DNA from: Algimonas porphyrae
GTDB taxonomy: Bacteria > Pseudomonadota > Alphaproteobacteria > Caulobacterales > Maricaulaceae
Direction of reading: 5' to 3'
Assembly (NCBI RefSeq): GCF_041429795.1
Contig: NZ_CP163424.1
Coordinates: forward strand, 2,978,001 to 3,042,000
DNA: 64,000 nucleotides
A model generated the notes under the pieces. It was given only the letters and a program-made list of their open reading frames with translations. It searched no databases and was not told where the DNA came from. Made by a program: the position numbers and the translations under genes. The stretch's first letter is position 1, and each line of letters begins with the position of its first letter. Below, one piece after another: positions 1-64,000 of the stretch.

Positions 1-959
1 TTCGCCTGATTGCGCATATCCCGTTCCATTTGCGGCACGTTATCCAACATCAGCGTATGGAAGGTTGCCGCAATCGCCAGATAGTCTGCGGCCCCGAGCG
101 CACGATTGCACAGCCGGTCAAAGTCCGCCCGCACGGCACCCGAACCGGTCTGCTCCAGCGTCAGTTCGCGTCCGCTAATCATCAGCGTTGTCGCGCGCAT
201 TTTGGCACCGCCTGTAATCCGTGACCAAGCGGCATTCATGGCGAGGTCCGTGTCCGGGCCCAACGGAGCATAATAAACCGGCGCAGCTGTCAGCTGGCGC
301 AGGCGATGATCCATCTCGCCGTCAAAATCGAAAATTTCCAGATGATCCGGCATCATGGCGATGAACGGCTCGAATAAAGCGCGGTTCAAACCATTTCGGT
401 AAAGATCTTCCGGAGCCCGGTTCGACGTCGCGACCACAATCACCCCTTCCTCCCAGAGTGCCTCGAACAGGCGGGCGAGGATCATGGCGTCGGTAATGTC
501 CGTCACGTGAAATTCGTCGAAACAAAGCAGTTGCGCCTCGGCTGCGATGGACCGCGCGACCGGCGGGATCGGATCATCGCCGTCGCCACGCTTATGGTGC
601 GGGCTGGCGCGGCGTCCGCTTCGGTCCAGCTGTCGCCAGGCATGGATGCGCGCATGCACGTCGATCATGAAGGCGTGAAAATGAACACGCTGCTTCGACC
701 TTACGGGCGCAAGGCGGAAGAAGACATCCATCAGCATGGATTTACCCCGACCGACGCCGCCCCACAGATAGAGGCCTTTCGGGATGTCGTCCCGCCCGAA
801 CAGACCGAGAAAGCCGGAGCCCGGATCATAGTCGCGAAGTCGATGCAGCATCGTGTCGAGGGTCGCTGCGGCACGCTCCTGCACGGGATCCGGCGTCAGG
901 TCCCCTGCCTCCACCTTGGTTGCCAGCCAATCACCGACGCTCTCCGCCCATGCACTCAT
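1..959 (-). CDS. zapE: Cell division protein ZapE / AFG1-family ATPase (3' end beyond window)
   Basis: The reverse strand encodes 319 residues of an AFG1/ZapE-family P-loop ATPase before running off the left edge. Visible motifs are a Walker A (GGVGRGKSMLMD) near residue 70 and a Walker B (LLCFDEFHVTD). These are followed by the typical SNRAPEDLYRNGL segment. In this family the protein is a membrane-associated ATPase linked to cell division (ZapE) or, for the mitochondrial member, protein turnover. Start is ATG at 959. It overlaps the stop of the small membrane protein upstream in an ATGA junction, so the two are probably cotranscribed. AFG1 genes often lie near sdh genes in alphaproteobacteria, which fits sdhB nearby. 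Confidence 0.9.
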   Translation of the reverse strand, partial: MSAWAESVGDWLATKVEAGDLTPDPVQERAAATLDTMLHRLRDYDPGSGFLGLFGRDDIPKGLYLWGGVGRGKSMLMDVFFRLAPVRSKQRVHFHAFMIDVHARIHAWRQLDRSGRRASPHHKRGDGDDPIPPVARSIAAEAQLLCFDEFHVTDITDAMILARLFEALWEEGVIVVATSNRAPEDLYRNGLNRALFEPFIAMMPDHLEIFDFDGEMDHRLRQLTAAPVYYAPLGPDTDLAMNAAWSRITGGAKMRATTLMISGRELTLEQTGSGAVRADFDRLCNRALGAADYLAIAATFHTLMLDNVPQMERDMRNQA

Positions 960-1168
960 GCTAGAAGAACCAGCACGGACAAACCCAGCAGCGAAAAGGC
1001 AATCGTGACGGTCGCATAGAACAAGATTGGCCGCCTGATTGGCGGCAGCGTGTCGATCGATTCGTTGGGATTTTCAGGGGATGTCACAGTTCCGCTTTTC
1101 CCCGTGCCAGCCCCATCGTCAACATTTTCTCGTCCACAGCATCCAGAAGCGGGAACTCCGCCGTTCAT
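956..1168 (-). CDS. Small single-pass membrane protein upstream of zapE
   Basis: About 70 residues with one strong C-terminal transmembrane segment (residues about 48-69, ILFYATVTIAFSLLGLSVLV). The N-terminal part is polar and rich in G, S, D and P. The stop overlaps the zapE ATG (ATGA), indicating translational coupling. I chose ATG at 1168. An earlier start at 1216 would give 86 residues, and neither has a strong ribosome binding site. I do not recognise a family. The overlap with zapE is the main evidence that it is real. Confidence 0.55.
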   Translation of the reverse strand: MNGGVPASGCCGRENVDDGAGTGKSGTVTSPENPNESIDTLPPIRRPILFYATVTIAFSLLGLSVLVLLA

Positions 1169-1269
1169 GCTACGTTTAATTTCTGTTAATGTAAGATGGC
1201 ATGTCGGGCGACTCACGCCCTGCTTTCGCGATACGCTGTATCACGATCAAATTTGGAGGGACCCTTTCG

Positions 1270-2499
1270 ATGGACCAGATCAACGACTTCATGGCGACGA
1301 TGCCGGGATGGCTGGCCGCCATCCTCACGGCCATTGCCGCGCTCATCATCGCTTTCATCATCCGTTCCGTTATCACGACGATCGTCAACAAGACGCGCTT
1401 CGGAGCGAAGGCCAAGACAACAGGCGGCAATCTCGGTAGCGCGCTGGGCCGTGCCGGTTTCTGGCTGACCCTGCTCTTCTTTGTACCGCCTTTCCTCGGT
1501 TTCCTCAATCTGGGCGAATATTCGCAACCGATCGATGATCTGTTCCGGAACATTGCGGCGTTCCTGCCGAACCTAATCGGCGCGGCGCTTCTCTTCGGGA
1601 TCGGCTATTTCATCGCCAAAATCGCTCAGAACGCGACCACAACGACCCTGCGGGCCATGCAGATCGACAATCTGATGAACCGGTTCGGTGTCGCATCGGC
1701 AACGGGTTCAACCGGGTCGCTGGCCAACGCCATTGGCACGCTGGTCTTCATTCTGGTCATTGTACCCGTCGCGATCGGCGCATTGGGCATTCTGAACATT
1801 GACGGCGTGTCGGGACCGCTGAGCAATATGCTGCAGGACTTCCTCGATATCATCCCATCGATCTTCGGCGCTGTTCTCGTTCTTGGACTGGCAATCTTTA
1901 TCGGGCGTTTTGTGTCCAACTTCCTGAAAGGTTTCCTGCCAACCCTTGGCTTCGACAATAGCGTCAATACGTTGATGTCGATCGATGACGGCGAAGGACT
2001 GCGCGTTCAGCCTTCCTCCGTGGCAGGCACGCTGGCCTTTCTGATCATAACCGTCCTGGGCCTGACGGCAGCGCTCGACATTCTCGGAAACGAGTTCCTG
2101 TCGGCGACCTTCAACGACATCGTCGCATTCGGCGGACAGCTGCTGCGCGCGGCCGTGCTGATCATGATCGGCGTCTTCCTGGCGAATTTCATCGCCCGGA
2201 TCATGGCCGGCGTCATCAGCCCACGCATCGCGGAACTGTTCCGCTATGTCGCCGTGCTGATCTTCGTTTTCCTCGGCCTGTCCTCTCTGGATCCTGCCGG
2301 CGACATCATCCCGACTGCCTTCGGCGCTCTTGTGATCGGCGCAGCCGTTGCCGGTGCCTTGGCCTTCGGTATTGGCGGTCGCGAGTGGGCCGGTGAAGTT
2401 CTGCAGAGAATGTTCCCGCCCAAGGAAATGGGCAACACACCGGTCAAGAAAACCGCTGCGAAACCGACTCCGCGCCGCAAGACCCCGCCTAAGGTCTGA
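1270..2499 (+). CDS. Mechanosensitive channel-related protein with conserved TM-helix repeats
   Basis: 409 residues, almost entirely hydrophobic, with repeated pairs of transmembrane helices. The repeated pattern (a helix, then GIGYFIAKI or LGLAIFIGRFVSN, then a loop with LGFDN or MQIDNL) is typical of the conserved TM-helix repeat family (PF05552), annotated as mechanosensitive ion channel related. No MscS beta domain is seen. The C-terminal tail is short and basic/proline-rich (KKTAAKPTPRRKTPPK). The start at 1270 is preceded by GGAGGG at 1255-1260. A rho-independent terminator follows at 2523-2545. Substrate and gating are unknown. Confidence 0.8.
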   Translation: MDQINDFMATMPGWLAAILTAIAALIIAFIIRSVITTIVNKTRFGAKAKTTGGNLGSALGRAGFWLTLLFFVPPFLGFLNLGEYSQPIDDLFRNIAAFLPNLIGAALLFGIGYFIAKIAQNATTTTLRAMQIDNLMNRFGVASATGSTGSLANAIGTLVFILVIVPVAIGALGILNIDGVSGPLSNMLQDFLDIIPSIFGAVLVLGLAIFIGRFVSNFLKGFLPTLGFDNSVNTLMSIDDGEGLRVQPSSVAGTLAFLIITVLGLTAALDILGNEFLSATFNDIVAFGGQLLRAAVLIMIGVFLANFIARIMAGVISPRIAELFRYVAVLIFVFLGLSSLDPAGDIIPTAFGALVIGAAVAGALAFGIGGREWAGEVLQRMFPPKEMGNTPVKKTAAKPTPRRKTPPKV

Positions 2500-2519
2500 T
2501 CGCGCCTAATACGCCCTGA

Positions 2520-3032
2520 TCAGCCGCCCTTCGGGGCGGCTTTTTCGTGCCCGATCGCCTGAAGCATCTGTAGCGTCTGGCTGTCCCGCAACTCTGAATC
2601 CGATAGCGCGATCAACGCTTCGATCCGGGATCGGCACAATGCGTAGACATCGGCGAAAGCCTGTCGGCGTGTATTCTCATCGGCAATATGTGCCGGGTCT
2701 GGCGCAGGCCAGTGGACCCGTAAGGCAGCACCGTGATAGACCGGGCAACTTTCTGCTGCCGCACTGTCGCAAACGGTTACGACCAGATCGATTTGCGGTG
2801 CATCCGCTTCGGTAAAAACATCCCAGCTCTTGGAACTGTAACCGCGCGTCGCGTGTCCGTGAGCCCTCAGTTCTGCCAACCCATCCGGATGCGTCGTCGC
2901 GGAGGGCTGCGACCCGGCACTCAGAGCCCGGAACCGGGAACCGCCCAGATCGGTCAGAAGTGCTTCGGACAGGATGCTTCTGGCCGAATTGCCCGTACAG
3001 AGAAACAACACAGTATAGGGCACAGGCGTCAT
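2520..3032 (-). CDS. arsC: Low-molecular-weight phosphatase / thioredoxin-type arsenate reductase
   Basis: 170 residues of the LMW protein tyrosine phosphatase fold. The catalytic P-loop C12-TGNSA-R18 (C-x5-R) is near the N-terminus and is followed by S. A central DLVVTVCDSAA segment, with the redox-type cysteine of thioredoxin-coupled arsenate reductases, and an HWPAPDPA motif point to the ArsC (arsenate reductase) branch. No arsR or arsB is adjacent, so the arsenate role is family inference. ATG at 3032 overlaps the ATG of the divergent acyltransferase by two bases. Confidence 0.8.
   Translation of the reverse strand: MTPVPYTVLFLCTGNSARSILSEALLTDLGGSRFRALSAGSQPSATTHPDGLAELRAHGHATRGYSSKSWDVFTEADAPQIDLVVTVCDSAAAESCPVYHGAALRVHWPAPDPAHIADENTRRQAFADVYALCRSRIEALIALSDSELRDSQTLQMLQAIGHEKAAPKGG
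2523..2545 (+). terminator. Rho-independent terminator after the TM-helix protein
   Basis: GCCGCC and GGCGGC form a perfect stem around a CTTCGG-type loop, followed directly by TTTTT at 2541-2545. It lies 24 bases after the stop of the upstream gene and overlaps the last codons of the convergent phosphatase gene. Confidence 0.85.
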
Positions 3033-3873
3033 GGCGCGGCGCTTGCCAAGGCGGCATCGGGCGGTCAAGACGCGAGCCGTGCATATTGTCGAGGAACTGA
3101 TCCGGGAGCGCGCACCCAAACTGGTGGGGCGTCCGCGGCTGTGGCGGGCTATCAGACCGCTCCTTTACAGGCTGCTCGCCTATGACGCCGCAGTATTCCT
3201 CGCCAATGCCGTCAAGCCGATGCGGGGCCATGCGGCGTTCCGCATGGTGGCCCGGCATATTTCTCCGCGCGTCGCGGTCGAGGGGCTTCAGAATATTCCG
3301 CGCAAGGGTGGCTGCATCATCATCGCCAACCACCCGACCGGGCTGGCGGACGGACTGGCCGTTTTCCAGGCGATCAGGGAACGCCGCCCCGATCATGTCT
3401 TTCTAGCCAATGCCGATGCTTTGCGCGTCATTCCCCAGGGCGAGGACATCATCATTCCGGTCGAATGGGTGAAGGAAAAACGCAGCCTGGCCAAGACCCG
3501 CGACACGCTTCTGAAAATGCGGCAGGCGATCAAAGCTGGAAAATGCATTGTCATCTTCCCGTCCGGAAGGCTCGCCCGGATGAGCTGGCATGGCCTGATA
3601 GACCAAAGCTGGGAAAGCTCTGCCGCCATGGTCGCCAAAAAGTACAAGGTTCCTGTCGTGCCACTACGCATTCAGGCCCGTAATTCCAATTTCTACTATG
3701 CCGTATCGCGACTGAACGCGGAATTGCGGGATATCACCCTGTTCCGGGAGATGTTGAATAAGAAGCATCGCCTGTTCCGTCTGACCTTTGGTGACGTCAT
3801 TCCTCCGGACGTCCTCCCCGACAATGCCGAAACAGCGACGGATTATCTCCGCCGGGTCGTTCTCAATCTTTAG
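3031..3873 (+). CDS. PlsC-like 1-acyl-glycerol-phosphate acyltransferase family protein
   Basis: 280 residues of the lysophospholipid acyltransferase family. The acyl-transfer motif is NHPTGLADG (an H-x5-D variant as in hemolysin-like acyltransferases) at about residues 100-108. Later comes an FPSGRLAR motif that binds the acceptor phosphate. It probably acts at the inner membrane in phospholipid or lipid modification. The first 40 residues are basic, and the real start may be downstream. The ATG at 3031 shares two bases with the divergent arsC start, leaving no room for separate leaders, so one of the two starts is probably misplaced. Confidence 0.8.
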   Translation: MARRLPRRHRAVKTRAVHIVEELIRERAPKLVGRPRLWRAIRPLLYRLLAYDAAVFLANAVKPMRGHAAFRMVARHISPRVAVEGLQNIPRKGGCIIIANHPTGLADGLAVFQAIRERRPDHVFLANADALRVIPQGEDIIIPVEWVKEKRSLAKTRDTLLKMRQAIKAGKCIVIFPSGRLARMSWHGLIDQSWESSAAMVAKKYKVPVVPLRIQARNSNFYYAVSRLNAELRDITLFREMLNKKHRLFRLTFGDVIPPDVLPDNAETATDYLRRVVLNL

Positions 3874-3938
3874 ACCCGGATGGGCGTATCGGCGTCCGAT
3901 CTACCATTAAGCATCTTCTAAACCTTATTCCCTAAGCT

Positions 3939-5333
3939 GTGCGGATGTGGGGGCACATTAACACGCTGATCCTCGGTCTGATCGACTGGATGGACCTGCC
4001 GGAGGACATGCCGGCGGCGAACCGGATTCGCGCGCGACTCTTCTGCATTGCGAGCCTCAGTTTCATTCTGGTCGCCCTTTTCAATTTTTTCGGGCTGAGC
4101 TGGGCCTTCGGCATTTCGACGCCGCACCATCTCGTCTCGTTCTTCATGGCCAGCTCCGGCGGGATCTTCCTACTGCTCTTACGGCGCTTCAAGGACCCGA
4201 TCGCTTTGAGCTGGGGCTTTGCGATCGCTTCGACGCTTGGCGGCTGGTTGTCAGCCTATATCGATTATGCGGCCGCGACTGAAATCACGGGCATCGGCCT
4301 CGCCTATTCGCCCTATATGGTCGCCATCCTCGTCATTGTTTGCCTTCTCGGCAATCGTCAGGTGGCCATCTTCTATGCTGGCCTGTGTGTGATGACCCTG
4401 ATCGGATTCTACGCAATGACTGTCGCACTGGGGTTTGACGTCGGCCTTTTGACGCAGAACCGGCTGAGCCTTGTCCTGCGAAGCTCAGCCATTCTTCTGA
4501 CGCTCGCCATCATGGCGCCTGTCAGTCAGATGATCTACCGCACGCTGGACGATGTCGAAGATGCGCGGGATCGCGCGCGCGCAGCCGAGGAAACCCGGTC
4601 CGGCTTCTTGGCGACGATGAGTCATGAAATCCGGACGCCGCTCAATGGTATTCTGGGCATGTCGGACATGCTCGCCAAAGCGGATATTCCAGATACGGAA
4701 AAGCGTTATGCCAAGCTGGTCCAGGTCAGCGCCAACGGGCTGATGGAAATCATCAATGAAGTGCTAGATATGGCCAAGCTGGAAGACGGAACGGTCAAAA
4801 TCGCGCAGGATCCATTCTCGCCTGCAGAGGTCATACAGGATGTCTGCGATCTGTTCGCTGTCAGAGCGGCGGAGAAGGATCTGTGGATCGGCAGTGAAGT
4901 GGGCGGTCTGCCGGGGCAGTTGATCGGCGATGCGCCGCATCTGCGGCAGATCATGAGTAACCTTGTCGGGAATGCACTGAAGTTCACGCCGGAAGGCGGT
5001 GTCCGGGCCGGCGCAAAGCTGGTCAGCGTCCAGTCCGGGACGGCCATGATACAGTTTTTCGTTCAGGACACCGGCGTCGGCATCGCAGCCGAAGAACAAA
5101 CGAATATTTTCGATCGCTTTTCCCAAACGTCTTCGGCGAAGACGACCAAGGAGAAAGGGACCGGGCTTGGCCTGTCCATCTGTCGTGAACTGACTGAAAA
5201 AATGGGTGGGACACTGGCGCTACACAGTCAGGTCGGACAGGGAACGACCTTCCACTTCACGCTCGCTCTGCCACTAACCGCTAAGCAAACCCAGGCTACC
5301 GCAGAGCCTCTGGGCGTGCAATCCGGCGCGTGA
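3939..5333 (+). CDS. Membrane sensor histidine kinase, tandem copy 1
   Basis: 464 residues from a GTG start (an ATG two codons later is an alternative). The N-terminal 200 residues form five or six transmembrane helices with no recognisable periplasmic domain. HisKA follows with phospho-acceptor H229 in MSHEIRTPLNG, then HATPase with N box (SNLVGNALKFT), DTGVGIA and GTGLGLSICREL. There is no receiver domain and no adjacent response regulator, so the output partner is unknown. The kinase half is nearly identical to that of the next gene, which shows recent tandem duplication. Confidence 0.88.
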   Translation: MRMWGHINTLILGLIDWMDLPEDMPAANRIRARLFCIASLSFILVALFNFFGLSWAFGISTPHHLVSFFMASSGGIFLLLLRRFKDPIALSWGFAIASTLGGWLSAYIDYAAATEITGIGLAYSPYMVAILVIVCLLGNRQVAIFYAGLCVMTLIGFYAMTVALGFDVGLLTQNRLSLVLRSSAILLTLAIMAPVSQMIYRTLDDVEDARDRARAAEETRSGFLATMSHEIRTPLNGILGMSDMLAKADIPDTEKRYAKLVQVSANGLMEIINEVLDMAKLEDGTVKIAQDPFSPAEVIQDVCDLFAVRAAEKDLWIGSEVGGLPGQLIGDAPHLRQIMSNLVGNALKFTPEGGVRAGAKLVSVQSGTAMIQFFVQDTGVGIAAEEQTNIFDRFSQTSSAKTTKEKGTGLGLSICRELTEKMGGTLALHSQVGQGTTFHFTLALPLTAKQTQATAEPLGVQSGA

Positions 5334-5377
5334 TTCATCTTTATGAAACAGCAACCTTGTTTGCCTAGGCCCGCCGC

Positions 5378-6742
5378 ATGGGGTCAATCTTCGGACAATC
5401 CATAACCACCCTCGAGCGGACGCTCAGGATCGATGCGCATCTGGATGTCCGGACGCGGGCGCGGGCGCGCATTATCTATGCGACCGGGCTGATTTTCATT
5501 CTCGTCCAGATCATCAACGTGATTTCGATGCATGCCGTTACCGGCGGATGGACAGGGCAGCAGGCGATTCCGTTGATCGCATCTGTTTTTGCCCTCGCCA
5601 TGACAGCGATGCTGCGGTTTACGAAATCTGCCACATTTTTCGGCCTCGGCTATGGGATCGCCTGCCTGATCGCCATCGGCGGATCGGCCATGATCAGTTC
5701 TGTTCCCAACTACCCGCCCCCCGGGATTAACACGGCCTTGCTGCCGGTACTTTGCGGCGTATCAGCTCTGATCGCGTTTATCGGAACGCGCTGGACGGCA
5801 CTTCTCTATATCGCGGCCAGTTTCGGCGTGATTGCCGCTCTACTCAACGTCACGCTTGGCTATGGTGCGGACGCGGCAATGACTATCATCGCCTGGGATC
5901 GCGCAACACAAGCCTTAATCGGGCTAATCCTGGTCGGACCGATCTGCATCGTGATTGCACATCTGCTTTTCACAAATCTCGAACATCTGGATCGGGCCGT
6001 GAAACGCGCCCGCGCCGCCGAGAGCGCACGCGCCGGTTTCCTGGCCATGATGAGCCATGAAATCCGAACCCCGCTGAATGGCATTATGGGCATGTCCGAC
6101 ATGCTCGCCGAGGCGGATATACCAGACACGGAAAAGCGTTATGCCAAGCTGGTCCAGGTCAGTGCCAACAGCCTGATGGAAATCATCAATGAAGTCCTGG
6201 ACATGGCCAAGCTCGAAGACGGAACGGTCACGATCGCGCAGGATCCGTTTTCACCCGCAGAAATGCTGCAGGATGTCTGCGATCTGTTTTCCATCAAGGC
6301 TGCCCATAAGGGTCTCTGGCTCGGCACCAAGACGAACGGCATGCCAGAGTTTCTGATTGGCGACGCTCCCCATTTACGCCAAATCCTCAGCAATCTGGTC
6401 GGTAATGCTTTGAAATTCACGGCAGAAGGGGGCGTCCAGATTGGCGCAAGGCTTGTCTCCGTTCAGTCCGGGGTCGCCATCACCCAGTTCTTTGTCCAGG
6501 ATACGGGAGTCGGTATACCGGAAAGTGAGCAGGCCCATATCTTCGAACGGTTCTCGCAGACGTCGTCTGCCAAAATGACCAAGGAAAAAGGGACGGGCCT
6601 CGGCCTGTCCATTTGTCGCGAACTGACAGAAATTATGGGCGGCACACTACAGCTTCACAGTGTGCCCGGTCAGGGAACGACCTTTCATTTCACCCTCGCC
6701 TTTCCAATGACAGACGCTGCGCCGGAAAGACTTCTGGCCTGA
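5378..6742 (+). CDS. Membrane sensor histidine kinase, tandem copy 2
   Basis: 454 residues with the same architecture as the preceding gene: a multi-helix membrane sensor, HisKA with H227 (MMSHEIRTPLNGIMG) and HATPase with GTGLGLSICREL. The dimerisation helix and ATPase core match copy 1 almost residue for residue (for example DIPDTEKRYAKLVQVSAN), whereas the membrane half is diverged. Copies 1 and 2 are 44 bases apart on the same strand. The diverged sensor with a conserved core suggests different signals feeding one common partner. That is inference. Confidence 0.88.
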   Translation: MGSIFGQSITTLERTLRIDAHLDVRTRARARIIYATGLIFILVQIINVISMHAVTGGWTGQQAIPLIASVFALAMTAMLRFTKSATFFGLGYGIACLIAIGGSAMISSVPNYPPPGINTALLPVLCGVSALIAFIGTRWTALLYIAASFGVIAALLNVTLGYGADAAMTIIAWDRATQALIGLILVGPICIVIAHLLFTNLEHLDRAVKRARAAESARAGFLAMMSHEIRTPLNGIMGMSDMLAEADIPDTEKRYAKLVQVSANSLMEIINEVLDMAKLEDGTVTIAQDPFSPAEMLQDVCDLFSIKAAHKGLWLGTKTNGMPEFLIGDAPHLRQILSNLVGNALKFTAEGGVQIGARLVSVQSGVAITQFFVQDTGVGIPESEQAHIFERFSQTSSAKMTKEKGTGLGLSICRELTEIMGGTLQLHSVPGQGTTFHFTLAFPMTDAAPERLLA

Positions 6743-6809
6743 ACCTGACCGGCGGGCTTGACGACCGGATTGTGACGGCAGCTTAACATTTATCTTCTAT
6801 CTAGACCTG

Positions 6810-8183
6810 ATGAAAGGTGGGGTGAGCCGATATATTGACGCCTTCGAACGGTTTCTCCGGATCGACCGGTCGATCCACGCAGAAGATCGCCTACGCGCAC
6901 GGATCACCTATCTTTGCTGCCTGGCCTATCTCGGCCTGCTGATCGTCAACGTTCTCTTCTTTGCCATTCGGTACCATGCGCTTTCGCTCAGCGCAGGCAT
7001 TCTTGCGGCCCTTTGCGTCATCATCTGCACGGCGATCGTGGGGTTGCGCTGGACGAAGTCGCCGTCCGTCTATGGTCTCTTTGCCACTGCATTGCCGATT
7101 GCCTCGGTTTTCGCGTCGGCCACATCGAGCACCTCGACCGATATATCCATGGCGATGGGCGGCGGTATCAACACGCCCTCATTGCCGCTTCTGTGCCTCG
7201 GGGTTCTCATGGTCGCCATGATCGGCGCCCGCTGGACTATCGCGGTCTATGCGCTGGCCGTCGGGGCGCTGGTTTTCCATCTCGGTGCGCTCTCTACGTC
7301 CATCACGCCCTCTGCGGACGCCGTCGTAATTATCGAACGACGCATGATGCAGATTCTCCTGGTTGTCGCCCTGATCGGAGTCACGGCCTATGCCCTGTCG
7401 CGTATGGCGTATCGCGCCTTGCGCAAGCTCGAAGCCGCGGCAGACCGTGCCAGAAAAGCCGAAGCCGCACGAACCGATTTTCTGGCGAAAATGAGCCACG
7501 AAATCCGGACGCCGCTGCATGGGATCATTGGCCTTTCGGACATGCTGACACGGGCCAGATTGCCTGATGAACAGGTCCGCCCTGTCGAACTGATTTATAC
7601 GAGCGCCGGCAATCTCATGCACATTATCGACGAAGTGCTCGACATGGCAAAACTGGAAGACGGCGAACTGCAGATTGCCGCTGAGCCATTCGATCCGTAC
7701 CCGCTGATTCAGGATTTATGCGATCTGTTTGCCGTCAAGGCGTCGGAAAAAGGGCTGTGGGTCGGCGCGGATCTACCCGCGTCACTGCCGCAAATCCTGA
7801 TCGGCGACGAAGCGCATCTGCGTCAGATCCTGAGCAATCTGCTCGGTAACGCCATCAAGTTCACCCATGCCGGCGGCGTGCGGATCGGGGCGCGTCCTGT
7901 CGCCCTTGAGCGGGGAGTCGCGGCTATCCAGTTCTATGTCCAGGACACGGGCGTCGGGATCGCCGAGGGCGAGCAGGCTGCGGTCTTCGACCGTTTCACA
8001 CAATCGGCCTCGGCCAAGACGTCCCTGACCAAAGGAACAGGATTGGGTCTTTCCATCTGTCGTGAACTGACTGAAATGATGGGCGGAACGCTGCAGCTTC
8101 AGAGTGTCGTCGGCACAGGCACGACGTTTCATTTCACCCTGCAATTACCCGTCGCCGACGCAGGCGTCGCCGCCATCGCCTAG
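6810..8183 (+). CDS. Membrane sensor histidine kinase, tandem copy 3
   Basis: 457 residues: a six-helix membrane sensor, HisKA with H230 (KMSHEIRTPLHGIIGLSDML) and HATPase with DTGVGIA and GTGLGLSICREL. It is clearly homologous to the two preceding kinases but more diverged in the dimerisation helix (LPDEQVRPVELIYTSAGN), so it is probably the oldest copy. It lacks a receiver domain and ends 40 bases from the convergent sdhB. Confidence 0.88.
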   Translation: MKGGVSRYIDAFERFLRIDRSIHAEDRLRARITYLCCLAYLGLLIVNVLFFAIRYHALSLSAGILAALCVIICTAIVGLRWTKSPSVYGLFATALPIASVFASATSSTSTDISMAMGGGINTPSLPLLCLGVLMVAMIGARWTIAVYALAVGALVFHLGALSTSITPSADAVVIIERRMMQILLVVALIGVTAYALSRMAYRALRKLEAAADRARKAEAARTDFLAKMSHEIRTPLHGIIGLSDMLTRARLPDEQVRPVELIYTSAGNLMHIIDEVLDMAKLEDGELQIAAEPFDPYPLIQDLCDLFAVKASEKGLWVGADLPASLPQILIGDEAHLRQILSNLLGNAIKFTHAGGVRIGARPVALERGVAAIQFYVQDTGVGIAEGEQAAVFDRFTQSASAKTSLTKGTGLGLSICRELTEMMGGTLQLQSVVGTGTTFHFTLQLPVADAGVAAIA

Positions 8184-8222
8184 GCCGGGGAGCCGCCGCG
8201 TCAGCAAATCCTGAAGAGCGAT

Positions 8223-9002
8223 CTAGGCGCGCTCCACCATCATCTTCTTGATCTCGGCGATCGCCTTAGCAGGGTTCAACCCTTTGGGGCAGACATTGGC
8301 GCAATTCATGATCGTGTGGCAGCGATAGAGCTTGAACGGGTCTTCCAGCGCGTCAAGCCGGTCCGTCTTGGCATCGTCGCGACTATCGACCAGCCAGCGA
8401 TAGGCCTGCAGCAGCGCCGCCGGGCCAAGATAGCGATCGCCATTCCACCAATAAGACGGGCAGGATGTCGAACAGGACGCGCAGAGAATGCACTCATAAT
8501 AGCCGTCCAGCTTCTCTCGGTCTTCCGGCGTCTGGCGGAATTCTTCTTTCGGCTCGGCCTCATGTGTGTGCAGCCAGGGTTCGATCGACGCATATTGCGC
8601 GTAGAATTGCGACAGGTCCGGAACCAGATCGCGGACGACCGGCAGATGCGGCAACGGCGAAATCGTGATGTCGCCATTGCCGGCATCTTCGATCGCGCGG
8701 GTACAGGCGAGCGTGTTTCGCCCGCCAATATTCATGGCGCATGACCCGCAGACCCCTTCCCGGCAGGACCGACGGAAGGCGAGTGTGGGATCAATCTCGT
8801 TCTTGATCTTGAACAGCGCATCCAGAACCATCGGACCGCATTCATCCAGATCGATCCGGTAGCTGTCCCAGCGCGGCAGCCCACCGTCAGAAGGATCGTA
8901 ACGATAGATCTTGAAGGTCCGGACATTGGCGCCCGTTGCGTCGGTCTCGAAGACCTTGCCTTTGCCAATCTTGGAATTTTTGGGCAGCGTCAGCTGAACC
9001 AT
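8223..9002 (-). CDS. sdhB: Succinate dehydrogenase iron-sulfur subunit
   Basis: 259 residues, the normal length of SdhB. The [2Fe-2S] ligands are in [20 protein letters not shown], the [4Fe-4S] ligands in [11 protein letters not shown] and the [3Fe-4S] ligands in [17 protein letters not shown]. It transfers electrons from the SdhA flavin to ubiquinone at the inner membrane (complex II, TCA cycle). Start ATG at 9002 has AGAGGA upstream. It is separated from sdhCDA by about 11 kb, and a strong inverted repeat lies in its leader. Confidence 0.95.
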
Positions 9003-9017
9003 GAAGTGATCCTCTTG

Positions 9018-9051
9018 CCTGTAATTCCGGCCCTATAGCGGGAATTACAGG
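9018..9051 (-). promoter_or_regulatory. Perfect 11-bp inverted repeat in the sdhB leader
   Basis: CCTGTAATTCC at 9018-9028 pairs perfectly with GGAATTACAGG at 9041-9051 across a 12-base loop. It lies just upstream of the sdhB ribosome binding site and 27 bases below the creD stop. There is no T run on either side, so it is not a standard terminator. It could be an operator or an RNA structure controlling sdhB. Confidence 0.55.
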
Positions 9052-9078
9052 AGAAACGAAGCGCTTAGTCAGTTGGTT

Positions 9079-10530
9079 TCAACTTTCAGGGTCCGACATT
9101 TTGTCGCCATACCAGTTCAAGTTTCGCGTCAGATAGAGCGTCGCGGCGATGGCGATGAAACTGACCAGCGCACCGACCATCAGGGCAAAATCCTGTATCC
9201 GCATCAGCACGAATAGCAGCGCATAGACGGACGCGAAGACAAAGGCAGCAATGCTCATCTTATTGCGTCCGAACACGGCCCCGGCATAACCGGCGGTCAG
9301 AGCGACCGTCGCCACAGCGCTTATCAGGAAGGCTATCGTGAAGCCGACATGTTCGGCAAATGCCAGCAGCAGGAGATAGAAGATCGCCTGTGCGATCCCG
9401 ATCAGTAGATATTGCGCCGGGTGAACCCGCACGCCCAGCAGCGTCTCCATCAGGAAATAGGCCAGAAAGACCAGACCGATGAACAGCACCGCATATTTCA
9501 ACGCGCGATTGACGGTCTGATAGGGGTTGAGCGGGCTGACGAAATTGACCTGCATGGCGTTCGGCCCCGTATGGATCAAATCCGTCATATCCATGGCGCG
9601 GCCATCGGCTGGAATGCCGCGACGCAAGAAGGGGACTGACCAGTCGGCTGAAAACCCGTCTTCGGAGATGCTGCGGTCGCCCGGCGGGAACCGTCCTTCG
9701 AAACCCGGATGCGGCCAGTCAGATGTCAGGCTGACCCGCGTGCTTCTGGCGAAGGGAATAACGGATAGCGACTGCGCGCCCGTCACACGCAACGACACGG
9801 ACACATCTCTTTCACCGGCCAGGAGCAAGTCCGTCGCCGGAACGGAGAGCAGCGTCAGGCCGCCCCCTTGCAACCGGTCCGTCAGCACCTCGACTGTACG
9901 TGCGGGATCTCTTGCGAGTCCAATGGCAGGTTCAACGGCAAGCTCGAGAGCGGGTTCGATGTCGACATCGATGTCGCGCATCATGCGATCGCTGCGGTAA
10001 CGGGTCGTGCGTGAGAAGGGCTCGAAAGTGAGCGTCTGACCGTCCGCGTTCAGGGTAATGTCCGCCTGCAAGCCCGTCACATCTCCGATCCCGACGACGA
10101 TCCGGGCCTGCGATCGATCGAACATCAGACCACCCGCTTCCGGCAGCGCGTCAAGCGACGGCAGTGTCGCCGTCAACGCCCCATCGGCCGTGTAGACTGG
10201 CACCTTATAGAGTGAGCGGCTTTTTTCCTCGACCGTGATGTCCGCAAACGCGGCCTCTCCCTGCAGGGCGGAGACGACATAATCACCTTCGCGCACGCCG
10301 CCATTTGCGAGCGTTTCCCGGTACGGTACGACCAAGACCGGTCCCAATAATCGCTGCTGACCGCCATAAGTCCGGCTAACCTCTCGCGTGACCTCATCGG
10401 CACGCGATGATCGATCGAAGCTGATAAAGGAGATGAACATGACCGGAATCGCCATCAGGACGATCAGGGCAAGAATGACGATCAGCTTCAAGCCGAGCGA
10501 TCGCGATGTGGGTTGTGGCGTATAGGTCAT
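9079..10530 (-). CDS. creD: CreD-family inner membrane protein
   Basis: 483 residues, close to the usual length of CreD. One N-terminal transmembrane helix (residues about 10-33) is followed by the family signature segment GGQQRLLGPVLVVPY. A long periplasmic domain with EDGFSADWSVPFLRRG-type sequence follows, then about six C-terminal helices. In enterobacteria CreD belongs to the CreBC regulon and affects envelope integrity. No creBC is visible here. It is upstream of sdhB on the same strand with a 76-base gap, so cotranscription is possible. Confidence 0.88.
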   Translation of the reverse strand: MTYTPQPTSRSLGLKLIVILALIVLMAIPVMFISFISFDRSSRADEVTREVSRTYGGQQRLLGPVLVVPYRETLANGGVREGDYVVSALQGEAAFADITVEEKSRSLYKVPVYTADGALTATLPSLDALPEAGGLMFDRSQARIVVGIGDVTGLQADITLNADGQTLTFEPFSRTTRYRSDRMMRDIDVDIEPALELAVEPAIGLARDPARTVEVLTDRLQGGGLTLLSVPATDLLLAGERDVSVSLRVTGAQSLSVIPFARSTRVSLTSDWPHPGFEGRFPPGDRSISEDGFSADWSVPFLRRGIPADGRAMDMTDLIHTGPNAMQVNFVSPLNPYQTVNRALKYAVLFIGLVFLAYFLMETLLGVRVHPAQYLLIGIAQAIFYLLLLAFAEHVGFTIAFLISAVATVALTAGYAGAVFGRNKMSIAAFVFASVYALLFVLMRIQDFALMVGALVSFIAIAATLYLTRNLNWYGDKMSDPES

Positions 10531-10637
10531 GGCGCAATCCTAACAGGGAATTTGCGCCGTGCATTGACCCTGACTAACGGCAAGAGCGTGGCCAATCCCG
10601 ACGCAAATCGGGCGACTTGCAGGTCTTGTCGTGGCGC

Positions 10638-11024
10638 TTAATGCCTGGCGGCGAGCAGAGAGGCGCGGAAATCGGGCATGCCAACCGGGTCACTGTCATT
10701 GGCTGCGATCGTCGGTTCCATGAACAGGAAATCCAGCTCGCCCGGATTGCACCCAAGGACCTGAGCCAGATCTGTCAGGATCAGGCGTCGATGGATTGTC
10801 GGCGCGCCGCGAGCCGCACGGAGACCGCTGGCGACGAAAAGTGTCGCATCCGTCATATCCGCGATCTCAGCCGCAGCATGAATTGCATACAGATCGCAAT
10901 CCTCGCCGGAATGCGCCGCAAACGGCACCGTGTTGCCCGATAGATCCATGGTTTTCCCCAAAACCGCCCCACTGGCCCGGACGCTCCCCGTCCCGGTCAG
11001 AATAAACAACCAGAGAATCCCCAC
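10638..11024 (-). CDS. Small secreted hypothetical protein
   Basis: 128 residues from a GTG start, with an N-terminal hydrophobic stretch (ILWLFILTGTG) that looks like a signal peptide. The mature part contains an acidic segment with one cysteine (SGEDCDLYAIHAAAEIADM) and a second cysteine (LGCNPGELDFLF). I recognise no family. No clear ribosome binding site is visible upstream. Its coding-like composition and signal peptide favour a real gene. It could be transcribed with creD downstream on the same strand. Confidence 0.5.
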   Translation of the reverse strand: MGILWLFILTGTGSVRASGAVLGKTMDLSGNTVPFAAHSGEDCDLYAIHAAAEIADMTDATLFVASGLRAARGAPTIHRRLILTDLAQVLGCNPGELDFLFMEPTIAANDSDPVGMPDFRASLLAARH

Positions 11025-11078
11025 TGAGGAAAGTGAATCTTTTGTTAACGCTGCTTTTTTCGCCGATTCCGGGAAAAA

Positions 11079-11792
11079 TCAGCCGAAAACGCGCCGCAAT
11101 ATGGCCGACGTACGGGCTGCGGGGTCACGGCGAATGGCCTGTTCTTCTTTCGCGATGAAGTGGAACACGCCGCGCAGGCCATAGTCAACGCCGTGCGCGA
11201 TCAACTGACTTTTCAGATCAGCGCCAGATCCTGTCAGCAATCCGACAGGTACTTGCCGGTCGACTTCGTCCACTAAACGCAGCGCCCCCGTATCGGCCAG
11301 CGCATCTTCCATGATCGGCGAGAACAGACCGGTCAGGCTTTGCGTTGTGCGGTCCCGCAGATAGTCAGTCGCTGCCGTATCAGGACCGCGAACGATGTTG
11401 ATCGCGTCCTGAATGGTCAGACCGCGCACCGCATCGATGAAAATGTCCCGCGCGACCGGAGCCGCCTTTTCGGCGCCGCGATTGAGTTGTTGCTGCAATT
11501 CCACCAATAAGCGATCCGCCCCGATCGGAGCGAGATAGGATTGCAGATCCTGCAGCACATCTGGCAGCGGAATACGCACGACAGGATTGCCCAGAAATCC
11601 ATCGACCCTTCCCAGATTGGTCAGCGCATTACCGACACCATTGTCGAGAGCGGCGCGAATCCCCATTGCGGCTTCGCCCTGCGTCAGCGCACCCGAACCC
11701 AGCACTTGCTCCAGGATGGCCGGATCCAGCGTTTCGCAAGCTGTCAGAGGGAGTGCCCCGAGGGCTACGATCAGGGTTCGACGATCCAGCAT
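11079..11792 (-). CDS. DUF4197 family lipoprotein
   Basis: 237 residues. The N-terminus has a signal sequence ending in lipobox LPLTAC (C19). The rest is largely helical, with the family features QGEAAMGIRAALDNGV near residue 40 and GVDYGLRGVFHFIAKEEQAIR near the C-terminus, as in DUF4197. Its function is not established. It is probably anchored to an envelope membrane. It is preceded on its own strand by an 18-base imperfect tandem repeat and the enoyl-CoA hydratase gene. Confidence 0.8.
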   Translation of the reverse strand: MLDRRTLIVALGALPLTACETLDPAILEQVLGSGALTQGEAAMGIRAALDNGVGNALTNLGRVDGFLGNPVVRIPLPDVLQDLQSYLAPIGADRLLVELQQQLNRGAEKAAPVARDIFIDAVRGLTIQDAINIVRGPDTAATDYLRDRTTQSLTGLFSPIMEDALADTGALRLVDEVDRQVPVGLLTGSGADLKSQLIAHGVDYGLRGVFHFIAKEEQAIRRDPAARTSAILRRVFG

Positions 11793-11854
11793 GGTTACAA
11801 TCCTTGGTTCAACTGACGGTTACGTATGTCATCTCTGATAAGGGCCTATCACAA

Positions 11855-11944
11855 ACGGCCCTGACTTGTCTTGGTCCAGCCATTTGGCTTAGCTCGGATA
11901 TTTGTCATGGCTCGGCTATTTGTCTTGGCTCGGGCATCCGCCTT
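11855..11944. repeat. 18-bp imperfect tandem repeat, about five units
   Basis: Five consecutive 18-base units (11855, 11873, 11891, 11909, 11927) resemble GGCTCGGCTATTTGTCTT. Units 3 and 4 are the most similar and the flanking ones are diverged. The array fills most of the gap between the DUF4197 start and the enoyl-CoA hydratase stop. Because the period is a multiple of three it produces a six-residue protein repeat in a + frame, but that ORF does not look coding. Confidence 0.7.
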
Positions 11945-11947
11945 GCC

Positions 11948-12784
11948 TCAGCCAGTGTCACGGTCGCGGAAGTCCGGGGCGCGCTTTTCCAGAAACGCGC
12001 GGACACCTTCCTCGCAGTCGTGCGAGACAAACGCTTTTTCCAGCAAGGCCGACTCTTCCATGTGCGCCGTGAAGCCTTCCGTCTCCAGTACGCCGTGACC
12101 CAGCATCGTGCGTCGCAACAGCCGCTTATTTTGCGCCATCGCCTCTGGGGAGCAATTCACCGCCATGTCGCGCGCCATTTCCAGCGCCCGCGGCAACACA
12201 TCCACATTGTCATATAGCGCGCTGAACAAGCCCGATTGCAGCCCGTCTTCCGGATCGATGTACCCCCCTGTCAGCGACCATTGTGCTGCTTTCGAAAAGC
12301 CGACCAGCTTTGGTAGATAGAAGCTGGCCGCCCCGTCGAACACGATGCCGCGGCGTACGAAGGGGAAGGCATATTTCGCCTTTTTTGCCGCTATCCGGAT
12401 GTCACAGGGTAGCGTCATCGTCAGACCGATTCCGACAGCCGCCCCGTTAATCGCTGCGATCACAGGCGTATCCAGAGCCGCAATGGCGAGATTCAGCACA
12501 CCGCCGGAATCGCGCGGCACGCCGTCGACACGCTCCGCTTCGATATCGAGCCCCGCCGAGCCGAAGCCGTCGGAGATGTCGGCGCCTGCACAAAAGGCGC
12601 GACCCTGCCCTGTCAGAATGATCACCCGAACGCTGTCATCGCGCTCCAGCGCGTCGAACACGCCCAGCATCCGGCGAAAGACCGCATTGTTGAAACTGTT
12701 CATCGCCTCCGGTCGGTTCATCGTCACGATCGCGACGGACCCGACCTCAGTGTCTCGTTCGCACAGAACAATCTGTTCAGGCAT
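11948..12784 (-). CDS. Enoyl-CoA hydratase/isomerase family protein
   Basis: 278 residues of the crotonase fold. The oxyanion-hole regions are GRAFCAGADIS and INGAAVGIGLTMTLPCDIRIA. The second catalytic Glu found in true hydratases is replaced: the segment reads FVRRGIVFDGAASFYLP with D where E is usual. It may be an isomerase or a side-activity member. Start ATG at 12784 is preceded by GAGGAGATAT. It is expected in the cytoplasm for fatty-acid or amino-acid degradation, and no beta-oxidation partner is adjacent. Confidence 0.85.
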   Translation of the reverse strand: MPEQIVLCERDTEVGSVAIVTMNRPEAMNSFNNAVFRRMLGVFDALERDDSVRVIILTGQGRAFCAGADISDGFGSAGLDIEAERVDGVPRDSGGVLNLAIAALDTPVIAAINGAAVGIGLTMTLPCDIRIAAKKAKYAFPFVRRGIVFDGAASFYLPKLVGFSKAAQWSLTGGYIDPEDGLQSGLFSALYDNVDVLPRALEMARDMAVNCSPEAMAQNKRLLRRTMLGHGVLETEGFTAHMEESALLEKAFVSHDCEEGVRAFLEKRAPDFRDRDTG

Positions 12785-12917
12785 AATATCTCCTCTTTGC
12801 GACAGGCTAGCGCAGCGGATACGACGCCGTCCATCGTCCTCTTGGCTTTCTCGAGAGACCGGCATCTGGACCAGTCCAAGAGCCTGTGCCATTCCTTTTC
12901 GGACAGGGGACACGGTC

Positions 12918-14096
12918 ATGAGCATATCTGCAATCAAGCGTCTGACGGCCTTTCTGGCCGCGTCCATGCTGAGTGCCTGCAGCGGCCCTTCAGAGCCGGA
13001 TCCCGTGGCGACGGAGCGGATCGCGACCGCGAAACTGGACAGGGTCGAAGCGATTCTGTCCGAGCGCGCAGATCATCACGCGGTCACCGCTGCATCGATT
13101 ACCGTTCTTTCCGGTAGCGCGCCCGCTCGCACCTACCGTATTGGCGAGGCGCAAACGCAGACGCAGGGCCTGATGCAAGCCGCATCTCTGTCCAAGGCTG
13201 TCGCCGCCGCCGGAATCCTGACACTCATGGAACGCGAAGGGATCGACATTGATGCCGATATTCGCAGCCTTTTCGACACCATAGAGATTGGGCTCATTCC
13301 TGGCGGCGATCAGCCGCTGAGTATGCGCGCGCTTTTGTCTCATACAGCCGGGGCGACGCAGAGTGGCTATCCCGGCTACCGCCGAGGCTCGGATTTGCCG
13401 AGTAGCACGGCGATCATCACGGATCCGCCCAGCCGCGTCGTGTCCGCAGTCGAATTGTCATTGCCAAGAGGCGAGTTCAGTTATGCGGGCGGCGGCTACC
13501 AGATCGCGCAAGTCCTTGCCGAGGACATTTCCGGTCAGCCTTTCGCCGAATTGATGCGGACCATGATTCTCGATCCGCTCGGCATGACTGCCAGCACCTT
13601 CATGCAGCCCATCGATCCAGACGCCGTTGCGCCGCTGACGATTATTCCTGCAGACAGCCCCCGCCGCATCCGTGAAGGCCTGTTCCGTCCGCTCGAGAAT
13701 GACTGGTTCGATTATCCCGAACAGGCTGCAGCCGGGCTCTGGACCACGTCCACTGATTATGCGCGCTTTGTTGATGCCCTGCTCGACGCCGCAAGCGGCC
13801 GACCCAGCCCCCTTTCGCCCCGTATCGCCAAGGCCATGCTGACACCGGTCGCCGCCACCAATTTCGGCGATGCCGATCTGATGTACGGACTCGGCGTCGC
13901 CTTGCGCGTCGATGCGCAAGACCATGTCGTGTTGGTCAGACATAGCGGCCTGAATGCCGGGTATCGCGCTCTGTTCAGCGCGGAGCCGATAGGCGAGCGT
14001 ATCGTCATATCTCTGACCAACGCGCCCGGCGGTGCGGCCTTCAACGAGGAAGTCGTCCAGGGCCTGTTGCAAAATCCCGGCTTCACGCAGCCGTGA
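12918..14096 (+). CDS. Serine hydrolase, class C beta-lactamase / esterase family lipoprotein
   Basis: 392 residues. A signal sequence ends in lipobox LSAC (C21). The catalytic S90-LS-K93 motif fits the SxxK box. A YAGGGY tyrosine box lies near residue 190 and an HSG triad replaces KTG near the C-terminus, typical of the beta-lactamase/transpeptidase-like (PF00144) family. The role may be esterase, D-aminopeptidase or penicillin-binding, and antibiotic resistance cannot be inferred. I chose the ATG at 12918 because the longer open frame lies antisense over the crotonase gene. Confidence 0.85.
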   Translation: MSISAIKRLTAFLAASMLSACSGPSEPDPVATERIATAKLDRVEAILSERADHHAVTAASITVLSGSAPARTYRIGEAQTQTQGLMQAASLSKAVAAAGILTLMEREGIDIDADIRSLFDTIEIGLIPGGDQPLSMRALLSHTAGATQSGYPGYRRGSDLPSSTAIITDPPSRVVSAVELSLPRGEFSYAGGGYQIAQVLAEDISGQPFAELMRTMILDPLGMTASTFMQPIDPDAVAPLTIIPADSPRRIREGLFRPLENDWFDYPEQAAAGLWTTSTDYARFVDALLDAASGRPSPLSPRIAKAMLTPVAATNFGDADLMYGLGVALRVDAQDHVVLVRHSGLNAGYRALFSAEPIGERIVISLTNAPGGAAFNEEVVQGLLQNPGFTQP

Positions 14097-14209
14097 AACT
14101 CTGTGATTAGCATTACTGAACCATTCGGTCCAAATAAGAGTCGACCACAGCGTCACTTAACTTATCGCTCCTTTCGAGCATCGCTCCTCATGAGCAGAAA
14201 GACAGACCC

Positions 14210-14779
14210 ATGACCGACTTTACCCGTCACACAGCAGACACCGCCCCTACCGCCGCCAAACCTATTCTCGAAGGCGCGCAGAAAGCTCTCGGCTTCGTCC
14301 CCAACCTCTACGCCACCATGGCAGAAGCCCCGTCCTTGCTGAGCGCCTACGCCCAGCTCGGCGAACTTCTGAACAAATCCTCCTTCAGCGCGACCGAGCT
14401 GCAAGTCGTGTTGATGACCAATAACCGTCTGAATGGCTGCGACTATTGTATGGCCGCCCACACGACGATCAGCCAGGGCTCCGGCGTTCCCGCCGACGTC
14501 ATCGAGGCCCTGCGTACCGGCACACCGATCGCTGACAGCAAGCTCGAAGCGTTGCGCCAGTTTGCCGTCACCGTGAACGAAACCCGCGGCTGGCCGATAC
14601 AAGCCGATCTCGATGCCTTCTTCGCAGCCGGCTACGCGCAGCAGCAAGTGCTCGAAGTCATTCTCGGCACCGCCTTCAAAGTCCTGTCCAACTACACCAA
14701 CCACGTTGCGACGACCCCGCTCGACGCCGCCTTCCAGCCCAATGCCTGGACGCCCGCCGACGCCCGGAAAGCCGCCTAG
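14210..14779 (+). CDS. Carboxymuconolactone decarboxylase / AhpD-like protein
   Basis: 189 residues of the CMD/AhpD fold with the peroxidatic CxxC centre C77-DY-C80 and H84 (GCDYCMAAHT). Members reduce peroxides or act as alkylhydroperoxidase adaptors. No partner peroxidase is adjacent. A terminator follows at 14804-14840, so it is probably a single-gene transcript. Confidence 0.87.
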   Translation: MTDFTRHTADTAPTAAKPILEGAQKALGFVPNLYATMAEAPSLLSAYAQLGELLNKSSFSATELQVVLMTNNRLNGCDYCMAAHTTISQGSGVPADVIEALRTGTPIADSKLEALRQFAVTVNETRGWPIQADLDAFFAAGYAQQQVLEVILGTAFKVLSNYTNHVATTPLDAAFQPNAWTPADARKAA

Positions 14780-14803
14780 CGACCCCGATCAGCAAACGTG
14801 ACG

Positions 14804-14840
14804 ACGCCGCTGCCTGCCCCCTCCCAGGAAGCGGCGTTTT
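14804..14840 (+). terminator. Rho-independent terminator after the AhpD-like gene
   Basis: ACGCCGCT at 14804-14811 pairs with AGCGGCGT at 14830-14837, with an inner CCT/AGG pairing, and is followed by T's to 14840. It separates this gene from the convergent rarA. Confidence 0.75.
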
Positions 14841-14871
14841 CACGTGATCGCACCGCCCGCATAAGCGAAGA

Positions 14872-16173
14872 TCAATTCCCGCGCTTTGCCGCCCGCAAAT
14901 CCGCCCAGCGTGCCATGCGCTCCGCGATTGCGCGTTCGCGACCCGCGTCCTTCGGCGCATAGAGCGTGACGCGATCCATCTCATCCGGCCAGTAGTCCGC
15001 GCCGGAAAATCCGTCATCACTGTCGTGATCATATTCGTAGCCCGCACCGTAGCCGAGCGACTTCATCATCTTTGTCGGCGCGTTCAATATGTTCTTCGGC
15101 GGCGCGACCGAACCCGTTTCTTTCGCCAGTCGCAGCGCCGCTTTCCAGGCTGTGTAGACTGCATTGCTTTTCGGCGCGCTTGCACAGTGTAGCACCGCCT
15201 GTGCGATCGCCAGCTCCCCTTCCGGCGAGCCCAGTCGCTCATAGCTGCGCGCCGCTTCCATACTGATCATCAGCGCCACCGGATCGGCCGCGCCGATATC
15301 TTCCGATGCAAAGCGTATGACCCGCCGCGCAATATAACGCGGATCTTCGCCGCCAGCGATCATGCGCGCGAGCCAGTAAAGCGCCGCATCCGGATCGCTG
15401 CCTCGCATCGATTTGTGCAGCGCCGAAATCAGATTGTAATGCGCCTCGCCCGACTTGTCATAGACCGGCGCGCGCTTCTGCAAGAGCTTAGACAGAGACG
15501 CCGCATCCAGTTCCGCCTTTTGCGCAAACACTTCATCCGCCAGTGTCAGCAGATAGCGCCCGTCGCCATCCGCAAAATCCACCAGCTGCGCCCGCGCATC
15601 CTGTGTCAAAGGCAGCGCACGCCCCAGCTCTTTTTCCGCCCGCGCCAGCAGCCCGTCCAGCGCATCTGCGTCCAGCCTGTTCAGCACGAAAACCTGACAC
15701 CGCGACAGCAGCGCCGCATTCAGCTCGAATGACGGATTTTCCGTCGTCGCCCCGACGAGCGTGACCGTGCCCGCTTCGACAAAGGGCAGAAACCCATCCT
15801 GCTGCGCCTTGTTGAACCGATGAATTTCGTCGACGAACAGCAGCGTGCCCTGCCCGGTTTCGCGCCGGGCCTTCGCCGCGTCGAACACTTTGCGCAAATC
15901 CCCGACGCCCGAAAAGACGGCTGAGAGCGCCACGAATTCCAGTCCCGCGCGCCCTGCCAGCAGCCGCGCAATCGTCGTCTTGCCGACGCCCGGCGGCCCC
16001 CAGAGAATGCAGGAGGACAGCCGGTCCTGCGCCAGCATCCGCCCGATCGGACCCTCAGGCCCCAGCAGATGATCCTGCCCGATCACATCGTCCAGCGTCT
16101 GTGGCCGCAGCCGTTCCGCCAGCGGCAGGGGCGCGCCGTCGGACAGGCCCGCGGACTCGAAGAGAGAGGTCAT
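14872..16173 (-). CDS. rarA: Replication-associated recombination protein A (AAA+ ATPase)
   Basis: 433 residues, full length for RarA/MgsA. The N-terminus has RLRPQTLDDVIGQDHLLG, Walker A GPPGVGKTT near residues 59-67, Walker B LLFVDEIHRFNKAQQD and sensor 1 GATTENPSFEL. The C-terminal tetramerisation part has LYWLARMIAGGEDPRYIARR. It acts in the cytoplasm at stalled replication forks, related to clamp-loader and RuvB ATPases. Start is ATG at 16173. No partner gene is adjacent. Confidence 0.95.
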   Translation of the reverse strand: MTSLFESAGLSDGAPLPLAERLRPQTLDDVIGQDHLLGPEGPIGRMLAQDRLSSCILWGPPGVGKTTIARLLAGRAGLEFVALSAVFSGVGDLRKVFDAAKARRETGQGTLLFVDEIHRFNKAQQDGFLPFVEAGTVTLVGATTENPSFELNAALLSRCQVFVLNRLDADALDGLLARAEKELGRALPLTQDARAQLVDFADGDGRYLLTLADEVFAQKAELDAASLSKLLQKRAPVYDKSGEAHYNLISALHKSMRGSDPDAALYWLARMIAGGEDPRYIARRVIRFASEDIGAADPVALMISMEAARSYERLGSPEGELAIAQAVLHCASAPKSNAVYTAWKAALRLAKETGSVAPPKNILNAPTKMMKSLGYGAGYEYDHDSDDGFSGADYWPDEMDRVTLYAPKDAGRERAIAERMARWADLRAAKRGN

Positions 16174-16277
16174 CCATCCGGCTTAGACCGCGCCTGTCGT
16201 GAATTCATCCTTTTTCCGGCGCGGGCCCCGGCTCGCATCCGGGCCGCATCCGGGCCGCTCGGACCGGCCCTCTTGTC

Positions 16278-16538
16278 TCACCAGATCGCCGCCTCACGCC
16301 GCCTCTGCCCCCCGCTCTGCCCTCCGCTCCGCCATGGCGGATCGCGCAGCCAGTCGGGCTTGCGATAATATCCCGCCCCGACCTGCGGCCAGGCGGCAAC
16401 CGCGTCCGGATCGCGCGCCAACGGCAGATCATGCGCCTTGCAGTGGGACGCGATCCGGTCCGAGAGCAGCCCCTGCGTCATGCCATGGCCGAGCCCGCCG
16501 CAGCTTGTGCAAATCTCCCGCCGGGTCGCCGCCGCCAT
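16278..16538 (-). CDS. Small hypothetical protein with a possible zinc-binding CxxC
   Basis: 86 residues with an N-terminal CTSCGGLGHG segment that looks like half of a zinc finger, then a C and H (IASHCKAHDLPL). The C-terminal third is rich in R, G, Q and W and looks low-complexity. It starts three bases after the stop of the upstream small coiled-coil ORF, suggesting an operon. No family is recognised. The gene could be spurious in this GC-rich area. Confidence 0.4.
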   Translation of the reverse strand: MAAATRREICTSCGGLGHGMTQGLLSDRIASHCKAHDLPLARDPDAVAAWPQVGAGYYRKPDWLRDPPWRSGGQSGGQRRREAAIW

Positions 16539-16541
16539 GAC

Positions 16542-16784
16542 TTAGGAGCGTAGCAGGTCCTGCGCCAGCAGCATGACATCGCGCTCGGCCTCCGGGCTCT
16601 CCATGTGCGCGACCAGCGCCGCCCGTTCATCCGCAATCGCCGCCCGCTCGGCTCTGAGCTGCGCGTCGAGCGCGTCGATCCGCGCCTCCGCCTCGCTCAG
16701 CCGTGTCCGCAGCCGCCGCGTCGCGCGGCAGAGCTCGGCATTATAGGCTCGCGGCTTGCCGTCCGGGGTTCTGGGTGCGCGCAT
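16542..16784 (-). CDS. Small helical hypothetical protein
   Basis: 80 residues, predicted largely alpha-helical and possibly coiled coil (RLSEAEARIDALDAQLRAERA), with a basic N-terminus MRAPRTPDGKPRAYN. It lies just upstream of another small ORF on the same strand with a three-base gap. I recognise no family. AAAGGAAACCACC precedes the ATG, which gives a plausible ribosome binding site. Confidence 0.45.
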   Translation of the reverse strand: MRAPRTPDGKPRAYNAELCRATRRLRTRLSEAEARIDALDAQLRAERAAIADERAALVAHMESPEAERDVMLLAQDLLRS

Positions 16785-17621
16785 GGTGGTTTCCTTTTTT
16801 AGCTGTCCGCTCTCGCCGGCTTGACCGGCAAGCCCAACGCCTGCCGTTTCATCTGGCCGAAAGGGTCGGACGATGGGCAGGCCCCCGGATCAGGTCCGGG
16901 GCAGGCTAACAAGTCGGCCTGAGCGGCATTGAAGCTGTCAGGCAGCCGCCCACGTTCTGCCAACGATCCAGCGTCGGCCAAATTCCAATCATCCCCCGAA
17001 AGGGACACGAGGCGCGGACCCCCATCCGTCGAAGGATGAAAGCAAAGACACACCAATTTACGACGAACAGAAGTCCGCGCGGGTGGAATGTGCTGGCGCA
17101 CCTGGGACGGAAAGATTGGAGGATCGGTATATCGGCTGGAACGGTCTCCCCCCGTCCCGGTCACGAAACCGGGGCGAGGCTCAAAGGCGCACGCTCTGCC
17201 GACGGGTCGTCCCGTCTCTGTCGTCCATGTGCGCGGCTCGGGGATCGACGCACAGCCAGCCTTTGCTGCCGCGATCCCATCTCCAGCTGTTCCGGATCGT
17301 CAGCGGCGGGACCTTCCCCCGCGCGACTGACGGCCCGGCGGCTCGTGACGCCCAGCCGGACACCGCACTCCACCACCCCCAGCACCGAGGACAGGCTCCC
17401 CCTCGTGTCTGCTGCGAGTGGGGGCAGTATGGCATGGGGTGGGAAGGGGTGGATTGAATCCGCCTGAAACTTGATGTCGCGGGGATAGGTTTACCGGATA
17501 GGCGGTAGGACCGGAGGTTTAGGCGGGGATGGTGGCGGGGTGTGGAAGGGCGTTAGCGGGGATGGCCGCCCCTTAGCCCGCGACATTGACTCCACTCCGC
17601 ATCCGCCTACCCTTAAGCCCC
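16785..17621. other. Gene-poor GC-rich stretch with palindromic element
   Basis: About 840 bases with several overlapping open frames on both strands, none with convincing protein character (compositions are dominated by R, P, S and G). A dyad lies at 16881-16902, and short GC-rich inverted motifs (for example around 17150-17175) occur. I see no gene here. It may hold remnants of mobile or REP-type sequence. Confidence 0.5.
16881..16902. repeat. REP-like palindrome
   Basis: GCCCCCGGATCAGGTCCGGGGC is a near-perfect dyad with GGA-TCAG-GTCC at its centre. The CCGGATCAGGTCCGG-type palindrome is common between genes in alphaproteobacterial genomes. Only one clear copy was noticed in this window. 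Confidence 0.5.
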
Positions 17622-17996
17622 ATGCCAGCTAAGACGACCACCACACCCGAACATGACGCCCAGATCGCGAAAATGACCTTCGCCAAGGTCTATCCCATGT
17701 ATGTCAGCAAGGTCGGAAAGAAGGGCCGCACCAAGGACGAACTGGACGAAGTCATTCGCTGGCTGACCGGCTTTTCACAGGCCGAGATGCAGCAGACCAT
17801 CGACGACAACCTCAGCTTCGCCGAATTTTTCGACCGCGCCACACTTCACCCCAAGGCTGACCAGATCAAGGGCGTGATCTGCGGCTATCGGATCGAAGCG
17901 CTCGAGACGGAGCTGACACGGAAGGTGCGGTATCTGGACAAGCTCGTGGACGAGCTGGCGAAGGGGAAGGCGATGGAGAAGGTTTTGAGGGGCTAA
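17622..17996 (+). CDS. DUF2200 family protein
   Basis: 124 residues, the usual length of DUF2200. The segments MTFAKVYPMYVSKVGKKGRTKDELDEVIRWL and FAEFFDRATLHPKADQIKGVICGYRIE appear as expected of the family. The start at 17622 was chosen because it gives the family length; the frame is open further upstream. Function is unknown. It ends 31 bases before the AT-rich NTPase gene's stop, so the two genes converge. Confidence 0.82.
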   Translation: MPAKTTTTPEHDAQIAKMTFAKVYPMYVSKVGKKGRTKDELDEVIRWLTGFSQAEMQQTIDDNLSFAEFFDRATLHPKADQIKGVICGYRIEALETELTRKVRYLDKLVDELAKGKAMEKVLRG

Positions 17997-18027
17997 CCAG
18001 TAAAACTCATAGATACTGCCGCTATTT

Positions 18028-19776
18028 TTAGATTTCTTTTTTCAAGATAAATCTACTAAATCTCTCCATGGTGTATTTCGAAGATCCATCTGCATCCTGA
18101 TGAAGCTGACGAAGGCACTCTAGAACCTCATCGCGCCAAACATTCAAATCATCGCCGGATTTCCAAGAGTTAAGCTCAAAGTTCTCTTGAGCGAATATCT
18201 TGCCAAGCTCTTCTCTAGATAATGACATCAACCATTCTACAAACTCCCTTGGATCAACCAAAAGCAACAAATCCCCATTTGCCTTGTTATGCTTTTTGCT
18301 CAATCCATCGATTCCAGAAACAAATTCGCGCGCGGTCTTCGACCTGTCTAACAAGTCGCATATATCTTTAGAACTACCAATAGCTTCTTGCCCACGAGAA
18401 CTATCAACAATTTTTGAAATTACCTCAGCAAAGTGCTCTCTATATTCATCCAAAACATAAAAGCTCCAACCACCCCATCCAGTTCCACGTTGAACTGAGC
18501 CTCTCAGCGCGCCTCCACCACGAAGATCATCGGAGCCGCAGATACCATCTATATATGTTCCAAATTTTTCAACAATTTCCTCATAATTGGCGTCGTAAAG
18601 ACCAATTCTATACATAAGCATGAATACTGAAGCCAAATGAGCTATGACTCCAGCATCAATAATTTCATTATTACTCATCAAAACTTCGACATCATAAATT
18701 GCACGAAGTATCTCTTCATCACTCACTGTGTCATGCGAAGAAATTACCCTCCATTGAACATAGCCAATCTTTTCCCCAATAGCCTTTCGCGACTGGAGAT
18801 ATAACTCATCTGATACCACTTCCGGTAAAAAGTCACCATCAACGAATGCCGACCTCATAGTTCCGTCAGAAACATGCGAAATATAGACCTCTGAACCAAA
18901 TTTCTGAGATAAATCATACTTTCCATCACTATGGTCGTCAGAACTTTCACTGACATGTAGGAAACCTAAATCACTTTCCCCTGAGTATTTGATAAGACCG
19001 AATAGAAAAACTTGCTTAAATGCCTCGATGAGAATACTATCATGAACACCCTCTCTCGTAGCCGCAGACGACAGAAGTCTGAAAGAGGAGCGAAGTGAAC
19101 GTTTCAATACTCTAAGTGAAGATGTATCTGCTCGACTGAATATTCGAAGGATATCCGACTTAGCATCGGCCACCAAATCACCTAACTTTTCAACATTTCT
19201 TTTCTCTTTGACGATTTCGTCAAATACGTGAGATGTAGGTGGCGAAATTTTAAAACTACGGAAAATCACTTTCTCGCGCAGAGGCAAGAAATCTTCTGGA
19301 AGTTTCTCAATATCGGCTGATAGTATAACTTTCGCCCTCAATGTTTCAGTCAAGTATATTACAAGCCCTACTAATTCGGAGGAGTCCATAACGCTCCTTG
19401 CGAAATCATCTAGAACTATAATTTTTTCCTGAACATCCTCCGAGGTCAATCTCACAGATATCGGAATGAATTGTAATACGGCTGCATATTTAGAAATCTT
19501 TGGACCGACATCTTGCGCTTTTGAAAACATCCGATAAAAGAAACTCTTATTAGGAGAACATCTGAAATAAATTTCCTCTAACACATTTTCTCGGCTATCT
19601 TTCCCTGCCAAAGATATGAAAATCGCTTCTTTTGGCAGCGTTGCTTTTAGGAACGTCGTCTTGCCGACGCCCCAAGCGCCTTCCACAAACACTGCCCCCT
19701 CATCTGCTTTCCATTGATTAGTATGATCATTGAAAAAGTCTCGTATGAACGTGTTTGTCATCAGACGATCATCCAT
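18028..19776 (-). CDS. KAP-like P-loop NTPase, AT-rich, probably horizontally acquired
   Basis: 582 residues. Walker A G33-AWGVGKTT-41 and a Walker B-like KIIVLDDF at 118-125 sit in an N-terminal NTPase domain with a KAP/STAND-like flavour. The C-terminal 350 residues are helical, with no family I recognise. No transmembrane segment is evident. Codon use is clearly AT-rich against GC-rich neighbours, indicating transfer. KAP-type NTPases occur in some anti-phage loci, but no partner (nuclease or protease) is adjacent, so a defence role is only a hypothesis. An in-frame ATG at 19761 is an alternative start. Confidence 0.75.
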   Translation of the reverse strand: MDDRLMTNTFIRDFFNDHTNQWKADEGAVFVEGAWGVGKTTFLKATLPKEAIFISLAGKDSRENVLEEIYFRCSPNKSFFYRMFSKAQDVGPKISKYAAVLQFIPISVRLTSEDVQEKIIVLDDFARSVMDSSELVGLVIYLTETLRAKVILSADIEKLPEDFLPLREKVIFRSFKISPPTSHVFDEIVKEKRNVEKLGDLVADAKSDILRIFSRADTSSLRVLKRSLRSSFRLLSSAATREGVHDSILIEAFKQVFLFGLIKYSGESDLGFLHVSESSDDHSDGKYDLSQKFGSEVYISHVSDGTMRSAFVDGDFLPEVVSDELYLQSRKAIGEKIGYVQWRVISSHDTVSDEEILRAIYDVEVLMSNNEIIDAGVIAHLASVFMLMYRIGLYDANYEEIVEKFGTYIDGICGSDDLRGGGALRGSVQRGTGWGGWSFYVLDEYREHFAEVISKIVDSSRGQEAIGSSKDICDLLDRSKTAREFVSGIDGLSKKHNKANGDLLLLVDPREFVEWLMSLSREELGKIFAQENFELNSWKSGDDLNVWRDEVLECLRQLHQDADGSSKYTMERFSRFILKKEI

Positions 19777-19961
19777 ATATTTTCATCTCAGGATAGGCTG
19801 TTCTCAGACATAAAATCGATTCCATAGTCAATGGGTGATCACCTTGAGAGAATGCGTCTGTCGGCGCAGGCTTCTGGACTCGCAACCGAGCTGATCTTCC
19901 AGCTTCGTCGGAGACCCGATTGGGAAGAGCAGCCGTGGGAGAGGGGAGCTTGCAAACGCGC

Positions 19962-19985
19962 GAAGCGGGTTAATAAACCCGCTTC
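19962..19985 (-). terminator. Perfect hairpin spanning the sdhA stop codon
   Basis: GAAGCGGGTT and AACCCGCTTC pair over a four-base loop; the sdhA stop lies inside it. No T run follows in the direction of sdhA, so it may be a weak terminator or a 3'-end stabilising structure. Confidence 0.45.
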
Positions 19986-21754
19986 TTAGGCTCAATATAC
20001 TCTATGCCGTCGGTCATGGTATAGTCATGCACCGGCCTGTAATCAATCGTGACCGCATTCTTGTCCGCGTCGTACCAGGCGAGTGTGTGTTTCATCCATT
20101 GGTCGTCGAGGCGGTCGGGATAGTCTTCGTGGGCGTGGGCGCCGCGGCTTTCCTTGCGGTTATCGGCTGAGGCGATGGTGACGCGGGCCTGGGCGACGAG
20201 GTTGTCGAGTTCCAGCGTTTCCATCAAATCCGTATTCCAGACCATGGTCTTGTCCGCGACGGCCACGTCGGACAGGCTGTCCGCGATGGTCGTGACTTTG
20301 GCGACGCCTTGGGACAGGCTCTCTTCCGTGCGGAAGACGGCGCAATGTTCCTGCATGGCGCGTTGCAGGTCGAGCCGGATTTCGGCTGTGCCTCTGGTGC
20401 CTGCGGCGGCCTTGAACTTTTCGAGCCGGGCGACGCTGTGCTCGCCCGCATTTGCGGCGAGCGGCTTGTCGTCCGCACCAGCCGTGAGGACTTCGCCGCA
20501 GCGCAGACCCGCGGCCCGGCCAAACACGACCAGATCGATCAGGGAGTTGGAACCGAGGCGGTTGGCGCCGTGAACGGACACGCAGGCCGCTTCGCCCACC
20601 GCCATCAGGCCCGGCACCACATGGTCCGGGTTCTTGCCCTTTTTGGTCACTACCTCGCCGTGATAATTGGTCGGGATGCCGCCCATATTATAGTGGCAGG
20701 TCGGCAGGACCGGGATGGGTTCCTTGGTCACGTCCACGCCCGCGAAAATCTTCGCGGTCTCTGAAATACCCGGCAGGCGTTCGGCCAGCACCGCCGGATC
20801 GAGATGATCCAGATGCAGATAGATGTGATCCTTGTTCGGGCCGACTCCGCGGCCTTCGCGGATCTCGATGGTCATCGCGCGGGACACCACATCGCGCGAC
20901 GCGAGGTCCTTTGCGCTCGGCGCGTAGCGTTCCATGAACCGTTCGCCCTCGCTGTTGGTCAGGTAGCCACCCTCCCCGCGTGAGCCTTCGGTAATCAGGC
21001 AGCCCGCGCCGTAAATGCCGGTCGGGTGGAACTGGATGAACTCCATATCCTGCAGTGGCAGCCCCGCGCGCAGCACCATCGCATTGCCGTCGCCCGTACA
21101 GGTATGCGCGGATGTAGCCGAGAAGAAGACGCGGCCATAGCCGCCGGTGGCGAGGATCACCGTCTGCGCCTTGAAGCGGTGCAGCGTGCCGTCATCCAGC
21201 TTCCACGCCGTGATGCCGCGGCACGCCCCGTCTTCCATGATCAGGTCGAGGGCGAAATATTCGATGAAGAATTCGGTCTTGTGGCGCAGCGACTGGCCGT
21301 AGAGCGTGTGCAGCATGGCGTGACCGGTCCGGTCGGCGGCCGCGCAGGTCCGCTGCGCTTCCGGGCCCTGGCCCATATTCTGCATCATGCCGCCAAAGGG
21401 ACGCTGATAGATCTTGCCCTCGTCCGTGCGCGAGAACGGCATGCCCCAATGTTCGAGCTCATAGACCGCGTCCGGCGCGTTGCGGCAGAGATATTCGATA
21501 CTGTCCTGATCGCCGAGCCAGTCCGAGCCCTTGACCGTATCGTACATGTGCCAGCGCCAGTCATCCGGGCTCATATTGCCGAGGCTCGCGGCGATCCCGC
21601 CCTGTGCCGCGACCGTGTGGCTGCGCGTCGGGAAGACCTTGGTCACGCAGGCCGTCTTGAGCCCCGCTTGCGCCGCGCCGAGCGCTGCGCGCAGGCCCGA
21701 GCCGCCCGCACCCACGACGACGACGTCATATTCGTGATCGATGAAAGTGGTCAT
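19970..21754 (-). CDS. sdhA: Succinate dehydrogenase flavoprotein subunit
   Basis: 594 residues, normal for SdhA. The FAD-binding [14 protein letters not shown] is at the N-terminus, with [10 protein letters not shown] carrying the histidine that binds FAD covalently. [10 protein letters not shown] and the substrate/active-site region [20 protein letters not shown] follow, then [20 protein letters not shown]. It oxidises succinate to fumarate in complex II at the inner membrane. I start at the ATG at 21754 because it gives the standard N-terminus; longer starts would run into sdhD. It is in an operon sdhC-sdhD-sdhA, with sdhB elsewhere. Confidence 0.96.
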
Positions 21755-21765
21755 CTTACGGATCC

Positions 21766-22110
21766 TCAGACGAATGCATGCATGACAAGGCCGGCGACGC
21801 TGGCCAGCCACAGGATGAGCGCGACCGCCCGGTTCTTCCAGAGGCCAAATGCGCGCAGGCCGCCGCTAAAGTAATCCATGATCACTTCGTCCATCTCCAG
21901 CTTGGCATAGAGAATGGCGGCAGACAGGAACGCGATCATACCGAGCGCGCCATGCGCCGTTCCCAGCCAGTTCAGCACCGCCTCCGGCCCGACGCGGATT
22001 GTCATCACCGCATGCAGCGCCGCAAAGGGCAGACCAATGATCACGCCCCAGCCCGCCAGGCTGTGCATCTTGAAATGCGTCGTGCCGTGCCCTTTCGATG
22101 TCGCGCTCAT
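21766..22110 (-). CDS. sdhD: Succinate dehydrogenase membrane anchor subunit
   Basis: 114 residues with three transmembrane helices and the family segment [31 protein letters not shown] holds the DY-type quinone-site residues. It anchors SdhAB to the inner membrane with SdhC. The start overlaps the sdhC stop (ATGA), and sdhA follows after 11 bases. Confidence 0.92.
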
Positions 22111-22493
22111 GAGGAGGCTCCCGCATAGGTCAAGATCGCGGCCAGGGCGACAGCGATCAGGATCATCACGAAGGACAGCCTGTTATTGAGCTGCGGATCG
22201 AACAATTCGCCGCGGTTCCAGACCGCATGGCGCAATTGTGCCAGCGCCATGAAGAAAAAGGCGAACAGGAAGACGAACAAGCCGATCGCGCCCAGCGGAC
22301 TGAACAGCAATCCCGCCAGCGGCAGCGCGCCGGTCAGCGCGACAGCCACAAGCCCGAGCGCCACGATCACCAGCGCCACATAACAGATGATTGCGCTCGC
22401 CCTGTGAAGGATCGAGCTCAGCATCGCGCCGTGCCAGCGCCAGACCTGCAAATGCGGCGACATGGGCCGCGGATCATTCCATTCGGATGACAT
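22107..22493 (-). CDS. sdhC: Succinate dehydrogenase cytochrome b556 subunit
   Basis: 128 residues with three transmembrane helices. The N-terminal RPMSPHLQVWRW and SSILHRASA segments carry the conserved S and R of the quinone pocket. LRHAVWNRG contains the likely heme-ligating histidine. First gene of sdhCDA, start ATG at 22493. Confidence 0.93.
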   Translation of the reverse strand: MSSEWNDPRPMSPHLQVWRWHGAMLSSILHRASAIICYVALVIVALGLVAVALTGALPLAGLLFSPLGAIGLFVFLFAFFFMALAQLRHAVWNRGELFDPQLNNRLSFVMILIAVALAAILTYAGASS

Positions 22494-22866
22494 GGGAACT
22501 CCGGTTGCGTCTGTTGTGGGACGACCCGGAAACGCTACGCCCCAGCCCGCCTGTGCTACTGGCTACGGATAAGGCTGCGGAAAGGTTGCGGCAAGGTTGG
22601 ATTAGCCGCAGGTAGAGGATTTGTTTGCGGGTGAGTTGCAAGTGCGGCTGATATCATACTGACGCCCAACCAACACATCGTTTGCACCCAATCCCATTCT
22701 GCTTTCCACCTTCTCCTTATCATCTTCAAGACAACCAAAAGGCGTAAAATTGGGAACGCCTGTTTGATATTTGCAAATCAAATTAACTATGATAAATAGA
22801 ACTACACTCTTTGATTGCATCGAAGGGTCAGCGGATGGGGAGCGCATCCTTCAGGGGGGGGTATCG
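22494..22866. other. Intergenic region between sdhC and the hydrolase operon
   Basis: About 370 bases of divergent leader. The composition shifts from GC-rich near sdhC to AT-rich near 22750-22800. A longer in-frame start for the hydrolase exists at 22771 or 22789, but the G-rich CAGGGGGGGG just before 22867 marks the better start. I see no other gene or clear repeat; the minus-strand open frames here are low quality. Confidence 0.5.
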
Positions 22867-24018
22867 ATGGCTGCTGCAAAGCATGTGATTTTTCTCGTTC
22901 ACGGGATGGGCGTCTACCGCAAGGCATCTGACGGTGACCCTGCCAAGCGCGTCGATGACAATCAGTGGTTCGACAGCGCGCAAAAGACGATCAAAGAGGC
23001 TTACGACCTCTACCCCTATCTGAAGGGTCGCGACTTTGATGATCGCTATCGGTTCGTAAACATCAATTATGACGAGTATTTCGATGCCCTTCTGACCAAT
23101 ACGGCGGATGCGGTGCGCGATTTATCGTTCATGCTTCCGAAAACCGTCCCGAGTGACCTGACGAAACTGTTCGCGAAGTCGAAGGAAATCGAAGACAATT
23201 TTTTCTGGACCCATATTGTCGACGTACTCCTCTACAAGTTTCTCAAGACAGCAAGGCGTAGCATCAAGTCACATGTAATCGCCAAGATATTGCGAGAGAC
23301 TTTGGGGCCACAGGACAAGCCCTATTCCAAGCCTCGCCGTTGGACGCTGATCGCACACTCAATGGGAAGCATCGTTGCGCATGACGCTGTTTCGGCCATC
23401 CAGGAAGAAGCCCTGAAAAGCGGTTATGCAAAAGCGCTTCAACCCGCCAGCATGATTGCCATGATCGCCAACGTGATCGCGCCGCTCGCCTCGGACAAGT
23501 TCGCGCCACCCTATAATGACCATATGAAGCCGGCAGGGCCGTTTTCGGCTACCTACAATTATCTTAGCGCAGCGCACCGCCTGGATCCGCTCACACAAGC
23601 TGTACCTTTCGAGGGCGAAGCGTGGAATGACCTTCTCGGCAATGGTCACGCCGGCGGCGGAGACGGCCCGTTTACCTACCTCCCGACTTTGAATCACTAT
23701 CGTCCTGACCTGATCCTGGACAATGGGAAGTTAGGAAGTTTCGATGCCCTGATCCCCCATTCCTTTGGTCATTACTTCTCAAATCCCAAGGTTCACTTGC
23801 CGATCTTTAGCGCCATGGATTCGGGCCTGATGCTTAGTAGCAAGGAAAAAACCGAGCTCTTCATGGCGTACGAGGAAAAGACTGCAACCAAGCAACGTCA
23901 AGCCATCACCGACCTTCTCGATAATCTGGTCGTGAAGGAACTCAAGGAACAGGATGATGAAAGGCTGCTCGAATATTGGCGCAAGGCCTTCCAGATTCTG
24001 GAAGGAGCGTTCGTATGA
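22867..24018 (+). CDS. Alpha/beta hydrolase (lipase/esterase-like), operon with a periplasmic protein
   Basis: 383 residues. The oxyanion loop VHGMG is near residue 14 and the nucleophile elbow AHSMGS places catalytic S165. The region LDNLVVKELKEQDDERLLE at the C-terminus is helical. No signal peptide is visible, so it is probably cytoplasmic. Its substrate is unknown. A poly-G ribosome binding site precedes the ATG at 22867. The stop overlaps the start of the next gene (ATGA), so the two are translationally coupled. Confidence 0.72.
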   Translation: MAAAKHVIFLVHGMGVYRKASDGDPAKRVDDNQWFDSAQKTIKEAYDLYPYLKGRDFDDRYRFVNINYDEYFDALLTNTADAVRDLSFMLPKTVPSDLTKLFAKSKEIEDNFFWTHIVDVLLYKFLKTARRSIKSHVIAKILRETLGPQDKPYSKPRRWTLIAHSMGSIVAHDAVSAIQEEALKSGYAKALQPASMIAMIANVIAPLASDKFAPPYNDHMKPAGPFSATYNYLSAAHRLDPLTQAVPFEGEAWNDLLGNGHAGGGDGPFTYLPTLNHYRPDLILDNGKLGSFDALIPHSFGHYFSNPKVHLPIFSAMDSGLMLSSKEKTELFMAYEEKTATKQRQAITDLLDNLVVKELKEQDDERLLEYWRKAFQILEGAFV

Positions 24019-25160
24019 GACCGATCTTCGCCATCTTGCTATTCTGGGTGCTACTTGGAAGCACTGCTGCAGCAGAAGACACGCCCAATTGCCAGACCAG
24101 TATCGAAAATGACGTCACTACGCAGCTTGACGCCATTCGGCAGTTACGAGTCTGCTACCAGGATATGGATGCGATCATGAATCCAGGCGATGATGTTGAC
24201 AACGTCATCTATGCCAAGAATGCCCTTGAACGCATCAAGACCTCGATTATCCGGTCGGAAGCGCAATTGTGCGCAACCGGGTTAGAGGACGGCTGTGAAC
24301 TGTATCGACGTCTGAGTGATCGCGCCACTTACCTGACCGAAGACTTTATGACGCGACAGATTGACCGTCAAAGCTATCTATCCGATTTCAGGATGAACGA
24401 AAGCTACCGGGCCTCACTCGTCATCGGCCGGGATGCCGTAATCAAACCTATCTTTCTCTGTGGCGAATTCCTTCGCAATGGCTCCACACGAGAGACAGGT
24501 TCCTGCCAGAACATCGACGCGCTGCAGGTTCCCTGTGACGCACAGTGCAATCGCAGAAAAAATAGTGCGCTGGCACTGATACCTACCATGATCGATATGG
24601 CCACGCTTGCCGCAAAACCGCAGGTTGGCGCCGTCTTTGCCCAAGAAGCCGAGAGAAATTCCGCAATCTGGCGAACCTACGTCCTAGGGGACGACAAGAT
24701 ATCAGGCATGACAATCTGGGAGGCGGCTCTGAACGAATGGCTCGTTACTCCGAATGGTAACGATCTGGGCTTTGTCGAACCGAAAACCCACCAATTTGTG
24801 GCACTTCGCCCCAGTTTGGGTGTGACGGCCTACAACTCCAAAGGTGAGAATGTCGACTTCGCAGGATTGATTGAAGTCTTCGGTGTGAAATGGTGGCGCG
24901 AGTGGAATGATAAAGGTGAGCGTGTCAAACCCATGGGAGTATCTGCGATCGTCGCCTATAATCCCAGTGAGACAACGGATGATTTCGGCTTCGGTCTGAA
25001 AGTCGACAATGTATTTCGTAATATCGATGTGTCGGTCGTCGGACGCGATTGGGACGACGGGCCGGAGGTCGCCGTCATGTTCAGTGTCGACATTTCAGCG
25101 ATCCTTCCCAAAGTCGGACTTGAAAAAGGTTGCGAAATTCTGGGCGTTCCGAACTGCTGA
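24015..25160 (+). CDS. Secreted hypothetical protein coupled to the hydrolase
   Basis: 381 residues with an N-terminal signal peptide (FAILLFWVLLGSTAAAED, cleavage after AAA) and many cysteines (SCQN, PCDAQCNRRK, GCEILGVPNC), suggesting disulfides in the periplasm. No family recognised. The ATGA overlap with the hydrolase indicates one functional unit. An enzyme with a secreted partner or substrate-handling protein is plausible, but the role is unknown. Confidence 0.65.
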   Translation: MRPIFAILLFWVLLGSTAAAEDTPNCQTSIENDVTTQLDAIRQLRVCYQDMDAIMNPGDDVDNVIYAKNALERIKTSIIRSEAQLCATGLEDGCELYRRLSDRATYLTEDFMTRQIDRQSYLSDFRMNESYRASLVIGRDAVIKPIFLCGEFLRNGSTRETGSCQNIDALQVPCDAQCNRRKNSALALIPTMIDMATLAAKPQVGAVFAQEAERNSAIWRTYVLGDDKISGMTIWEAALNEWLVTPNGNDLGFVEPKTHQFVALRPSLGVTAYNSKGENVDFAGLIEVFGVKWWREWNDKGERVKPMGVSAIVAYNPSETTDDFGFGLKVDNVFRNIDVSVVGRDWDDGPEVAVMFSVDISAILPKVGLEKGCEILGVPNC

Positions 25161-25191
25161 GACAATCAATAAAGAATAGACGGCCGATCTC

Positions 25192-25488
25192 ATGACTGAG
25201 ACAAGCGAACCGATAGATGTATCAAAGTTTGAGGTAGGAGAACCGCAAGATATCACGCCAGAAGACACTATGACGATATAAAGGACGTGTCACTTCGCCT
25301 TGCCGGCGAATTTACCTTATCAATTGCTATCATTTTTAAGGCTTGTGGCACTCACCACATTTTACCTTCTTGTAAAAGACGGGAAGGTTACTGAATTCGT
25401 TCTTAGAGTATATGTTATTATTGTTTTGGTTATCGGAACGCTACTGGTTGTATTAGCGCATATTCGACATCGCAGATCGCACCCATAG
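25192..25488 (+). pseudogene. Small membrane protein interrupted by an in-frame TAA
   Basis: An ATG at 25192 opens a frame of 29 residues (MTETSEPIDVSKFEVGEP) that meets TAA at 25279-25281. The same frame continues open to 25488 and encodes two hydrophobic helices ending in HIRHRRSHP. Reading through gives a plausible 98-residue membrane protein, so one nonsense mutation may have inactivated it. A second start within the downstream half (TTG at 25300) has no ribosome binding site. Confidence 0.42.
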
Positions 25489-25553
25489 TCGCTTTTTTTG
25501 GAACGATAGCAGGGTAGCTGCTGGGTGAGTCAAAAAAAGTCCAGAGAAATCCG

Positions 25554-25918
25554 ATGACAATTAAATCTACCGTTATCCTAACAATTATTTTTTCAGCGTT
25601 GTGAGCGCCTCAGCTTCACCATAAACGATTCCTGAGGTCGGAAATTACCATAACATAAACAGTTCGGAACCGACACTTCAGTGCGCCGTCCTGCAAGAAC
25701 AAAACAGCAGCCCATCATTGTTCTCCGTTGAATCTGGCGCAAAGAGGACCATTTTCAACTCGGAGACATGTGATCCGAGAATTGTCTGCCAACCACCTGT
25801 GGAACCAAAAATTTACAAGCTGAAACCTGATCGACGATATAATTTCGTCCGAACAGATGCTGACAGTGCAGTCAAACTATACCACGTCACGCCGCAATCA
25901 GCCGGTCCACTTCACTGA
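25554..25918 (+). pseudogene. Decayed small secreted protein
   Basis: ATG at 25554 begins a signal-peptide-like stretch (MTIKSTVILTIIFSAL) that ends at a TGA. Continuing from the same place in the next frame gives VSASASP, then a TAA, then 98 residues (TIPEVGNYHN...TPQSAGPLH) that look like a mature secreted domain. A frameshift plus a stop explain the pattern. It overlaps the end of cpdR by 32 bases. Confidence 0.35.
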
Positions 25919-26246
25919 CCAGCTGGCGCAGGTGGACGGGCTTGCTCAAAACGGTCTGTTCTGACGCTTTGGCGTCGCTCATGGCGACGGCGGCGAAGCC
26001 AGTGATGAACATGACCTTGATGCCGGGGGAGAGGGTTTCGGCCTGTTTGGCCAGTTCGATCCCGTCCACACCGGGCATCATAATATCGGTCAGCAGCAGA
26101 TCGAACGCTCCATCCGCGAATTTGAGCGCGCGCAGCGCGCGTTCGCCGTCCGAGCAGGCAATAACGTTATGGCCCGCCTTTTCGAGGGCTTTTTCGAAGA
26201 AGCGGCGCATGTCCGCATCGTCTTCGGCATAAAGTATCGTCGCCAT
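25887..26246 (-). CDS. cpdR: Response regulator CpdR
   Basis: 119 residues, a single receiver domain. The acidic pocket is YAEDDADMRR and the phospho-acceptor is D54 (LLLTDIMMPGVDGIELA). The segments MFITGFAAVAM and VLSKPVHLRQLVSEVDRL match CpdR closely. In Caulobacter CpdR is an adaptor that directs ClpXP proteolysis of cell-cycle proteins and is controlled by CckA-ChpT. I started at ATG 26246, which gives the standard length. It is divergent from the hutG-like gene, as commonly seen in alphaproteobacteria. Confidence 0.9.
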   Translation of the reverse strand: MATILYAEDDADMRRFFEKALEKAGHNVIACSDGERALRALKFADGAFDLLLTDIMMPGVDGIELAKQAETLSPGIKVMFITGFAAVAMSDAKASEQTVLSKPVHLRQLVSEVDRLIAA

Positions 26247-26443
26247 AATCTGTCCAAACCCGCTTCGGCCCCGCCCTGTCAGGACAAAACCGCTATAATC
26301 GCTACGCGTGCGTCGCGCCAGACTGGATCGACCGGCCCTGCCGTCTCGTCCTATGCGAGAATCACGCCATTCAGATGTGCCTAGCGGGGTGCGACTTAAA
26401 AAACCCTGACCAGCCACCGGCTTTTTGCGCTAGAAGACGATCC

Positions 26444-27343
26444 ATGCGCACCGGTTTTACACGCAGGACGGACAGACTAAGCCCGGCAGAGGTCGAGAGC
26501 CTGCGCGCCATGACACCGGGTCATACGGTCGATCATCCGGATGCCTGGGTCGCGCCGATCCTGTTCGCCTCGCCGCATTCCGGTTCGATCTATCCGCAGG
26601 CCTTTCGCGAACGCGCCCTCCTCGGCAAGGCGCAGCTGCGCCGGAATGAGGACATGTTCGTCGATCGGCTGATCGCAGCCGCGGTTCCGGCGGGCGCGCC
26701 GCGTCTGTGTGCGCATTTTCCGCGTTGCTATGTCGATGTGAACCGCGCGCCGGACGATCTGCCGCAGAGCTGGTCCGACAGGCCGATCGATCCGTCCGCG
26801 CGAGCGCAGGCCGGGATCGGTGTCGTGCCGACCCACATTGGCGACAGGGCGCCGATCTATCGCCGCATTCCGAGCCGCGCTGATGTGGAGGCGCGGATTG
26901 CGGCGCTCTATCACCCCTATCACGCGGCCTTGCAGGCCCTGATCGGTCAATCCTGCGCCCGCTTCGGACAGGCGCTGCTGATCGATTGTCATTCCATGCC
27001 CGGTTTCGCGCCGATGGGATCGCGGCGGCCGGACATCGTGCTGGGCGACCGGTTCGGGCGCGCCTGCCATGCTGACACGCTGCTGCAGGTGCGGCAGGTA
27101 CTGCAAGATGCGGGCTTCTCTGTTGCCGTGAACTACCCCTATGCTGGCGGCTATGTGACGGACCATTACGGACGGCCCGATAGCGGCATCGAAACCCTGC
27201 AGATCGAGATCAATCGCGATCTCTACCTCAATCCCGTCACGCTGGCGCCCAAACGCAGCTATGATGATCTGGCTGGGCGCATGGCGCAGGTGGTGCAGAC
27301 CCTGATCGATCAGAGACGACCGCAAGCCATTGCGGCGCAGTAG
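26444..27343 (+). CDS. N-formylglutamate amidohydrolase family protein
   Basis: 299 residues of the HutG / N-formylglutamate deformylase family. Visible are FASPHSGSIYP and RNEDMFVDRLI, then LIDCHSMPG, consistent with the metal-binding His/Asp/Glu set, and IETLQIEINRDLYLN near the end. It hydrolyses N-formyl-L-glutamate or a related formyl amide in the cytoplasm. The start at 26444 was chosen for length. No other hut genes are nearby, and its link with cpdR is synteny only. Confidence 0.88.
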   Translation: MRTGFTRRTDRLSPAEVESLRAMTPGHTVDHPDAWVAPILFASPHSGSIYPQAFRERALLGKAQLRRNEDMFVDRLIAAAVPAGAPRLCAHFPRCYVDVNRAPDDLPQSWSDRPIDPSARAQAGIGVVPTHIGDRAPIYRRIPSRADVEARIAALYHPYHAALQALIGQSCARFGQALLIDCHSMPGFAPMGSRRPDIVLGDRFGRACHADTLLQVRQVLQDAGFSVAVNYPYAGGYVTDHYGRPDSGIETLQIEINRDLYLNPVTLAPKRSYDDLAGRMAQVVQTLIDQRRPQAIAAQ

Positions 27344-27579
27344 ATCGGACGTTAAAGGCCCGCGCCGTTGAGAGCTTGAGACTGTGCGAATACGGGACAG
27401 CGCAAACGCCGCCCGGATCCGGAATTCATGACTGATTAACCATAGAGGCGAGCCCAGAGCGCTGGATTCCCTCCCTTTTGACGCGAACAACCCACAGGGG
27501 AACAACTCACGGCAGCTTGGCACGACGATTGCTCCCTTCTCAGGCGAGACGATCATTCGATCCATTTGCGTGAGGACCC

Positions 27580-27981
27580 ATGACCAGCCATATCGACCTT
27601 CATGTCGGCAAACGTCTGCGCCGCCGTCGCCGCCTGCTCGGCCTGACTCAGCAGGCGCTGGCCGAACAGGTCGGCATCCGCTTCCAGCAAATCCAGAAAT
27701 ATGAATGCGGCGCCAATCGCGTCTCCGCAGCCCGCCTGTTCGAACTCAGCGAGGCTCTGTCGGTCCCGGTGCAGTATTTCTATGAAGGCTTGTCGGAACG
27801 CGATGCCTTCGCCCCGGACGATACAGACAATATCGCTCCGGACGTGCTGTCCAAGAAGGAAACGATGGATCTGGTCCGCGCCTATTATGCGATGGGCGAA
27901 GCGCCGCGCAAACATCTGCTCGACCTGGCCAAATCGCTCGAAGGAGCGACCAAGCCCGCGCTTCGACTGGTCGCGCCCTGA
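27580..27981 (+). CDS. XRE-family transcriptional regulator
   Basis: 133 residues. An N-terminal helix-turn-helix of the Cro/CI type covers about residues 9-64 (GKRLRRRRRLLGLTQQALAEQVGIRF and QKYECGANRVSAARLFELSEAL), followed by a short C-terminal part with KKETMDLVRAYYAM. Similar single-domain regulators are common in alphaproteobacteria. Target is unknown. It lies 54 bases upstream of the hisN-like gene on the same strand. Confidence 0.85.
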   Translation: MTSHIDLHVGKRLRRRRRLLGLTQQALAEQVGIRFQQIQKYECGANRVSAARLFELSEALSVPVQYFYEGLSERDAFAPDDTDNIAPDVLSKKETMDLVRAYYAMGEAPRKHLLDLAKSLEGATKPALRLVAP

Positions 27982-28034
27982 ACCTGTACTGTTTCCGGCA
28001 ATAAATGCCGGGGACAAAGTCGCCGCGGTCCGTT

Positions 28035-28856
28035 ATGGCCGCTCGCATGACCGACCCGATTGCAGCTCGCCGCGCTTTTTTCGATGAGTTGTCTACAGCG
28101 GCGCGCGCCATCACCCTGCCGCTCTTCCGGTCGGGCATCGTCGCCGAGAACAAGGCCCCATCCGGCTACGACCCCGTCACCCAGGCCGATATCGAGGCTG
28201 AGCGGGTCTTGCGCGCCCTGATCCGCGAACGTTTTCCGAACGACTCCATCGAAGGCGAAGAGCTACCCGATCATGTCGGGACGAACGACTTTTCCTGGAC
28301 GCTGGATCCCATCGACGGCACCCGGGCCTTCGTCGCCGGCGTGCCGGTCTGGAGCACGCTGATCGCCTGTTCGCAGCACGGAGAACCCGTTCTCGGCCTG
28401 ATCGACCTGCCCGCTCTCGGCCAGCGCGCCTTTGGCGATCTGTCCGGTAACCCGTCCGCCCATCTGATCCATGATGACGGGACACAGGGACCGCTGCACG
28501 TCCGTACGATCGACAGTTTGTCGGACGCCCGCCTGGGCTGCACGCAGCCCTTCGGCATGTTCGGACCGGGCGAACTCGCGGCCTATAAGATCATTCAGAG
28601 CGGCGTTGCCTTCTCCCGCCTCGGGCTGGATGCGTTCGGCTATGTGCTGCTGGCGCAAGGGCGGATGGACCTGATCATCGAAGGCGGGATGAAGCCCTGC
28701 GACGTGCGCGCCCTGATGCCAGTCGTAATCGGCGCAGGCGGCGTCATCACGGACTGGCATGGCGGCACGCCCAAGGACGGCCCGCGCCTCGTCGCCTGCG
28801 GCAGTCCGGAGCTGATGGCAGAGCTTTACACCTATCTGGGCCGCGCCATGCTGTGA
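28035..28856 (+). CDS. hisN: Inositol monophosphatase family protein, likely histidinol-phosphatase
   Basis: 273 residues of the IMPase fold. Metal-binding motifs EGEELPD, WTLDPIDGTRAF and the C-terminal MKPCDVRALMPVVIGAGG are present; the last has the C-D-x-x-A form of HisN. The protein dephosphorylates L-histidinol phosphate or a similar phosphomonoester in histidine biosynthesis. ATG at 28035 or 28047 is more likely than 28005. No ribosome binding site clearly decides between them. No other his gene is adjacent. Confidence 0.85.
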   Translation: MAARMTDPIAARRAFFDELSTAARAITLPLFRSGIVAENKAPSGYDPVTQADIEAERVLRALIRERFPNDSIEGEELPDHVGTNDFSWTLDPIDGTRAFVAGVPVWSTLIACSQHGEPVLGLIDLPALGQRAFGDLSGNPSAHLIHDDGTQGPLHVRTIDSLSDARLGCTQPFGMFGPGELAAYKIIQSGVAFSRLGLDAFGYVLLAQGRMDLIIEGGMKPCDVRALMPVVIGAGGVITDWHGGTPKDGPRLVACGSPELMAELYTYLGRAML

Positions 28857-29018
28857 ACGGCCCATCGGCACCTCACCAATGGCTCACGCTCAGTTCACCT
28901 ATCTTAAACCTCGGTCACATTCTGCCGCAGTGCCTTGCGGGAACCGGTACAGACTTCATATCTTTCTAAAAGATTACGAACCGTCTTTTTCGATTTCGTT
29001 TCATCAAGGAGCCCAGAC

Positions 29019-30473
29019 GTGAAAAAAGCCCTCATCCTGACGACAGCCGCAGTCGGACTTGTCGCCGCACCGCTGGCCATGTCGCAGGTCATTCAGGACA
29101 CGCCGCAACCCGATGCCCCGCTGTTTCAGCCCGTGCAGCTGCTTGGCGGCAATGACTCTATGACCTTTGATCGCCGTCGCGGCGTCATCACCATGGCCCC
29201 TCTGCTCGAACGGGTCACCCCCGCCGTCGTCTCGATCAATACGGTTACAGAAAGCGGTACGCCCGATCTGACCGACGATCAGATGGAAATGTTCGAACGC
29301 TTCTTCGGTCAGAGCCCGCGCAATCGCGGACCGCGCGCCGGGCTGGGCTCCGGTGTCGTGGTCGATGCCAATGAAGGCCTGATCCTGACCAATAATCACG
29401 TGGTCGACGGGGCCGACGAAATCCAGATCACGCTGGAAGACCGGCGTGAATTCATGGCGGACGTCGTCGGCACCGACCCGCAAACCGATCTGGCTCTGCT
29501 CAGGATCGATGCGCCGCGCCTGAGTGCCCTCGATATTGCCGAAACGGACGACATCATGGTCGGTGACTATGTCATCGCCGTGGGCAACCCATTCGGCCTG
29601 TCATCGACCGTGACCAGCGGAATCGTTTCGGCACTGGGCCGCGAAAATCCCCGCGGCGGCGACCGTTATGAAGATTATATCCAGACCGACGCTGCTATCA
29701 ATCCCGGCAATAGTGGCGGCGCGCTTGTCAATTCCAAAGGCGAACTGATCGGCATCAACACGGCCATTGTCTCTCGCTCAGGCTCCAGTGCCGGGATCGG
29801 CTTTGCCGTGCCGACGCGGACGATCCGTAACGTGATGGCGCAACTGATGGAATTTGGCGAAGTCCGGCGCGGTCGCATCGGCGTGCTGATCCGTGATCTC
29901 GATCCGGAACTGCGCGAAGGGCTCGACCTGCCGAGCTTGCGCGGCGCGCTAATTTCGGAAGTCGTCGAAGACGGTGCCGCCGATAAGGCCGGGCTGGAAC
30001 CGGGCGACGTGGTGATTGCCTTCAATGGCGAAGAGCTGGACGATAGCTCTGATCTGCGCAATGCGGTCGGCCTGCTCACGCCCGGCACGTCCGCCGACAT
30101 CACCTATCTGCGCGACGGAAAACGCCGCACGACCCGCATCACGGTCGAAGTCGTCGAAGAGGACCGGGATGAACTGGACGCGTCCGCGACCGATGACATC
30201 CCGTCCATGGAGAGCTTCTCCGGCGCGACAATTACGGATATTCCAGACGATCTGGACCTGCGGGACGGCGATGACGGCGTCTTCATCTCGACCGTCCGGC
30301 GCAATAGCCGCGCCGCGCGGGCGGGCCTGCAGCGCGGGGATATCATCCGTCGCATCAACCGCACGCCGATTGCCGATCTCGACGAATTCGAAGATTTCCT
30401 GTCAGATAATGACGGCCCCTACGCCCTCGTCGTCGAACGCAATGGCCGGACCATGTTCCTGGGTGTGCGATAA
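29019..30473 (+). CDS. degP: Periplasmic serine endoprotease, DegP/HtrA (Do) family
   Basis: 484 residues. Signal peptide is at the N-terminus (LILTTAAVGLVAAPLAMS). The trypsin-like domain has H127 (NNHVVD), D157 (TDLALL) and S232 (GNSGGAL). Two PDZ domains follow (LRGALISEVVEDGAADKAGL and VFISTVRRNSRAARAGLQRG). It degrades or refolds misfolded envelope proteins in the periplasm. The start is GTG 29019, with AAGGA eight bases upstream. A relic of its 3' end lies at 32553-32614, inside the accessory array that follows. Confidence 0.93.
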   Translation: MKKALILTTAAVGLVAAPLAMSQVIQDTPQPDAPLFQPVQLLGGNDSMTFDRRRGVITMAPLLERVTPAVVSINTVTESGTPDLTDDQMEMFERFFGQSPRNRGPRAGLGSGVVVDANEGLILTNNHVVDGADEIQITLEDRREFMADVVGTDPQTDLALLRIDAPRLSALDIAETDDIMVGDYVIAVGNPFGLSSTVTSGIVSALGRENPRGGDRYEDYIQTDAAINPGNSGGALVNSKGELIGINTAIVSRSGSSAGIGFAVPTRTIRNVMAQLMEFGEVRRGRIGVLIRDLDPELREGLDLPSLRGALISEVVEDGAADKAGLEPGDVVIAFNGEELDDSSDLRNAVGLLTPGTSADITYLRDGKRRTTRITVEVVEEDRDELDASATDDIPSMESFSGATITDIPDDLDLRDGDDGVFISTVRRNSRAARAGLQRGDIIRRINRTPIADLDEFEDFLSDNDGPYALVVERNGRTMFLGVR

Positions 30474-30476
30474 AAC

Positions 30477-30509
30477 GCGATCCGTCGACACGCGAAACGC
30501 TGGATCGCG
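30477..30509 (+). terminator. Inverted repeat after degP
   Basis: CGCGATCC at 30477-30484 pairs with GGATCGCG at 30502-30509 just after the degP stop. There is no T run directly after it (the following bases are AAACTATATTT), so it may end degP transcription weakly. Confidence 0.4.
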
Positions 30510-30596
30510 AAACTATATTTGCAGTTGCGTTTTTTATAATTGCGTTGACGCCAATCATGTCGCTGAGTACTCCTGTGAAACGGGAGGTTCGGGAAC

Positions 30597-31382
30597 ATGA
30601 AGTCACCACTTACGGGTCAACGTCTCAAGTTGACGGTATGCTCCGTACTTTTGGCAATTCCAGCCTATAGCCTACAGGGGTTCAATTATGATCAGGCCTT
30701 GGCCCGAATTCCGTTGGGCCAGCAGAACTGTGAAACAACCCAGATTTATCAGCCTGGTTATGGCTGGATTCCCGGAAGTGAGATCACAACATGTGAGGTC
30801 GGGATTCCAAACAGCAGTGACGGGTCTGAATATCTTGCCAATCTGAACGCATCCTGCGGGTCGGGCCCGTGCGAAGGTGCGCCTCAAGACGGCGATGAAG
30901 ATGCTGAGCTCGATCCCGAAGTCTGCGAAGTCGAGCAGGCGATTGAAAGTGAGCGGGATAGGTTGGCCAATGAGATTGCTGATGAGATTGCTGATGAGAT
31001 CAAATCCCTTGGGGATTGGGATCAAGTGGAATATGGCGCTGTAATATATTGGGATGGGAGTAGCTTTTCCCGCGACGCTTTAGATAGAGGAACTATCGAT
31101 AATGTCGATTTCACCATTTCTACTAGCATTGGAGATGTCGTAGCACTTGTCCACAGCCACACACCCGGATCGTACAGCATTCCCTCCCCTGGAGATTGGA
31201 GTTCCATTGATACAATCATAGATGCTGGTTATGCAGATAATTCGACTATCGCACATTACATTCTAAATCACGATGATGGTCAATTTTACGAATATGATAA
31301 TACTGATCGCCCCAGAGGAGATGGCCTAGGATTTGGAACCGCAACCCATAGTGATGACGCAAAAGGAGAATGCAATGATTAA
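30597..31382 (+). CDS. Secreted JAMM/DUF4329-like protein, array position 1
   Basis: 261 residues. An N-terminal signal peptide (KLTVCSVLLAIPAYSLQ) is followed by a cysteine-containing stretch and a repeated IADEIADEI element near residue 124. The C-terminal half has E145 (EYG), H186-S-H188 (VHSHTP) and S197-PG-D200 (IPSPGD), matching the E, HxH and SxxD spacing of JAMM/MPN metallopeptidases and of DUF4329 domains in polymorphic toxins. Catalysis is inferred, not shown. The start is preceded by GGGAGG. Its last 8 bases overlap the next gene. A homologous C-terminal fragment lies at 32676. Confidence 0.65.
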   Translation: MKSPLTGQRLKLTVCSVLLAIPAYSLQGFNYDQALARIPLGQQNCETTQIYQPGYGWIPGSEITTCEVGIPNSSDGSEYLANLNASCGSGPCEGAPQDGDEDAELDPEVCEVEQAIESERDRLANEIADEIADEIKSLGDWDQVEYGAVIYWDGSSFSRDALDRGTIDNVDFTISTSIGDVVALVHSHTPGSYSIPSPGDWSSIDTIIDAGYADNSTIAHYILNHDDGQFYEYDNTDRPRGDGLGFGTATHSDDAKGECND

Positions 31383-31878
31383 AAAGCCGTTCATCGCTAC
31401 ATTGATAATGGGCCTGCTCACCACGGCATGTTTTGCCTCTACGACCTCGGATACCGCCCCCGATAATCAGGACACAAATTCAAAATCAGGCGACTTCATT
31501 GTGAGTTCGGGCCCTTCGATCAAGATGACCCCCTCCACAAGACTCACGAAATTATCAGAAACATTTTACTGTGAAGGAAACCGCGTCGATTTGGATATGA
31601 CTATGCGATACGATGCTGACCGTAACGCGGACTTCCAAACCTTCGACTTGAATATAAAGTACAATGGGGAAGTTGTTGACACGATCGACATTGAACGAAA
31701 AGTCTTGGATGTTTTAAAACTATCCAATGTTGGGTTTGACATGATCTGTGCCAATAACAGCCTGGCAATTGATGTTTTAATATACGATACGATTCCAAAT
31801 CCAAGACATCAAAAGGTGAATACGATTTACATCAATCTCAGTTCCGGATCGTTGATGCCAGGCATATATGGACAGTGA
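31375..31878 (+). CDS. Small secreted two-cysteine protein, array partner 1
   Basis: 167 residues. A signal sequence with possible lipobox (LLTTAC) is followed by a beta-rich domain with two conserved cysteines, in FYCEGN and MICANNS. C-terminal strands end in YINLSSGSL. Similar architecture recurs in three other proteins of this array. The ATG at 31375 overlaps the upstream stop by 8 bases and has AAAGGAG before it, so it is coupled to the JAMM-like gene. An inhibitor or immunity role is only a hypothesis based on pairing. Confidence 0.62.
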   Translation: MIKKPFIATLIMGLLTTACFASTTSDTAPDNQDTNSKSGDFIVSSGPSIKMTPSTRLTKLSETFYCEGNRVDLDMTMRYDADRNADFQTFDLNIKYNGEVVDTIDIERKVLDVLKLSNVGFDMICANNSLAIDVLIYDTIPNPRHQKVNTIYINLSSGSLMPGIYGQ

Positions 31879-32027
31879 AGCAATCGTTTTTGATGAAATA
31901 GCCATTCATTGATGCCCGGGTAGAGTTCGGACCAGGCCATGGTGCAGACGCGATTGGAAACTCTGATGGACATCGTCTTTCTAGTCTTGTACTCCTCATA
32001 ATTTCGCTTTTTTCGCCAGCGTCTGCC

Positions 32028-32528
32028 GTGTCGCAGATTGTTTCTGAACCGGACATAGCGCGGATCGCCCAAACTGATGGTCCCCTTGTTACGCGGGAAA
32101 CAGGTGATCCTGACTGTGGCTCTCCTGCATCTGACTGCATCATGATGGGAACCGACAGGGAAACCGTAAATAGCTCACGATCCTTTTCCGTGACGGACTC
32201 TTTTTCCTGTTCCGGACATACGCTCATGAGCCATCACGTAAGTCTGTGGGACAATGGCCAGTTACGGTCCGCCCAGATCGATATCGAGCTCAACGGCATC
32301 CCCCTAGAGCTGCCAAGGTCTTTATCGCGGACCTTCGCGTCCTCACCCTATACAAAAGAGACGACCACTTTTTTCTGCGAGACGAATGTCATCATTTTCA
32401 AAGTGTCGAGTGGCCATCATGCCAATGACAATATGGCGTCCGGCGACGCCACCTATCTTATCGATTTGGAGGCACATCGCATCACGTCAGCCTCACCACT
32501 CGATATCGCACGTCTGTTCGGCCCCTGA
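32028..32528 (+). CDS. Small secreted two-cysteine protein, array partner 2 (5' end uncertain)
   Basis: The GTG at 32028 gives 166 residues with the same beta-rich pattern and cysteines (FSCSGH, FFCETN) and a terminal LIDLEAHRI strand. The frame is open further upstream to 31902 and encodes a signal-peptide-like stretch (SSLVLLIISLFSPASA) with no start codon in that frame. An ATG at 31939 lies in another frame and would need a frameshift to join. The 5' end therefore looks damaged or the protein is mis-started. It has no toxin-like gene directly before it. Confidence 0.45.
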   Translation: MSQIVSEPDIARIAQTDGPLVTRETGDPDCGSPASDCIMMGTDRETVNSSRSFSVTDSFSCSGHTLMSHHVSLWDNGQLRSAQIDIELNGIPLELPRSLSRTFASSPYTKETTTFFCETNVIIFKVSSGHHANDNMASGDATYLIDLEAHRITSASPLDIARLFGP

Positions 32529-32552
32529 TCGTTCCTGGTATAACGCGTCAGT

Positions 32553-32614
32553 CCGATAATGACATGGCGGGACCACGTTCTTGGGTGTGACATGTTTCGC
32601 GAAGCGTCTGGTCG
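32553..32614 (+). repeat. Relic of the degP 3' end
   Basis: GATAATGAC then ATGGCGGGACCACGTTCTTGGGTGTG and a later CGCGAAGCG-TCTGG closely resemble the last 30 bases of degP (30410-30500), with a short internal deletion. The copy sits between partner 2 and the fragment of the JAMM-like gene, in the same orientation as degP. It marks a duplication of the degP-array junction. Confidence 0.6.
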
Positions 32615-32675
32615 ATATCATGCTTTAAAGTTCGTTGGCAGCGCACCGTTCGCATCCGACAGCCCGATCGTATGA

Positions 32676-32861
32676 TTGATCGCAGACTGGGCAAGATTAG
32701 AGCAGGTTCAAACTACGCCGGATGGAGGAGCGCACTACATTTTAAGCTATAGTGATAGAACCTTATACGAATATGATGCAACTGACACTCCTAGACGTGA
32801 AGGCAACGCCGATGGAAACGCTGAAAACGCAAGAGATGCACAGAGTGTCTGCAATGAATAG
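32676..32861 (+). pseudogene. C-terminal fragment of a JAMM/DUF4329-like gene
   Basis: 61 residues from a TTG, matching the end of the 30597 protein: GDW-to-DW start, AHYILSYSDRTLYEYDATDTP aligned with AHYILNHDDGQFYEYDNTDRP, and CNE aligned with CND at the end. The HxH motif and the N-terminus are missing, and upstream codons contain a stop. It ends with an 8-base overlap to the next gene, exactly as in array position 1. Confidence 0.6.
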
Positions 32862-33351
32862 ATATTACGTCATTCCCCTTATTTTCTCCGTTGCACTCCA
32901 AGCGTGTAGCGGCCCCGATACCGGAATAAGTTACGTTGATCAAAGCCGAGGGCCTGAAGAATTGACTGTTTTAAGCAGTCCGCGTGAGCTTTATGATACG
33001 AGCTTGTCGCGTAAAACAACTGACAGTTATTATTGCGGCAGCCACCTTCTGGAAACCTCAATGACAATACGGCGTGAAATATCGCCCGACAACTGGTTCT
33101 TCAATGTAGACATTGACTCTGAGCTTGATGGACAAAAAATCGATCTTGCACAATTTGTTGAGAGCATAAATACTGCGCAATTTCAAACCGATGTGGCTCT
33201 TCACTATAATTGTGTAAACAGCCAGCTTTCGATCACGATACATCTGGACCAGGGGAGTGGCACTCCTTTCGCAACCCATATCGGCAGAGTCTATGTCGAT
33301 ATAGACACAGGCGAAGTAATGTCCGGGCCAAGAAAGTCCCCCAAACGCTAG
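32854..33351 (+). CDS. Small two-cysteine lipoprotein, array partner 3
   Basis: 165 residues. Signal sequence ends in lipobox LQAC (IFSVALQACSG). The beta-rich domain has cysteines in YYCGSH and YNCVNS and a terminal YVDIDTGEVMSG, as in the other partners. The ATG at 32854 overlaps the truncated JAMM-like fragment by 8 bases. It is followed at 33370-33499 by a relic of the carB 3' end. It is likely anchored in an envelope membrane. Role unknown. Confidence 0.58.
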   Translation: MNRYYVIPLIFSVALQACSGPDTGISYVDQSRGPEELTVLSSPRELYDTSLSRKTTDSYYCGSHLLETSMTIRREISPDNWFFNVDIDSELDGQKIDLAQFVESINTAQFQTDVALHYNCVNSQLSITIHLDQGSGTPFATHIGRVYVDIDTGEVMSGPRKSPKR

Positions 33352-33369
33352 TATTTCGATCCTATTCAC

Positions 33370-33499
33370 CCGCGATGCTCTGCAGGCTTTCCACCTCATA
33401 ACCGCCAGACTTGAGAGCGCGGATGCTTTCGACGGTGGCGCGGCTCGCGGCGGCGGTCGTTTTGAAGACGATCTGAATGCCGCCATTTTCATTTTATCA
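33370..33499 (-). repeat. Relic of the carB 3' end
   Basis: Bases from 33371 to about 33460 match carB (34043-34130, same orientation) with a single mismatch in roughly 88 bases. After a common GTCGT the copy jumps to sequence resembling carB 34215-34250, so a stretch of about 80 bases was lost between short direct repeats. The high identity indicates a recent duplication of the carB end. Confidence 0.8.
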
Positions 33500-33514
33500 G
33501 CAAAGAGGCTAAGA

Positions 33515-34006
33515 ATGACGGTGGGAATGAATATCATGCTTTTTTCATCCAATCGGATTTTCTCGAAAATCATCTGCAGCGCCTCCCTGATTATGATTGC
33601 GGTCGCCGCCCAGGCTTCGCCGATCAAGACAATGACTGAGGCTGGAACTAGCGACAAATCGCATGGCGGAAATCAGTTTCTGAAAGTCGCTTGCGATGGC
33701 ATGACCGGGAACATTCTAGTATCTCACCAAGTCAACAAGCCCCCAAATATCATGGCGACGCTACTTATCCGTAATGGCGAAAGACGTAATGCTCACAGAT
33801 TTTTTGATGTCGGTTCCGCGTATCTGACGGAAAGTCATACGTCGCATGATTTGTCCGTCGGGTGTCTCAACCGAAATGGCGGAATTGGCATAAAATTATT
33901 GTCGTCAGACGGTAGCGTCGACCCTGTCCATTTGCAGATCGACCGGGAAGGTCGCATTTTTCCTGATTATTCGCTGACGGGATATGCAATCCTCGACCCC
34001 GACTGA
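33515..34006 (+). CDS. Small secreted two-cysteine protein, array partner 4
   Basis: 163 residues. A signal peptide (SLIMIAVAAQA) is followed by a beta-rich domain with cysteines in VACDGM and VGCLNR and the final LQIDREGRIFPD strand, like the other partners. It stands alone without a toxin-like gene, between two copies of the carB 3' end. AGAGG precedes the ATG at 33515. Divergence from the other three is greater. Confidence 0.55.
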   Translation: MTVGMNIMLFSSNRIFSKIICSASLIMIAVAAQASPIKTMTEAGTSDKSHGGNQFLKVACDGMTGNILVSHQVNKPPNIMATLLIRNGERRNAHRFFDVGSAYLTESHTSHDLSVGCLNRNGGIGIKLLSSDGSVDPVHLQIDREGRIFPDYSLTGYAILDPD

Positions 34007-34033
34007 CGCGATACGCCTTTAGCCCTTCGGGTC

Positions 34034-37000
34034 TCAGCCTTCCGCGATGCTCTGCAGGCTTTCCACCTCATAACCGCCAGACTTGAGAGCGCGGATGCTT
34101 TCGACAGTGGCGCGGCTCGCGGCGGCGGTCGTGAAATAGGGAATCTTCTGTTCCAGCGCAGTCCGGCGTAGCGATTTGGAATCTTCCAGCGCCTGTTTCC
34201 CCGCAGTCGTGTTAAAGACCATCTGAATATCGCCATTCTTCATTTCATCGACGATGTTGGGACGGCCTTCATGGGCTTTCTTGACATAATCGACCGTGAG
34301 ACCCCGATCACGCAGGAATTTGGTCGTGCCGCCCGTGGCGACAATGCCGAAGCCCATACCAATCAGCTCGCGCGCCAGATCCGCCATGAGTGGTTTGTGC
34401 GCGTCCCGGACGCTGATGAAAACGCGTCCCTTGGCAGGCAGGATCACACCGCCGCCAAGCTGGCTTTTCGCGAAGGCGACCCCGAAACTGTCAGCCAGCC
34501 CCATCACTTCACCGGTCGAGCGCATTTCCGGCCCCAGGATCGTATCGACCCCGGGAAAGCGCGCAAAGGGGAAGACGGCTTCCTTCACGGCGATGTATTT
34601 CTGCGGGCGCGTTACCAGATCGAACTGTGACAGTTTTTCGCCCGCCATGACCTTGGCCGCGATATTGGCAACCGGAAGGCCGATCGCCTTGGCCACGAAG
34701 GGCACCGTCCGGGAGGCGCGCGGATTCACTTCGATCAGATAGACCAATTCCTCCCCCACTTCATTCGGCTTCACGGCGAACTGGATATTCATCAGCCCGA
34801 TCACGCCCAGTTCCAGCGCCAGCAACCGCGCCTGACGGCGCATTTCGTCCTGAATGTCCGCTGAGAGCGTATAGGGCGGGAGCGAACAGGCGCTATCCCC
34901 GGAATGGACCCCGGCTTCTTCGATATGTTCCATGATGCCGGCGATAAAGACGTCATCGCCGTCACAGATCGCATCGACATCGACTTCCACCGCGTCGCGC
35001 AGATATTGATCGATCAGCAGCGGCGACTTGCCGGACACTTTCACCGCCTCAGTGATATAGCGTTCCATCTCCGCGTCATTGTCGACAATCTCCATGCCGC
35101 GACCGCCCAGCACATTGGACGGACGCAGGACAAGCGGATAGCCGACCGTCTTGGCGGCTTCCTTCGCTTCTTTCGCCGTCTTCGCGATGGCATTGTTGGG
35201 CTGTCGCAGACCGAGTTTCTCGACCAGCGTCTTGAAGCGCTCCCGGTCCTCGGCGCGGTCCAGTGCATCCGATTTGGTGCCGAGCAATGGAATGCCATTG
35301 GCTTCCAGCGCGCCCGCCAGTTTCAACGGTGTCTGTCCGCCGAACTGCACGATGACACCCAGCAGTTCGCCGCTCTGCATCTCGCCATGGATCAGTTCCA
35401 GCACGTCTTCTTCGGTCAGCGGTTCGAAATAGAGACGGTCGGACGTGTCGTAATCGGTCGACACGGTTTCCGGATTGCAATTGACCATGATGGACTCAAT
35501 GCCGAGATCGGCCATGGCGTATGCCGCGTGGACGCAGCAATAGTCGAATTCGATCCCCTGCCCGATGCGATTGGGACCGCCGCCGAGAATGACGACTTTC
35601 CTGGCAGACGACACGCGGGCTTCGTTTTCGACCGTGCCGCCAAATGACGGCGCTTCATAGGTCGAATACATATAAGGTGTCTTGGCCTGGAACTCAGCGG
35701 CGCATGTATCGACCCGTTTATAGACGGGACGGACGCCTGCCTTATGGCGCGCCTTGCGGACCTTCTTCTCTTTAGTCCCGGTCAGTTCGCCGATGCGCGC
35801 GTCCGAAAAGCCTTCGGACTTGATCGCCCGCCATTGTTCCGGTGTGCCGGGCAGGCCGTTTTCGCGCAGCCAGTTTTCGGCTTTCACGATGGTTTCGATC
35901 TGGCGCAGAAACCATTTGTCGATGGAGGTATAGGTATAGACCTTGTCGACGCTCAGCCCGTGCCGGAAGGCCTGGGCCACGACCAGCAGCCGATCGGGCG
36001 CCAGAATGGAGAGGCGCGCCTTGATCGCGCCGTCGAGCGCTTCAGGATCGGTTTCCGCGAAATGGATTTCGTTTAGCCCCGTCAATCCGGTCTCAAGGCT
36101 GCGCAGGGCTTTCTGAAAGCTCTCGGCGAATGTCCGGCCGATAGACATGGCTTCACCGACGGACCGCATCGCCGTCGTCAGTACGGGCTTGGCGCCCGGA
36201 AATTTTTCGAAGGCGAAGCGCGGACATTTGGTCACGACATAGTCGATGGTCGGCTCAAAGGCGGCGGGGGTGGCCCCGGTAATGTCGTTGTCGAGCTCAT
36301 CCAGCGTGTAGCCAACGGCAAGCTTCGCCGCGATCTTGGCGATCGGAAAGCCGGTCGCTTTGGACGCGAGGGCCGAGGAGCGGGACACGCGCGGGTTCAT
36401 CTCGATCACGACCATTCGGCCATCCGCCGGGTTCATCCCGAACTGCACGTTCGATCCACCTGTCTCCACGCCGATCTCGCGCAGGACTGCGATCGAAGCA
36501 TCCCGCATGCGCTGATATTCCTTGTCGGTCAGTGTCAGGGCGGGCGCGACGGTGATGCTGTCGCCCGTATGCACACCCATCGGGTCGATATTCTCGATGG
36601 CACACACGATGATACAATTATCCGCCCGGTCGCGAACGACCTCCATCTCATATTCCTTCCAGCCGAGGAGCGATTCATCGACCAGCACCTGATTGGTCGG
36701 GGATGCCGACAGGCCGGACCGGATGATTTCCTGATACTCATCGCGGTTATAGGCGACCCCGCCGCCCGTGCCGCCCATGGTGAAGGCGGGACGGATGATG
36801 GCGGGCAATCCGGTGAAATCGAGCGCGTCCATCGCCTTGGCGACACCGGCGGCGTAATCCACTTCCCCGTCATCGCGGGTCGGCGCAGTGACGATGGTCG
36901 CGCGCGGATTTTCCAGCCCGATCTTCGTCATGGCCTCGGCGAAGCGCTCGCGGTTCTCCGCCTTGTCGATCACGTCGGCCTTGGCGCCGATCATCTCCAC

Positions 37001-37336
37001 GCCATATTTTTCCAGAACGCCCATCTGCTCCAGCGCGAGCGCACAGTTCAGCGCCGTCTGTCCGCCCATGGTCGGCAGCAGCGCGTCGGGCTTCTCGATC
37101 GCAATAATCTTTTCGACCATGTCCGGCGTGATCGGCTCGACATAGGTCGCGTCTGCCAGCCCTGGATCTGTCATGATAGTGGCGGGATTGGAATTGACCA
37201 GGACGACCCGATAGCCCTCTTCCTTCAGCGCCTTGACCGCCTGCACGCCGGAATAGTCGAACTCGCACGCCTGCCCGATAATGATCGGCCCCGCCCCGAT
37301 GATGAGGATGGAAGAGATGTCGGTTCTTTTTGGCAT
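34034..37336 (-). CDS. carB: Carbamoyl-phosphate synthase large subunit
   Basis: 1100 residues, full length. The two ATP-grasp halves begin with [16 protein letters not shown] and later repeat as [21 protein letters not shown]. The C-terminal MGS-like allosteric domain contains [14 protein letters not shown]. It makes carbamoyl phosphate from glutamine, bicarbonate and ATP for pyrimidine and arginine synthesis. No carA is present within the window. The start is ATG 37336. The 3' end is duplicated as a relic at 33370. Confidence 0.97.
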
Positions 37337-37452
37337 GGCAGCGCGGTCCGTGACGGCGAGGAAGCAAATTGCCGTCTGTTACGGGCGTGGCAAGCGAGTC
37401 GCAAGCGGGATGTTCGACATCATCGCAGGACGCAAACGCAAGACCGCAGCAT

Positions 37453-37998
37453 TCAGCCTGCGCGGCTGTAAGCCTCCGCCATCCAGCCTTTCACGGCATC
37501 ATCGAAATCCGCCGCCGTTTCGAGTCGCACCCGATGGGAGCACATGGCGTTGTAAGTCTCGAGTCGCCCTTCGGCGGGATCACCCTTGAGGGCCAAACCT
37601 AGATCGATCCGGCTCTTCGTGGCTGGCGTGATGAGCGCGAACTGCTTCTTGCGGCGCAGACTATGGGACGCTTTCTTCGGCGCGAACTCGACATCCTCAC
37701 CGAGCGTTTTCGCAAAGGCGACAATGGCGTCATGAAGAGGTTTCAAACCCGCCTTGGCACCGGAATATTGCGCCGCGATCAGATCTTCGGTCTCTCCGGT
37801 GTCGCGGATCTTCGCCGAAATCAGATTGGCAAAGCCATGCGTCACACCATGTTCGGTCTTGAGAAAGCCGACGATCTGACCATGTTTTTCCAGCCCTTCC
37901 GCAGCGACGAGCCGGGTCCACTCATCCAGTGTCTTGCCCGTCTTCTCGGGAATATTGGCCAGCATTGTCGCCAATTGCTGTTCCGGTGTTGTCGCCAT
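37453..37998 (-). CDS. DUF4287/DUF5655 domain protein
   Basis: 181 residues. The N-terminal segment (LATMLANIPEKTGKTLDEWTRLV and KTEHGVTHGFANLIS) resembles DUF4287, and the C-terminal half (KKQFALITPATKSRIDLGL, RLETYNAMCSHRVRL) resembles DUF5655. Function is not known. I start at ATG 37998, giving the usual N-terminus; a longer frame extends to 38037. The order with the ABM and DUF1304 genes on the same strand could be an operon with gaps of 51 bases or less. Confidence 0.78.
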   Translation of the reverse strand: MATTPEQQLATMLANIPEKTGKTLDEWTRLVAAEGLEKHGQIVGFLKTEHGVTHGFANLISAKIRDTGETEDLIAAQYSGAKAGLKPLHDAIVAFAKTLGEDVEFAPKKASHSLRRKKQFALITPATKSRIDLGLALKGDPAEGRLETYNAMCSHRVRLETAADFDDAVKGWMAEAYSRAG

Positions 37999-38049
37999 GT
38001 TGGTCCCCTTCTCCGATATAATGTCTGGCCCGGACACGACTGACCTGCC

Positions 38050-38352
38050 CTATCCGCGAGGGTCGATCTCATTCGCATCGAAAATCGTCATGATTGGCTC
38101 TTCTGACAGGAGCGGTCGCAGATCACGGACGAAGGCCCGTGACGCATCCAACTGGAAATGCGTCATTAAGGCTGACATGTCCTGCCAAAGTTCGACGAAC
38201 ACGAAACGCGACGCGTTTTCGCAATCGACCGAGACATTATGCGCAATGCAGCCCGGCTCAGATTGTGAGCGCTTCACATGGGTCAGGCTCAATGCGCGCA
38301 CTGCGTCCGCCTGCCCGGGCTTGGCAATGACTGAACCGGTTACAACAATCAT
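38050..38352 (-). CDS. Antibiotic biosynthesis monooxygenase (ABM) family protein
   Basis: 100 residues, typical of small ABM/YgiN-like ferredoxin-fold proteins: N-terminal VVTGSVIAKPGQADAVRAL, central SQSEPGCIAHNVSVDCEN and FVFVELWQDMSALMTHF. Probably a small cytoplasmic oxygenase or quinone-linked protein. The start overlaps the stop of the DUF1304 gene (ATGA), so they are coupled. Confidence 0.82.
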   Translation of the reverse strand: MIVVTGSVIAKPGQADAVRALSLTHVKRSQSEPGCIAHNVSVDCENASRFVFVELWQDMSALMTHFQLDASRAFVRDLRPLLSEEPIMTIFDANEIDPRG

Positions 38353-38726
38353 GATCTGGCTTTCAGAACCATCAGGCTGAGAATGGCGAGACCCGCCGGA
38401 ACCGTCTGGACGAAAATGATATTCATGGATGCCGTCACCGCGCCAAAGACACCTGCGACTGCGACACAGGCCAGGAAAAAGTAAGCGACATTACGTTTCC
38501 AGTTCACGTCCTTGATGAGAAACAGTGCCCAGATCAGTCCCGCTGCCAGGAAGCCATTATAGAGCCCCTGATTGGCGGCCAGAACCTTGGTCGGCGTGAA
38601 CAGATCCGACGGAATCGTGGTAAAAACCTTCGGCCCCCGGCTCTCCCACAGGAACATCTCGAAGACGAGAATATAGGCATGAATGAGCGCGACGAGCCCG
38701 ATCAGAATTTTGCTGATAGTGTGCAT
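38349..38726 (-). CDS. DUF1304 family membrane protein
   Basis: 125 residues with four transmembrane helices. Family signature ALIHAYILVFEMFLWE is near the N-terminus and AANQGLYNGFLAAGL in the middle. Inner membrane, function unknown. First gene of the DUF1304/ABM pair. Confidence 0.85.
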   Translation of the reverse strand: MHTISKILIGLVALIHAYILVFEMFLWESRGPKVFTTIPSDLFTPTKVLAANQGLYNGFLAAGLIWALFLIKDVNWKRNVAYFFLACVAVAGVFGAVTASMNIIFVQTVPAGLAILSLMVLKARS

Positions 38727-39008
38727 GTGGATGCCCCATTATTCATCGCCAAAGATCCTCGCCTCCCACCCTATATGGGCGACAGGCCGATCTGTCGAAT
38801 GAGCCATGGGATTTTCAGAGCAAAATTAAAGCGACGCCAAAGCGCCGCCTTTTCGCCTATTGTTTTGTTCGTGCTCGGCGCATTTGAGGCGTTCAGATTG
38901 CATCAGACATTCCCCCTTATCATCTTTTGGGATGATCGCCTGCGGCGGGATTTACAATGATTGCGATTGGCAATCTTAGACCCCTGATGCGGACGCCAAT
39001 CTGTGGGG

Positions 39009-40169
39009 CTAGAGTGAGCGCGCAATCACCATCTTCATGATCTCATTCGTGCCGCCATAGATGCGCTCGACGCGGACGTCGCGATACATGCGGCCGATCT
39101 TATATTCGTTCATATAACCGTAGCCACCAAACAGCTGCAAACAGCGGTCGACGACTTCGTTCAAGCGATCAGACGCCCAATATTTCGCCATGGACGCCGT
39201 GACGGTGTCCAGTTCGCCGCGCAGATGCTTGTCCGCACAGTCATAGACGAACGTCTTGGTCACCTGTGTGATGGTCTTGCACTCGGCCAGTTCAAACTGC
39301 GTGTTCTGGAAATCCAGGATGCGTTTGCCGAAGGCTTTGCGCTGCTTGACGTAGTCGATGGTCTCACGAAGCGCTTCTTCCATAGCCGCAACGTTCTGCA
39401 CGGCAATGTTCAGCCGTTCCTGTGGAAGCTCAGTCATGAGCTGAATAAAGCCCATGCCTTCCTGCTCGCCCAGAAGCGCGTCCGCAGGCAATTTGATATC
39501 GTCAAAGAACAGCTCGGCTGTGTCCTGGGCTTCCATACCGACCTTGTCGAGAATGCGACCGCGGCGGAAGCCTTCAACCTCGTCCGTTTCCAGCAGGAAG
39601 AGCGATTTGGCGTGTTTGCCCTCGCCGCCCGTATCCGCCACGACGACGATCAGATTGGCCGTCCCGCCATTGGTGATGAACGTCTTGGACCCGTTCAGGA
39701 TCCAGCCATTACCGTCCTTCTTGGCGTTCGTCTTGATCCCTTGCAGGTCCGACCCTGTGCCCGGTTCTGTCATCGCAATCGCGCCAACCAGTTCGCCTGA
39801 GGCCATTTTCGGCAGATATTTGCGCTTCTGCTCTTCTGTACCAAAATGCAGGATATAAGGCGCGACGATCGCATTGTGCAATGACAGGCCAAACCCATCG
39901 ACGCCCGCACGGACCAACTCTTCCATAATGATCATTTCGTGGCGATAATCGCCGCCAGCGCCGCCATATTCTTCCGGCATGGACGGGCAGAGCAGACCGT
40001 AGGAGCCAGCCTCGTCCCAGAACTTCCGGTCGACCATCTTGTTCTTGCGGAAGCTTTCCGAATGCGGCGCCATCTCGTTCTTGTAGAAGCGATAGGTCGC
40101 ATCCCGGAACATGTTGATGTCTTCTTCTTCGTACCAGTCGGGGTTTTTGAAATCGAGAACGGCGCTCAT
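39009..40169 (-). CDS. Acyl-CoA dehydrogenase (short/medium-chain type)
   Basis: 386 residues, standard length for the mitochondrial-type acyl-CoA dehydrogenases. FAD-binding segments AMTEPGTGSDLQGI and FITNGGTANLIVV, then EAQDTAELFFDDIKLP and the C-terminal RIYGGTNEIMKMVIA with the usual position of the catalytic base region. Cytoplasmic, first step of beta-oxidation or branched-chain catabolism. ATG at 40169 gives the family length; the longer frame adds an unlikely extension. A separate larger acyl-CoA dehydrogenase lies at 41256. Confidence 0.93.
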   Translation of the reverse strand: MSAVLDFKNPDWYEEEDINMFRDATYRFYKNEMAPHSESFRKNKMVDRKFWDEAGSYGLLCPSMPEEYGGAGGDYRHEMIIMEELVRAGVDGFGLSLHNAIVAPYILHFGTEEQKRKYLPKMASGELVGAIAMTEPGTGSDLQGIKTNAKKDGNGWILNGSKTFITNGGTANLIVVVADTGGEGKHAKSLFLLETDEVEGFRRGRILDKVGMEAQDTAELFFDDIKLPADALLGEQEGMGFIQLMTELPQERLNIAVQNVAAMEEALRETIDYVKQRKAFGKRILDFQNTQFELAECKTITQVTKTFVYDCADKHLRGELDTVTASMAKYWASDRLNEVVDRCLQLFGGYGYMNEYKIGRMYRDVRVERIYGGTNEIMKMVIARSL

Positions 40170-40358
40170 GGTCAGGGTCCTGTAAGAGATGAAACTAGAG
40201 GCCCCATAACAGAAAAATGCATCAGCCCACGACGCAATATCCGCATGGATGACGCTTATCATGCATGTGGTCGGATGTGGGCCTGAACGATATCGAGGCC
40301 GACCTTCGAACATGCCTGCTTCACACGCCGAGACCCCCTGCAGAGTTGTCGCGTCAAT

Positions 40359-40754
40359 CTAGGACGCAGCAAGACTGGGCAGAAGAAATGACTGCCTTGC
40401 AAGATCCGACTGAAGGCGATCATCCGGATAGAGCTGGATAAGAAAATTCTTGTTCAGAAGGTCCGGATTTGCGGACAGAAATTCATCGACATCGGTCGAT
40501 TCTTTGCGCGCCATCCGCTCCGCAATCACGCTCATGAACGCGTAGGTGATTGTCAGATTGAATTTCTCAGGAGCCCCGGCTTCCGTGGCAAGTTCCTGTA
40601 TTCCACGGGCATAAGCCGCAGCTGCATCAATGAAATCGTTTTGCGACAATAGTCGGTAAGCCAGCCGGACGTGGTCACGGTGGCCGAATTGGCGCGCGTC
40701 GACGGCTTCCGTGGGGAACAGGGAACGCCACCATTGCTGGGCAGGCGACGTCAC
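40359..40754 (-). CDS. Hypothetical protein overlapping a RHH-like gene
   Basis: 131 residues. The segment QFGHRDHVRLAYRLLSQNDF with two histidines is typical of a small uncharacterised alphaproteobacterial family. KFNLTITYAFMSVIAERMAR follows. No known domain assigned. The ATG at 40754 overlaps the stop of the RHH-like gene (ATGA), so the two act as a unit. The layout of small regulator then partner resembles toxin-antitoxin operons, but a regulatory pair without toxicity is equally possible. Confidence 0.6.
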   Translation of the reverse strand: MTSPAQQWWRSLFPTEAVDARQFGHRDHVRLAYRLLSQNDFIDAAAAYARGIQELATEAGAPEKFNLTITYAFMSVIAERMARKESTDVDEFLSANPDLLNKNFLIQLYPDDRLQSDLARQSFLLPSLAAS

Positions 40755-40999
40755 CTGTCTCCCTCTTTGAATGTATGGCTGTCACTCGCTTGCCAATCGA
40801 GATCATAGACGTCTTTCAACTGTCCGATTTTGGTGACTGTTGCCTCCGAGAACGGTGTCTTCCCTTCGAAAGCATGCAGCATGACACCTTCCACAAGGTC
40901 CCCGACCGACATGTCCAAATGCTCTGCAAGCCCCTTCAGCACTTTGAGAAGGCGCTTTTCGATCCGGATACCCGTTTGGACACGTGTTATCTTAGTCAT
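40751..40999 (-). CDS. Small ribbon-helix-helix-like protein
   Basis: 82 residues. The N-terminal RVQTGIRIEKRLLKVLKGLAEHLDMSVGDLVEGVML has a strand followed by two helices in the RHH/Arc pattern. It probably binds DNA and could repress its own operon. It is coupled by ATGA to the downstream protein. Family not identified. Confidence 0.6.
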   Translation of the reverse strand: MTKITRVQTGIRIEKRLLKVLKGLAEHLDMSVGDLVEGVMLHAFEGKTPFSEATVTKIGQLKDVYDLDWQASDSHTFKEGDR

Positions 41000-41081
41000 T
41001 TAGTATATATGTACCATCCTATCTGTTGCTGCAATTAAAAACTTCTCCCGGTCCGTATCGAGGGCAAACTGATCCGGCGCC

Positions 41082-41109
41082 AAAAAAAAGCGCGCCCGGA
41101 GGCGCGCTT
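41082..41109 (-). terminator. Rho-independent terminator downstream of the large acyl-CoA dehydrogenase
   Basis: On the minus strand AAGCGCGC(C)...(G)GCGCGCTT is followed by eight T's (AAAAAAAA at 41082-41089 on the + strand). It ends transcription of the 41256-43046 gene, with about 146 bases of structured sequence between stop and terminator. Confidence 0.85.
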
Positions 41110-41185
41110 GACTGTGCTATTGTGCCACTGTGCTTATGAAGAAGGGTCCCCTTCGCGTCCTTTGGGGAAGCGCCGCTGGCGTGGA

Positions 41186-41238
41186 GGTTTGCGTCGGACG
41201 CTTTCAGCGTCCTTGGACCCCTACCGGGGACGCAAACC
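41186..41238. repeat. Nested inverted repeat between an acyl-CoA dehydrogenase and its terminator
   Basis: GGTTTGCGTC at 41186-41195 pairs with GACGCAAACC at 41229-41238. Inside, GGACGCT at 41196-41202 pairs with AGCGTCC at 41206-41212 over a TTC loop. The result is a branched hairpin in the 3' UTR of the 41256-43046 gene. Possible small RNA, mRNA-stability element or REP-type element. Confidence 0.6.
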
Positions 41239-41255
41239 TGTAGGGCCAGCCTTAA

Positions 41256-43046
41256 TCAGAACGCCGCAGCTTCCAGCGCCATCAGAGGCTCGGCACCCGT
41301 CTTGATCTTGGCCAAGTGGCTATCGAGCATGGGGAGCATACGCAGCATGAAGTAGCGACCCGTGATCAGCTTGTTCGGATAGAAATCCTCATTCGAGCCG
41401 TCATCGATCTTGGCTTGCGCCACGACAGCCATTTTGGCCCACATATAGGCCAGCGTCGCCAGGCCCAGCATGTGCATGTAGTCGGTCGATCCTGCCCCGG
41501 CATTATTGGGGTCCTTCATGCCGTTCTGCATCAGCCACATGGTGGCTTCCGTGAGCTTGGTCTTGGCACCGCTCAGACCGTCCATGAATTCGGATATGGC
41601 GTCGTTGCCAGCATTGTCCTTCACAAACTGATCGATCTCGGCATTAAGCGTCATCAGCGCGCGACCCCCATTGCGGGCAAGCTTACGGCCAACGAGATCG
41701 AGCGCCTGTACGCCGTTCGCACCTTCATAGATCAAGGCGATGCGGTTATCGCGGACGAACTGGCTCATGCCCCACTCTTCGACAAAACCGTGTCCGCCGA
41801 AGATCTGCTGGCAGTCGATCGTCGTTTTCATCGACATATCGGTCAGGTAGCCTTTTACGACAGGCGTCAGCAGGCCGAGATAATCATCGCACTTTTCGGC
41901 GAGTTTTTCGTCTTCCGTATGCTTCTCAATATCTTCGTGCTTGGCCGCCCAGTAGAGGAGCGCGCGACCGGCTTCGTTGAAGGCCTTGGTTTCCATCAGC
42001 ATCCGGCGAACGTCGGGATGGACGATGATGGGATCGGCGGGCTTCTCTTCGTTCTGCGGACCCGTCAGGGCGCGGCCCTGAATGCGGTCTTTGGCGTAGA
42101 TGGCCGCATTCTGATAGGCGACTTCCGACTGACCAAGCCCTTGCAGGCCAACGCCGATGCGGGCTTCGTTCATCATGACGAACATGACGCGCAGACCCTT
42201 ATTCTCTTCGCCGATCAGATAGCCTTCCGCTTCGTCGTAATTCATGACGCAGGTCGAGTTGCCGTGAATGCCCATCTTCTCTTCGATGGAGCCGCAGGAG
42301 ACGGCATTACGCTCGCCCGGATCTTCATTCTCGTCCAGTTTGAACTTCGGCACGATGAAGAGCGAAATCCCCTTTGTACCCGCGGGTGCACCTTCGATGC
42401 GCGCCAGAACGAGGTGGACGATGTTGTCGCTCATATCGTGCTCACCGGCGGAGATGAAAATCTTCTGGCCGGAAATCTTGTAGCTGCCATCGGCTTGCGG
42501 GACGGCTTTCGTTTTCAGCATACCAAGGTCTGTGCCGCAATGTGGCTCGGTCAGGTTCATCGTGCCGGTCCATTCGCCGGACATCATTTTGGGCAGATAG
42601 GTCTGCTTCTGCTCATCGGACCCGCCGACCTGGATCGCCTTGATCGCGCCGCCCGTCAGGCCGGGATACATGGCAAAGGCCATGTTGGAGGATGTCCACA
42701 TTTCCGAGGCAGCAATCTGCAACATGCCGGGCATGCCCTGACCGCCATAGGTCGGATCCATAGAGAGTGACGTCCAGCCATTTTCTGTCATCTGCTTATA
42801 GGCGTCCTTGAAGCCTGTCGGTGTGGTGACACTGCCGTCCGCATTCCGGGTACAGCCTTCATGGTCGCCAACCACGTTGAGCGGCGCGAGGACTTCTTCT
42901 GAGAATTTGGACGCTTCGCCGAGAATGGCATCGGCCAGATCGCGGTCGACCTCCGAGAACGCTTCATACTGCGTCAGGTCTTCGAAACCGAGAACTTCGT
43001 GAAGCAGGAATTGCATATCCCGGACGGGAGCCTTGTAGCTGGGCAT
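41256..43046 (-). CDS. Acyl-CoA dehydrogenase, large (about 600-residue) type
   Basis: 596 residues. It has the N-terminal extra domain (PVRDMQFLLHEVLGFE), the FAD-binding domain (MNLTEPHCGTDLGMLKT, QKIFISAGEHD), LIYEGANGVQALDLVGRKL at the C-terminal helices and a C-terminal extension of the PF12806 type. It may act on long-chain or unusual acyl-CoA. The ATG overlaps the MerR stop as TAATG, so regulator and enzyme are probably one transcript. Separate gene from the shorter dehydrogenase at 39009. Confidence 0.92.
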   Translation of the reverse strand: MPSYKAPVRDMQFLLHEVLGFEDLTQYEAFSEVDRDLADAILGEASKFSEEVLAPLNVVGDHEGCTRNADGSVTTPTGFKDAYKQMTENGWTSLSMDPTYGGQGMPGMLQIAASEMWTSSNMAFAMYPGLTGGAIKAIQVGGSDEQKQTYLPKMMSGEWTGTMNLTEPHCGTDLGMLKTKAVPQADGSYKISGQKIFISAGEHDMSDNIVHLVLARIEGAPAGTKGISLFIVPKFKLDENEDPGERNAVSCGSIEEKMGIHGNSTCVMNYDEAEGYLIGEENKGLRVMFVMMNEARIGVGLQGLGQSEVAYQNAAIYAKDRIQGRALTGPQNEEKPADPIIVHPDVRRMLMETKAFNEAGRALLYWAAKHEDIEKHTEDEKLAEKCDDYLGLLTPVVKGYLTDMSMKTTIDCQQIFGGHGFVEEWGMSQFVRDNRIALIYEGANGVQALDLVGRKLARNGGRALMTLNAEIDQFVKDNAGNDAISEFMDGLSGAKTKLTEATMWLMQNGMKDPNNAGAGSTDYMHMLGLATLAYMWAKMAVVAQAKIDDGSNEDFYPNKLITGRYFMLRMLPMLDSHLAKIKTGAEPLMALEAAAF

Positions 43047-43564
43047 TAGATTGATCCTTGTTGGGCAATGAGATGTTTTTTGAAAGCCGCCTGGTAACGG
43101 TCGGCAAGGTTGGAGACGTCCTGTGTCTGGTCGTCGGAATTCTGGGTCAGATAGTCATCGATCACGGACACGATTTCGGTCATGTCGCGCTCGAGCAGCG
43201 CCACGTCACGGCGGCGGTCGGCCAGACCATCGATGACGGCCTGAAAATTGTCGCGACGGCGGCGCAATTCCTTTGCGTCGCTGATCCGGCCCTCAAGCAC
43301 GTCGAAAACGGCGCGGATGTCATCGAGCGAAAAGCCGAGCCGCTTACCGCGCAGAATGCGTTCGAACCGGGCATGGTCGCGACGATGAAACGTCCGGCTC
43401 TGGCCGGTCCGTTCGGGGCTGAGCAGACCTTTATCTTCATAGAAGCGCACGGTCCGGGGCGTGACGCCGAACATGTCGGCGAATTCGCGGATGGTCCACG
43501 AGGATTTGCCCGAATCCGTCTGCGCGTCTTTTCGCGGTGGATTTGTGTGTGATTCCGTAAGCAC
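43046..43564 (-). CDS. MerR-family transcriptional regulator
   Basis: 172 residues. The N-terminal winged helix (WTIREFADMFGVTPRTVRFYEDKGLLSPERTG) and RRDHARFERILRGKRLGFSLDDIRAV match MerR; a coiled coil follows (ELRRRRDNFQAVIDGLADRRRDVALLE). Such regulators next to acyl-CoA dehydrogenases control fatty-acid or leucine catabolism (LiuR-like). It overlaps the dehydrogenase start by one base. The upstream gap to the podJ-like gene contains a CtrA box. Confidence 0.9.
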   Translation of the reverse strand: MLTESHTNPPRKDAQTDSGKSSWTIREFADMFGVTPRTVRFYEDKGLLSPERTGQSRTFHRRDHARFERILRGKRLGFSLDDIRAVFDVLEGRISDAKELRRRRDNFQAVIDGLADRRRDVALLERDMTEIVSVIDDYLTQNSDDQTQDVSNLADRYQAAFKKHLIAQQGSI

Positions 43565-43628
43565 GTGTCGTCCATGACAGACCTTTACGTTAACGTCAAG
43601 GTAAAGATGAAATTGTTCCGTTAACGGT

Positions 43629-43644
43629 TTAACCGCGCCTTAAC
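43629..43644 (+). promoter_or_regulatory. CtrA binding site upstream of the podJ-like gene
   Basis: TTAA-CCGCGCC-TTAAC matches the CtrA consensus TTAA-N7-TTAAC perfectly. It is 93 bases upstream of the podJ-like start and may also affect the divergent MerR gene. A nearby GTTAACGG at 43620 is a half-site. Confidence 0.65.
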
Positions 43645-43736
43645 CATAGTCGGGCGAAGGGGTACCTTATGCGGGCCGGACGTCCGCAGTGCGGGTCACT
43701 GATTCGTATGATGCAAGATGCAGGGGATGCCCCGTC

Positions 43737-46445
43737 ATGGTCGGCAAGGTATCTGAAAATCCAGAAGAGGCCGAGGGCGCGACGGCCGGGCCTGATCCCG
43801 ATGCCCCATCATCATCCATGAGCGATAACCCCAACCCGAATTCCACACCCCGACGCAAGGCTGCGCCCCGTAAAGCCGCAAAAAAGACTGCGACCCGTTC
43901 CAAGGCTGACCTTCAGGCGGATCTCGACAAGCTGGAAGCCCGCCTGAAACGCGCTGACAGCGTGACTCGCAAAAGCGTGGAGTCGCTGGAAACCGTGGTC
44001 ACGACATTGCAGGCCAGTCTGAAAACGGCGCAGTCGACGCAAAAGGGGCAACTCACCAAACACGTCAACCGTCTGACCCGTCGCCTGGACGCGCAAGTGG
44101 ACGATACCAAAGCGCTGATCCGGCGTGAACTTCGCGATGCGCTGGCCGGAGCAGGATCGACCGGGGGCGTCGATGCGCTGGATGCAGCCCTGTCGCGCGC
44201 GACCGAGCGCATGGACGAAGCCGAAATATCGCAAGCGGCCGCGATCACCCGCGTCAATCGCCATCTGGCCGATATTGCGCGCGCCGTCGATGCGCGCCTG
44301 AAGGACGAAAGCGACGCCCGCCAGGCCGAGATGGCCACGATCGACACGCGCATTATCGAGACTGTGTCCGGTGCGACGGCAAAGATCACGGACCGTATTT
44401 CCATTATCGAGCGCGACAGTGCCCGGGCTTTCGACAAGATCGGCGAGACAATGGAGCAGCTTCACCGCAAGGTCGAGCAGCGCCGCTCCGCATCGGAAGA
44501 CGGTATTGGCGAACGCATCGCCGAACTGGCCGCACAGACCCAGTCGGGTTTCGATGCCTATCAATCCCGCGTCGAACAGCGCTTCGAGGAGATGGAAGCC
44601 CGTCACATTGCCGTCGGAACAGGCGTTGCGGAACGGGCGATCGAACGCGTCAATCAGGAACTGGACGAGAAAATCAACGCCTTAAAATCGCGATTGGCCG
44701 AACTGGAACGCCGTCCCGTCGAGATGCCAGCCCTGCCGGCACCCGTATTGGCCACGCAACCTAAAGAGGTCACGCCCGAAGCCGAAGTCGTCCAGGCGGC
44801 AGAAAAAGATGAGTCCCAGTCACTGCGCGACCGTCTGACATCGTTCCGCAAGCCGTCTGACGAACCTGCGACCCTTGCTCCAGCAGCGCTGGATCAGACA
44901 CAGGCCGCCAACCCCTATGCCGCCGCGCTCGGAGCCAGTGCCGCATCCGGTGGGCGGGGTCTCGCTGTGCCAGCCGCACCGTTCGAACCGCTTCCTTCTC
45001 CTTTCGAGGCGCAAGACCCCGGATCACCGGTCGTTGCCTTCCCGGTTCCGGTCCCTCCCGCCCCCAGCCTGAAACCGGATGGACCGCCGCTGCCACCGTT
45101 CCAGATGCCAACCGCCGGACAAGGCTATAATACGCCCGACTTCGAATCCGCTCCCCTGCCGGAAGCCGTCTACGCCAATCCGGCCTATGCCGATGATGGC
45201 AATACGCCTGCAACCGGCGTCATGGATTCGCCCATGGCCATTCGGGTCGCCGGGGAAAACCGGGCGCCGCGCCGCAAACTGAACTTACCGTCTTTACCGC
45301 TATCCTCTCCGCCGCTTCGCATCGCTTTGCTAGCAGGCGGGGTCGTCATTATCGCCTTTCTCGCCGGACGCATGATCTTGGGAACGGGCAGCCTGTCCAG
45401 CAGCGATCCGCAAAATGTGCCGCCTGCCGCCGTACAGACGCAACCGGCTGTCACCACGACGCAAATGCCGATGCAGGGCTACACGCTGCCGACGGGCACT
45501 GCGCCGGATGGTACGGCACTGCCTCAGTCGGACCCGGCTCTTTCCGGCCTGCCGGGCGGCGTCGATACGCAAAACGCGCCGATCGGCGATTATGTCGAAA
45601 CGCAGCCCGTCACCTTCATCGATGCCGAACTCGACACGCTGGACGCCGCCGTCGAAGCTGGAAACCCGATCGCACAGTTCCAGATGGGACTCGCCAAACT
45701 GGATGCCGGCGAGACCGAAGATGGGGCGGCCCTTGTCCGGGAAGCCGCCAGTGCCAATCAGCCCGCCGCTCTATACCGTCTCGCCAAACTCTATGAGGCC
45801 GGCGAAGGCGTGCCGCGTGACGACACGCTGGCACGTCAGCTGATCGAGCGCGCGGCGCGCGGCGGCAACCGGATCGCCATGCATGATCTGGGGCTTTACT
45901 ATGCCGAAGGTCGAGGCGGCGTGGAGATGAACATGCTGACCGCCAAGGCCTGGTTCGAACAGGCCGCCCGTCGCGACGTGGTCGACTCGCAATATAATCT
46001 GGCTGTCCTGTCCGAAAGTCCTGACACAGGCGCAGAACCGGACACGCAGGAAGCCTTTTTCTGGTATTCGATCGCTGCACGACAGGGGGATCAATTCGCC
46101 ATTCAGCGTCGGGATGCGCTTCGCAATACGTTTGACGCGGCGACACTGAGCGCCATTCAGACGCGCCTTGACGCCTTCCAGCCGCGCGAGATCGACGAGG
46201 CCGCCAACGGGATTTTCACCAATCTACCCTGGGTTCAGGCGAACGCGCCCGCAACCCGTGACCAGATCCGTACAGCCCAAGCCCGTCTTGCCGCTCTGGG
46301 CTATCAGGTCGGCACGCCGGACGGTCTGATGGGTGAGCGGACCCGCACCGCCATTCGCCGTTTCCAGCGTGAGAACGGCCTGACGGAAACGGGCAACGTC
46401 AATGCCGCGCTACTTAATCGCCTGTCCCAGGCTGGCGGAGCCTGA
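43737..46445 (+). CDS. PodJ-like polar localisation protein (coiled coil, TM, Sel1 repeats, peptidoglycan-binding)
   Basis: About 902 residues. Residues 1-30 are acidic and the next part basic (RRKAAPRKAAKK), then a long coiled-coil/helical region to about residue 330. A proline-rich linker leads to one transmembrane helix near 525-545 (RIALLAGGVVIIAFLAGR). Sel1-type repeats follow at about 635-790 (NPIAQFQMGLAKLDAG, AARGGNRIAMHDLGLYYAEG), and a PG_binding_1 domain ends the protein (LAALGYQVGTPDGLMGERTRTAIRRFQ). This order matches PodJ, the cell-pole organiser of Caulobacter. Earlier starts (GTG 43689) or a later ATG at 43818 are possible. Confidence 0.75.
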   Translation: MVGKVSENPEEAEGATAGPDPDAPSSSMSDNPNPNSTPRRKAAPRKAAKKTATRSKADLQADLDKLEARLKRADSVTRKSVESLETVVTTLQASLKTAQSTQKGQLTKHVNRLTRRLDAQVDDTKALIRRELRDALAGAGSTGGVDALDAALSRATERMDEAEISQAAAITRVNRHLADIARAVDARLKDESDARQAEMATIDTRIIETVSGATAKITDRISIIERDSARAFDKIGETMEQLHRKVEQRRSASEDGIGERIAELAAQTQSGFDAYQSRVEQRFEEMEARHIAVGTGVAERAIERVNQELDEKINALKSRLAELERRPVEMPALPAPVLATQPKEVTPEAEVVQAAEKDESQSLRDRLTSFRKPSDEPATLAPAALDQTQAANPYAAALGASAASGGRGLAVPAAPFEPLPSPFEAQDPGSPVVAFPVPVPPAPSLKPDGPPLPPFQMPTAGQGYNTPDFESAPLPEAVYANPAYADDGNTPATGVMDSPMAIRVAGENRAPRRKLNLPSLPLSSPPLRIALLAGGVVIIAFLAGRMILGTGSLSSSDPQNVPPAAVQTQPAVTTTQMPMQGYTLPTGTAPDGTALPQSDPALSGLPGGVDTQNAPIGDYVETQPVTFIDAELDTLDAAVEAGNPIAQFQMGLAKLDAGETEDGAALVREAASANQPAALYRLAKLYEAGEGVPRDDTLARQLIERAARGGNRIAMHDLGLYYAEGRGGVEMNMLTAKAWFEQAARRDVVDSQYNLAVLSESPDTGAEPDTQEAFFWYSIAARQGDQFAIQRRDALRNTFDAATLSAIQTRLDAFQPREIDEAANGIFTNLPWVQANAPATRDQIRTAQARLAALGYQVGTPDGLMGERTRTAIRRFQRENGLTETGNVNAALLNRLSQAGGA

Positions 46446-46455
46446 CACAGACATT

Positions 46456-47154
46456 TCAGGCGCTCAGAAATATGGGAGGCCGGTCCGGCGCCAGCCCGAC
46501 CGCTGTCAATACCCCGCCATAAACCGCACCCGTATCGACATTGATCCTGCGTTTGTCATCGCTGACATCAGGTTTATGACCATCGGTCGGTGTATGCCCG
46601 TGGATCACGCAATAGTCTGATAGCGCAGGGTTACTCCATGACGGACTGTCGAAAAAGGCGTGTGTCCGGCCCCAGAGATGCTGCCGTTCATCAGGATCCG
46701 GAAACAGGTCGATATTGATCGCTGCGTGGACAAAGACGAGCCGGCGATCCGGATCATGGTAGTGTGTCGGTCGTCGATCCAGCCAGTCCAGATGCGCTTC
46801 CGGCGGATGGTCCATCCCCCGCGCCCGGTAACTGTCCAACGTTTCGGTCCCGCCATGATCACACCACCAGTCCGGATTGATCGAATGACGGAGCGCATCC
46901 ACCATCATGGCTTCGTGATTGCCCTTCAGACACATCACGCGGTCCTCTTCCCGCGCATCCAGAGCCATCAGATAATTGACGACGCCTGCACTATCCGGAC
47001 CCCGGTCGACATAGTCACCAAGATGGACAAGCCTGTAATCCTGCCAGGAATGGTGTTCCCGATGATGCCGGAAAACATCCTTGTGCAATTGCTGCAAGCG
47101 ATCCAGCTCGCCATGAATATCGCCGATTGCATAATAGATAACGCCTGCGCTCAT
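46456..47154 (-). CDS. PPP-family metallophosphatase (Ser/Thr phosphatase-like)
   Basis: 232 residues with the complete PPP signature: GDIHGELDR, LGDYVDRGPDS and KGNHEAMM, plus the later HGHTPT histidine. It holds two metal ions and dephosphorylates a protein or nucleotide substrate in the cytoplasm. It converges with the podJ-like gene, 11 bases apart. Start ATG at 47154. Confidence 0.9.
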   Translation of the reverse strand: MSAGVIYYAIGDIHGELDRLQQLHKDVFRHHREHHSWQDYRLVHLGDYVDRGPDSAGVVNYLMALDAREEDRVMCLKGNHEAMMVDALRHSINPDWWCDHGGTETLDSYRARGMDHPPEAHLDWLDRRPTHYHDPDRRLVFVHAAINIDLFPDPDERQHLWGRTHAFFDSPSWSNPALSDYCVIHGHTPTDGHKPDVSDDKRRINVDTGAVYGGVLTAVGLAPDRPPIFLSA

Positions 47155-47200
47155 GGCTTTATCCTAATCCATTCGGGACTCGTGATCCCGATCCGTTTAT

Positions 47201-47668
47201 ATGGACGTCATGACGATCCGGCTCGCCACCCGCCCTGATGACATTGCCGCCGTCAAATCTCTGTTTACCGATTATCTGCGTTTCATCGAAGATTATCTTG
47301 GCCAGTCTCTGTCCTTTCAGGGCACGGAGCGGGAGTTTGCCGACTTCCCTCACACTTATGATGCGCTGTGGCTGGCTGAGCTGAACGGTAAACCTGTCGG
47401 GGCGGTCGGGCTCAAACCATTTGCCGACCAGACAGCGGAGTTGAAGCGTCTCTGGGTTTCACCCGACGCGCGGGGTCACGCATTCGGTCAGCGTCTTTGC
47501 AAAGCTTGCATCGCAGGGGCCCGCGCGCACCGTTACACACGCCTGCTGTTGGATACAGATCGCGGCTTGAATCACGCCAACGCCATTTATGAGGCGCTCG
47601 GCTTCAGCGACGTGCCCCGCTATTACGACAATCCGATGGACTCTCGCTTCATGGCGCTGGACCTCTAG
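47201..47668 (+). CDS. GNAT-family N-acetyltransferase
   Basis: 155 residues. N-terminal TIRLATRPDDIAAVKSLF; the central LKRLWVSPDARGHAFGQRL contains the acetyl-CoA-binding V-x-P-x-x-R-G-x-x-x-G motif; DRGLNHANAIYEALGF and VPRYYDNPMDSRFM complete the fold. Substrate unknown. The ATG at 47210 (MTIRL) is as likely as 47201. Overlaps the convergent DUF1501 stop by four bases. Confidence 0.85.
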   Translation: MDVMTIRLATRPDDIAAVKSLFTDYLRFIEDYLGQSLSFQGTEREFADFPHTYDALWLAELNGKPVGAVGLKPFADQTAELKRLWVSPDARGHAFGQRLCKACIAGARAHRYTRLLLDTDRGLNHANAIYEALGFSDVPRYYDNPMDSRFMALDL

Positions 47669-49086
47669 GCGGAGCCTCCACTCATAAAGCCCAGATCACG
47701 GGTCGCGAAGCGGTCGAGATTCGGCAGAACCCTGTCGATTTCGTCTCGATCCAGACCGAACCAGCCGCCCAGCGTTGCAGCATACTGATCGACGGAGATG
47801 GACGGGATCATGCGCGCACGGCTACGCGTGAACCGTTCGCTGTCCGGATCCAGCTCGGGCATGTCGCCATAGATGCGCTGTCCCTGAACCGACCCGCCAA
47901 AGACGAATTGATGACTGCCCCAGCCATGATCGGTGCCGTCACCATTATCGGTCAGGGTGCGCCCGAAATCGCTCATGGTGAACAGGGTCACATCGTTCCA
48001 GACGCCCATCTCGATCATGGCATCGCGGAAGGCACTGATGGCGTCGGCAACTTCGCTCAGCCGTCCCGGCATGCTGCCGGATTGATTATTGTGCGTGTCG
48101 AAGCCACCCGTATCGGTATAGAAAATCTGACGATTCATACCCAATACGCCGCGCAAGTTGATCGCATTGGCAACAGCCAGCAGCTGCTTTCCCAGCTTCG
48201 TATCAGGAAAGACGGTATTCAGGCCAGAGGCCTGTGCGAACGCCTCGCGGTAACTGCGCATATTCTCGATCCCGCGCGCTTGGCCGGCAACGACATCGCG
48301 GGCAAACAGATTGTCCGACCCGTGGCTCGTATCCCGCAGAAATGCATCCATCAGGTCGCGAGCGTCTTGGCCATGTGAGCCGGAAGTCAGGAAGCTGCGG
48401 ACCGACATGTCGATTCCGAGCGAGCTGGGATTGGAGGGTGCCTTGAACTGGTTCGTGCGTTCCGCCGCCAAGAAGATGTCGCTACTGCCGCCCGTGATCA
48501 GAGAGAAGTCGGCATTGCCGATCCCACCATCCCGGATCATCTCATCCATGAAACTGCCGCCCCAGCCCCGACGCACACCTTCGGTTTCCATCGCCATCCA
48601 GGTCGATTGCTGGTCATTATGGGAGAAGAGTTTACGAGGCAGTGCGTCTACGCCGGTATTCATGCCGGTTTTGGATGTCGGGGTCAGCAATGGGCCGACC
48701 GCGCCGACCATGGCGCCTTCGCCGCTATCGAACATGGCCTTGAAAGATGCGAGTTCCGGAACCAGACCGAAAGTGCGCCCACCAAATCCATCCGGTCCCG
48801 ACGATGTCAGGGCCAGCAGGTTCTCGCGCGCACGGGAACCGTCCCCATAGCGGTTCACGATCCCGGGACGCAGCCCCAGAAAGCTGTCATAGCTCGGCTG
48901 ATCGCTGGGCAGGACGGCATCGAACATATCCGCGCCGCCCTTGAGAAACACGCCGACCAATGCCTTGTAACCGCCCGTATCGGCCGCGAAAGCCTGCTGA
49001 CGACCCAGCCCCGCCAGCGCCCCGGTAGCGCCCAGAAAACCGGCTGCGGAAGCCTGCAGAAAGAGACGTCTGTTATAATAAGCCAT
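47665..49086 (-). CDS. DUF1501 family secreted protein
   Basis: 473 residues. Signal sequence with NRRLFLQASAAGFLGATGALAGLG, similar to a twin-arginine motif (RRLFL). The core DGTDHGWGSHQFVFGGSVQGQRIYGDMPEL is typical of DUF1501 (alkaline-phosphatase-like fold). Family members are found with DUF1800 proteins, as here. Exported, function not established. It follows the DUF1800 gene by 12 bases on the same strand, so they form an operon. Confidence 0.88.
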   Translation of the reverse strand: MAYYNRRLFLQASAAGFLGATGALAGLGRQQAFAADTGGYKALVGVFLKGGADMFDAVLPSDQPSYDSFLGLRPGIVNRYGDGSRARENLLALTSSGPDGFGGRTFGLVPELASFKAMFDSGEGAMVGAVGPLLTPTSKTGMNTGVDALPRKLFSHNDQQSTWMAMETEGVRRGWGGSFMDEMIRDGGIGNADFSLITGGSSDIFLAAERTNQFKAPSNPSSLGIDMSVRSFLTSGSHGQDARDLMDAFLRDTSHGSDNLFARDVVAGQARGIENMRSYREAFAQASGLNTVFPDTKLGKQLLAVANAINLRGVLGMNRQIFYTDTGGFDTHNNQSGSMPGRLSEVADAISAFRDAMIEMGVWNDVTLFTMSDFGRTLTDNGDGTDHGWGSHQFVFGGSVQGQRIYGDMPELDPDSERFTRSRARMIPSISVDQYAATLGGWFGLDRDEIDRVLPNLDRFATRDLGFMSGGSA

Positions 49087-49098
49087 GATCCCGTCTCC

Positions 49099-50847
49099 CT
49101 AGTTCAGCGCAACATAGTCGGCGGACGCGACCGTCATCAGCATGGCAATGCGAACACGCGACCGGATGTCGGTGTCGCGACTATTGCCCTCCCGGACCGG
49201 CAGGGCTTCGACGGCTTCGATAATACGCGTCCGCGTCGTCTCGCCCATGCGACCGGCGAGAAGTTTCAGGTCGAGCAGATCGACCAGCGCGGTCGCATCA
49301 TCGCCCAAGGCCAGCTCTTCGCTCAGATCCGGTACCAGAATGCCGATCCTGTCCGTATCTCCCTGCGTGATGAAGCGGGACATGAAGTTCAGATAGCCCA
49401 GAGCCGCCGCCTGATTGACGATCTGCAGCTCCGGCGCGGTCAATCCCGCATCGCCTGTCTCGGTCGACGGGGCGATATAACCAGGTCGGTAGAAATTGAA
49501 GACGGACGGGCTCTTCAACGGCGACTGGCCGAGCGAGGTGAGCGGGTTTGACGTATCGGCGAAACTGTTAAAAGCCTGGATCGTGATCTGTGTCGAAGCG
49601 GGCTTGGCATAGGTCCGCGCCAGCTGGACAAATTTCAGAACCGGTTCGCGCAGCTTGCCTTCAGTGGCACCGCGGACATCATCGAACAACGTTTCGTCCA
49701 GCAGGATTGCAGCCAGTGTGGCCGATAGATCGCCGCGTTGTCCCGTACCGAAATTACTTCCGTCCTCAGCCGCGTACCGTCCAGTCTCGAACGCGTTGGC
49801 GACACGTTCGACATAAGTGGGTTCGGGATGGCTGGCCGTAAACCGCTGAATGAGCTGCCGCGAAACGAACGGGGCCATATTGGGATGGGCGAAGATGGCG
49901 TCGAGAGCCTGAGTGATCGACGTATCGCCCGGTGTGCCGGCCGGAATGGTCGTACCGAGGAAGGTCTTCTCCAGTTCGGAATGCTCCCGGTCGACCATTT
50001 CCATCGGGACCTCATAGCCATCAGGACCACGTCTGCCTGAGCGAAAATCGGTTCCGGCATGGGCCAGACCTGTGAAGACGCGCGCCAGACCGACCACGTC
50101 TTCATTCGTATAGGTTTCGATTTCCTGACCACTGCCATCCAGCCGCGGTGTGCCGTCCATGTTCAGCTCGACCAGCCCGATGGTGAACAATTGTAAAATC
50201 TCGCGCGCATAATTCTCATCCGGCTGACGGCCCTTGGATGGATCACCCTTGCGATTATAGATATAGGTCAGATACTCGCCCATGATCGGGGAATAGGTGA
50301 CCTCCTGCATCAAATCGCGGTAATTGCCGAACGCATTTCGGTCGAGAATATCGAGATAGCTGCCGAGACCGTAGCGAACCTTGCTGCTGAATTGCGCATT
50401 GCTGATGACGAAAAGCTGCGACAAAGCGAATGTCATGCGCGCTCGAAGCTGGGCATCCGATGTGATCATCGCTTCCCACATGGCTTGTGACGACTGACGG
50501 CGAGAAACCTCATCAGCCGCGACGCGCGAGCGCATGAAGTCTTCATAGCCAAAGGCTGGCTTGGCCAGCTCGGCACTGACCCACGCTGCGGCATTCGTTC
50601 CGGTCAGCGCATCGACCTCGTCGCCGTCAAGCCCCAGACCTGCGAGTTGCAGAAACTGAGCCGCCTCGACCTTGGTTTCAAGCGCGCTGTTCAGAACCGG
50701 CGGAGGGGGCGGTGGGGGTGGAGGCGTCCCGCCCGTTGGATCAGCGACCGGACCACCGCCCCCTCCGCCGCCACAGGCGGCAATTATGATTGCGGTCGAA
50801 AGGATCGCCAGATGGCGGCTGGCGGCCTTGAAAAACACTGCGCCCAT
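49099..50847 (-). CDS. DUF1800 family lipoprotein
   Basis: 582 residues. N-terminal signal with a lipobox (IIIAAC) followed by a glycine run (CGGGGGGG) and a proline run, then the DUF1800 domain: AAWVSAELAKPAFGYEDFMRSRV, NAFGNYRDLMQEVTYSP, NYAREILQLFTIGLVELN and SPSVFNFYRPGYIAP. Probably surface or periplasmic anchored by lipid. First gene of the DUF1800/DUF1501 pair. Confidence 0.88.
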   Translation of the reverse strand: MGAVFFKAASRHLAILSTAIIIAACGGGGGGGPVADPTGGTPPPPPPPPPVLNSALETKVEAAQFLQLAGLGLDGDEVDALTGTNAAAWVSAELAKPAFGYEDFMRSRVAADEVSRRQSSQAMWEAMITSDAQLRARMTFALSQLFVISNAQFSSKVRYGLGSYLDILDRNAFGNYRDLMQEVTYSPIMGEYLTYIYNRKGDPSKGRQPDENYAREILQLFTIGLVELNMDGTPRLDGSGQEIETYTNEDVVGLARVFTGLAHAGTDFRSGRRGPDGYEVPMEMVDREHSELEKTFLGTTIPAGTPGDTSITQALDAIFAHPNMAPFVSRQLIQRFTASHPEPTYVERVANAFETGRYAAEDGSNFGTGQRGDLSATLAAILLDETLFDDVRGATEGKLREPVLKFVQLARTYAKPASTQITIQAFNSFADTSNPLTSLGQSPLKSPSVFNFYRPGYIAPSTETGDAGLTAPELQIVNQAAALGYLNFMSRFITQGDTDRIGILVPDLSEELALGDDATALVDLLDLKLLAGRMGETTRTRIIEAVEALPVREGNSRDTDIRSRVRIAMLMTVASADYVALN

Positions 50848-51012
50848 GAAGTCGTCTCCCCTGCAGGTCCGGCCCCAGCCCGGGAATTCCTGCCCTCACC
50901 CTGTCCTTTTCGTCCTAATTGAGTCCTAAATGTGTTGCTAAACGAAGTCTTCACATGAATCGCAGTCACGCCAGGCTGAGCAGGCCCGCGCTACGTGGCG
51001 GATCAATTCCGG

Positions 51013-52299
51013 TCAGGGAGCTGTGACGGGAGGTGCGGGCGTTTCGTGCAGATCGAAAGCGCTATGCAGCGCGCGCACGGCAAGTTCGGTATATTCGCTA
51101 TCGATCAGCACGCTAATCTTGATCTCCGACGTGGCGATCACTTCGATGTTGATCCCCTTGGCCGCCAGCGCTTCGAACATGGTCTGTGCCACACCTGTGT
51201 GCGACCGCATGCCGATGCCGACCACCGAGACCTTGGTCACGTCGCGGTCATGTTTCAGAGCTTCGAAACCGATCTCCTGACGCGCCTGTTCCAACGCTTC
51301 CAGCGCAGTATCCAGATCCCGTTCGCCCACTGTAAAGGTCAGATTGGCGGTATTGTCCGAGCGCGATATCCCCTGCACGATCATATCGACGATGACGTTG
51401 GCGTCGCTCATGGCCTTGCAGACACGAGCGACAACACCGGGTTCATCGGCCAGACGCAACAGGGTGATCTGGGCTTCATCGCGACTATAGGCGACACCGG
51501 AAACGACGCGTTCTTCCATGGTTTGATCCTCATGACAGACGAGCGTGCCGGGATTGTCCTGGCCCGCTTCGGCCATGGAGGTCAGCACGCGGATAGGCAA
51601 ATCATTGTTCATGGCCAGCTCGACCGAGCGGACCTGTAGAACCTTGGCTCCGAGGCTGGCCAATTCCAGCATTTCCTCAAAGGCGATGCGGTTCAGACGG
51701 CGGGCTTCGGGAACGATTCGGGGGTCAGTCGTGTAGACGCCGTCCACATCGGTATAGATATCGCAACGATCCGCTTTCAAGGCGACGGCCAGCGCAACCG
51801 CCGATGTATCGGAGCCACCCCGCCCCAGAGTCGAAATACGACCTTCATCATTGATGCCCTGAAAGCCCGCCACTACTGCGACGTGGCCGTTCGCCAGGCT
51901 CGGACCAATCGCAGAGCTCTCGATTTCGGCGATCCGGGCCTTGCTGTGGGCCATGTCGGTCCTGAGCGGGATCTGCCAGCCGAGCCAGGATCGGGCGGGT
52001 ATGCCGCGTCGACGCAATGCAATGGCCAGCAGGCCGGACGTGACTTGTTCGCCAGAAGCGACGATCGAGTCATATTCATCCTCAACCGCGCCACCGGACT
52101 TTTCCCCGGACGGCGCCATGTCCGCATCCAGAGCATCAACAAGTGCAACGAGGCGGTTGGTTTCGCCGCTCATTGCCGAAACGACGACGGCGATTTCATG
52201 CCCTGCAGCAACTTCGGCCGCGACCAGTTTCGACACCGCGCGTATGCGGTCGAGATCGGCGACGGATGTGCCGCCGAATTTCATGACGATGCGACCCAT
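51013..52299 (-). CDS. lysC: Aspartate kinase
   Basis: 428 residues. Catalytic domain: VMKFGGTSVADLDRI at the N-terminus, VVSAMSGETNRL, TLGRGGSDTSAVALA and TDVDGVYTTDPRIV. Two C-terminal ACT domains follow (ISRSDNTANLTFTV and VIATSEIKISVLID) for feedback regulation. It phosphorylates aspartate at the head of the lysine, threonine and methionine pathways. ATG at 52299 is preferred over the longer frame. ubiG lies divergent, as in many alphaproteobacteria. Confidence 0.95.
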   Translation of the reverse strand: MGRIVMKFGGTSVADLDRIRAVSKLVAAEVAAGHEIAVVVSAMSGETNRLVALVDALDADMAPSGEKSGGAVEDEYDSIVASGEQVTSGLLAIALRRRGIPARSWLGWQIPLRTDMAHSKARIAEIESSAIGPSLANGHVAVVAGFQGINDEGRISTLGRGGSDTSAVALAVALKADRCDIYTDVDGVYTTDPRIVPEARRLNRIAFEEMLELASLGAKVLQVRSVELAMNNDLPIRVLTSMAEAGQDNPGTLVCHEDQTMEERVVSGVAYSRDEAQITLLRLADEPGVVARVCKAMSDANVIVDMIVQGISRSDNTANLTFTVGERDLDTALEALEQARQEIGFEALKHDRDVTKVSVVGIGMRSHTGVAQTMFEALAAKGINIEVIATSEIKISVLIDSEYTELAVRALHSAFDLHETPAPPVTAP

Positions 52300-52506
52300 G
52301 GGTCTGGGCTCCTGCAATTACGGCTCCGGGCTGTAGGCGAAGGCTGGAAACGACGCAAAGAGAAAGGGACAAATCGTCAAGACTCGGCTGTCTTTCGACA
52401 GTTGGCATGCGGCGACGTGGTTCCGACGCACCGACTGCACCCATAGACCAAAGAAAAACCCGCCGCGGCGCGAACCGGGCGGGCATCTTTCGAATTGTCG
52501 CTGAGA

Positions 52507-52674
52507 CTACTCGACAGCGTCCTTGGCATCGCCAATGGCGTCCTGCACCTTGGCTTTCGCCTGTTGCGCATGACCCTTGGCTTCCAGGGACTTGTCATCG
52601 GTCGCTTCGCCGATTTCTTCTTTCGCCTTGCCGACAGTCTTGTTGTAGCCAGCTTTGATATGTTCGCTTTCCAT
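52507..52674 (-). CDS. CsbD-family stress protein
   Basis: 55 residues, shorter than the ordinary ORF cutoff. MESEHIKAGYNKTVGKAKEEIG then GHAQQAKAKVQDAIGDAKDAVE is the CsbD-like signature (hydrophilic helices, K/E/A-rich). CsbD proteins are stress-induced; function unclear. An exact EcfG-type promoter (GGAAC at 52752-52748, CGTT at 52730-52727, 17-base spacer) lies upstream. Confidence 0.85.
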   Translation of the reverse strand: MESEHIKAGYNKTVGKAKEEIGEATDDKSLEAKGHAQQAKAKVQDAIGDAKDAVE

Positions 52675-52726
52675 GATTTTTCCTTTTATCTGGCGCGACA
52701 GGGGTGACGCGCTTCTGCATTAAAAG

Positions 52727-52752
52727 AACGACTTGGAGCGCTTTGCGGTTCC
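52727..52752 (-). promoter_or_regulatory. EcfG-type promoter of the CsbD-like gene
   Basis: GGAAC, 17 bases, CGTT, on the minus strand; the -10 is about 53 bases from the CsbD start. Exact consensus for alphaproteobacterial EcfG (GGAAC-N16/17-CGTT). Confidence 0.75.
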
Positions 52753-52781
52753 GAATACGATCCTGTCGCGTATGAAGGGAC

Positions 52782-53558
52782 ATGGCCCACGCTGAGACCG
52801 CACCCGAACATCTACGTTCCGTTTCCGTCGACCCGCGCGAAATGGAGAGTTTTTCGCGAATGGCACATGACTGGTGGAATCCGGACGGCATGTTCCGACC
52901 GCTACATGTGATGAACGGGGCGCGGCTGGCGCTGATCAAGGACGCCATTTGCGATCATTTCCTGCGGGATCCGGATCTGGAGAAGCCGCTCGACGGATTG
53001 CGCCTGCTCGATATTGGTTGCGGCGGTGGTCTGCTCTGCGAACCCATGGTCCGACTGGGCGCAACGGTGACCGGCGTCGATGCGCTGGAGAAGAACGTCA
53101 AGACGGCCAAAACCCACGCGCAATCGGTCGGACTGGAAGTCGATTACCGACACGGCACCATCGAGCAGATGGTCGAAGCGGGCGAGCAGCCCTTCGACGT
53201 CGTCTTGAACATGGAAGTGATCGAACATGTCGCCAATCCGCGTGACTTTATTGCCGACTGCGCCGCCATGGTCCGCCCGGGCGGGCTAATGATGTGTTCG
53301 ACCATCAACCGGACCCTCAAGGCTTTCGCCTTTGCGATCGTCGGCGCTGAATACGTCCTGCGCTGGCTTCCACGCGGCACACATCAATATGAGAAACTGG
53401 TCAAACCGACCGAATTGCAGGCCCATCTGCGCGCAGCCGGGCTGTCGGTTGACCGCGTTCAGGGCATGAGCCTCAATCCGCTGACCGAACGCTGGTCCGT
53501 CGGGGACGATCTATCTATCAACTATGTGACGGTCGCGACAAAGCCGACGGACATGTAG
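52782..53558 (+). CDS. ubiG: Ubiquinone biosynthesis O-methyltransferase UbiG
   Basis: 258 residues of the class I methyltransferase fold: EMESFSRMAHDWWNPDGMFRPLH at the N-terminus, SAM-binding LLDIGCGGGLLCEPM, VTGVDALEKNVK, and later NMEVIEHVANP. It carries out both O-methylations of the ubiquinone head group. Divergent from csbD and lysC. Complete length. Confidence 0.94.
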   Translation: MAHAETAPEHLRSVSVDPREMESFSRMAHDWWNPDGMFRPLHVMNGARLALIKDAICDHFLRDPDLEKPLDGLRLLDIGCGGGLLCEPMVRLGATVTGVDALEKNVKTAKTHAQSVGLEVDYRHGTIEQMVEAGEQPFDVVLNMEVIEHVANPRDFIADCAAMVRPGGLMMCSTINRTLKAFAFAIVGAEYVLRWLPRGTHQYEKLVKPTELQAHLRAAGLSVDRVQGMSLNPLTERWSVGDDLSINYVTVATKPTDM

Positions 53559-53642
53559 CATTGTGAAGCTTGTCAACAGGCTGTGGATAGTGGCGATGAA
53601 TATGAAGCTATGGCCTGCTTCTGAGGTTTGTTAACCTTTCTC

Positions 53643-53667
53643 GGAACGAAAAGAGTTAATGGCCGTT
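53643..53667 (+). promoter_or_regulatory. EcfG-type promoter of the ParB-like gene
   Basis: GGAAC (53643-53647), 16 bases, CGTT (53664-53667), about 92 bases before the ATG. Exact consensus. Several GTTAAC motifs and a DnaA-box-like TGTGGATAG near 53582 lie in the same leader. Confidence 0.72.
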
Positions 53668-53758
53668 AACCAGTATAGCGGTAATTTAACCGTAAATACG
53701 GAACCCTGTAAGCCTGCGACGCGTATTGTCTTTGTTAACCATGACGGTTGGAGACAAG

Positions 53759-54379
53759 ATGATGTTGTGCACATCCGACACACAAACTGTTCAACATGCG
53801 ACTGTGGACGAATTCAGACTGCTTCGGGGTAAACTGCTCGGCGGTGCCCACTTGCGGGATGTCAAGAGTCTGCAGGAAAGCATTGCACGCTTCGGTCTGC
53901 TCTCCCCCATCATCGTTGTCAGGCGGGCCGCCACGCTCGTTGTTGTCGATGGCCGGAAACGATTGGCAGCGATCCGCCGCCTTTCCTTCCAGGGTCGCCT
54001 GCCCCGCTCCCTGGTCCGCATCCCCTATCTGATAGCGTCCGAAGCCGCGCCCCATCGGTCGATGCTCATCCATAATCGCGAGCTATATGACGCGATTTCG
54101 GAACAGATGCAGGCTGGGACCAACCTCGATACACTCGCAGACACCTATCATCTGTCCCGGCAGTGCGTGCGTGACATTCTGACCCTGACCCGACTGGACC
54201 CGATCATTCGAGAGGCTTTCTTCAATCGACTGATCAATATTTCCCAAGCCAAAGCCTATGCGGCTATTCCAGACCGCGTCGCGCAGATCAGGCGTTTACG
54301 CCAGATGGGTCTGTTTGCGACGGCTGACGATATTCTGGCACAGGACGAACAGGACGAGCCGGAAGCTCTGGTTGCCTGA
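53759..54379 (+). CDS. ParB/Spo0J-like nuclease-domain regulator
   Basis: About 206 residues. The ParB N-terminal domain is visible (LGGAHLRDVKSLQESIARFGLLSPIIVV, VVDGRKRLAAIRRL), followed by a central helix-turn-helix (LDTLADTYHLSRQCVRDILTL) and a C-terminal helical part. No ParA is nearby, so it is unlikely to be the partition ParB. It may be a transcriptional regulator of the same fold. The start at 53759 is supported by GGAG at 53749-53752; 53741 is also possible. An EcfG promoter precedes it, so it belongs to the stress regulon. Confidence 0.7.
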   Translation: MMLCTSDTQTVQHATVDEFRLLRGKLLGGAHLRDVKSLQESIARFGLLSPIIVVRRAATLVVVDGRKRLAAIRRLSFQGRLPRSLVRIPYLIASEAAPHRSMLIHNRELYDAISEQMQAGTNLDTLADTYHLSRQCVRDILTLTRLDPIIREAFFNRLINISQAKAYAAIPDRVAQIRRLRQMGLFATADDILAQDEQDEPEALVA

Positions 54380-54405
54380 CCATCATATCGCCTGACCACC
54401 ATATC
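54374..54405. repeat. 16-bp tandem repeat at the ParB-like 3' end
   Basis: GCCTGACCATCATATC and GCCTGACCACCATATC are adjacent and differ by one base, and a third partial copy GCCTGATC begins at 54406. The first covers the stop codon of the ParB-like gene. Confidence 0.6.
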
Positions 54406-54755
54406 GCCTGATCAAAAGATTTTACGCAGGATGAACCCTGACGATCGAGGCTGATATATCGCCTGTCGCTGGAACCAAATGCGGGCCCAGGACTTAACTT
54501 ATCAGAGCCGGCAGATAACGGCATTCCCATTTCGGCATTTGCCGGTTCCATCTGCCCCATCCAGTCGCGACCGCCATATGACGGGCGCGATGTCTGCTCA
54601 ATACGATATACTCTAAAACACTGATAAATATCACTTTTTATACCCCTTTGGGGAACCGAAATGATCGCTTCACGTTGACTATCTGAAGGGTTTTATCGGG
54701 CGACTGATGTCGCCCCTCGGCCTTCGGGTTGAGTAACGATTGAACAGGACAGATC
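54380..54755. other. Intergenic region with repeats, EcfG promoter and hairpin
   Basis: This 376-base gap contains the end of a 16-bp repeat, an AT-rich stretch (54600-54650), the EcfG promoter of the next gene (54652-54676) and a GGGCGAC-TGAT-GTCGCCC hairpin at 54698-54715. The hairpin lies in the leader of the DUF2141 gene. No CDS was found. Confidence 0.6.
54652..54676 (+). promoter_or_regulatory. EcfG-type promoter of the DUF2141 gene
   Basis: GGAAC (54652-54656), 16 bases, CGTT (54673-54676), about 80 bases from the ATG at 54756. Exact consensus. Confidence 0.75.
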
Positions 54756-55235
54756 ATGAACACCAAAAGATTTATCACCGTTGCCAGCGCACTGGCCGTT
54801 TCGCTCGCTCTGCCATTGGGTGGGGCCGTCAAGGCGTCCGAATTCTTTGCCGCACAAAGCCAAGGCGGCGCCGCAAGTGCCGACCTGATCGTCAAGGTCG
54901 AAAATATCGACAAGACAGAAGGCCAGCTTCGCATCGGCCTCTATGACAGCGAAACCGGATTCGAAGACGATCGCGAGTTGAGAGGCCAGACCGTCCCTGT
55001 CACAGGATCGACCATGCGGATCATTTTCGACGACCTACCGGTCGGTCGCTACGCCATCAAAGTCTTCCACGACCAAGATACGGACGGGTCCCTTGACAAG
55101 GATTTTATGGGCATCCCGTCCGAACCTTATGGTTTTTCCAACAATGCGTCGGATCCTTTCAGCGCACCGGAATGGAAGGAAACGCGCTTTGCTCTTCCCC
55201 GAGGCCAGATGACCCAGTCTATCGATCTTGGCTGA
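54756..55235 (+). CDS. DUF2141 family secreted protein
   Basis: 159 residues. Signal peptide (ITVASALAVSLALPLGG...KASE), then a beta-rich domain with VENIDKTEGQLRIGLYDSETGFEDD and KVFHDQDTDGSLDKDFMGIPSEPYGFSNNA as in DUF2141. Periplasmic or secreted, function unknown. EcfG promoter upstream and two strong terminators downstream, so a single-gene stress transcript. Confidence 0.83.
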   Translation: MNTKRFITVASALAVSLALPLGGAVKASEFFAAQSQGGAASADLIVKVENIDKTEGQLRIGLYDSETGFEDDRELRGQTVPVTGSTMRIIFDDLPVGRYAIKVFHDQDTDGSLDKDFMGIPSEPYGFSNNASDPFSAPEWKETRFALPRGQMTQSIDLG

Positions 55236-55265
55236 GCTTCAGCTACGAGCCACATGACCAGTGAG

Positions 55266-55296
55266 AAAACCGGATCTGTCATCGGTCCGGTTTTTT
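55266..55296 (+). terminator. Rho-independent terminator after DUF2141
   Basis: AAAACCGGA pairs with TCCGGTTTT around an 11-base loop, followed by TT (six T's at 55291-55296). Confidence 0.8.
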
Positions 55297-55340
55297 CATA
55301 CGCGTCATTCACGTCGGGGCTTTGACGATACGCCAATAAT

Positions 55341-55373
55341 AAGGCCAGCTCCTTTGTCGGGAGCTGGCCTTTT
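55341..55373. terminator. Bidirectional terminator between convergent genes
   Basis: AAGGCCAGCTCC and GGAGCTGGCCTT form a 12-bp stem with T's on both sides. It lies between DUF2141 (+) and the convergent secreted-protein gene (-). Confidence 0.8.
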
Positions 55374-55394
55374 CAAATGATGTTCTAAGCTGTC

Positions 55395-55925
55395 CTAGAA
55401 GGACGTTTCGACACCTGCACCTGCGAGCGTGTAGAGCGGGTCGATTTCGATGGACTTCGGATAGGCCGCGCGCGTCTTCATGGCGTCACGCGTATCGAAC
55501 TCCGTTGCGCCCTGTGCCCCGATAAAGAGCGGGCTGTCCTCGATCAGATCAATTTCACGCAGACTGACGTCGCGCTCATATGCCTGCTTGTCGTTGAGAT
55601 CCGGCACAGACCGGCTGGTCATGCGCATATCGATATTCAGTGGCACAACGAGCTGCGGCAGAGGTTCATCGGCCCGCACGACGGTCACAGAGGGATGGTA
55701 TGCGCGTGCAATGGGAGGGTTTTCGCTGACCGCTGTCTTCTCATACATCCAGATGCGAGATTCTGTCGCTGTCGGGGTCAGCGCGACTGGACTGGCAGAT
55801 ACAGAGGCAGGAGCCACACTATTGTTGGGAGCATCATTGGCGTAGGCCTGAGCGGCACCCAGTGCAAAGGCGCAAGCAGTTGTCAAGCAGATGACATGTC
55901 GGGGGTTTATGTTTCCAGGTTTCAT
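55395..55925 (-). CDS. Secreted hypothetical protein, EcfG-regulated
   Basis: 176 residues. Signal peptide (VICLTTACAFALGAAQAYA, cleavage after AYA) and a low-complexity S/A/T/P segment, then LFIGAQGATEFDTRDAMKT and a terminal ETSF. No known domain. An exact EcfG promoter (GGAAC at 55959-55955, CGTT at 55937-55934, 17 bases) directly precedes the gene. Confidence 0.6.
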   Translation of the reverse strand: MKPGNINPRHVICLTTACAFALGAAQAYANDAPNNSVAPASVSASPVALTPTATESRIWMYEKTAVSENPPIARAYHPSVTVVRADEPLPQLVVPLNIDMRMTSRSVPDLNDKQAYERDVSLREIDLIEDSPLFIGAQGATEFDTRDAMKTRAAYPKSIEIDPLYTLAGAGVETSF

Positions 55926-55933
55926 ATAAAAGA

Positions 55934-55959
55934 AACGCCCGGCCTCCCTTTGGAGTTCC
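55934..55959 (-). promoter_or_regulatory. EcfG-type promoter of the 55395 gene
   Basis: GGAAC, 17 bases, CGTT on the minus strand. The -10 ends about 8 bases before the ATG at 55925, so the true start could be further inside the ORF or the transcript could be near leaderless. Confidence 0.65.
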
Positions 55960-56011
55960 GGGCGTCACTGTACTTATCGCTTCCCCGTAGGGTCGTTGTA
56001 AACGGCGCCGA

Positions 56012-56167
56012 TCAGGCCGCCGTAAACATGAATACGGCAATCATGGCAATGACGACCAGCGTCGTCGAGATCACGAACATCCACCAGAACTTCGGCGAAC
56101 GGCGTCCGGATTGGGCTTCGACATTGTCAAGCTCGGCAGGGTGATCGTCTGTATGAAAATCGGTCAT
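56012..56167 (-). CDS. Small single-pass membrane protein
   Basis: 51 residues. An acidic N-terminus (MTDFHTDDHPAELDNVEAQ) precedes one transmembrane helix (FWWMFVISTTLVVIAMIAVFMF). It follows the 56213 gene on the same strand (45-base gap) and is probably in the same transcript. AAAGGAACTGAGATATG gives a plausible ribosome binding site. Confidence 0.6.
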   Translation of the reverse strand: MTDFHTDDHPAELDNVEAQSGRRSPKFWWMFVISTTLVVIAMIAVFMFTAA

Positions 56168-56212
56168 ATCTCAGTTCCTTTCTATCGTCGTTCCGCGCTT
56201 ACTCGCGGTCTG

Positions 56213-56677
56213 TTATTCGGATGCGTCGATCAGTTGCCGCGACAACAGCACGCCGAGCCCGACAGCCGTTACGCCCGCCACAAGGGGCTTGTCTTCGACC
56301 TGGGCCAGTATCTTCTGGCTGATCGGATGGGTCAGAACGTCGTCTGGCACATGCGCCGCCAGCGGATCGTCTTTGGCGGCCAGCATACCCTTAATGCGCG
56401 CATGACGGTCTTCGGCCTTTTTGAGCTGTATCGTCTGAGACACACGCGCCATGATCGTCAATCCGATCGCGATAATCGCGAAAATGACGCCGAGGCTCAG
56501 GAACGCAATATCAAGACCATATGTCTTGGTGATCCATGTAAAGAGTGCGGCGAGCAGAAAGATTGCGGCAAATCCGGTCAGGAAGAAAGCGCCCATATAA
56601 CCTGTCAGCACTCTGACAGGGTTTGGCGTTCCTTTCCGCATCAGTAGCGGCGCGATAAGTGTCACATATCGAAGCAC
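56213..56677 (-). CDS. Two-helix membrane protein
   Basis: 154 residues from GTG 56677, with AAGGAGG five bases upstream; a GTG two codons earlier is excluded by its overlap with that ribosome binding site. Two transmembrane helices (about 27-48 and 58-79), then a helical cytoplasmic region (QTIQLKKAEDRHARIKGML) and a hydrophobic C-terminal segment (PLVAGVTAVGLGVLLSR). It sits downstream of the DUF883 gene and may share its stress regulation. No family assigned. Confidence 0.6.
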   Translation of the reverse strand: MLRYVTLIAPLLMRKGTPNPVRVLTGYMGAFFLTGFAAIFLLAALFTWITKTYGLDIAFLSLGVIFAIIAIGLTIMARVSQTIQLKKAEDRHARIKGMLAAKDDPLAAHVPDDVLTHPISQKILAQVEDKPLVAGVTAVGLGVLLSRQLIDASE

Positions 56678-56699
56678 GCGCACCTCCTTGTAAATAACG

Positions 56700-56730
56700 G
56701 AAAAACCCGACGCGTCGTGACGCGCCGGGT
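56700..56730 (-). terminator. Hairpin terminator after the DUF883 gene
   Basis: On the minus strand ACCCGGCGCG pairs with CGCGTCGGGT, followed by five T's (56701-56705). It separates the DUF883 gene from the next membrane protein. Confidence 0.7.
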
Positions 56731-56754
56731 CCTATGGATTGTCGGGCGTCGGAC

Positions 56755-57114
56755 TTAGCCTCGCAGGATCGCGCCGAGTACCAGACCGGCACCCACGGCA
56801 ATGGCCATGGACGACAGAGGCTTTTCGCGGATCTGTGTTTCAGCCTTGGTCGACAGTTCGTCGTAACGGGCCATCGCAGCGTCCTTTTGCTCGGTCGCGA
56901 CGGTTTTCACGGTTTCCTTGCGACCTTCGACTTTGGACAGGGCCTGATCCTTGACGGTCTGCGCCAGTGTCTTGAGGTCCGTGCGCAGGATTTCCAGCTG
57001 CTGGCTGATTTCCGTATTCATAGGCACGACATTGTCGCTCGTTTCGGTCGTGACGGATGGACGCTTTGCGCGCGTCGTTTTGGTTTTAGAGGTGGGTGTC
57101 TTGGCAGTGGCCAT
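56755..57114 (-). CDS. DUF883 (YqjD/ElaB-like) membrane-anchored stress protein
   Basis: 119 residues. Lysine- and threonine-rich N-terminus (TSKTKTTRAKRP), an amphipathic helical middle (LRTDLKTLAQTVKDQALSKV) and a C-terminal glycine-containing membrane helix (SMAIAVGAGLVLGAILRG), as in DUF883/ElaB/YqjD proteins that associate ribosomes with the membrane in enterobacteria. An exact EcfG promoter lies at 57181-57206. ATG 57114 was chosen since the longer frame adds little. Confidence 0.78.
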   Translation of the reverse strand: MATAKTPTSKTKTTRAKRPSVTTETSDNVVPMNTEISQQLEILRTDLKTLAQTVKDQALSKVEGRKETVKTVATEQKDAAMARYDELSTKAETQIREKPLSSMAIAVGAGLVLGAILRG

Positions 57115-57180
57115 TATTCTATCCTTCCAGTGAGAAGTCTTAATTGCGGGCGCATCCTCACGACGCGCGTTCATCTGTTC

Positions 57181-57206
57181 AACGGCGCACAGACCGAATT
57201 TGTTCC
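57181..57206 (-). promoter_or_regulatory. EcfG-type promoter of the DUF883 gene
   Basis: GGAAC (57206-57202), 17 bases, CGTT (57184-57181). Exact consensus, with -10 about 67 bases before the ATG. Confidence 0.75.
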
Positions 57207-57242
57207 GCAAAAAGCCCAGTCAGTACATCCGTCACGATATGC

Positions 57243-57268
57243 GGAACGGGATGTCTGCGTCAGGCATT
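57243..57268 (+). promoter_or_regulatory. Near-consensus EcfG promoter of the small acidic protein
   Basis: GGAAC (57243-57247), 17 bases, CATT (57265-57268). One deviation at the -10. Confidence 0.45.
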
Positions 57269-57333
57269 GTAACCATCAGCACATGGCTATGACGGCGCTC
57301 CGACGGCCAGCCCATTCTGATAAGGATTTCAAG

Positions 57334-57528
57334 ATGACCAGAACCGAACACCCTCGCACAGCCAATACCGAACAGGGCAATACCGAACAGGGCAATGTCG
57401 CCGTCCCAGAAAACCCAAGCCCGGCGGAATTGAAGGCCAGTCTGGAAGACGCCGACTTCCCGCAGGCATCACATATGGCAAAGGAAATCTTTGGGGAAAA
57501 TCCCCGTCTCGCCGATGAAGAGGAATAA
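57334..57528 (+). CDS. Small acidic stress-associated protein
   Basis: 64 residues, highly polar. Two adjacent TEQGN repeats near the N-terminus, then PSPAELKASLEDADFPQASHMAKEIFGENP. Start at ATG 57334 with TAAGGA seven bases before it. A terminator at 57643-57680 follows. An EcfG-like promoter lies upstream. No family recognised; the 2x TEQGN motif suggests slippage. Confidence 0.55.
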   Translation: MTRTEHPRTANTEQGNTEQGNVAVPENPSPAELKASLEDADFPQASHMAKEIFGENPRLADEEE

Positions 57529-57642
57529 TCGTCCCGCGGCGCAGGAACGCAGCATCAGACGGGAATGAAAAAAATCTGAAAAAACGTCCAACCGACGGGA
57601 ACCCTTTTTCAGTCTAGAACGTATTCCCTTCAACAGAGACAC

Positions 57643-57680
57643 AAAACACCTGGTACCTCCCCTTCATCCCGGTGTTTTTT
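57643..57680 (+). terminator. Rho-independent terminator after the small acidic gene
   Basis: AAAACACC (57643-57650) pairs with GGTGTTTT (57671-57678) over a 20-base loop, followed by TT; the whole ends in TTTTTT. A second stem AAGCCCGGAC/GTCCGGGCTT at 57681-57721 lies just after. Confidence 0.6.
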
Positions 57681-57773
57681 AAGCCCGGACCCCGTTTCTC
57701 CCCTGCACGGCGTCCGGGCTTATCTTTTTCGACCATGTGGTTTTTGACAGGGCGACGTCCCAAGCGTTTGGGG

Positions 57774-59504
57774 CTAGCGACCCTTGCGACTCACTTGGAA
57801 GGGCTGGGCTTCATTATCGATCAGAGGCATGGTCAGACGGGCCGTCAGCCCCGGCGCATTGTCCAGATAGTCCAGCGTCCCCGATAGCTGTCGTGCGAAA
57901 CCGCGCATCAGGCGCGTTCCGATTCCCCGCATCGCGGTGGGATCGCCGACACCACATCCATTGTCGCGAACATCGATCTGCAGCGACGCGTCGGACGGTC
58001 GGGTGATGATTACCTCGATAGCCCCGCCGCGCTTCGCACCGTGCTTGGCCGCATTGCTGATCGCCTCAACGATGAACAAGGCAACGGGAATGGCGTTATC
58101 GGCATTCAGAATACAACTCTCGACAGACTGCGTCAGGCTGATCCCGGCTTCTTCCGTCGCCAGGCTTTCCGACAGGGTCGAGACCAAGCGGGAGACAAAA
58201 GGCTCCAGATCGACACCGCGCAAATCCTGGCTCTCATAGAGGCCGCGATGGACGATCGCGATGGCGTTGATGCGGGCGCGCGTTTCGGAAATGGTGGCAA
58301 TCGCCTCTTCCGTTTCGGCTTTACGTTCCTGCATGTTCAGCAGGCTGATGATGATCTGAAGGTTGTTTTTCACACGGTGATGAATTTCGCGCATCAATGT
58401 GTCTTTTTCGTCCATATTGTCCGCGATGCGGCTGTCGCGTTCCTCCAGCTGGCTCGCCATACTGTTGAGCGAATAGGCCAGCCCCTGAACCTCCGCCGCT
58501 GCCGAGTTGGACAGATCAACGCGAGAGCCCAATTTGCCGGATGCGAATTGCCGCGATGTTCTTCTGATCTTGGCAATTGGTGTCAGCAACATTGTCTGCG
58601 TCCCAATCCAGATGAGACCGAACCCGACAAGCCAGGCAAAAATCGGCAACAGGATCGAGGTGTAAGGGTTCATGAAGGCGACTTTGCGTTCATGCCGCAG
58701 GTCGCGACTGACCGTCACATAAAGATCGAGATAACGAAAAAACTGAACCGCAACGCGACGATCTTCCCCGAGATCATTCGTATAGTTCAGCAGGCTGACC
58801 TCCGTATCACTGACCCGGTCCATCGCGCCTTCATTGGGCGTCGGGAACGTATTCGTACCCACAATGGCCTGACCTGACGGCTTCGTTAGCGTCGCCCGCG
58901 CGCCTTCGCGCAACGTCACATCCAGAACGTCCTTCAAACCGAGCTTTTCAGGCAGAACGAGCGTGTAGGTGCGCCCGGAAGAGGGAAATAGTTTCTGCAG
59001 AACAACCACGTCTGTCTCGCCGAGACGCCCTCGTTCGATCCGGAAGGAATCCTGGGCTCTGAACGGGTCGGGATTGATCATCTCCAATGACGGCAGAGAC
59101 GCCGGACTCTGACAAACGGGTACATCGCTGTCGTCTTTGATAATCATCGCCTGATAGACGCCGAGACGTCCCAGCACTTCGGCCGCACCTTCCTCACATC
59201 CCATATCGGCAATCAGTTGCGGCGCCGCCTCCAATCCCAGACGTCCGGCTTCGAGCGTCCGCCCGACCTCGCCTACGGCATTGGCGGCAACCACATCAGC
59301 AAGCTGTCCCTGTGAGTCTCGGTTCCGGTCGATCGTCGCCAGTGTTTCCAACGCTGTGAGGAACAGCCACGGCAAAAGCGCCAATGTCAGTAAGAGTGTA
59401 AAGCGGACACGCACACTGTTCCACCACCGTGGCTCGTTCGTATCAGCGAGCGGTGCGGTCTTTGACGAAGCGTGATTTTCTGCGTGTCCGGAAGACATAT
59501 CCAT
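57774..59504 (-). CDS. HisKA_2/HWE-type sensor histidine kinase, likely stress-response kinase
   Basis: 576 residues. One N-terminal and one mid-protein transmembrane helix frame a long periplasmic sensor region (VVAANAVGEVGRTLEAG...VAVQFFRYLDLYVTVS). A HAMP domain follows (LTPIAKIRRTSRQFASGKLGSRV), then the dimerisation domain with H375 (REIHHRVKNNLQ) of the HisKA_2/HWE subfamily and a C-terminal HATPase (ISNAAKHGAKRGG, DNGCGVGDP). It is next to nepR-ecfG-phyR, so it probably phosphorylates PhyR. I use ATG 59504; 59498 and 59564 are alternatives. Confidence 0.83.
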   Translation of the reverse strand: MDMSSGHAENHASSKTAPLADTNEPRWWNSVRVRFTLLLTLALLPWLFLTALETLATIDRNRDSQGQLADVVAANAVGEVGRTLEAGRLGLEAAPQLIADMGCEEGAAEVLGRLGVYQAMIIKDDSDVPVCQSPASLPSLEMINPDPFRAQDSFRIERGRLGETDVVVLQKLFPSSGRTYTLVLPEKLGLKDVLDVTLREGARATLTKPSGQAIVGTNTFPTPNEGAMDRVSDTEVSLLNYTNDLGEDRRVAVQFFRYLDLYVTVSRDLRHERKVAFMNPYTSILLPIFAWLVGFGLIWIGTQTMLLTPIAKIRRTSRQFASGKLGSRVDLSNSAAAEVQGLAYSLNSMASQLEERDSRIADNMDEKDTLMREIHHRVKNNLQIIISLLNMQERKAETEEAIATISETRARINAIAIVHRGLYESQDLRGVDLEPFVSRLVSTLSESLATEEAGISLTQSVESCILNADNAIPVALFIVEAISNAAKHGAKRGGAIEVIITRPSDASLQIDVRDNGCGVGDPTAMRGIGTRLMRGFARQLSGTLDYLDNAPGLTARLTMPLIDNEAQPFQVSRKGR

Positions 59505-59589
59505 CACATAGGTGACTAGCGCCCCAAAATTTGAATGGCCAGACACAAGTCTGGCCGAATACATGTTTATGACTCAGGCGCTGCGCGGA

Positions 59590-60210
59590 TTACCGTTTTC
59601 CAACGAGCGTATCGGCCTCTGACAAGATGGTTGTCATGGCATCGAGAGCGCGAACCTTATCCGGATCGCTATCAAAGCGACCCGACTTCATAATCGTTTC
59701 AAGCGATTTCCGGGCCCGGCTGACACGGCTCTTGATTGTCCCGACGGCGCAATCACAGATCTCGGCCGCTTCTTCGTAGGACAGGCCCGACGCGCCGACC
59801 AGGATCAACGCTTCGCGCTGATCGTCCTTGAGCATATCCAGACCACGGCGCAATTCGTTCAGATGCACGCTTTGCTCGGGATCCGTATTGGCGACGATGG
59901 TCTGCTCCGCCACTTCGGGCTCCAGCGAGGTCGCGCGCCAGGAACGGCGTTTGATCGAATAGAACTGGTTGCGCAGAATCGTGAACGTCCAAGCCTTTAG
60001 ATTGGATCCCGGTTTGAACTTGTCACGCGCTTTCCAGGCTTTCAGCAACGCGTCCTGAGCGACATCATCTGCCAGTGTGGCGTTGCCGCAGAGGGAACGC
60101 GAAAAAGCACGCAGATGCGGGATCAGAGCCGTCAGATCTTCACGGAACTGTTCCTCATCCAGAACCAAGACCTCTTCCTGTTCCGGACCGTCCGTCACGG
60201 TGCGGCTCAC
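59590..60210 (-). CDS. ecfG: EcfG-family sigma factor (general stress response)
   Basis: 206 residues with sigma region 2 (LRAFSRSLCGNATLADDVAQDALLKAWKARD and LKAWTFTILRNQFYSIKRR) and region 4 (LSYEEAAEICDCAVGTIKSRVSRARKSLE). It directs RNA polymerase to GGAAC-N16/17-CGTT promoters, which occur throughout this region. The ATG overlaps the nepR stop (ATGA), so it is translationally coupled to its anti-sigma factor. Confidence 0.94.
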   Translation of the reverse strand: MSRTVTDGPEQEEVLVLDEEQFREDLTALIPHLRAFSRSLCGNATLADDVAQDALLKAWKARDKFKPGSNLKAWTFTILRNQFYSIKRRSWRATSLEPEVAEQTIVANTDPEQSVHLNELRRGLDMLKDDQREALILVGASGLSYEEAAEICDCAVGTIKSRVSRARKSLETIMKSGRFDSDPDKVRALDAMTTILSEADTLVGKR

Positions 60211-60380
60211 TTGGACACCTCGTCCGCTTTCTTGAGAAGATTCAGAAAGTCGTCCGGCACATCCTCACTCAGCACATCATCATAGAGCTGGCGCAGCGAT
60301 GACCCGATCTTGTCCGGTAGCGGTTTCTTATCGAAAGCGCCGGATTTGCTGCCGGGTGGTGGTGTTTTCTTGTCAGTCAT
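60207..60380 (-). CDS. nepR: Anti-sigma factor NepR
   Basis: 57 residues. The hallmark helix-forming core IGSSLRQLYDDVLSEDVPDDFLNLLKKADE binds EcfG and, when PhyR is phosphorylated, PhyR. ATG at 60380 gives the standard length. The gene is first in the nepR-ecfG operon, with a near-consensus EcfG promoter upstream that would create positive autoregulation. Confidence 0.9.
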   Translation of the reverse strand: MTDKKTPPPGSKSGAFDKKPLPDKIGSSLRQLYDDVLSEDVPDDFLNLLKKADEVSK

Positions 60381-60420
60381 TGTGAAAAGGCCGTGTGTTC
60401 CCCTGAAATATATCAGATTG

Positions 60421-60447
60421 CTTACGCGTGGGAACCAAAAGGGTTCC
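60421..60447 (-). promoter_or_regulatory. EcfG-type promoter of nepR-ecfG
   Basis: Minus strand GGAAC (60447-60443), 16 bases, CGTAAG (60426-60421). One deviation from CGTT. The -35 lies in a palindrome shared with the divergent phyR promoter. Confidence 0.6.
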
Positions 60448-60455
60448 AATCAGTT
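60431..60455 (+). promoter_or_regulatory. EcfG-type promoter of phyR
   Basis: GGAAC (60431-60435), 16 bases, AGTT (60452-60455). It overlaps the nepR promoter: the GGAACC-AAAAG-GGTTCC palindrome supplies both -35 elements. Confidence 0.5.
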
Positions 60456-60539
60456 TAAATGTCTTGAACAGATGCGGTGTTACTGCCAGACGCAGCAACG
60501 CCTCGTCCATATTTGCTAAGTCTTTTAAGGGGATAAGCT

Positions 60540-61307
60540 GTGAGCCTTGTCGATACCTATGCACCCTACTTGCCCTATCTGCGTCGTTTTTCACGGGCAT
60601 TGACGGGATCTCAGGCCGAAGGCGACCGTTATGTTCGCACAGCGCTGGAAGCCCTTGTCGCCGGCGATGCCGCGATCGACGACACGCTGCCAGCGCGCAC
60701 GGCTCTTTATCGCATGTTTCTGGGGATCTGGAACTCGACAGGGGCTCAGCTCGAAAGCCCCGCGTCGAATGACGATTCCCCCACGGAGCGTATTCGCCGC
60801 CTGACCCCCAAATCGCGTCAGGCCTTTTTGCTGTCTGCACTGGAAGGGCTGTCCGTTGAAGATATAGCGGGTGTGATGAATGCAACCGAAGAAGATGCGC
60901 GCGAATTGCTGGCGCAGGCCGAAGCCGATATCGAAAAAGAACTTCGTACCAACGTCCTTATCATCGAGGATGAGCCGATCATCGCTGCCGATATCGAAGA
61001 ACTGGTTGGCAGCCTCGGCCATACGGTCGATGGCATCGCCGCGACGCATACAGAAGCCGTAAGAATGGCACGTGAGCACAAGCCCGGCATCGTGCTGGCA
61101 GATGTTCAGCTTGCCGATGGATCGTCAGGCATCGATGCGGTTGATGATATTCTGGGTGAATATGACGTTCCGGTGATTTTCATCACCGCATTTCCGGAGC
61201 GATTGCTCACTGGTGATAAACCGGAACCCGCCTACCTGATTTCCAAGCCGTTCAAGCCGTCCAATGTCAAAGCGGCGATCAGCCAGGCACTTTTCTTCCA
61301 CGACTGA
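60540..61307 (+). CDS. phyR: Response regulator PhyR
   Basis: 255 residues from GTG 60540, with AAGGGG upstream. The N-terminal sigma-like domain (residues about 1-130) includes LPYLRRFSRALTGSQAEGDRYVRTALEAL. The C-terminal receiver has NVLIIEDEPIIAADIEELV, D188 as phospho-acceptor (VLADVQLADGSSG) and VIFITAFPERL. The phosphorylated protein sequesters NepR and frees EcfG (family knowledge). Divergent to nepR. Confidence 0.95.
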   Translation: MSLVDTYAPYLPYLRRFSRALTGSQAEGDRYVRTALEALVAGDAAIDDTLPARTALYRMFLGIWNSTGAQLESPASNDDSPTERIRRLTPKSRQAFLLSALEGLSVEDIAGVMNATEEDARELLAQAEADIEKELRTNVLIIEDEPIIAADIEELVGSLGHTVDGIAATHTEAVRMAREHKPGIVLADVQLADGSSGIDAVDDILGEYDVPVIFITAFPERLLTGDKPEPAYLISKPFKPSNVKAAISQALFFHD

Positions 61308-61367
61308 GTCGGGGCTGCTCGCAACCTGCCTTCACCAAAGATCAGCAATAGCAGACGCGGCCCGCGC

Positions 61368-62093
61368 CTATTGCGCGGCCAAGGCAACGGGATGGGGCTC
61401 GAACAAGGCGGGATTATACTCTGCCAGTTCGATCAACCGTTGACGGTCCAGAATCTCGATCCCTTTCCGACTTGTCTGCAGCAGATCTTTCGATTTCAGA
61501 GAGGTCAGCGACCGTGACACGTGCACGATCGACAGGCCGAGTGCGTCCGCAAGAAATGCTTGCGGTACGGGCAACGGAACAAAATCTTCATGGCGTCCTG
61601 ACGAAATGGCCTGTCGGCGGTTCAACTCCAGAATAAAGTTGGCAATCCGTTCGCGGGCACTGAGACGGCCCACGCGAACAATCTGTTGCCGCAGGATGGT
61701 TTCTTCCTGGACCGTTACCCACCAGAAGGCCGAGGCTAACCGATGCGACCCTTGCGTCGCCCGCAGGAAGTCCTGAGCATCGAACACTGTGAGCCTGACA
61801 GTCGTTGCGGCGACGATGGAATGATCGGACCGCGCACCGACAATGGACATCAGATCGAAATAGTCGCCCGGCAGCAGGAAATTGATGATCTGTCTGCGTC
61901 CGTCATCCAGGTATCGCGCCCGTAAGACCCAGCCTTCCGTGACAATATAGAGCTTGTCGACAGGTTCGTTGAGAGAAACGATCGTCTGGCCAGGCTGGTA
62001 GACTTCTGTAGTGCTACGTAGATTTTTCAACACGTGCAGGTCGGCATCGCCGACATCCACATAGTGTTTTATCCTGCGGACAAACTGTTCCAA
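61368..62093 (-). CDS. Crp/Fnr-family transcriptional regulator
   Basis: 241 residues. cNMP-binding-like beta domain (YQPGQTIVSLNEPVDKLYIVTEGWVLR, INFLLPGDYFDLMSIVG) and C-terminal helix-turn-helix (VPQAFLADALGLSIVHVSRSLTSLKSKDLLQ). Ligand cannot be told: it lacks the Fnr cysteine set at the N-terminus. It lies between phyR and a secreted-protein gene; no clear EcfG promoter was seen upstream. Confidence 0.9.
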   Translation of the reverse strand: MEQFVRRIKHYVDVGDADLHVLKNLRSTTEVYQPGQTIVSLNEPVDKLYIVTEGWVLRARYLDDGRRQIINFLLPGDYFDLMSIVGARSDHSIVAATTVRLTVFDAQDFLRATQGSHRLASAFWWVTVQEETILRQQIVRVGRLSARERIANFILELNRRQAISSGRHEDFVPLPVPQAFLADALGLSIVHVSRSLTSLKSKDLLQTSRKGIEILDRQRLIELAEYNPALFEPHPVALAAQ

Positions 62094-62156
62094 CTGGTAC
62101 TCCCGCCCGGCAGGGCTACCTCAGACGTCGAAGCGGGACGGGACGGAAAAGATAAG

Positions 62157-62645
62157 CTATCCAGCGTCGGCGTTGGGGTCGATACGCAGAATGGCAGCCC
62201 GCCCATTGATATACAAGGTCGATATGTCATCCTCTACCGGACGATCAACAATCTCGATATCCATTGATGCGTTGACGGTTTTGGCGGCGGCGTCGACATA
62301 GGCTACAAGTTCCGTCGTGCGTCGGTCCGACTGGTTGAGATCCTGACTATCCGCATAGGCGGGCAGAACCGGAATAACAGTCACTGTTACGTCGCCGCAC
62401 GCTTCTGCTGATTTCATGCCGGCATTGATCGCTTCCGCGCTGTGGGTCGTGATCAGTGCGTCGTGAAAGAAGACCGGCAGTTCACCTACACGACAGTCAT
62501 TGAGCGCATCGAGATTGGGATCGGTCACCAGTTCCGTATAGCTGGCTTCGCCCATGACTGGGTCCAGCGTTTCAGCTTCGGAGGTCATCCAGGGGATGAT
62601 CGCGATCGGCAGAATGGCGGCGGTACAGAAAAGCAGGCGTAGCAT
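62157..62645 (-). CDS. Secreted hypothetical protein
   Basis: 162 residues. Signal peptide (LLFCTAAILPIAIIPWMTSEA) followed by a mature domain with C-pair (LNDCRVG, EACGDV) and VFFHDALITTHSAEAINAGM. No family assigned. A near-consensus EcfG promoter (GGAAC-N17-CATT) lies upstream on the minus strand. Confidence 0.55.
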   Translation of the reverse strand: MLRLLFCTAAILPIAIIPWMTSEAETLDPVMGEASYTELVTDPNLDALNDCRVGELPVFFHDALITTHSAEAINAGMKSAEACGDVTVTVIPVLPAYADSQDLNQSDRRTTELVAYVDAAAKTVNASMDIEIVDRPVEDDISTLYINGRAAILRIDPNADAG

Positions 62646-62672
62646 GGTTAGAGGTCCTTTGTTCCCCTAATC

Positions 62673-62698
62673 AATGCGACAGTGGGCCATTCGGTTCC
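62673..62698 (-). promoter_or_regulatory. Near-consensus EcfG promoter
   Basis: GGAAC (62698-62694), 17 bases, CATT (62676-62673), minus strand, in front of the 62157 gene. One deviation at the -10. Confidence 0.42.
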
Positions 62699-62757
62699 CG
62701 CATCCGGACAGGATGTTTGCCCCTTGCGATCATAATGTCGCACCGAATGCGATGATT

Positions 62758-62782
62758 GGAACCGGTCTGCGCGTCCGCCGTT
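62758..62782 (+). promoter_or_regulatory. EcfG-type promoter of the DUF2945/mscS operon
   Basis: GGAAC (62758-62762), 16 bases, CGTT (62779-62782), about 35 bases before the ATG at 62817. Exact consensus. Confidence 0.75.
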
Positions 62783-62816
62783 GCGCCTGTGAATGAGACT
62801 GCAATGGAGCGTTATT

Positions 62817-63032
62817 ATGAGCGGTTACGATAAAGGGACGAAAGTCGAATGGAATTGGGGAAACGGGACCGGAACTGGTAAGATCACAGAACGTTTCACC
62901 GATGATGTCACCCGCACGATCAAGGGCAATGATGTCACCCGCAAAGCATCGCCGGACGAACCCGCCTACATGATTGAGCAAGACGATGGCAACCGGGTGC
63001 TGAAGTCGCATTCCGAAGTCAGTAAGGCATAG
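62817..63032 (+). CDS. DUF2945 family small protein
   Basis: 71 residues with the family core YDKGTKVEWNWGNGTGTGKI and DDVTRTIKGNDVTRKASPDEPAYMIEQDDG. Small stress-related cytoplasmic protein of unknown function. EcfG promoter upstream; four bases separate its stop from the mechanosensitive-channel start, so it heads that operon. Confidence 0.82.
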   Translation: MSGYDKGTKVEWNWGNGTGTGKITERFTDDVTRTIKGNDVTRKASPDEPAYMIEQDDGNRVLKSHSEVSKA

Positions 63033-63036
63033 GTTC

Positions 63037-63984
63037 GTGCAGACCCCGCAAGATGATCAAAATTCACAGACAGACGCCGAGGGCGCGTCTGTCGATTTCG
63101 ATCCTGGCGAAGCGTTCAACCGGATCGACAGCTGGATAGACGGTTTCGTCAGCCTTCTGCCAAATATCGGGATCGCTTTCATTCTCCTGATGGGATTCTG
63201 GTTCCTGTCGGCCTTCGTCAAAAGCCAGCTGATCAAACGGTTCCGGGATCATGAGCGTCCCAGTTTGGGCATGGCGCTGGGCCGTCTGGCCAAAATTGCC
63301 GTCATCATTGCTGGCTGTGCCATTGCCCTCGCAATCATTGCGCCATCGATCAAACTGAGCACCCTGATTGGGTCGCTCGGCGTCGGTTCAGTCGCGATCG
63401 GTTTTGCCTTCAAGGACATTCTGCAGAACTGGCTCTCGGGACTGCTGATCCTCATCCGTCAGCCCTTCAAGATCGGCGACCAGATCGAAGCCGCCGGGTT
63501 CGAAGGCACGGTTGAGTCGATCGAAACCCGGGCGACCATTCTCAAAACCTATAATGGCGAGCATGCCATCATTCCGAACGCCGAACTTTATACCAATTCC
63601 GTTCTCGTGAAGACCAAGACCAGCATTAGCCGCGGGGAATATATGATCGGCGTATCCTACGATGCGGATATTGACGAGGTGCTGAATCTAATCAGATCGG
63701 AATTATCCAAGATCGAAGAGGTCGTGGACGATCCCGCCCCGGAAGCCCATACGTGGGAACTCGGCGACAGCAGCGTCAACATACTGGCCCGCTGGTGGAC
63801 GCGGGCTGAAAAGGCGGAGCAGGTCCGCATTCGCGGTCTTGCCGTTCGCGGCGTCAAGATCGCGCTCGACAAGGCCGGTATTGACATCCCGTTCCCGCAT
63901 CTGGTCAGCGTCAGACCGGGCGGCGACGAAACTGCGCAGCTTGACGCCCGCGACACAGCCGACGATGTGAAGTCGCCGACCTAA
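63037..63984 (+). CDS. MscS-family mechanosensitive channel
   Basis: 315 residues from GTG 63037. Acidic N-terminus, then transmembrane helices (IGIAFILLMGFWFLSAFV and LAKIAVIIAGCAIALAIIA) and the pore helix TM3 with SVAIGFAFKDILQNWLSGLLILI. The MscS beta domain follows (PFKIGDQIEAAGFEGTVESIETRAT, NGEHAIIPNAELYTNSV). Inner membrane, releases solutes upon osmotic downshift. It is cotranscribed with the DUF2945 gene under an EcfG promoter. Confidence 0.92.
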   Translation: MQTPQDDQNSQTDAEGASVDFDPGEAFNRIDSWIDGFVSLLPNIGIAFILLMGFWFLSAFVKSQLIKRFRDHERPSLGMALGRLAKIAVIIAGCAIALAIIAPSIKLSTLIGSLGVGSVAIGFAFKDILQNWLSGLLILIRQPFKIGDQIEAAGFEGTVESIETRATILKTYNGEHAIIPNAELYTNSVLVKTKTSISRGEYMIGVSYDADIDEVLNLIRSELSKIEEVVDDPAPEAHTWELGDSSVNILARWWTRAEKAEQVRIRGLAVRGVKIALDKAGIDIPFPHLVSVRPGGDETAQLDARDTADDVKSPT

Positions 63985-64000
63985 AGAAAGCATCTCATGA

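Follow-up and report, generated by a model that had tools for sequence, protein, structure and literature searches.

A general stress response locus of Algimonas porphyrae and the predicted cluster of EcfG targets around it

The partner switch and its neighbours

The window, a stretch of 64,000 nucleotides of the Algimonas porphyrae genome, carries a locus with all four protein parts of the general stress response (EcfG/SigT-NepR-PhyR, ECF15), the known alphaproteobacterial partner switch of EcfG, NepR and PhyR (Table 1). As in the known system, the genes run nepR-ecfG-kinase with a divergent phyR, and the promoter consensus is the same (GGAAC-N16/17-CGTT). EcfG, NepR, PhyR and the HisKA_2/HWE kinase, all named in the initial annotation, pass their Pfam cut-offs. 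The kinase, product of the third gene of the row, matches the PhyK equivalog model NF051872 at 2.5e-83, below the cut-off of that model, and NepR matches Pfam NepR at 6.3e-14 (longer frame 60207-60449) and PDB 3t0y_B at 4.2e-6.

Table 1. Features of the locus in window coordinates; promoters are predicted from the motif, and L034 is the locus of the sister species.
Feature	Position	Strand	Remarks
CsbD-like protein, 55 aa	52507..52674	-	Pfam CsbD 1.8e-17
csbD EcfG promoter, exact	52727..52752	-	exact site also in L034
ParB-like gene EcfG promoter, exact	53643..53667	+	one-mismatch site in L034
ParB-like protein	53726..54379	+	start TTG 53726 or ATG 53741
DUF2141 gene EcfG promoter, exact	54652..54676	+	exact in L034
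DUF2141 protein, secreted-looking	54756..55235	+	Pfam 5.1e-32
176-aa protein (55395 gene)	55395..55925	-	no match in Pfam or NCBIfam
55395 gene EcfG promoter, exact	55934..55959	-	8 nt from gene, near-leaderless
51-aa protein, gene 3 of probable operon	56012..56167	-	72% identical in L034
Holin-X-like membrane protein, gene 2 of probable operon	56213..56683	-	Phage_holin_3_6 0.0015, below cut-off
DUF883 (ElaB/YqjD-like) protein	56755..57114	-	DUF883_C 3.9e-5, below cut-off
DUF883 operon EcfG promoter, exact	57181..57206	-	exact in L034
57334 gene EcfG promoter, 1 mismatch (CATT)	57243..57268	+	CATT in L034 too
64-aa protein (57334 gene)	57334..57528	+	81% identity over 38 aa in L034
sRNA EcfG promoter, 1 mismatch (CGTA)	57598..57623	+	CGTA in L034 too
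Predicted sRNA	57630..57729	+	two hairpins, each with a C-rich loop; second is a terminator
PhyK-like HisKA_2/HWE histidine kinase	57774..59564	-	HisKA_2 1.2e-25
EcfG sigma factor, regions 2 and 4	59590..60210	-	Sigma70_r2 8.2e-16, r4_2 2.7e-15
NepR anti-sigma factor	60207..60380	-	ATG start, adjoins ecfG
nepR promoter, 1 mismatch (CGTA)	60423..60447	-	interlocked with phyR promoter
phyR promoter, 1 mismatch (AGTT)	60431..60455	+	interlocked with nepR promoter
PhyR, sigma-like domain and receiver	60540..61307	+	Pfam cut-offs passed; PDB 3n0r 1.3e-90
Crp/Fnr-type regulator	61368..62093	-	no site found upstream
162-aa secreted-looking protein (62157 gene)	62157..62645	-	no family (NCBIfam included)
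62157 gene EcfG promoter, 1 mismatch (CATT)	62673..62698	-	CATT in L034 too
DUF2945-mscS EcfG promoter, exact	62758..62782	+	exact in L034
DUF2945 (Hva1_TUDOR) protein	62817..63032	+	Pfam 5.7e-21; longer frame from 62793
Exact motif within DUF2945 gene, before mscS	62871..62895	+	GGGAC in L034
MscS-type mechanosensitive channel	63037..63984	+	MS_channel_2nd 1.6e-18

Exact sites precede the CsbD-like, ParB-like, DUF2141, 55395, DUF883 and DUF2945 genes where the initial annotation had placed them, but its count of six falls short, as the stretch 52727-62895 holds seven of the window's exact matches. The near matches that it gave for nepR, phyR and the 57334 and 62157 genes are one-mismatch sites, and the sister species has an orthologous one-mismatch site in all four cases. 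The predicted sRNA at 57630-57729, the interlocked nepR and phyR promoters and the exact motif at 62871 were absent from that earlier list. The motif at 62871 is doubtful as a promoter, because the sister species has only GGGAC at its place; mscS probably shares the promoter of the DUF2945 gene.

The ParB-like gene has a further one-mismatch site at 53700, and its product matches HTH_ParB (9.6e-4) and TIGR00180 (8.9e-7) below both cut-offs. The 55395 gene has no match in L034. The DUF883 gene probably heads a three-gene operon, for whose 51-aa product family searches, NCBIfam included, gave nothing significant; members of the DUF883 protein's similarity group have an exact site as their predicted promoter at 21 of 81 ecfG loci, our own included. 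Past the window end, the exact site at 3044599 was at first taken to be gene-less, a view given up when a 36-aa reading frame was found behind it; counterparts of this frame, preceded by sites with no more than one mismatch, exist in L034, L038 and L141.

Because the nepR and phyR promoters share 17 bp, occupation of one probably excludes that of the other. In L034, G008 and G001, both promoters have counterparts with no more than one mismatch and with the same offset (ties in this comparison were resolved in favour of the larger overlap). A search of the literature open without subscription found nothing on overlapping nepR/phyR promoters.

The predicted sRNA (fold z -5.8) has a C-rich loop close to its 5' end. 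Among 59 genomes searched by nucleotide sequence, it turned up in two, its own and that of the sister species, where the identity is 97% over 85 nt; L038 has a similar two-loop RNA in the same position. GsrN of Caulobacteraceae has an EcfG promoter, adjoins the switch and has a C-rich hairpin loop, according to the accessible part of its description (PMC5869019). Our sRNA resembles it in its EcfG promoter beside the switch (one mismatch, in the sister species too) and in having a C-rich hairpin loop, but differs from it in having two such loops and in lying 3' of the kinase gene. Identification as GsrN by the model RF01529 (CC3552), which probably represents GsrN, was abandoned, as the model had no match in our own locus (window positions 48001-64000), whereas it matched L057.

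Crowding of motif sites around the switch

The window has 8 exact matches, whereas shuffled sequences had 1.03 on average and 4 at most (none of 100 shuffles reached 8). In the whole genome there are 53, compared with 54 for a reversed control pattern. The latter is an imperfect background and understates the genome-wide excess, because relatives lacking the switch have fewer forward than reversed matches (27, 22 and 20 vs 67, 59 and 49). Eleven of the 53 exact sites lie around nepR-ecfG-phyR at C1:3030727-3047635, which is 16.9 kb or 0.53% of the genome. Uniform placement, simulated in 20,000 runs, never gave eleven sites and gave six at most. The initial annotation had proposed that the sigma factor and many of its targets are clustered, and had set a genome-wide motif scan as one test: no comparable density was found elsewhere, and the cluster exceeds the remaining genome about 41-fold in motif density. 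Its extent, however, had been drawn too small, as four of the eleven sites lie past the window end, which the cluster overshoots by 5.6 kb, extending to about 3048100.

Among the called genes in 2978001-3060000, 16 of 27 in the cluster vs 5 of 63 outside it have an upstream site with no more than one mismatch (the calls came from a home-made script with approximate starts, which missed the 36-aa gene). We predict about 18 EcfG units around the switch, the four near matches, the sRNA and the 36-aa protein included; 8 of the 18 depend on one-mismatch sites.

Sites and clusters in relatives

In the sister species (L034 and G025 are one genome), the site has no more than one mismatch at 9 of 9 exact-site genes with an ortholog there, and is exact at 6 of them; this count omits the 55395 gene, which has no ortholog, and the site inside DUF2945. 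The same holds for 8 of 8 near-match units. Conservation in this one sister species is partly due to recent ancestry.

Similar clusters are frequent in genomes of Caulobacterales type. Taken together, 80 named ecfG loci of relatives have 403 exact sites vs 22 control sites, and five of them, L091 and the Marinicauda locus L094 included, have none. In 60 Caulobacterales-type loci (counted without L096, L098 and the site-less L091), the density falls from 1.56/kb to 0.03/kb by 7.5-10 kb and is near background beyond 7.5 kb. Local sites also exceed the number expected from the rest-of-genome rate: 115 vs 5.18 at 21 loci (20 of our own family, our own with its 11 sites included, and Oceanicaulis L074), 33 vs 1.31 at five other Caulobacterales loci and 28 vs 3.61 at 13 further loci. 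These sums cover loci with genome totals, hence not the class-level loci L157, L164 and L168. Strength is uneven, with 1 to 16 exact sites per own-family locus. The same-genus genomes G008, G037 and G055 have merely two or three each, G037 being richer in one-mismatch sites, and Sphingomonadales-type loci have few sites adjoining the switch.

A match to NepR was found in 16 of 114 genomes of a class survey, our own included; the class-level set omits G139, whose match is below the cut-off, and L136 and L142, duplicates of L034 and L093, were omitted from one comparison. Of the 18 genomes without a PF22029 match, the switch-less controls covered four, three of them with no match of this kind at all. 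No cluster is seen in three relatives that lack matches to NepR and PhyR_sigma2 (G024, G026, G004), with at most 3 sites within any 17 kb. Together with the sites kept in the sister species, this supports the initial reading of a clustered regulon.

DUF2141 was considered as a gene moving with its promoter, but this found no support, its homologues elsewhere in relatives being mostly without sites: among 19 loci (23 matches, of which 20 were taken up and 19 gave a result) there were one exact site (L187, beside ecfG in G027) and one one-mismatch site. Topoisomerase IB had matches in four of 14 genomes: two have it next to ecfG, with an exact site in G001 and none in G037, and two have it elsewhere, with a one-mismatch site in G021 and none in G003.

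Origin and meaning of the cluster

Most probably, the locus is an alphaproteobacterial general stress response locus enlarged to a regulon cluster of about 18 units transcribed by EcfG. Under stress, the PhyK-like kinase would phosphorylate PhyR, which would then remove NepR from EcfG, and the freed EcfG would transcribe the units up to about 9 kb away in both directions, among them phyR and the operon of ecfG itself. The output may comprise a DNA topoisomerase IB, a mechanosensitive channel, the DUF883 membrane operon, small envelope proteins, the GsrN-like sRNA and a microprotein. The cluster itself would be an old neighbourhood in many Caulobacterales, whose members come, go and reshuffle carrying EcfG promoters.

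That the motif matches are mostly due to chance or composition is very improbable. The genome-wide count, not above the reversed control, would fit such an explanation, but it is contradicted by the local density, the placement of sites as promoters, their conservation in the sister species and their excess over control sites in relatives. The crowding could well be an inherited neighbourhood, in which early EcfG promoters near ecfG were kept by descent without selection for nearness, although we stop just short of calling this probable. Gene order is shared with the sister species over 20 kb and partly kept in G001, G018 and L036-L038, and entericidin-, DUF883- and DUF1328-like genes are recurrent neighbours of ecfG, all of which agrees with descent. 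However, L043, with 16 exact sites, keeps several of the same families in a different order, and 32 of 61 families with predicted EcfG promoters occur once among the loci. Furthermore, 10 of 19 dispersed EcfG-site genes of A. porphyrae have a site-bearing relative near ecfG in other species, hits in L034 excluded, compared with 8 of 60 controls (Fisher p 0.001); two DUF2383 genes among the ten are not independent, because they are a single family.

Another explanation, which we hold to be rather unlikely, is selection that draws targets to the sigma gene and keeps them there, whether through the local concentration of sigma factor, through co-transfer or through a chromosomal domain in common. 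The steep fall of site density away from the switch and the persistence of clustering despite changing content are in its favour, whereas the wide variation among own-family loci and the few neighbouring sites in Sphingomonadales-type loci count against it. Tentatively, selection might act on nearness to the switch as such and keep this global regulon partly gathered in Caulobacterales, with promoter-bearing targets entering and leaving a neighbourhood of about 15 kb.

The reading as an enlarged general stress response locus can be set beside described regulons, of which parts of the reports were available. Known targets include csbD, mscS and ecnAB (PMC7083833) as well as topoisomerase IB and a cAMP-binding-protein gene (PMC6599016), and our cluster shares these target types. 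Unlike it, with its roughly 18 predicted targets within 17 kb, the regulons in the available parts of these reports and of PMC3892343 come with no mention of such a cluster. In Caulobacter crescentus, CC_3473 (an entericidin B homologue with a SigT motif) and CC_3466 lie near sigT (CC_3475) and are SigT-dependent in carbon starvation, CC_3466 being without a SigT motif and SigU-dependent (PMC3073932). The available text does not treat these genes as a cluster (PMC3073932). Our literature search, covering titles and abstract openings of papers outside subscription, found none that deals with EcfG targets gathered near ecfG.

The switch was already known, whereas a target cluster as large and persistent as this one, the sRNA, the 36-aa protein and the interlocked promoters were absent from the literature searched. 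Global regulons are usually thought to be scattered. Here, a large and recurring share of the consensus promoters of a global stress sigma factor lies beside its own gene in many genomes of one order, and whether the nearness of targets to their regulator is selected or inherited becomes a testable question. The cluster may also serve as a finder, as position and motif together point to the sRNA, the 36-aa protein and families without assigned function as candidates for the stress response.

Density and placement of EcfG sites around the switch

The genome is one contig (C1) of 3,169,281 bases, in which the window occupies C1:2978001-3042000. A motif scan of the window places seven exact (mismatch-free) GGAAC-N16/17-CGTT sites at 52727-62895, and more follow past the window end. 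The exact EcfG sites that the initial annotation reported around nepR-ecfG-phyR are therefore confirmed and their number is enlarged. Over the whole genome, the exact pattern occurs 53 times vs 54 times for the reversed control pattern. Its density is unequal, as 11 of the 53 sites lie in C1:3030727-3047635, which is 0.53% of the genome. This cluster spans 7.7 kb to one side of the nepR-phyR gap and 9.2 kb to the other, and no exact site is found on either side at 10 to 21 kb from the gap. Random placement of sites in 20,000 runs gave at most six in an equal stretch, compared to the 11 real ones, and at the density of the remaining genome 0.27 sites would be expected in 20 kb. The sequence thus lends support to the earlier proposal that the sigma factor and many of its targets are clustered.

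Ten of the 11 cluster sites are intergenic and lie at most 250 nt before a gene start, the start being supplied by a purpose-written gene caller for nine and by a conserved 36-aa frame for the tenth. By like criteria, 19 of the 42 exact sites outside the cluster have promoter placement, which leaves about one third (10 of 29) of the promoter-placed sites in this small stretch. A site with no more than one mismatch precedes 16 of 27 cluster genes vs 5 of 63 flanking genes. With the 55395 gene counted, about 18 units would have an EcfG promoter of their own. The cluster runs on past the window end, from a DUF2254 gene to a PRC-barrel gene (see the table). The E. coli yqjD-yqjE pair is RpoS-linked, and the cluster's DUF883 gene and its holin-like neighbor appear analogous to it.

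Cluster genes past the window end (near match, one mismatch)
Gene	Position	Strand	EcfG site or remark
DUF2254	C1:3042063-3043337		
Single-domain response regulator	C1:3043358-3043732		exact, 19 nt before
Lipoprotein-like	C1:3043863-3044375		near match
36-aa (conserved frame)	C1:3044439-3044549	minus	exact
DNA topoisomerase IB	C1:3044636-3045652		near match
PLDc_N-type 60-aa membrane protein	C1:3045866-3046048		exact
123-aa protein			listed between PLDc_N-type and DUF4112 genes
DUF4112			listed between 123-aa and 3047180 genes
Secreted-looking protein	C1:3047180-3047599		exact
PRC-barrel	C1:3047721-3048029		near match

Just beyond the PRC-barrel end are a Radical SAM gene and a DUF4130/UDG fusion gene (C1:3048110-3050812), before which no EcfG site with up to one mismatch was found. 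A SAM riboswitch (RF00162; 48.8 bits, cut-off 44.4) follows at C1:3051256-3051380 (L032:9256-9380, plus strand), 9 kb beyond the window end and just past the stress cluster, and precedes a putative acyltransferase/hydrolase gene at C1:3051423. Far from the cluster, an exact motif at 1152-1176 (plus strand) lies 93 nt upstream of a 409-aa membrane protein gene.

Promoters of the switch and an adjacent predicted sRNA

The partner switch runs through a chain of phosphorylation. The switch itself is established for the EcfG/PhyR/NepR family, as described in PMC7083833, PMC6599016 and PMC3073932; what we say of transcription in this genome is deduced from its sequence. The genome has one NepR and one PhyR, the other PhyR_sigma2 match being EcfG itself. 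The 25-bp nepR and phyR promoters (60423-60447 and 60431-60455) overlap by 17 bp, either -35 box falling within the spacer of the partner promoter, and we infer that they would be mutually exclusive. The offset of 8-9 is shared with the sister species (L034/G025) and the relatives G008, G001, G012 and G018. In the majority of Caulobacteraceae loci the two promoters stand back to back, 64-67 apart; five loci (L156, L157, L158, L161, L163) have a separation of 32-33, and L036-L038, L043, G037 and G005 have face-to-face promoters (-52 to -60). Overlapping pairs also occur in a few Caulobacteraceae loci (L064, L065, L071, L080, L089), some with an extra site close by.

A survey of 59 genomes of the family detected NepR in 30 of them and PhyR_sigma2 in 41 (37 above cut-off); many members seem to have no general stress switch. 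In L152 (genome G055, same genus), a weak NepR and EcfG adjoin DUF883, no PhyR or kinase match was found in 20 kb, and EcfG is the only PhyR_sigma2 match above cut-off in the genome. On these matches, L152 is a reduced switch.

The predicted sRNA at 57630-57729 folds into two hairpins with CCUCCCC and UCUCCCC in their loops (z -5.8; 0 of 200 shuffles equally stable). Over 85 nt it shares 97% identity with G025, and no match was found in the rest of the 59 genomes searched. The equivalent place in locus L038 holds a similar RNA after a one-mismatch EcfG site. Like GsrN as described in PMC5869019, whose homologues typically lie close to the switch, the predicted sRNA lies beside the switch behind an EcfG promoter and contains a C-rich loop, but RF01529, a Caulobacter sRNA model that probably represents GsrN, does not match it. 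Ribosome-binding sites are possible pairing partners of its C-rich loops. In Oceanicaulis and two further relatives, exact EcfG sites at L069:7463, L074:7408, L148:13462 and L149:13522 lie ahead of stem-loops whose loops are of the CCCUCCCCC type, which are candidates for GsrN-like sRNAs. At L043:12650-12727 (minus strand), a C-rich hairpin and a terminator-like stem lie directly 3' of a DUF1328 gene with an EcfG site, possibly a 3'-derived sRNA.

Conservation and turnover in relatives

The closest named EcfG relative (92% identity) belongs to the sister species, an uncultured Algimonas sp., whose gene order is the same across 20 kb except that the 55395 gene is absent. Order and family names used for further relatives are assigned in part from matches of this kind. 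Its CsbD, DUF2141, DUF883, DUF2945, response regulator and 3047180 genes also have exact sites, whereas the ParB-like, PLDc_N and 36-aa genes, exact in A. porphyrae, have one-mismatch sites there. The exact site inside the DUF2945 gene has a mismatched -35 box in the sister. Eight units (nepR, phyR, 57334, 62157, sRNA, lipoprotein, topoisomerase IB, PRC) have a one-mismatch site in both genomes.

Clustering extends to other genomes. The 80 named ecfG loci, each taken up to 10 kb either side (1.43 Mb), contain 403 exact sites vs 22 control sites, and five loci have none. A called gene starts within 250 nt after 270 of 414 EcfG sites (own locus included) vs 2 of 22 control sites. In a count excluding L091, L096 and L098, with loci assigned to a type by their rank among the EcfG matches and by title, 60 Caulobacterales-type loci have 1.56 sites per kb in the innermost 0.6 kb, dropping to 0.19 at 5-7.5 kb and to 0.03 at 7.5-10 kb. 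The 17 Sphingomonadales-type loci have a lower density out to 7.5 kb, and 0.05 sites per kb at 7.5-10 kb. Local sites number 115 vs 5.18 expected from the rest of the genome in 21 loci (20 of the family, own and L043 included, plus Oceanicaulis L074), 33 vs 1.31 in five others and 28 vs 3.61 in 13 further loci. Counts are high in L043 (16), A. porphyrae, L074 and Caulobacter L057 (11 each), and low in G008 and G055 (2 each); G041 and G015 each have two NepR loci, one of which has a single site. Three relatives without a NepR or PhyR_sigma2 match have 27, 22 and 20 sites genome-wide, with no more than three within any 17 kb; G044 (no NepR, one PhyR_sigma2 match) has 11.

The 270 driven genes form 61 similarity groups, 32 of which occur once. 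The commonest are entericidin-like (40 loci), NepR (34), PhyR/response regulator (26), DUF883-like (21) and DUF1328-like (17). The L043 cluster contains, reordered, homologues of DUF2141, PLDc_N, the 123-aa and 3047180 proteins, lipoprotein, response regulator, DUF883, its holin-like neighbor and DUF4112, with DUF2383, DUF892, DUF1328, entericidin and a PLD-type synthase in addition. In A. porphyrae these five (DUF2383 twice), a hemerythrin and a Cu/Zn superoxide dismutase have exact sites away from the cluster. Regulon membership seems steadier than gene position, because dispersed EcfG-site genes have relatives with sites near ecfG elsewhere (10 of 19, compared with 8 of 60 controls; Fisher p 0.001). 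Counting against this, DUF2141 homologues at other loci are mostly without sites. The clustering itself may be due either to selection or to inheritance.

In Caulobacter, PMC3073932 describes two genes near sigT: CC_3473, with the motif, as SigT-dependent, and CC_3466, without it, as SigT- and SigU-dependent. Our search, confined to non-subscription literature, found no account of a wider EcfG target cluster around ecfG. The locus is best described as a variant of the known general stress system, in which the observed clustering stands in enlarged form and its interpretation is supported. The finding would weigh more if it is true that nearness to the switch is selected.
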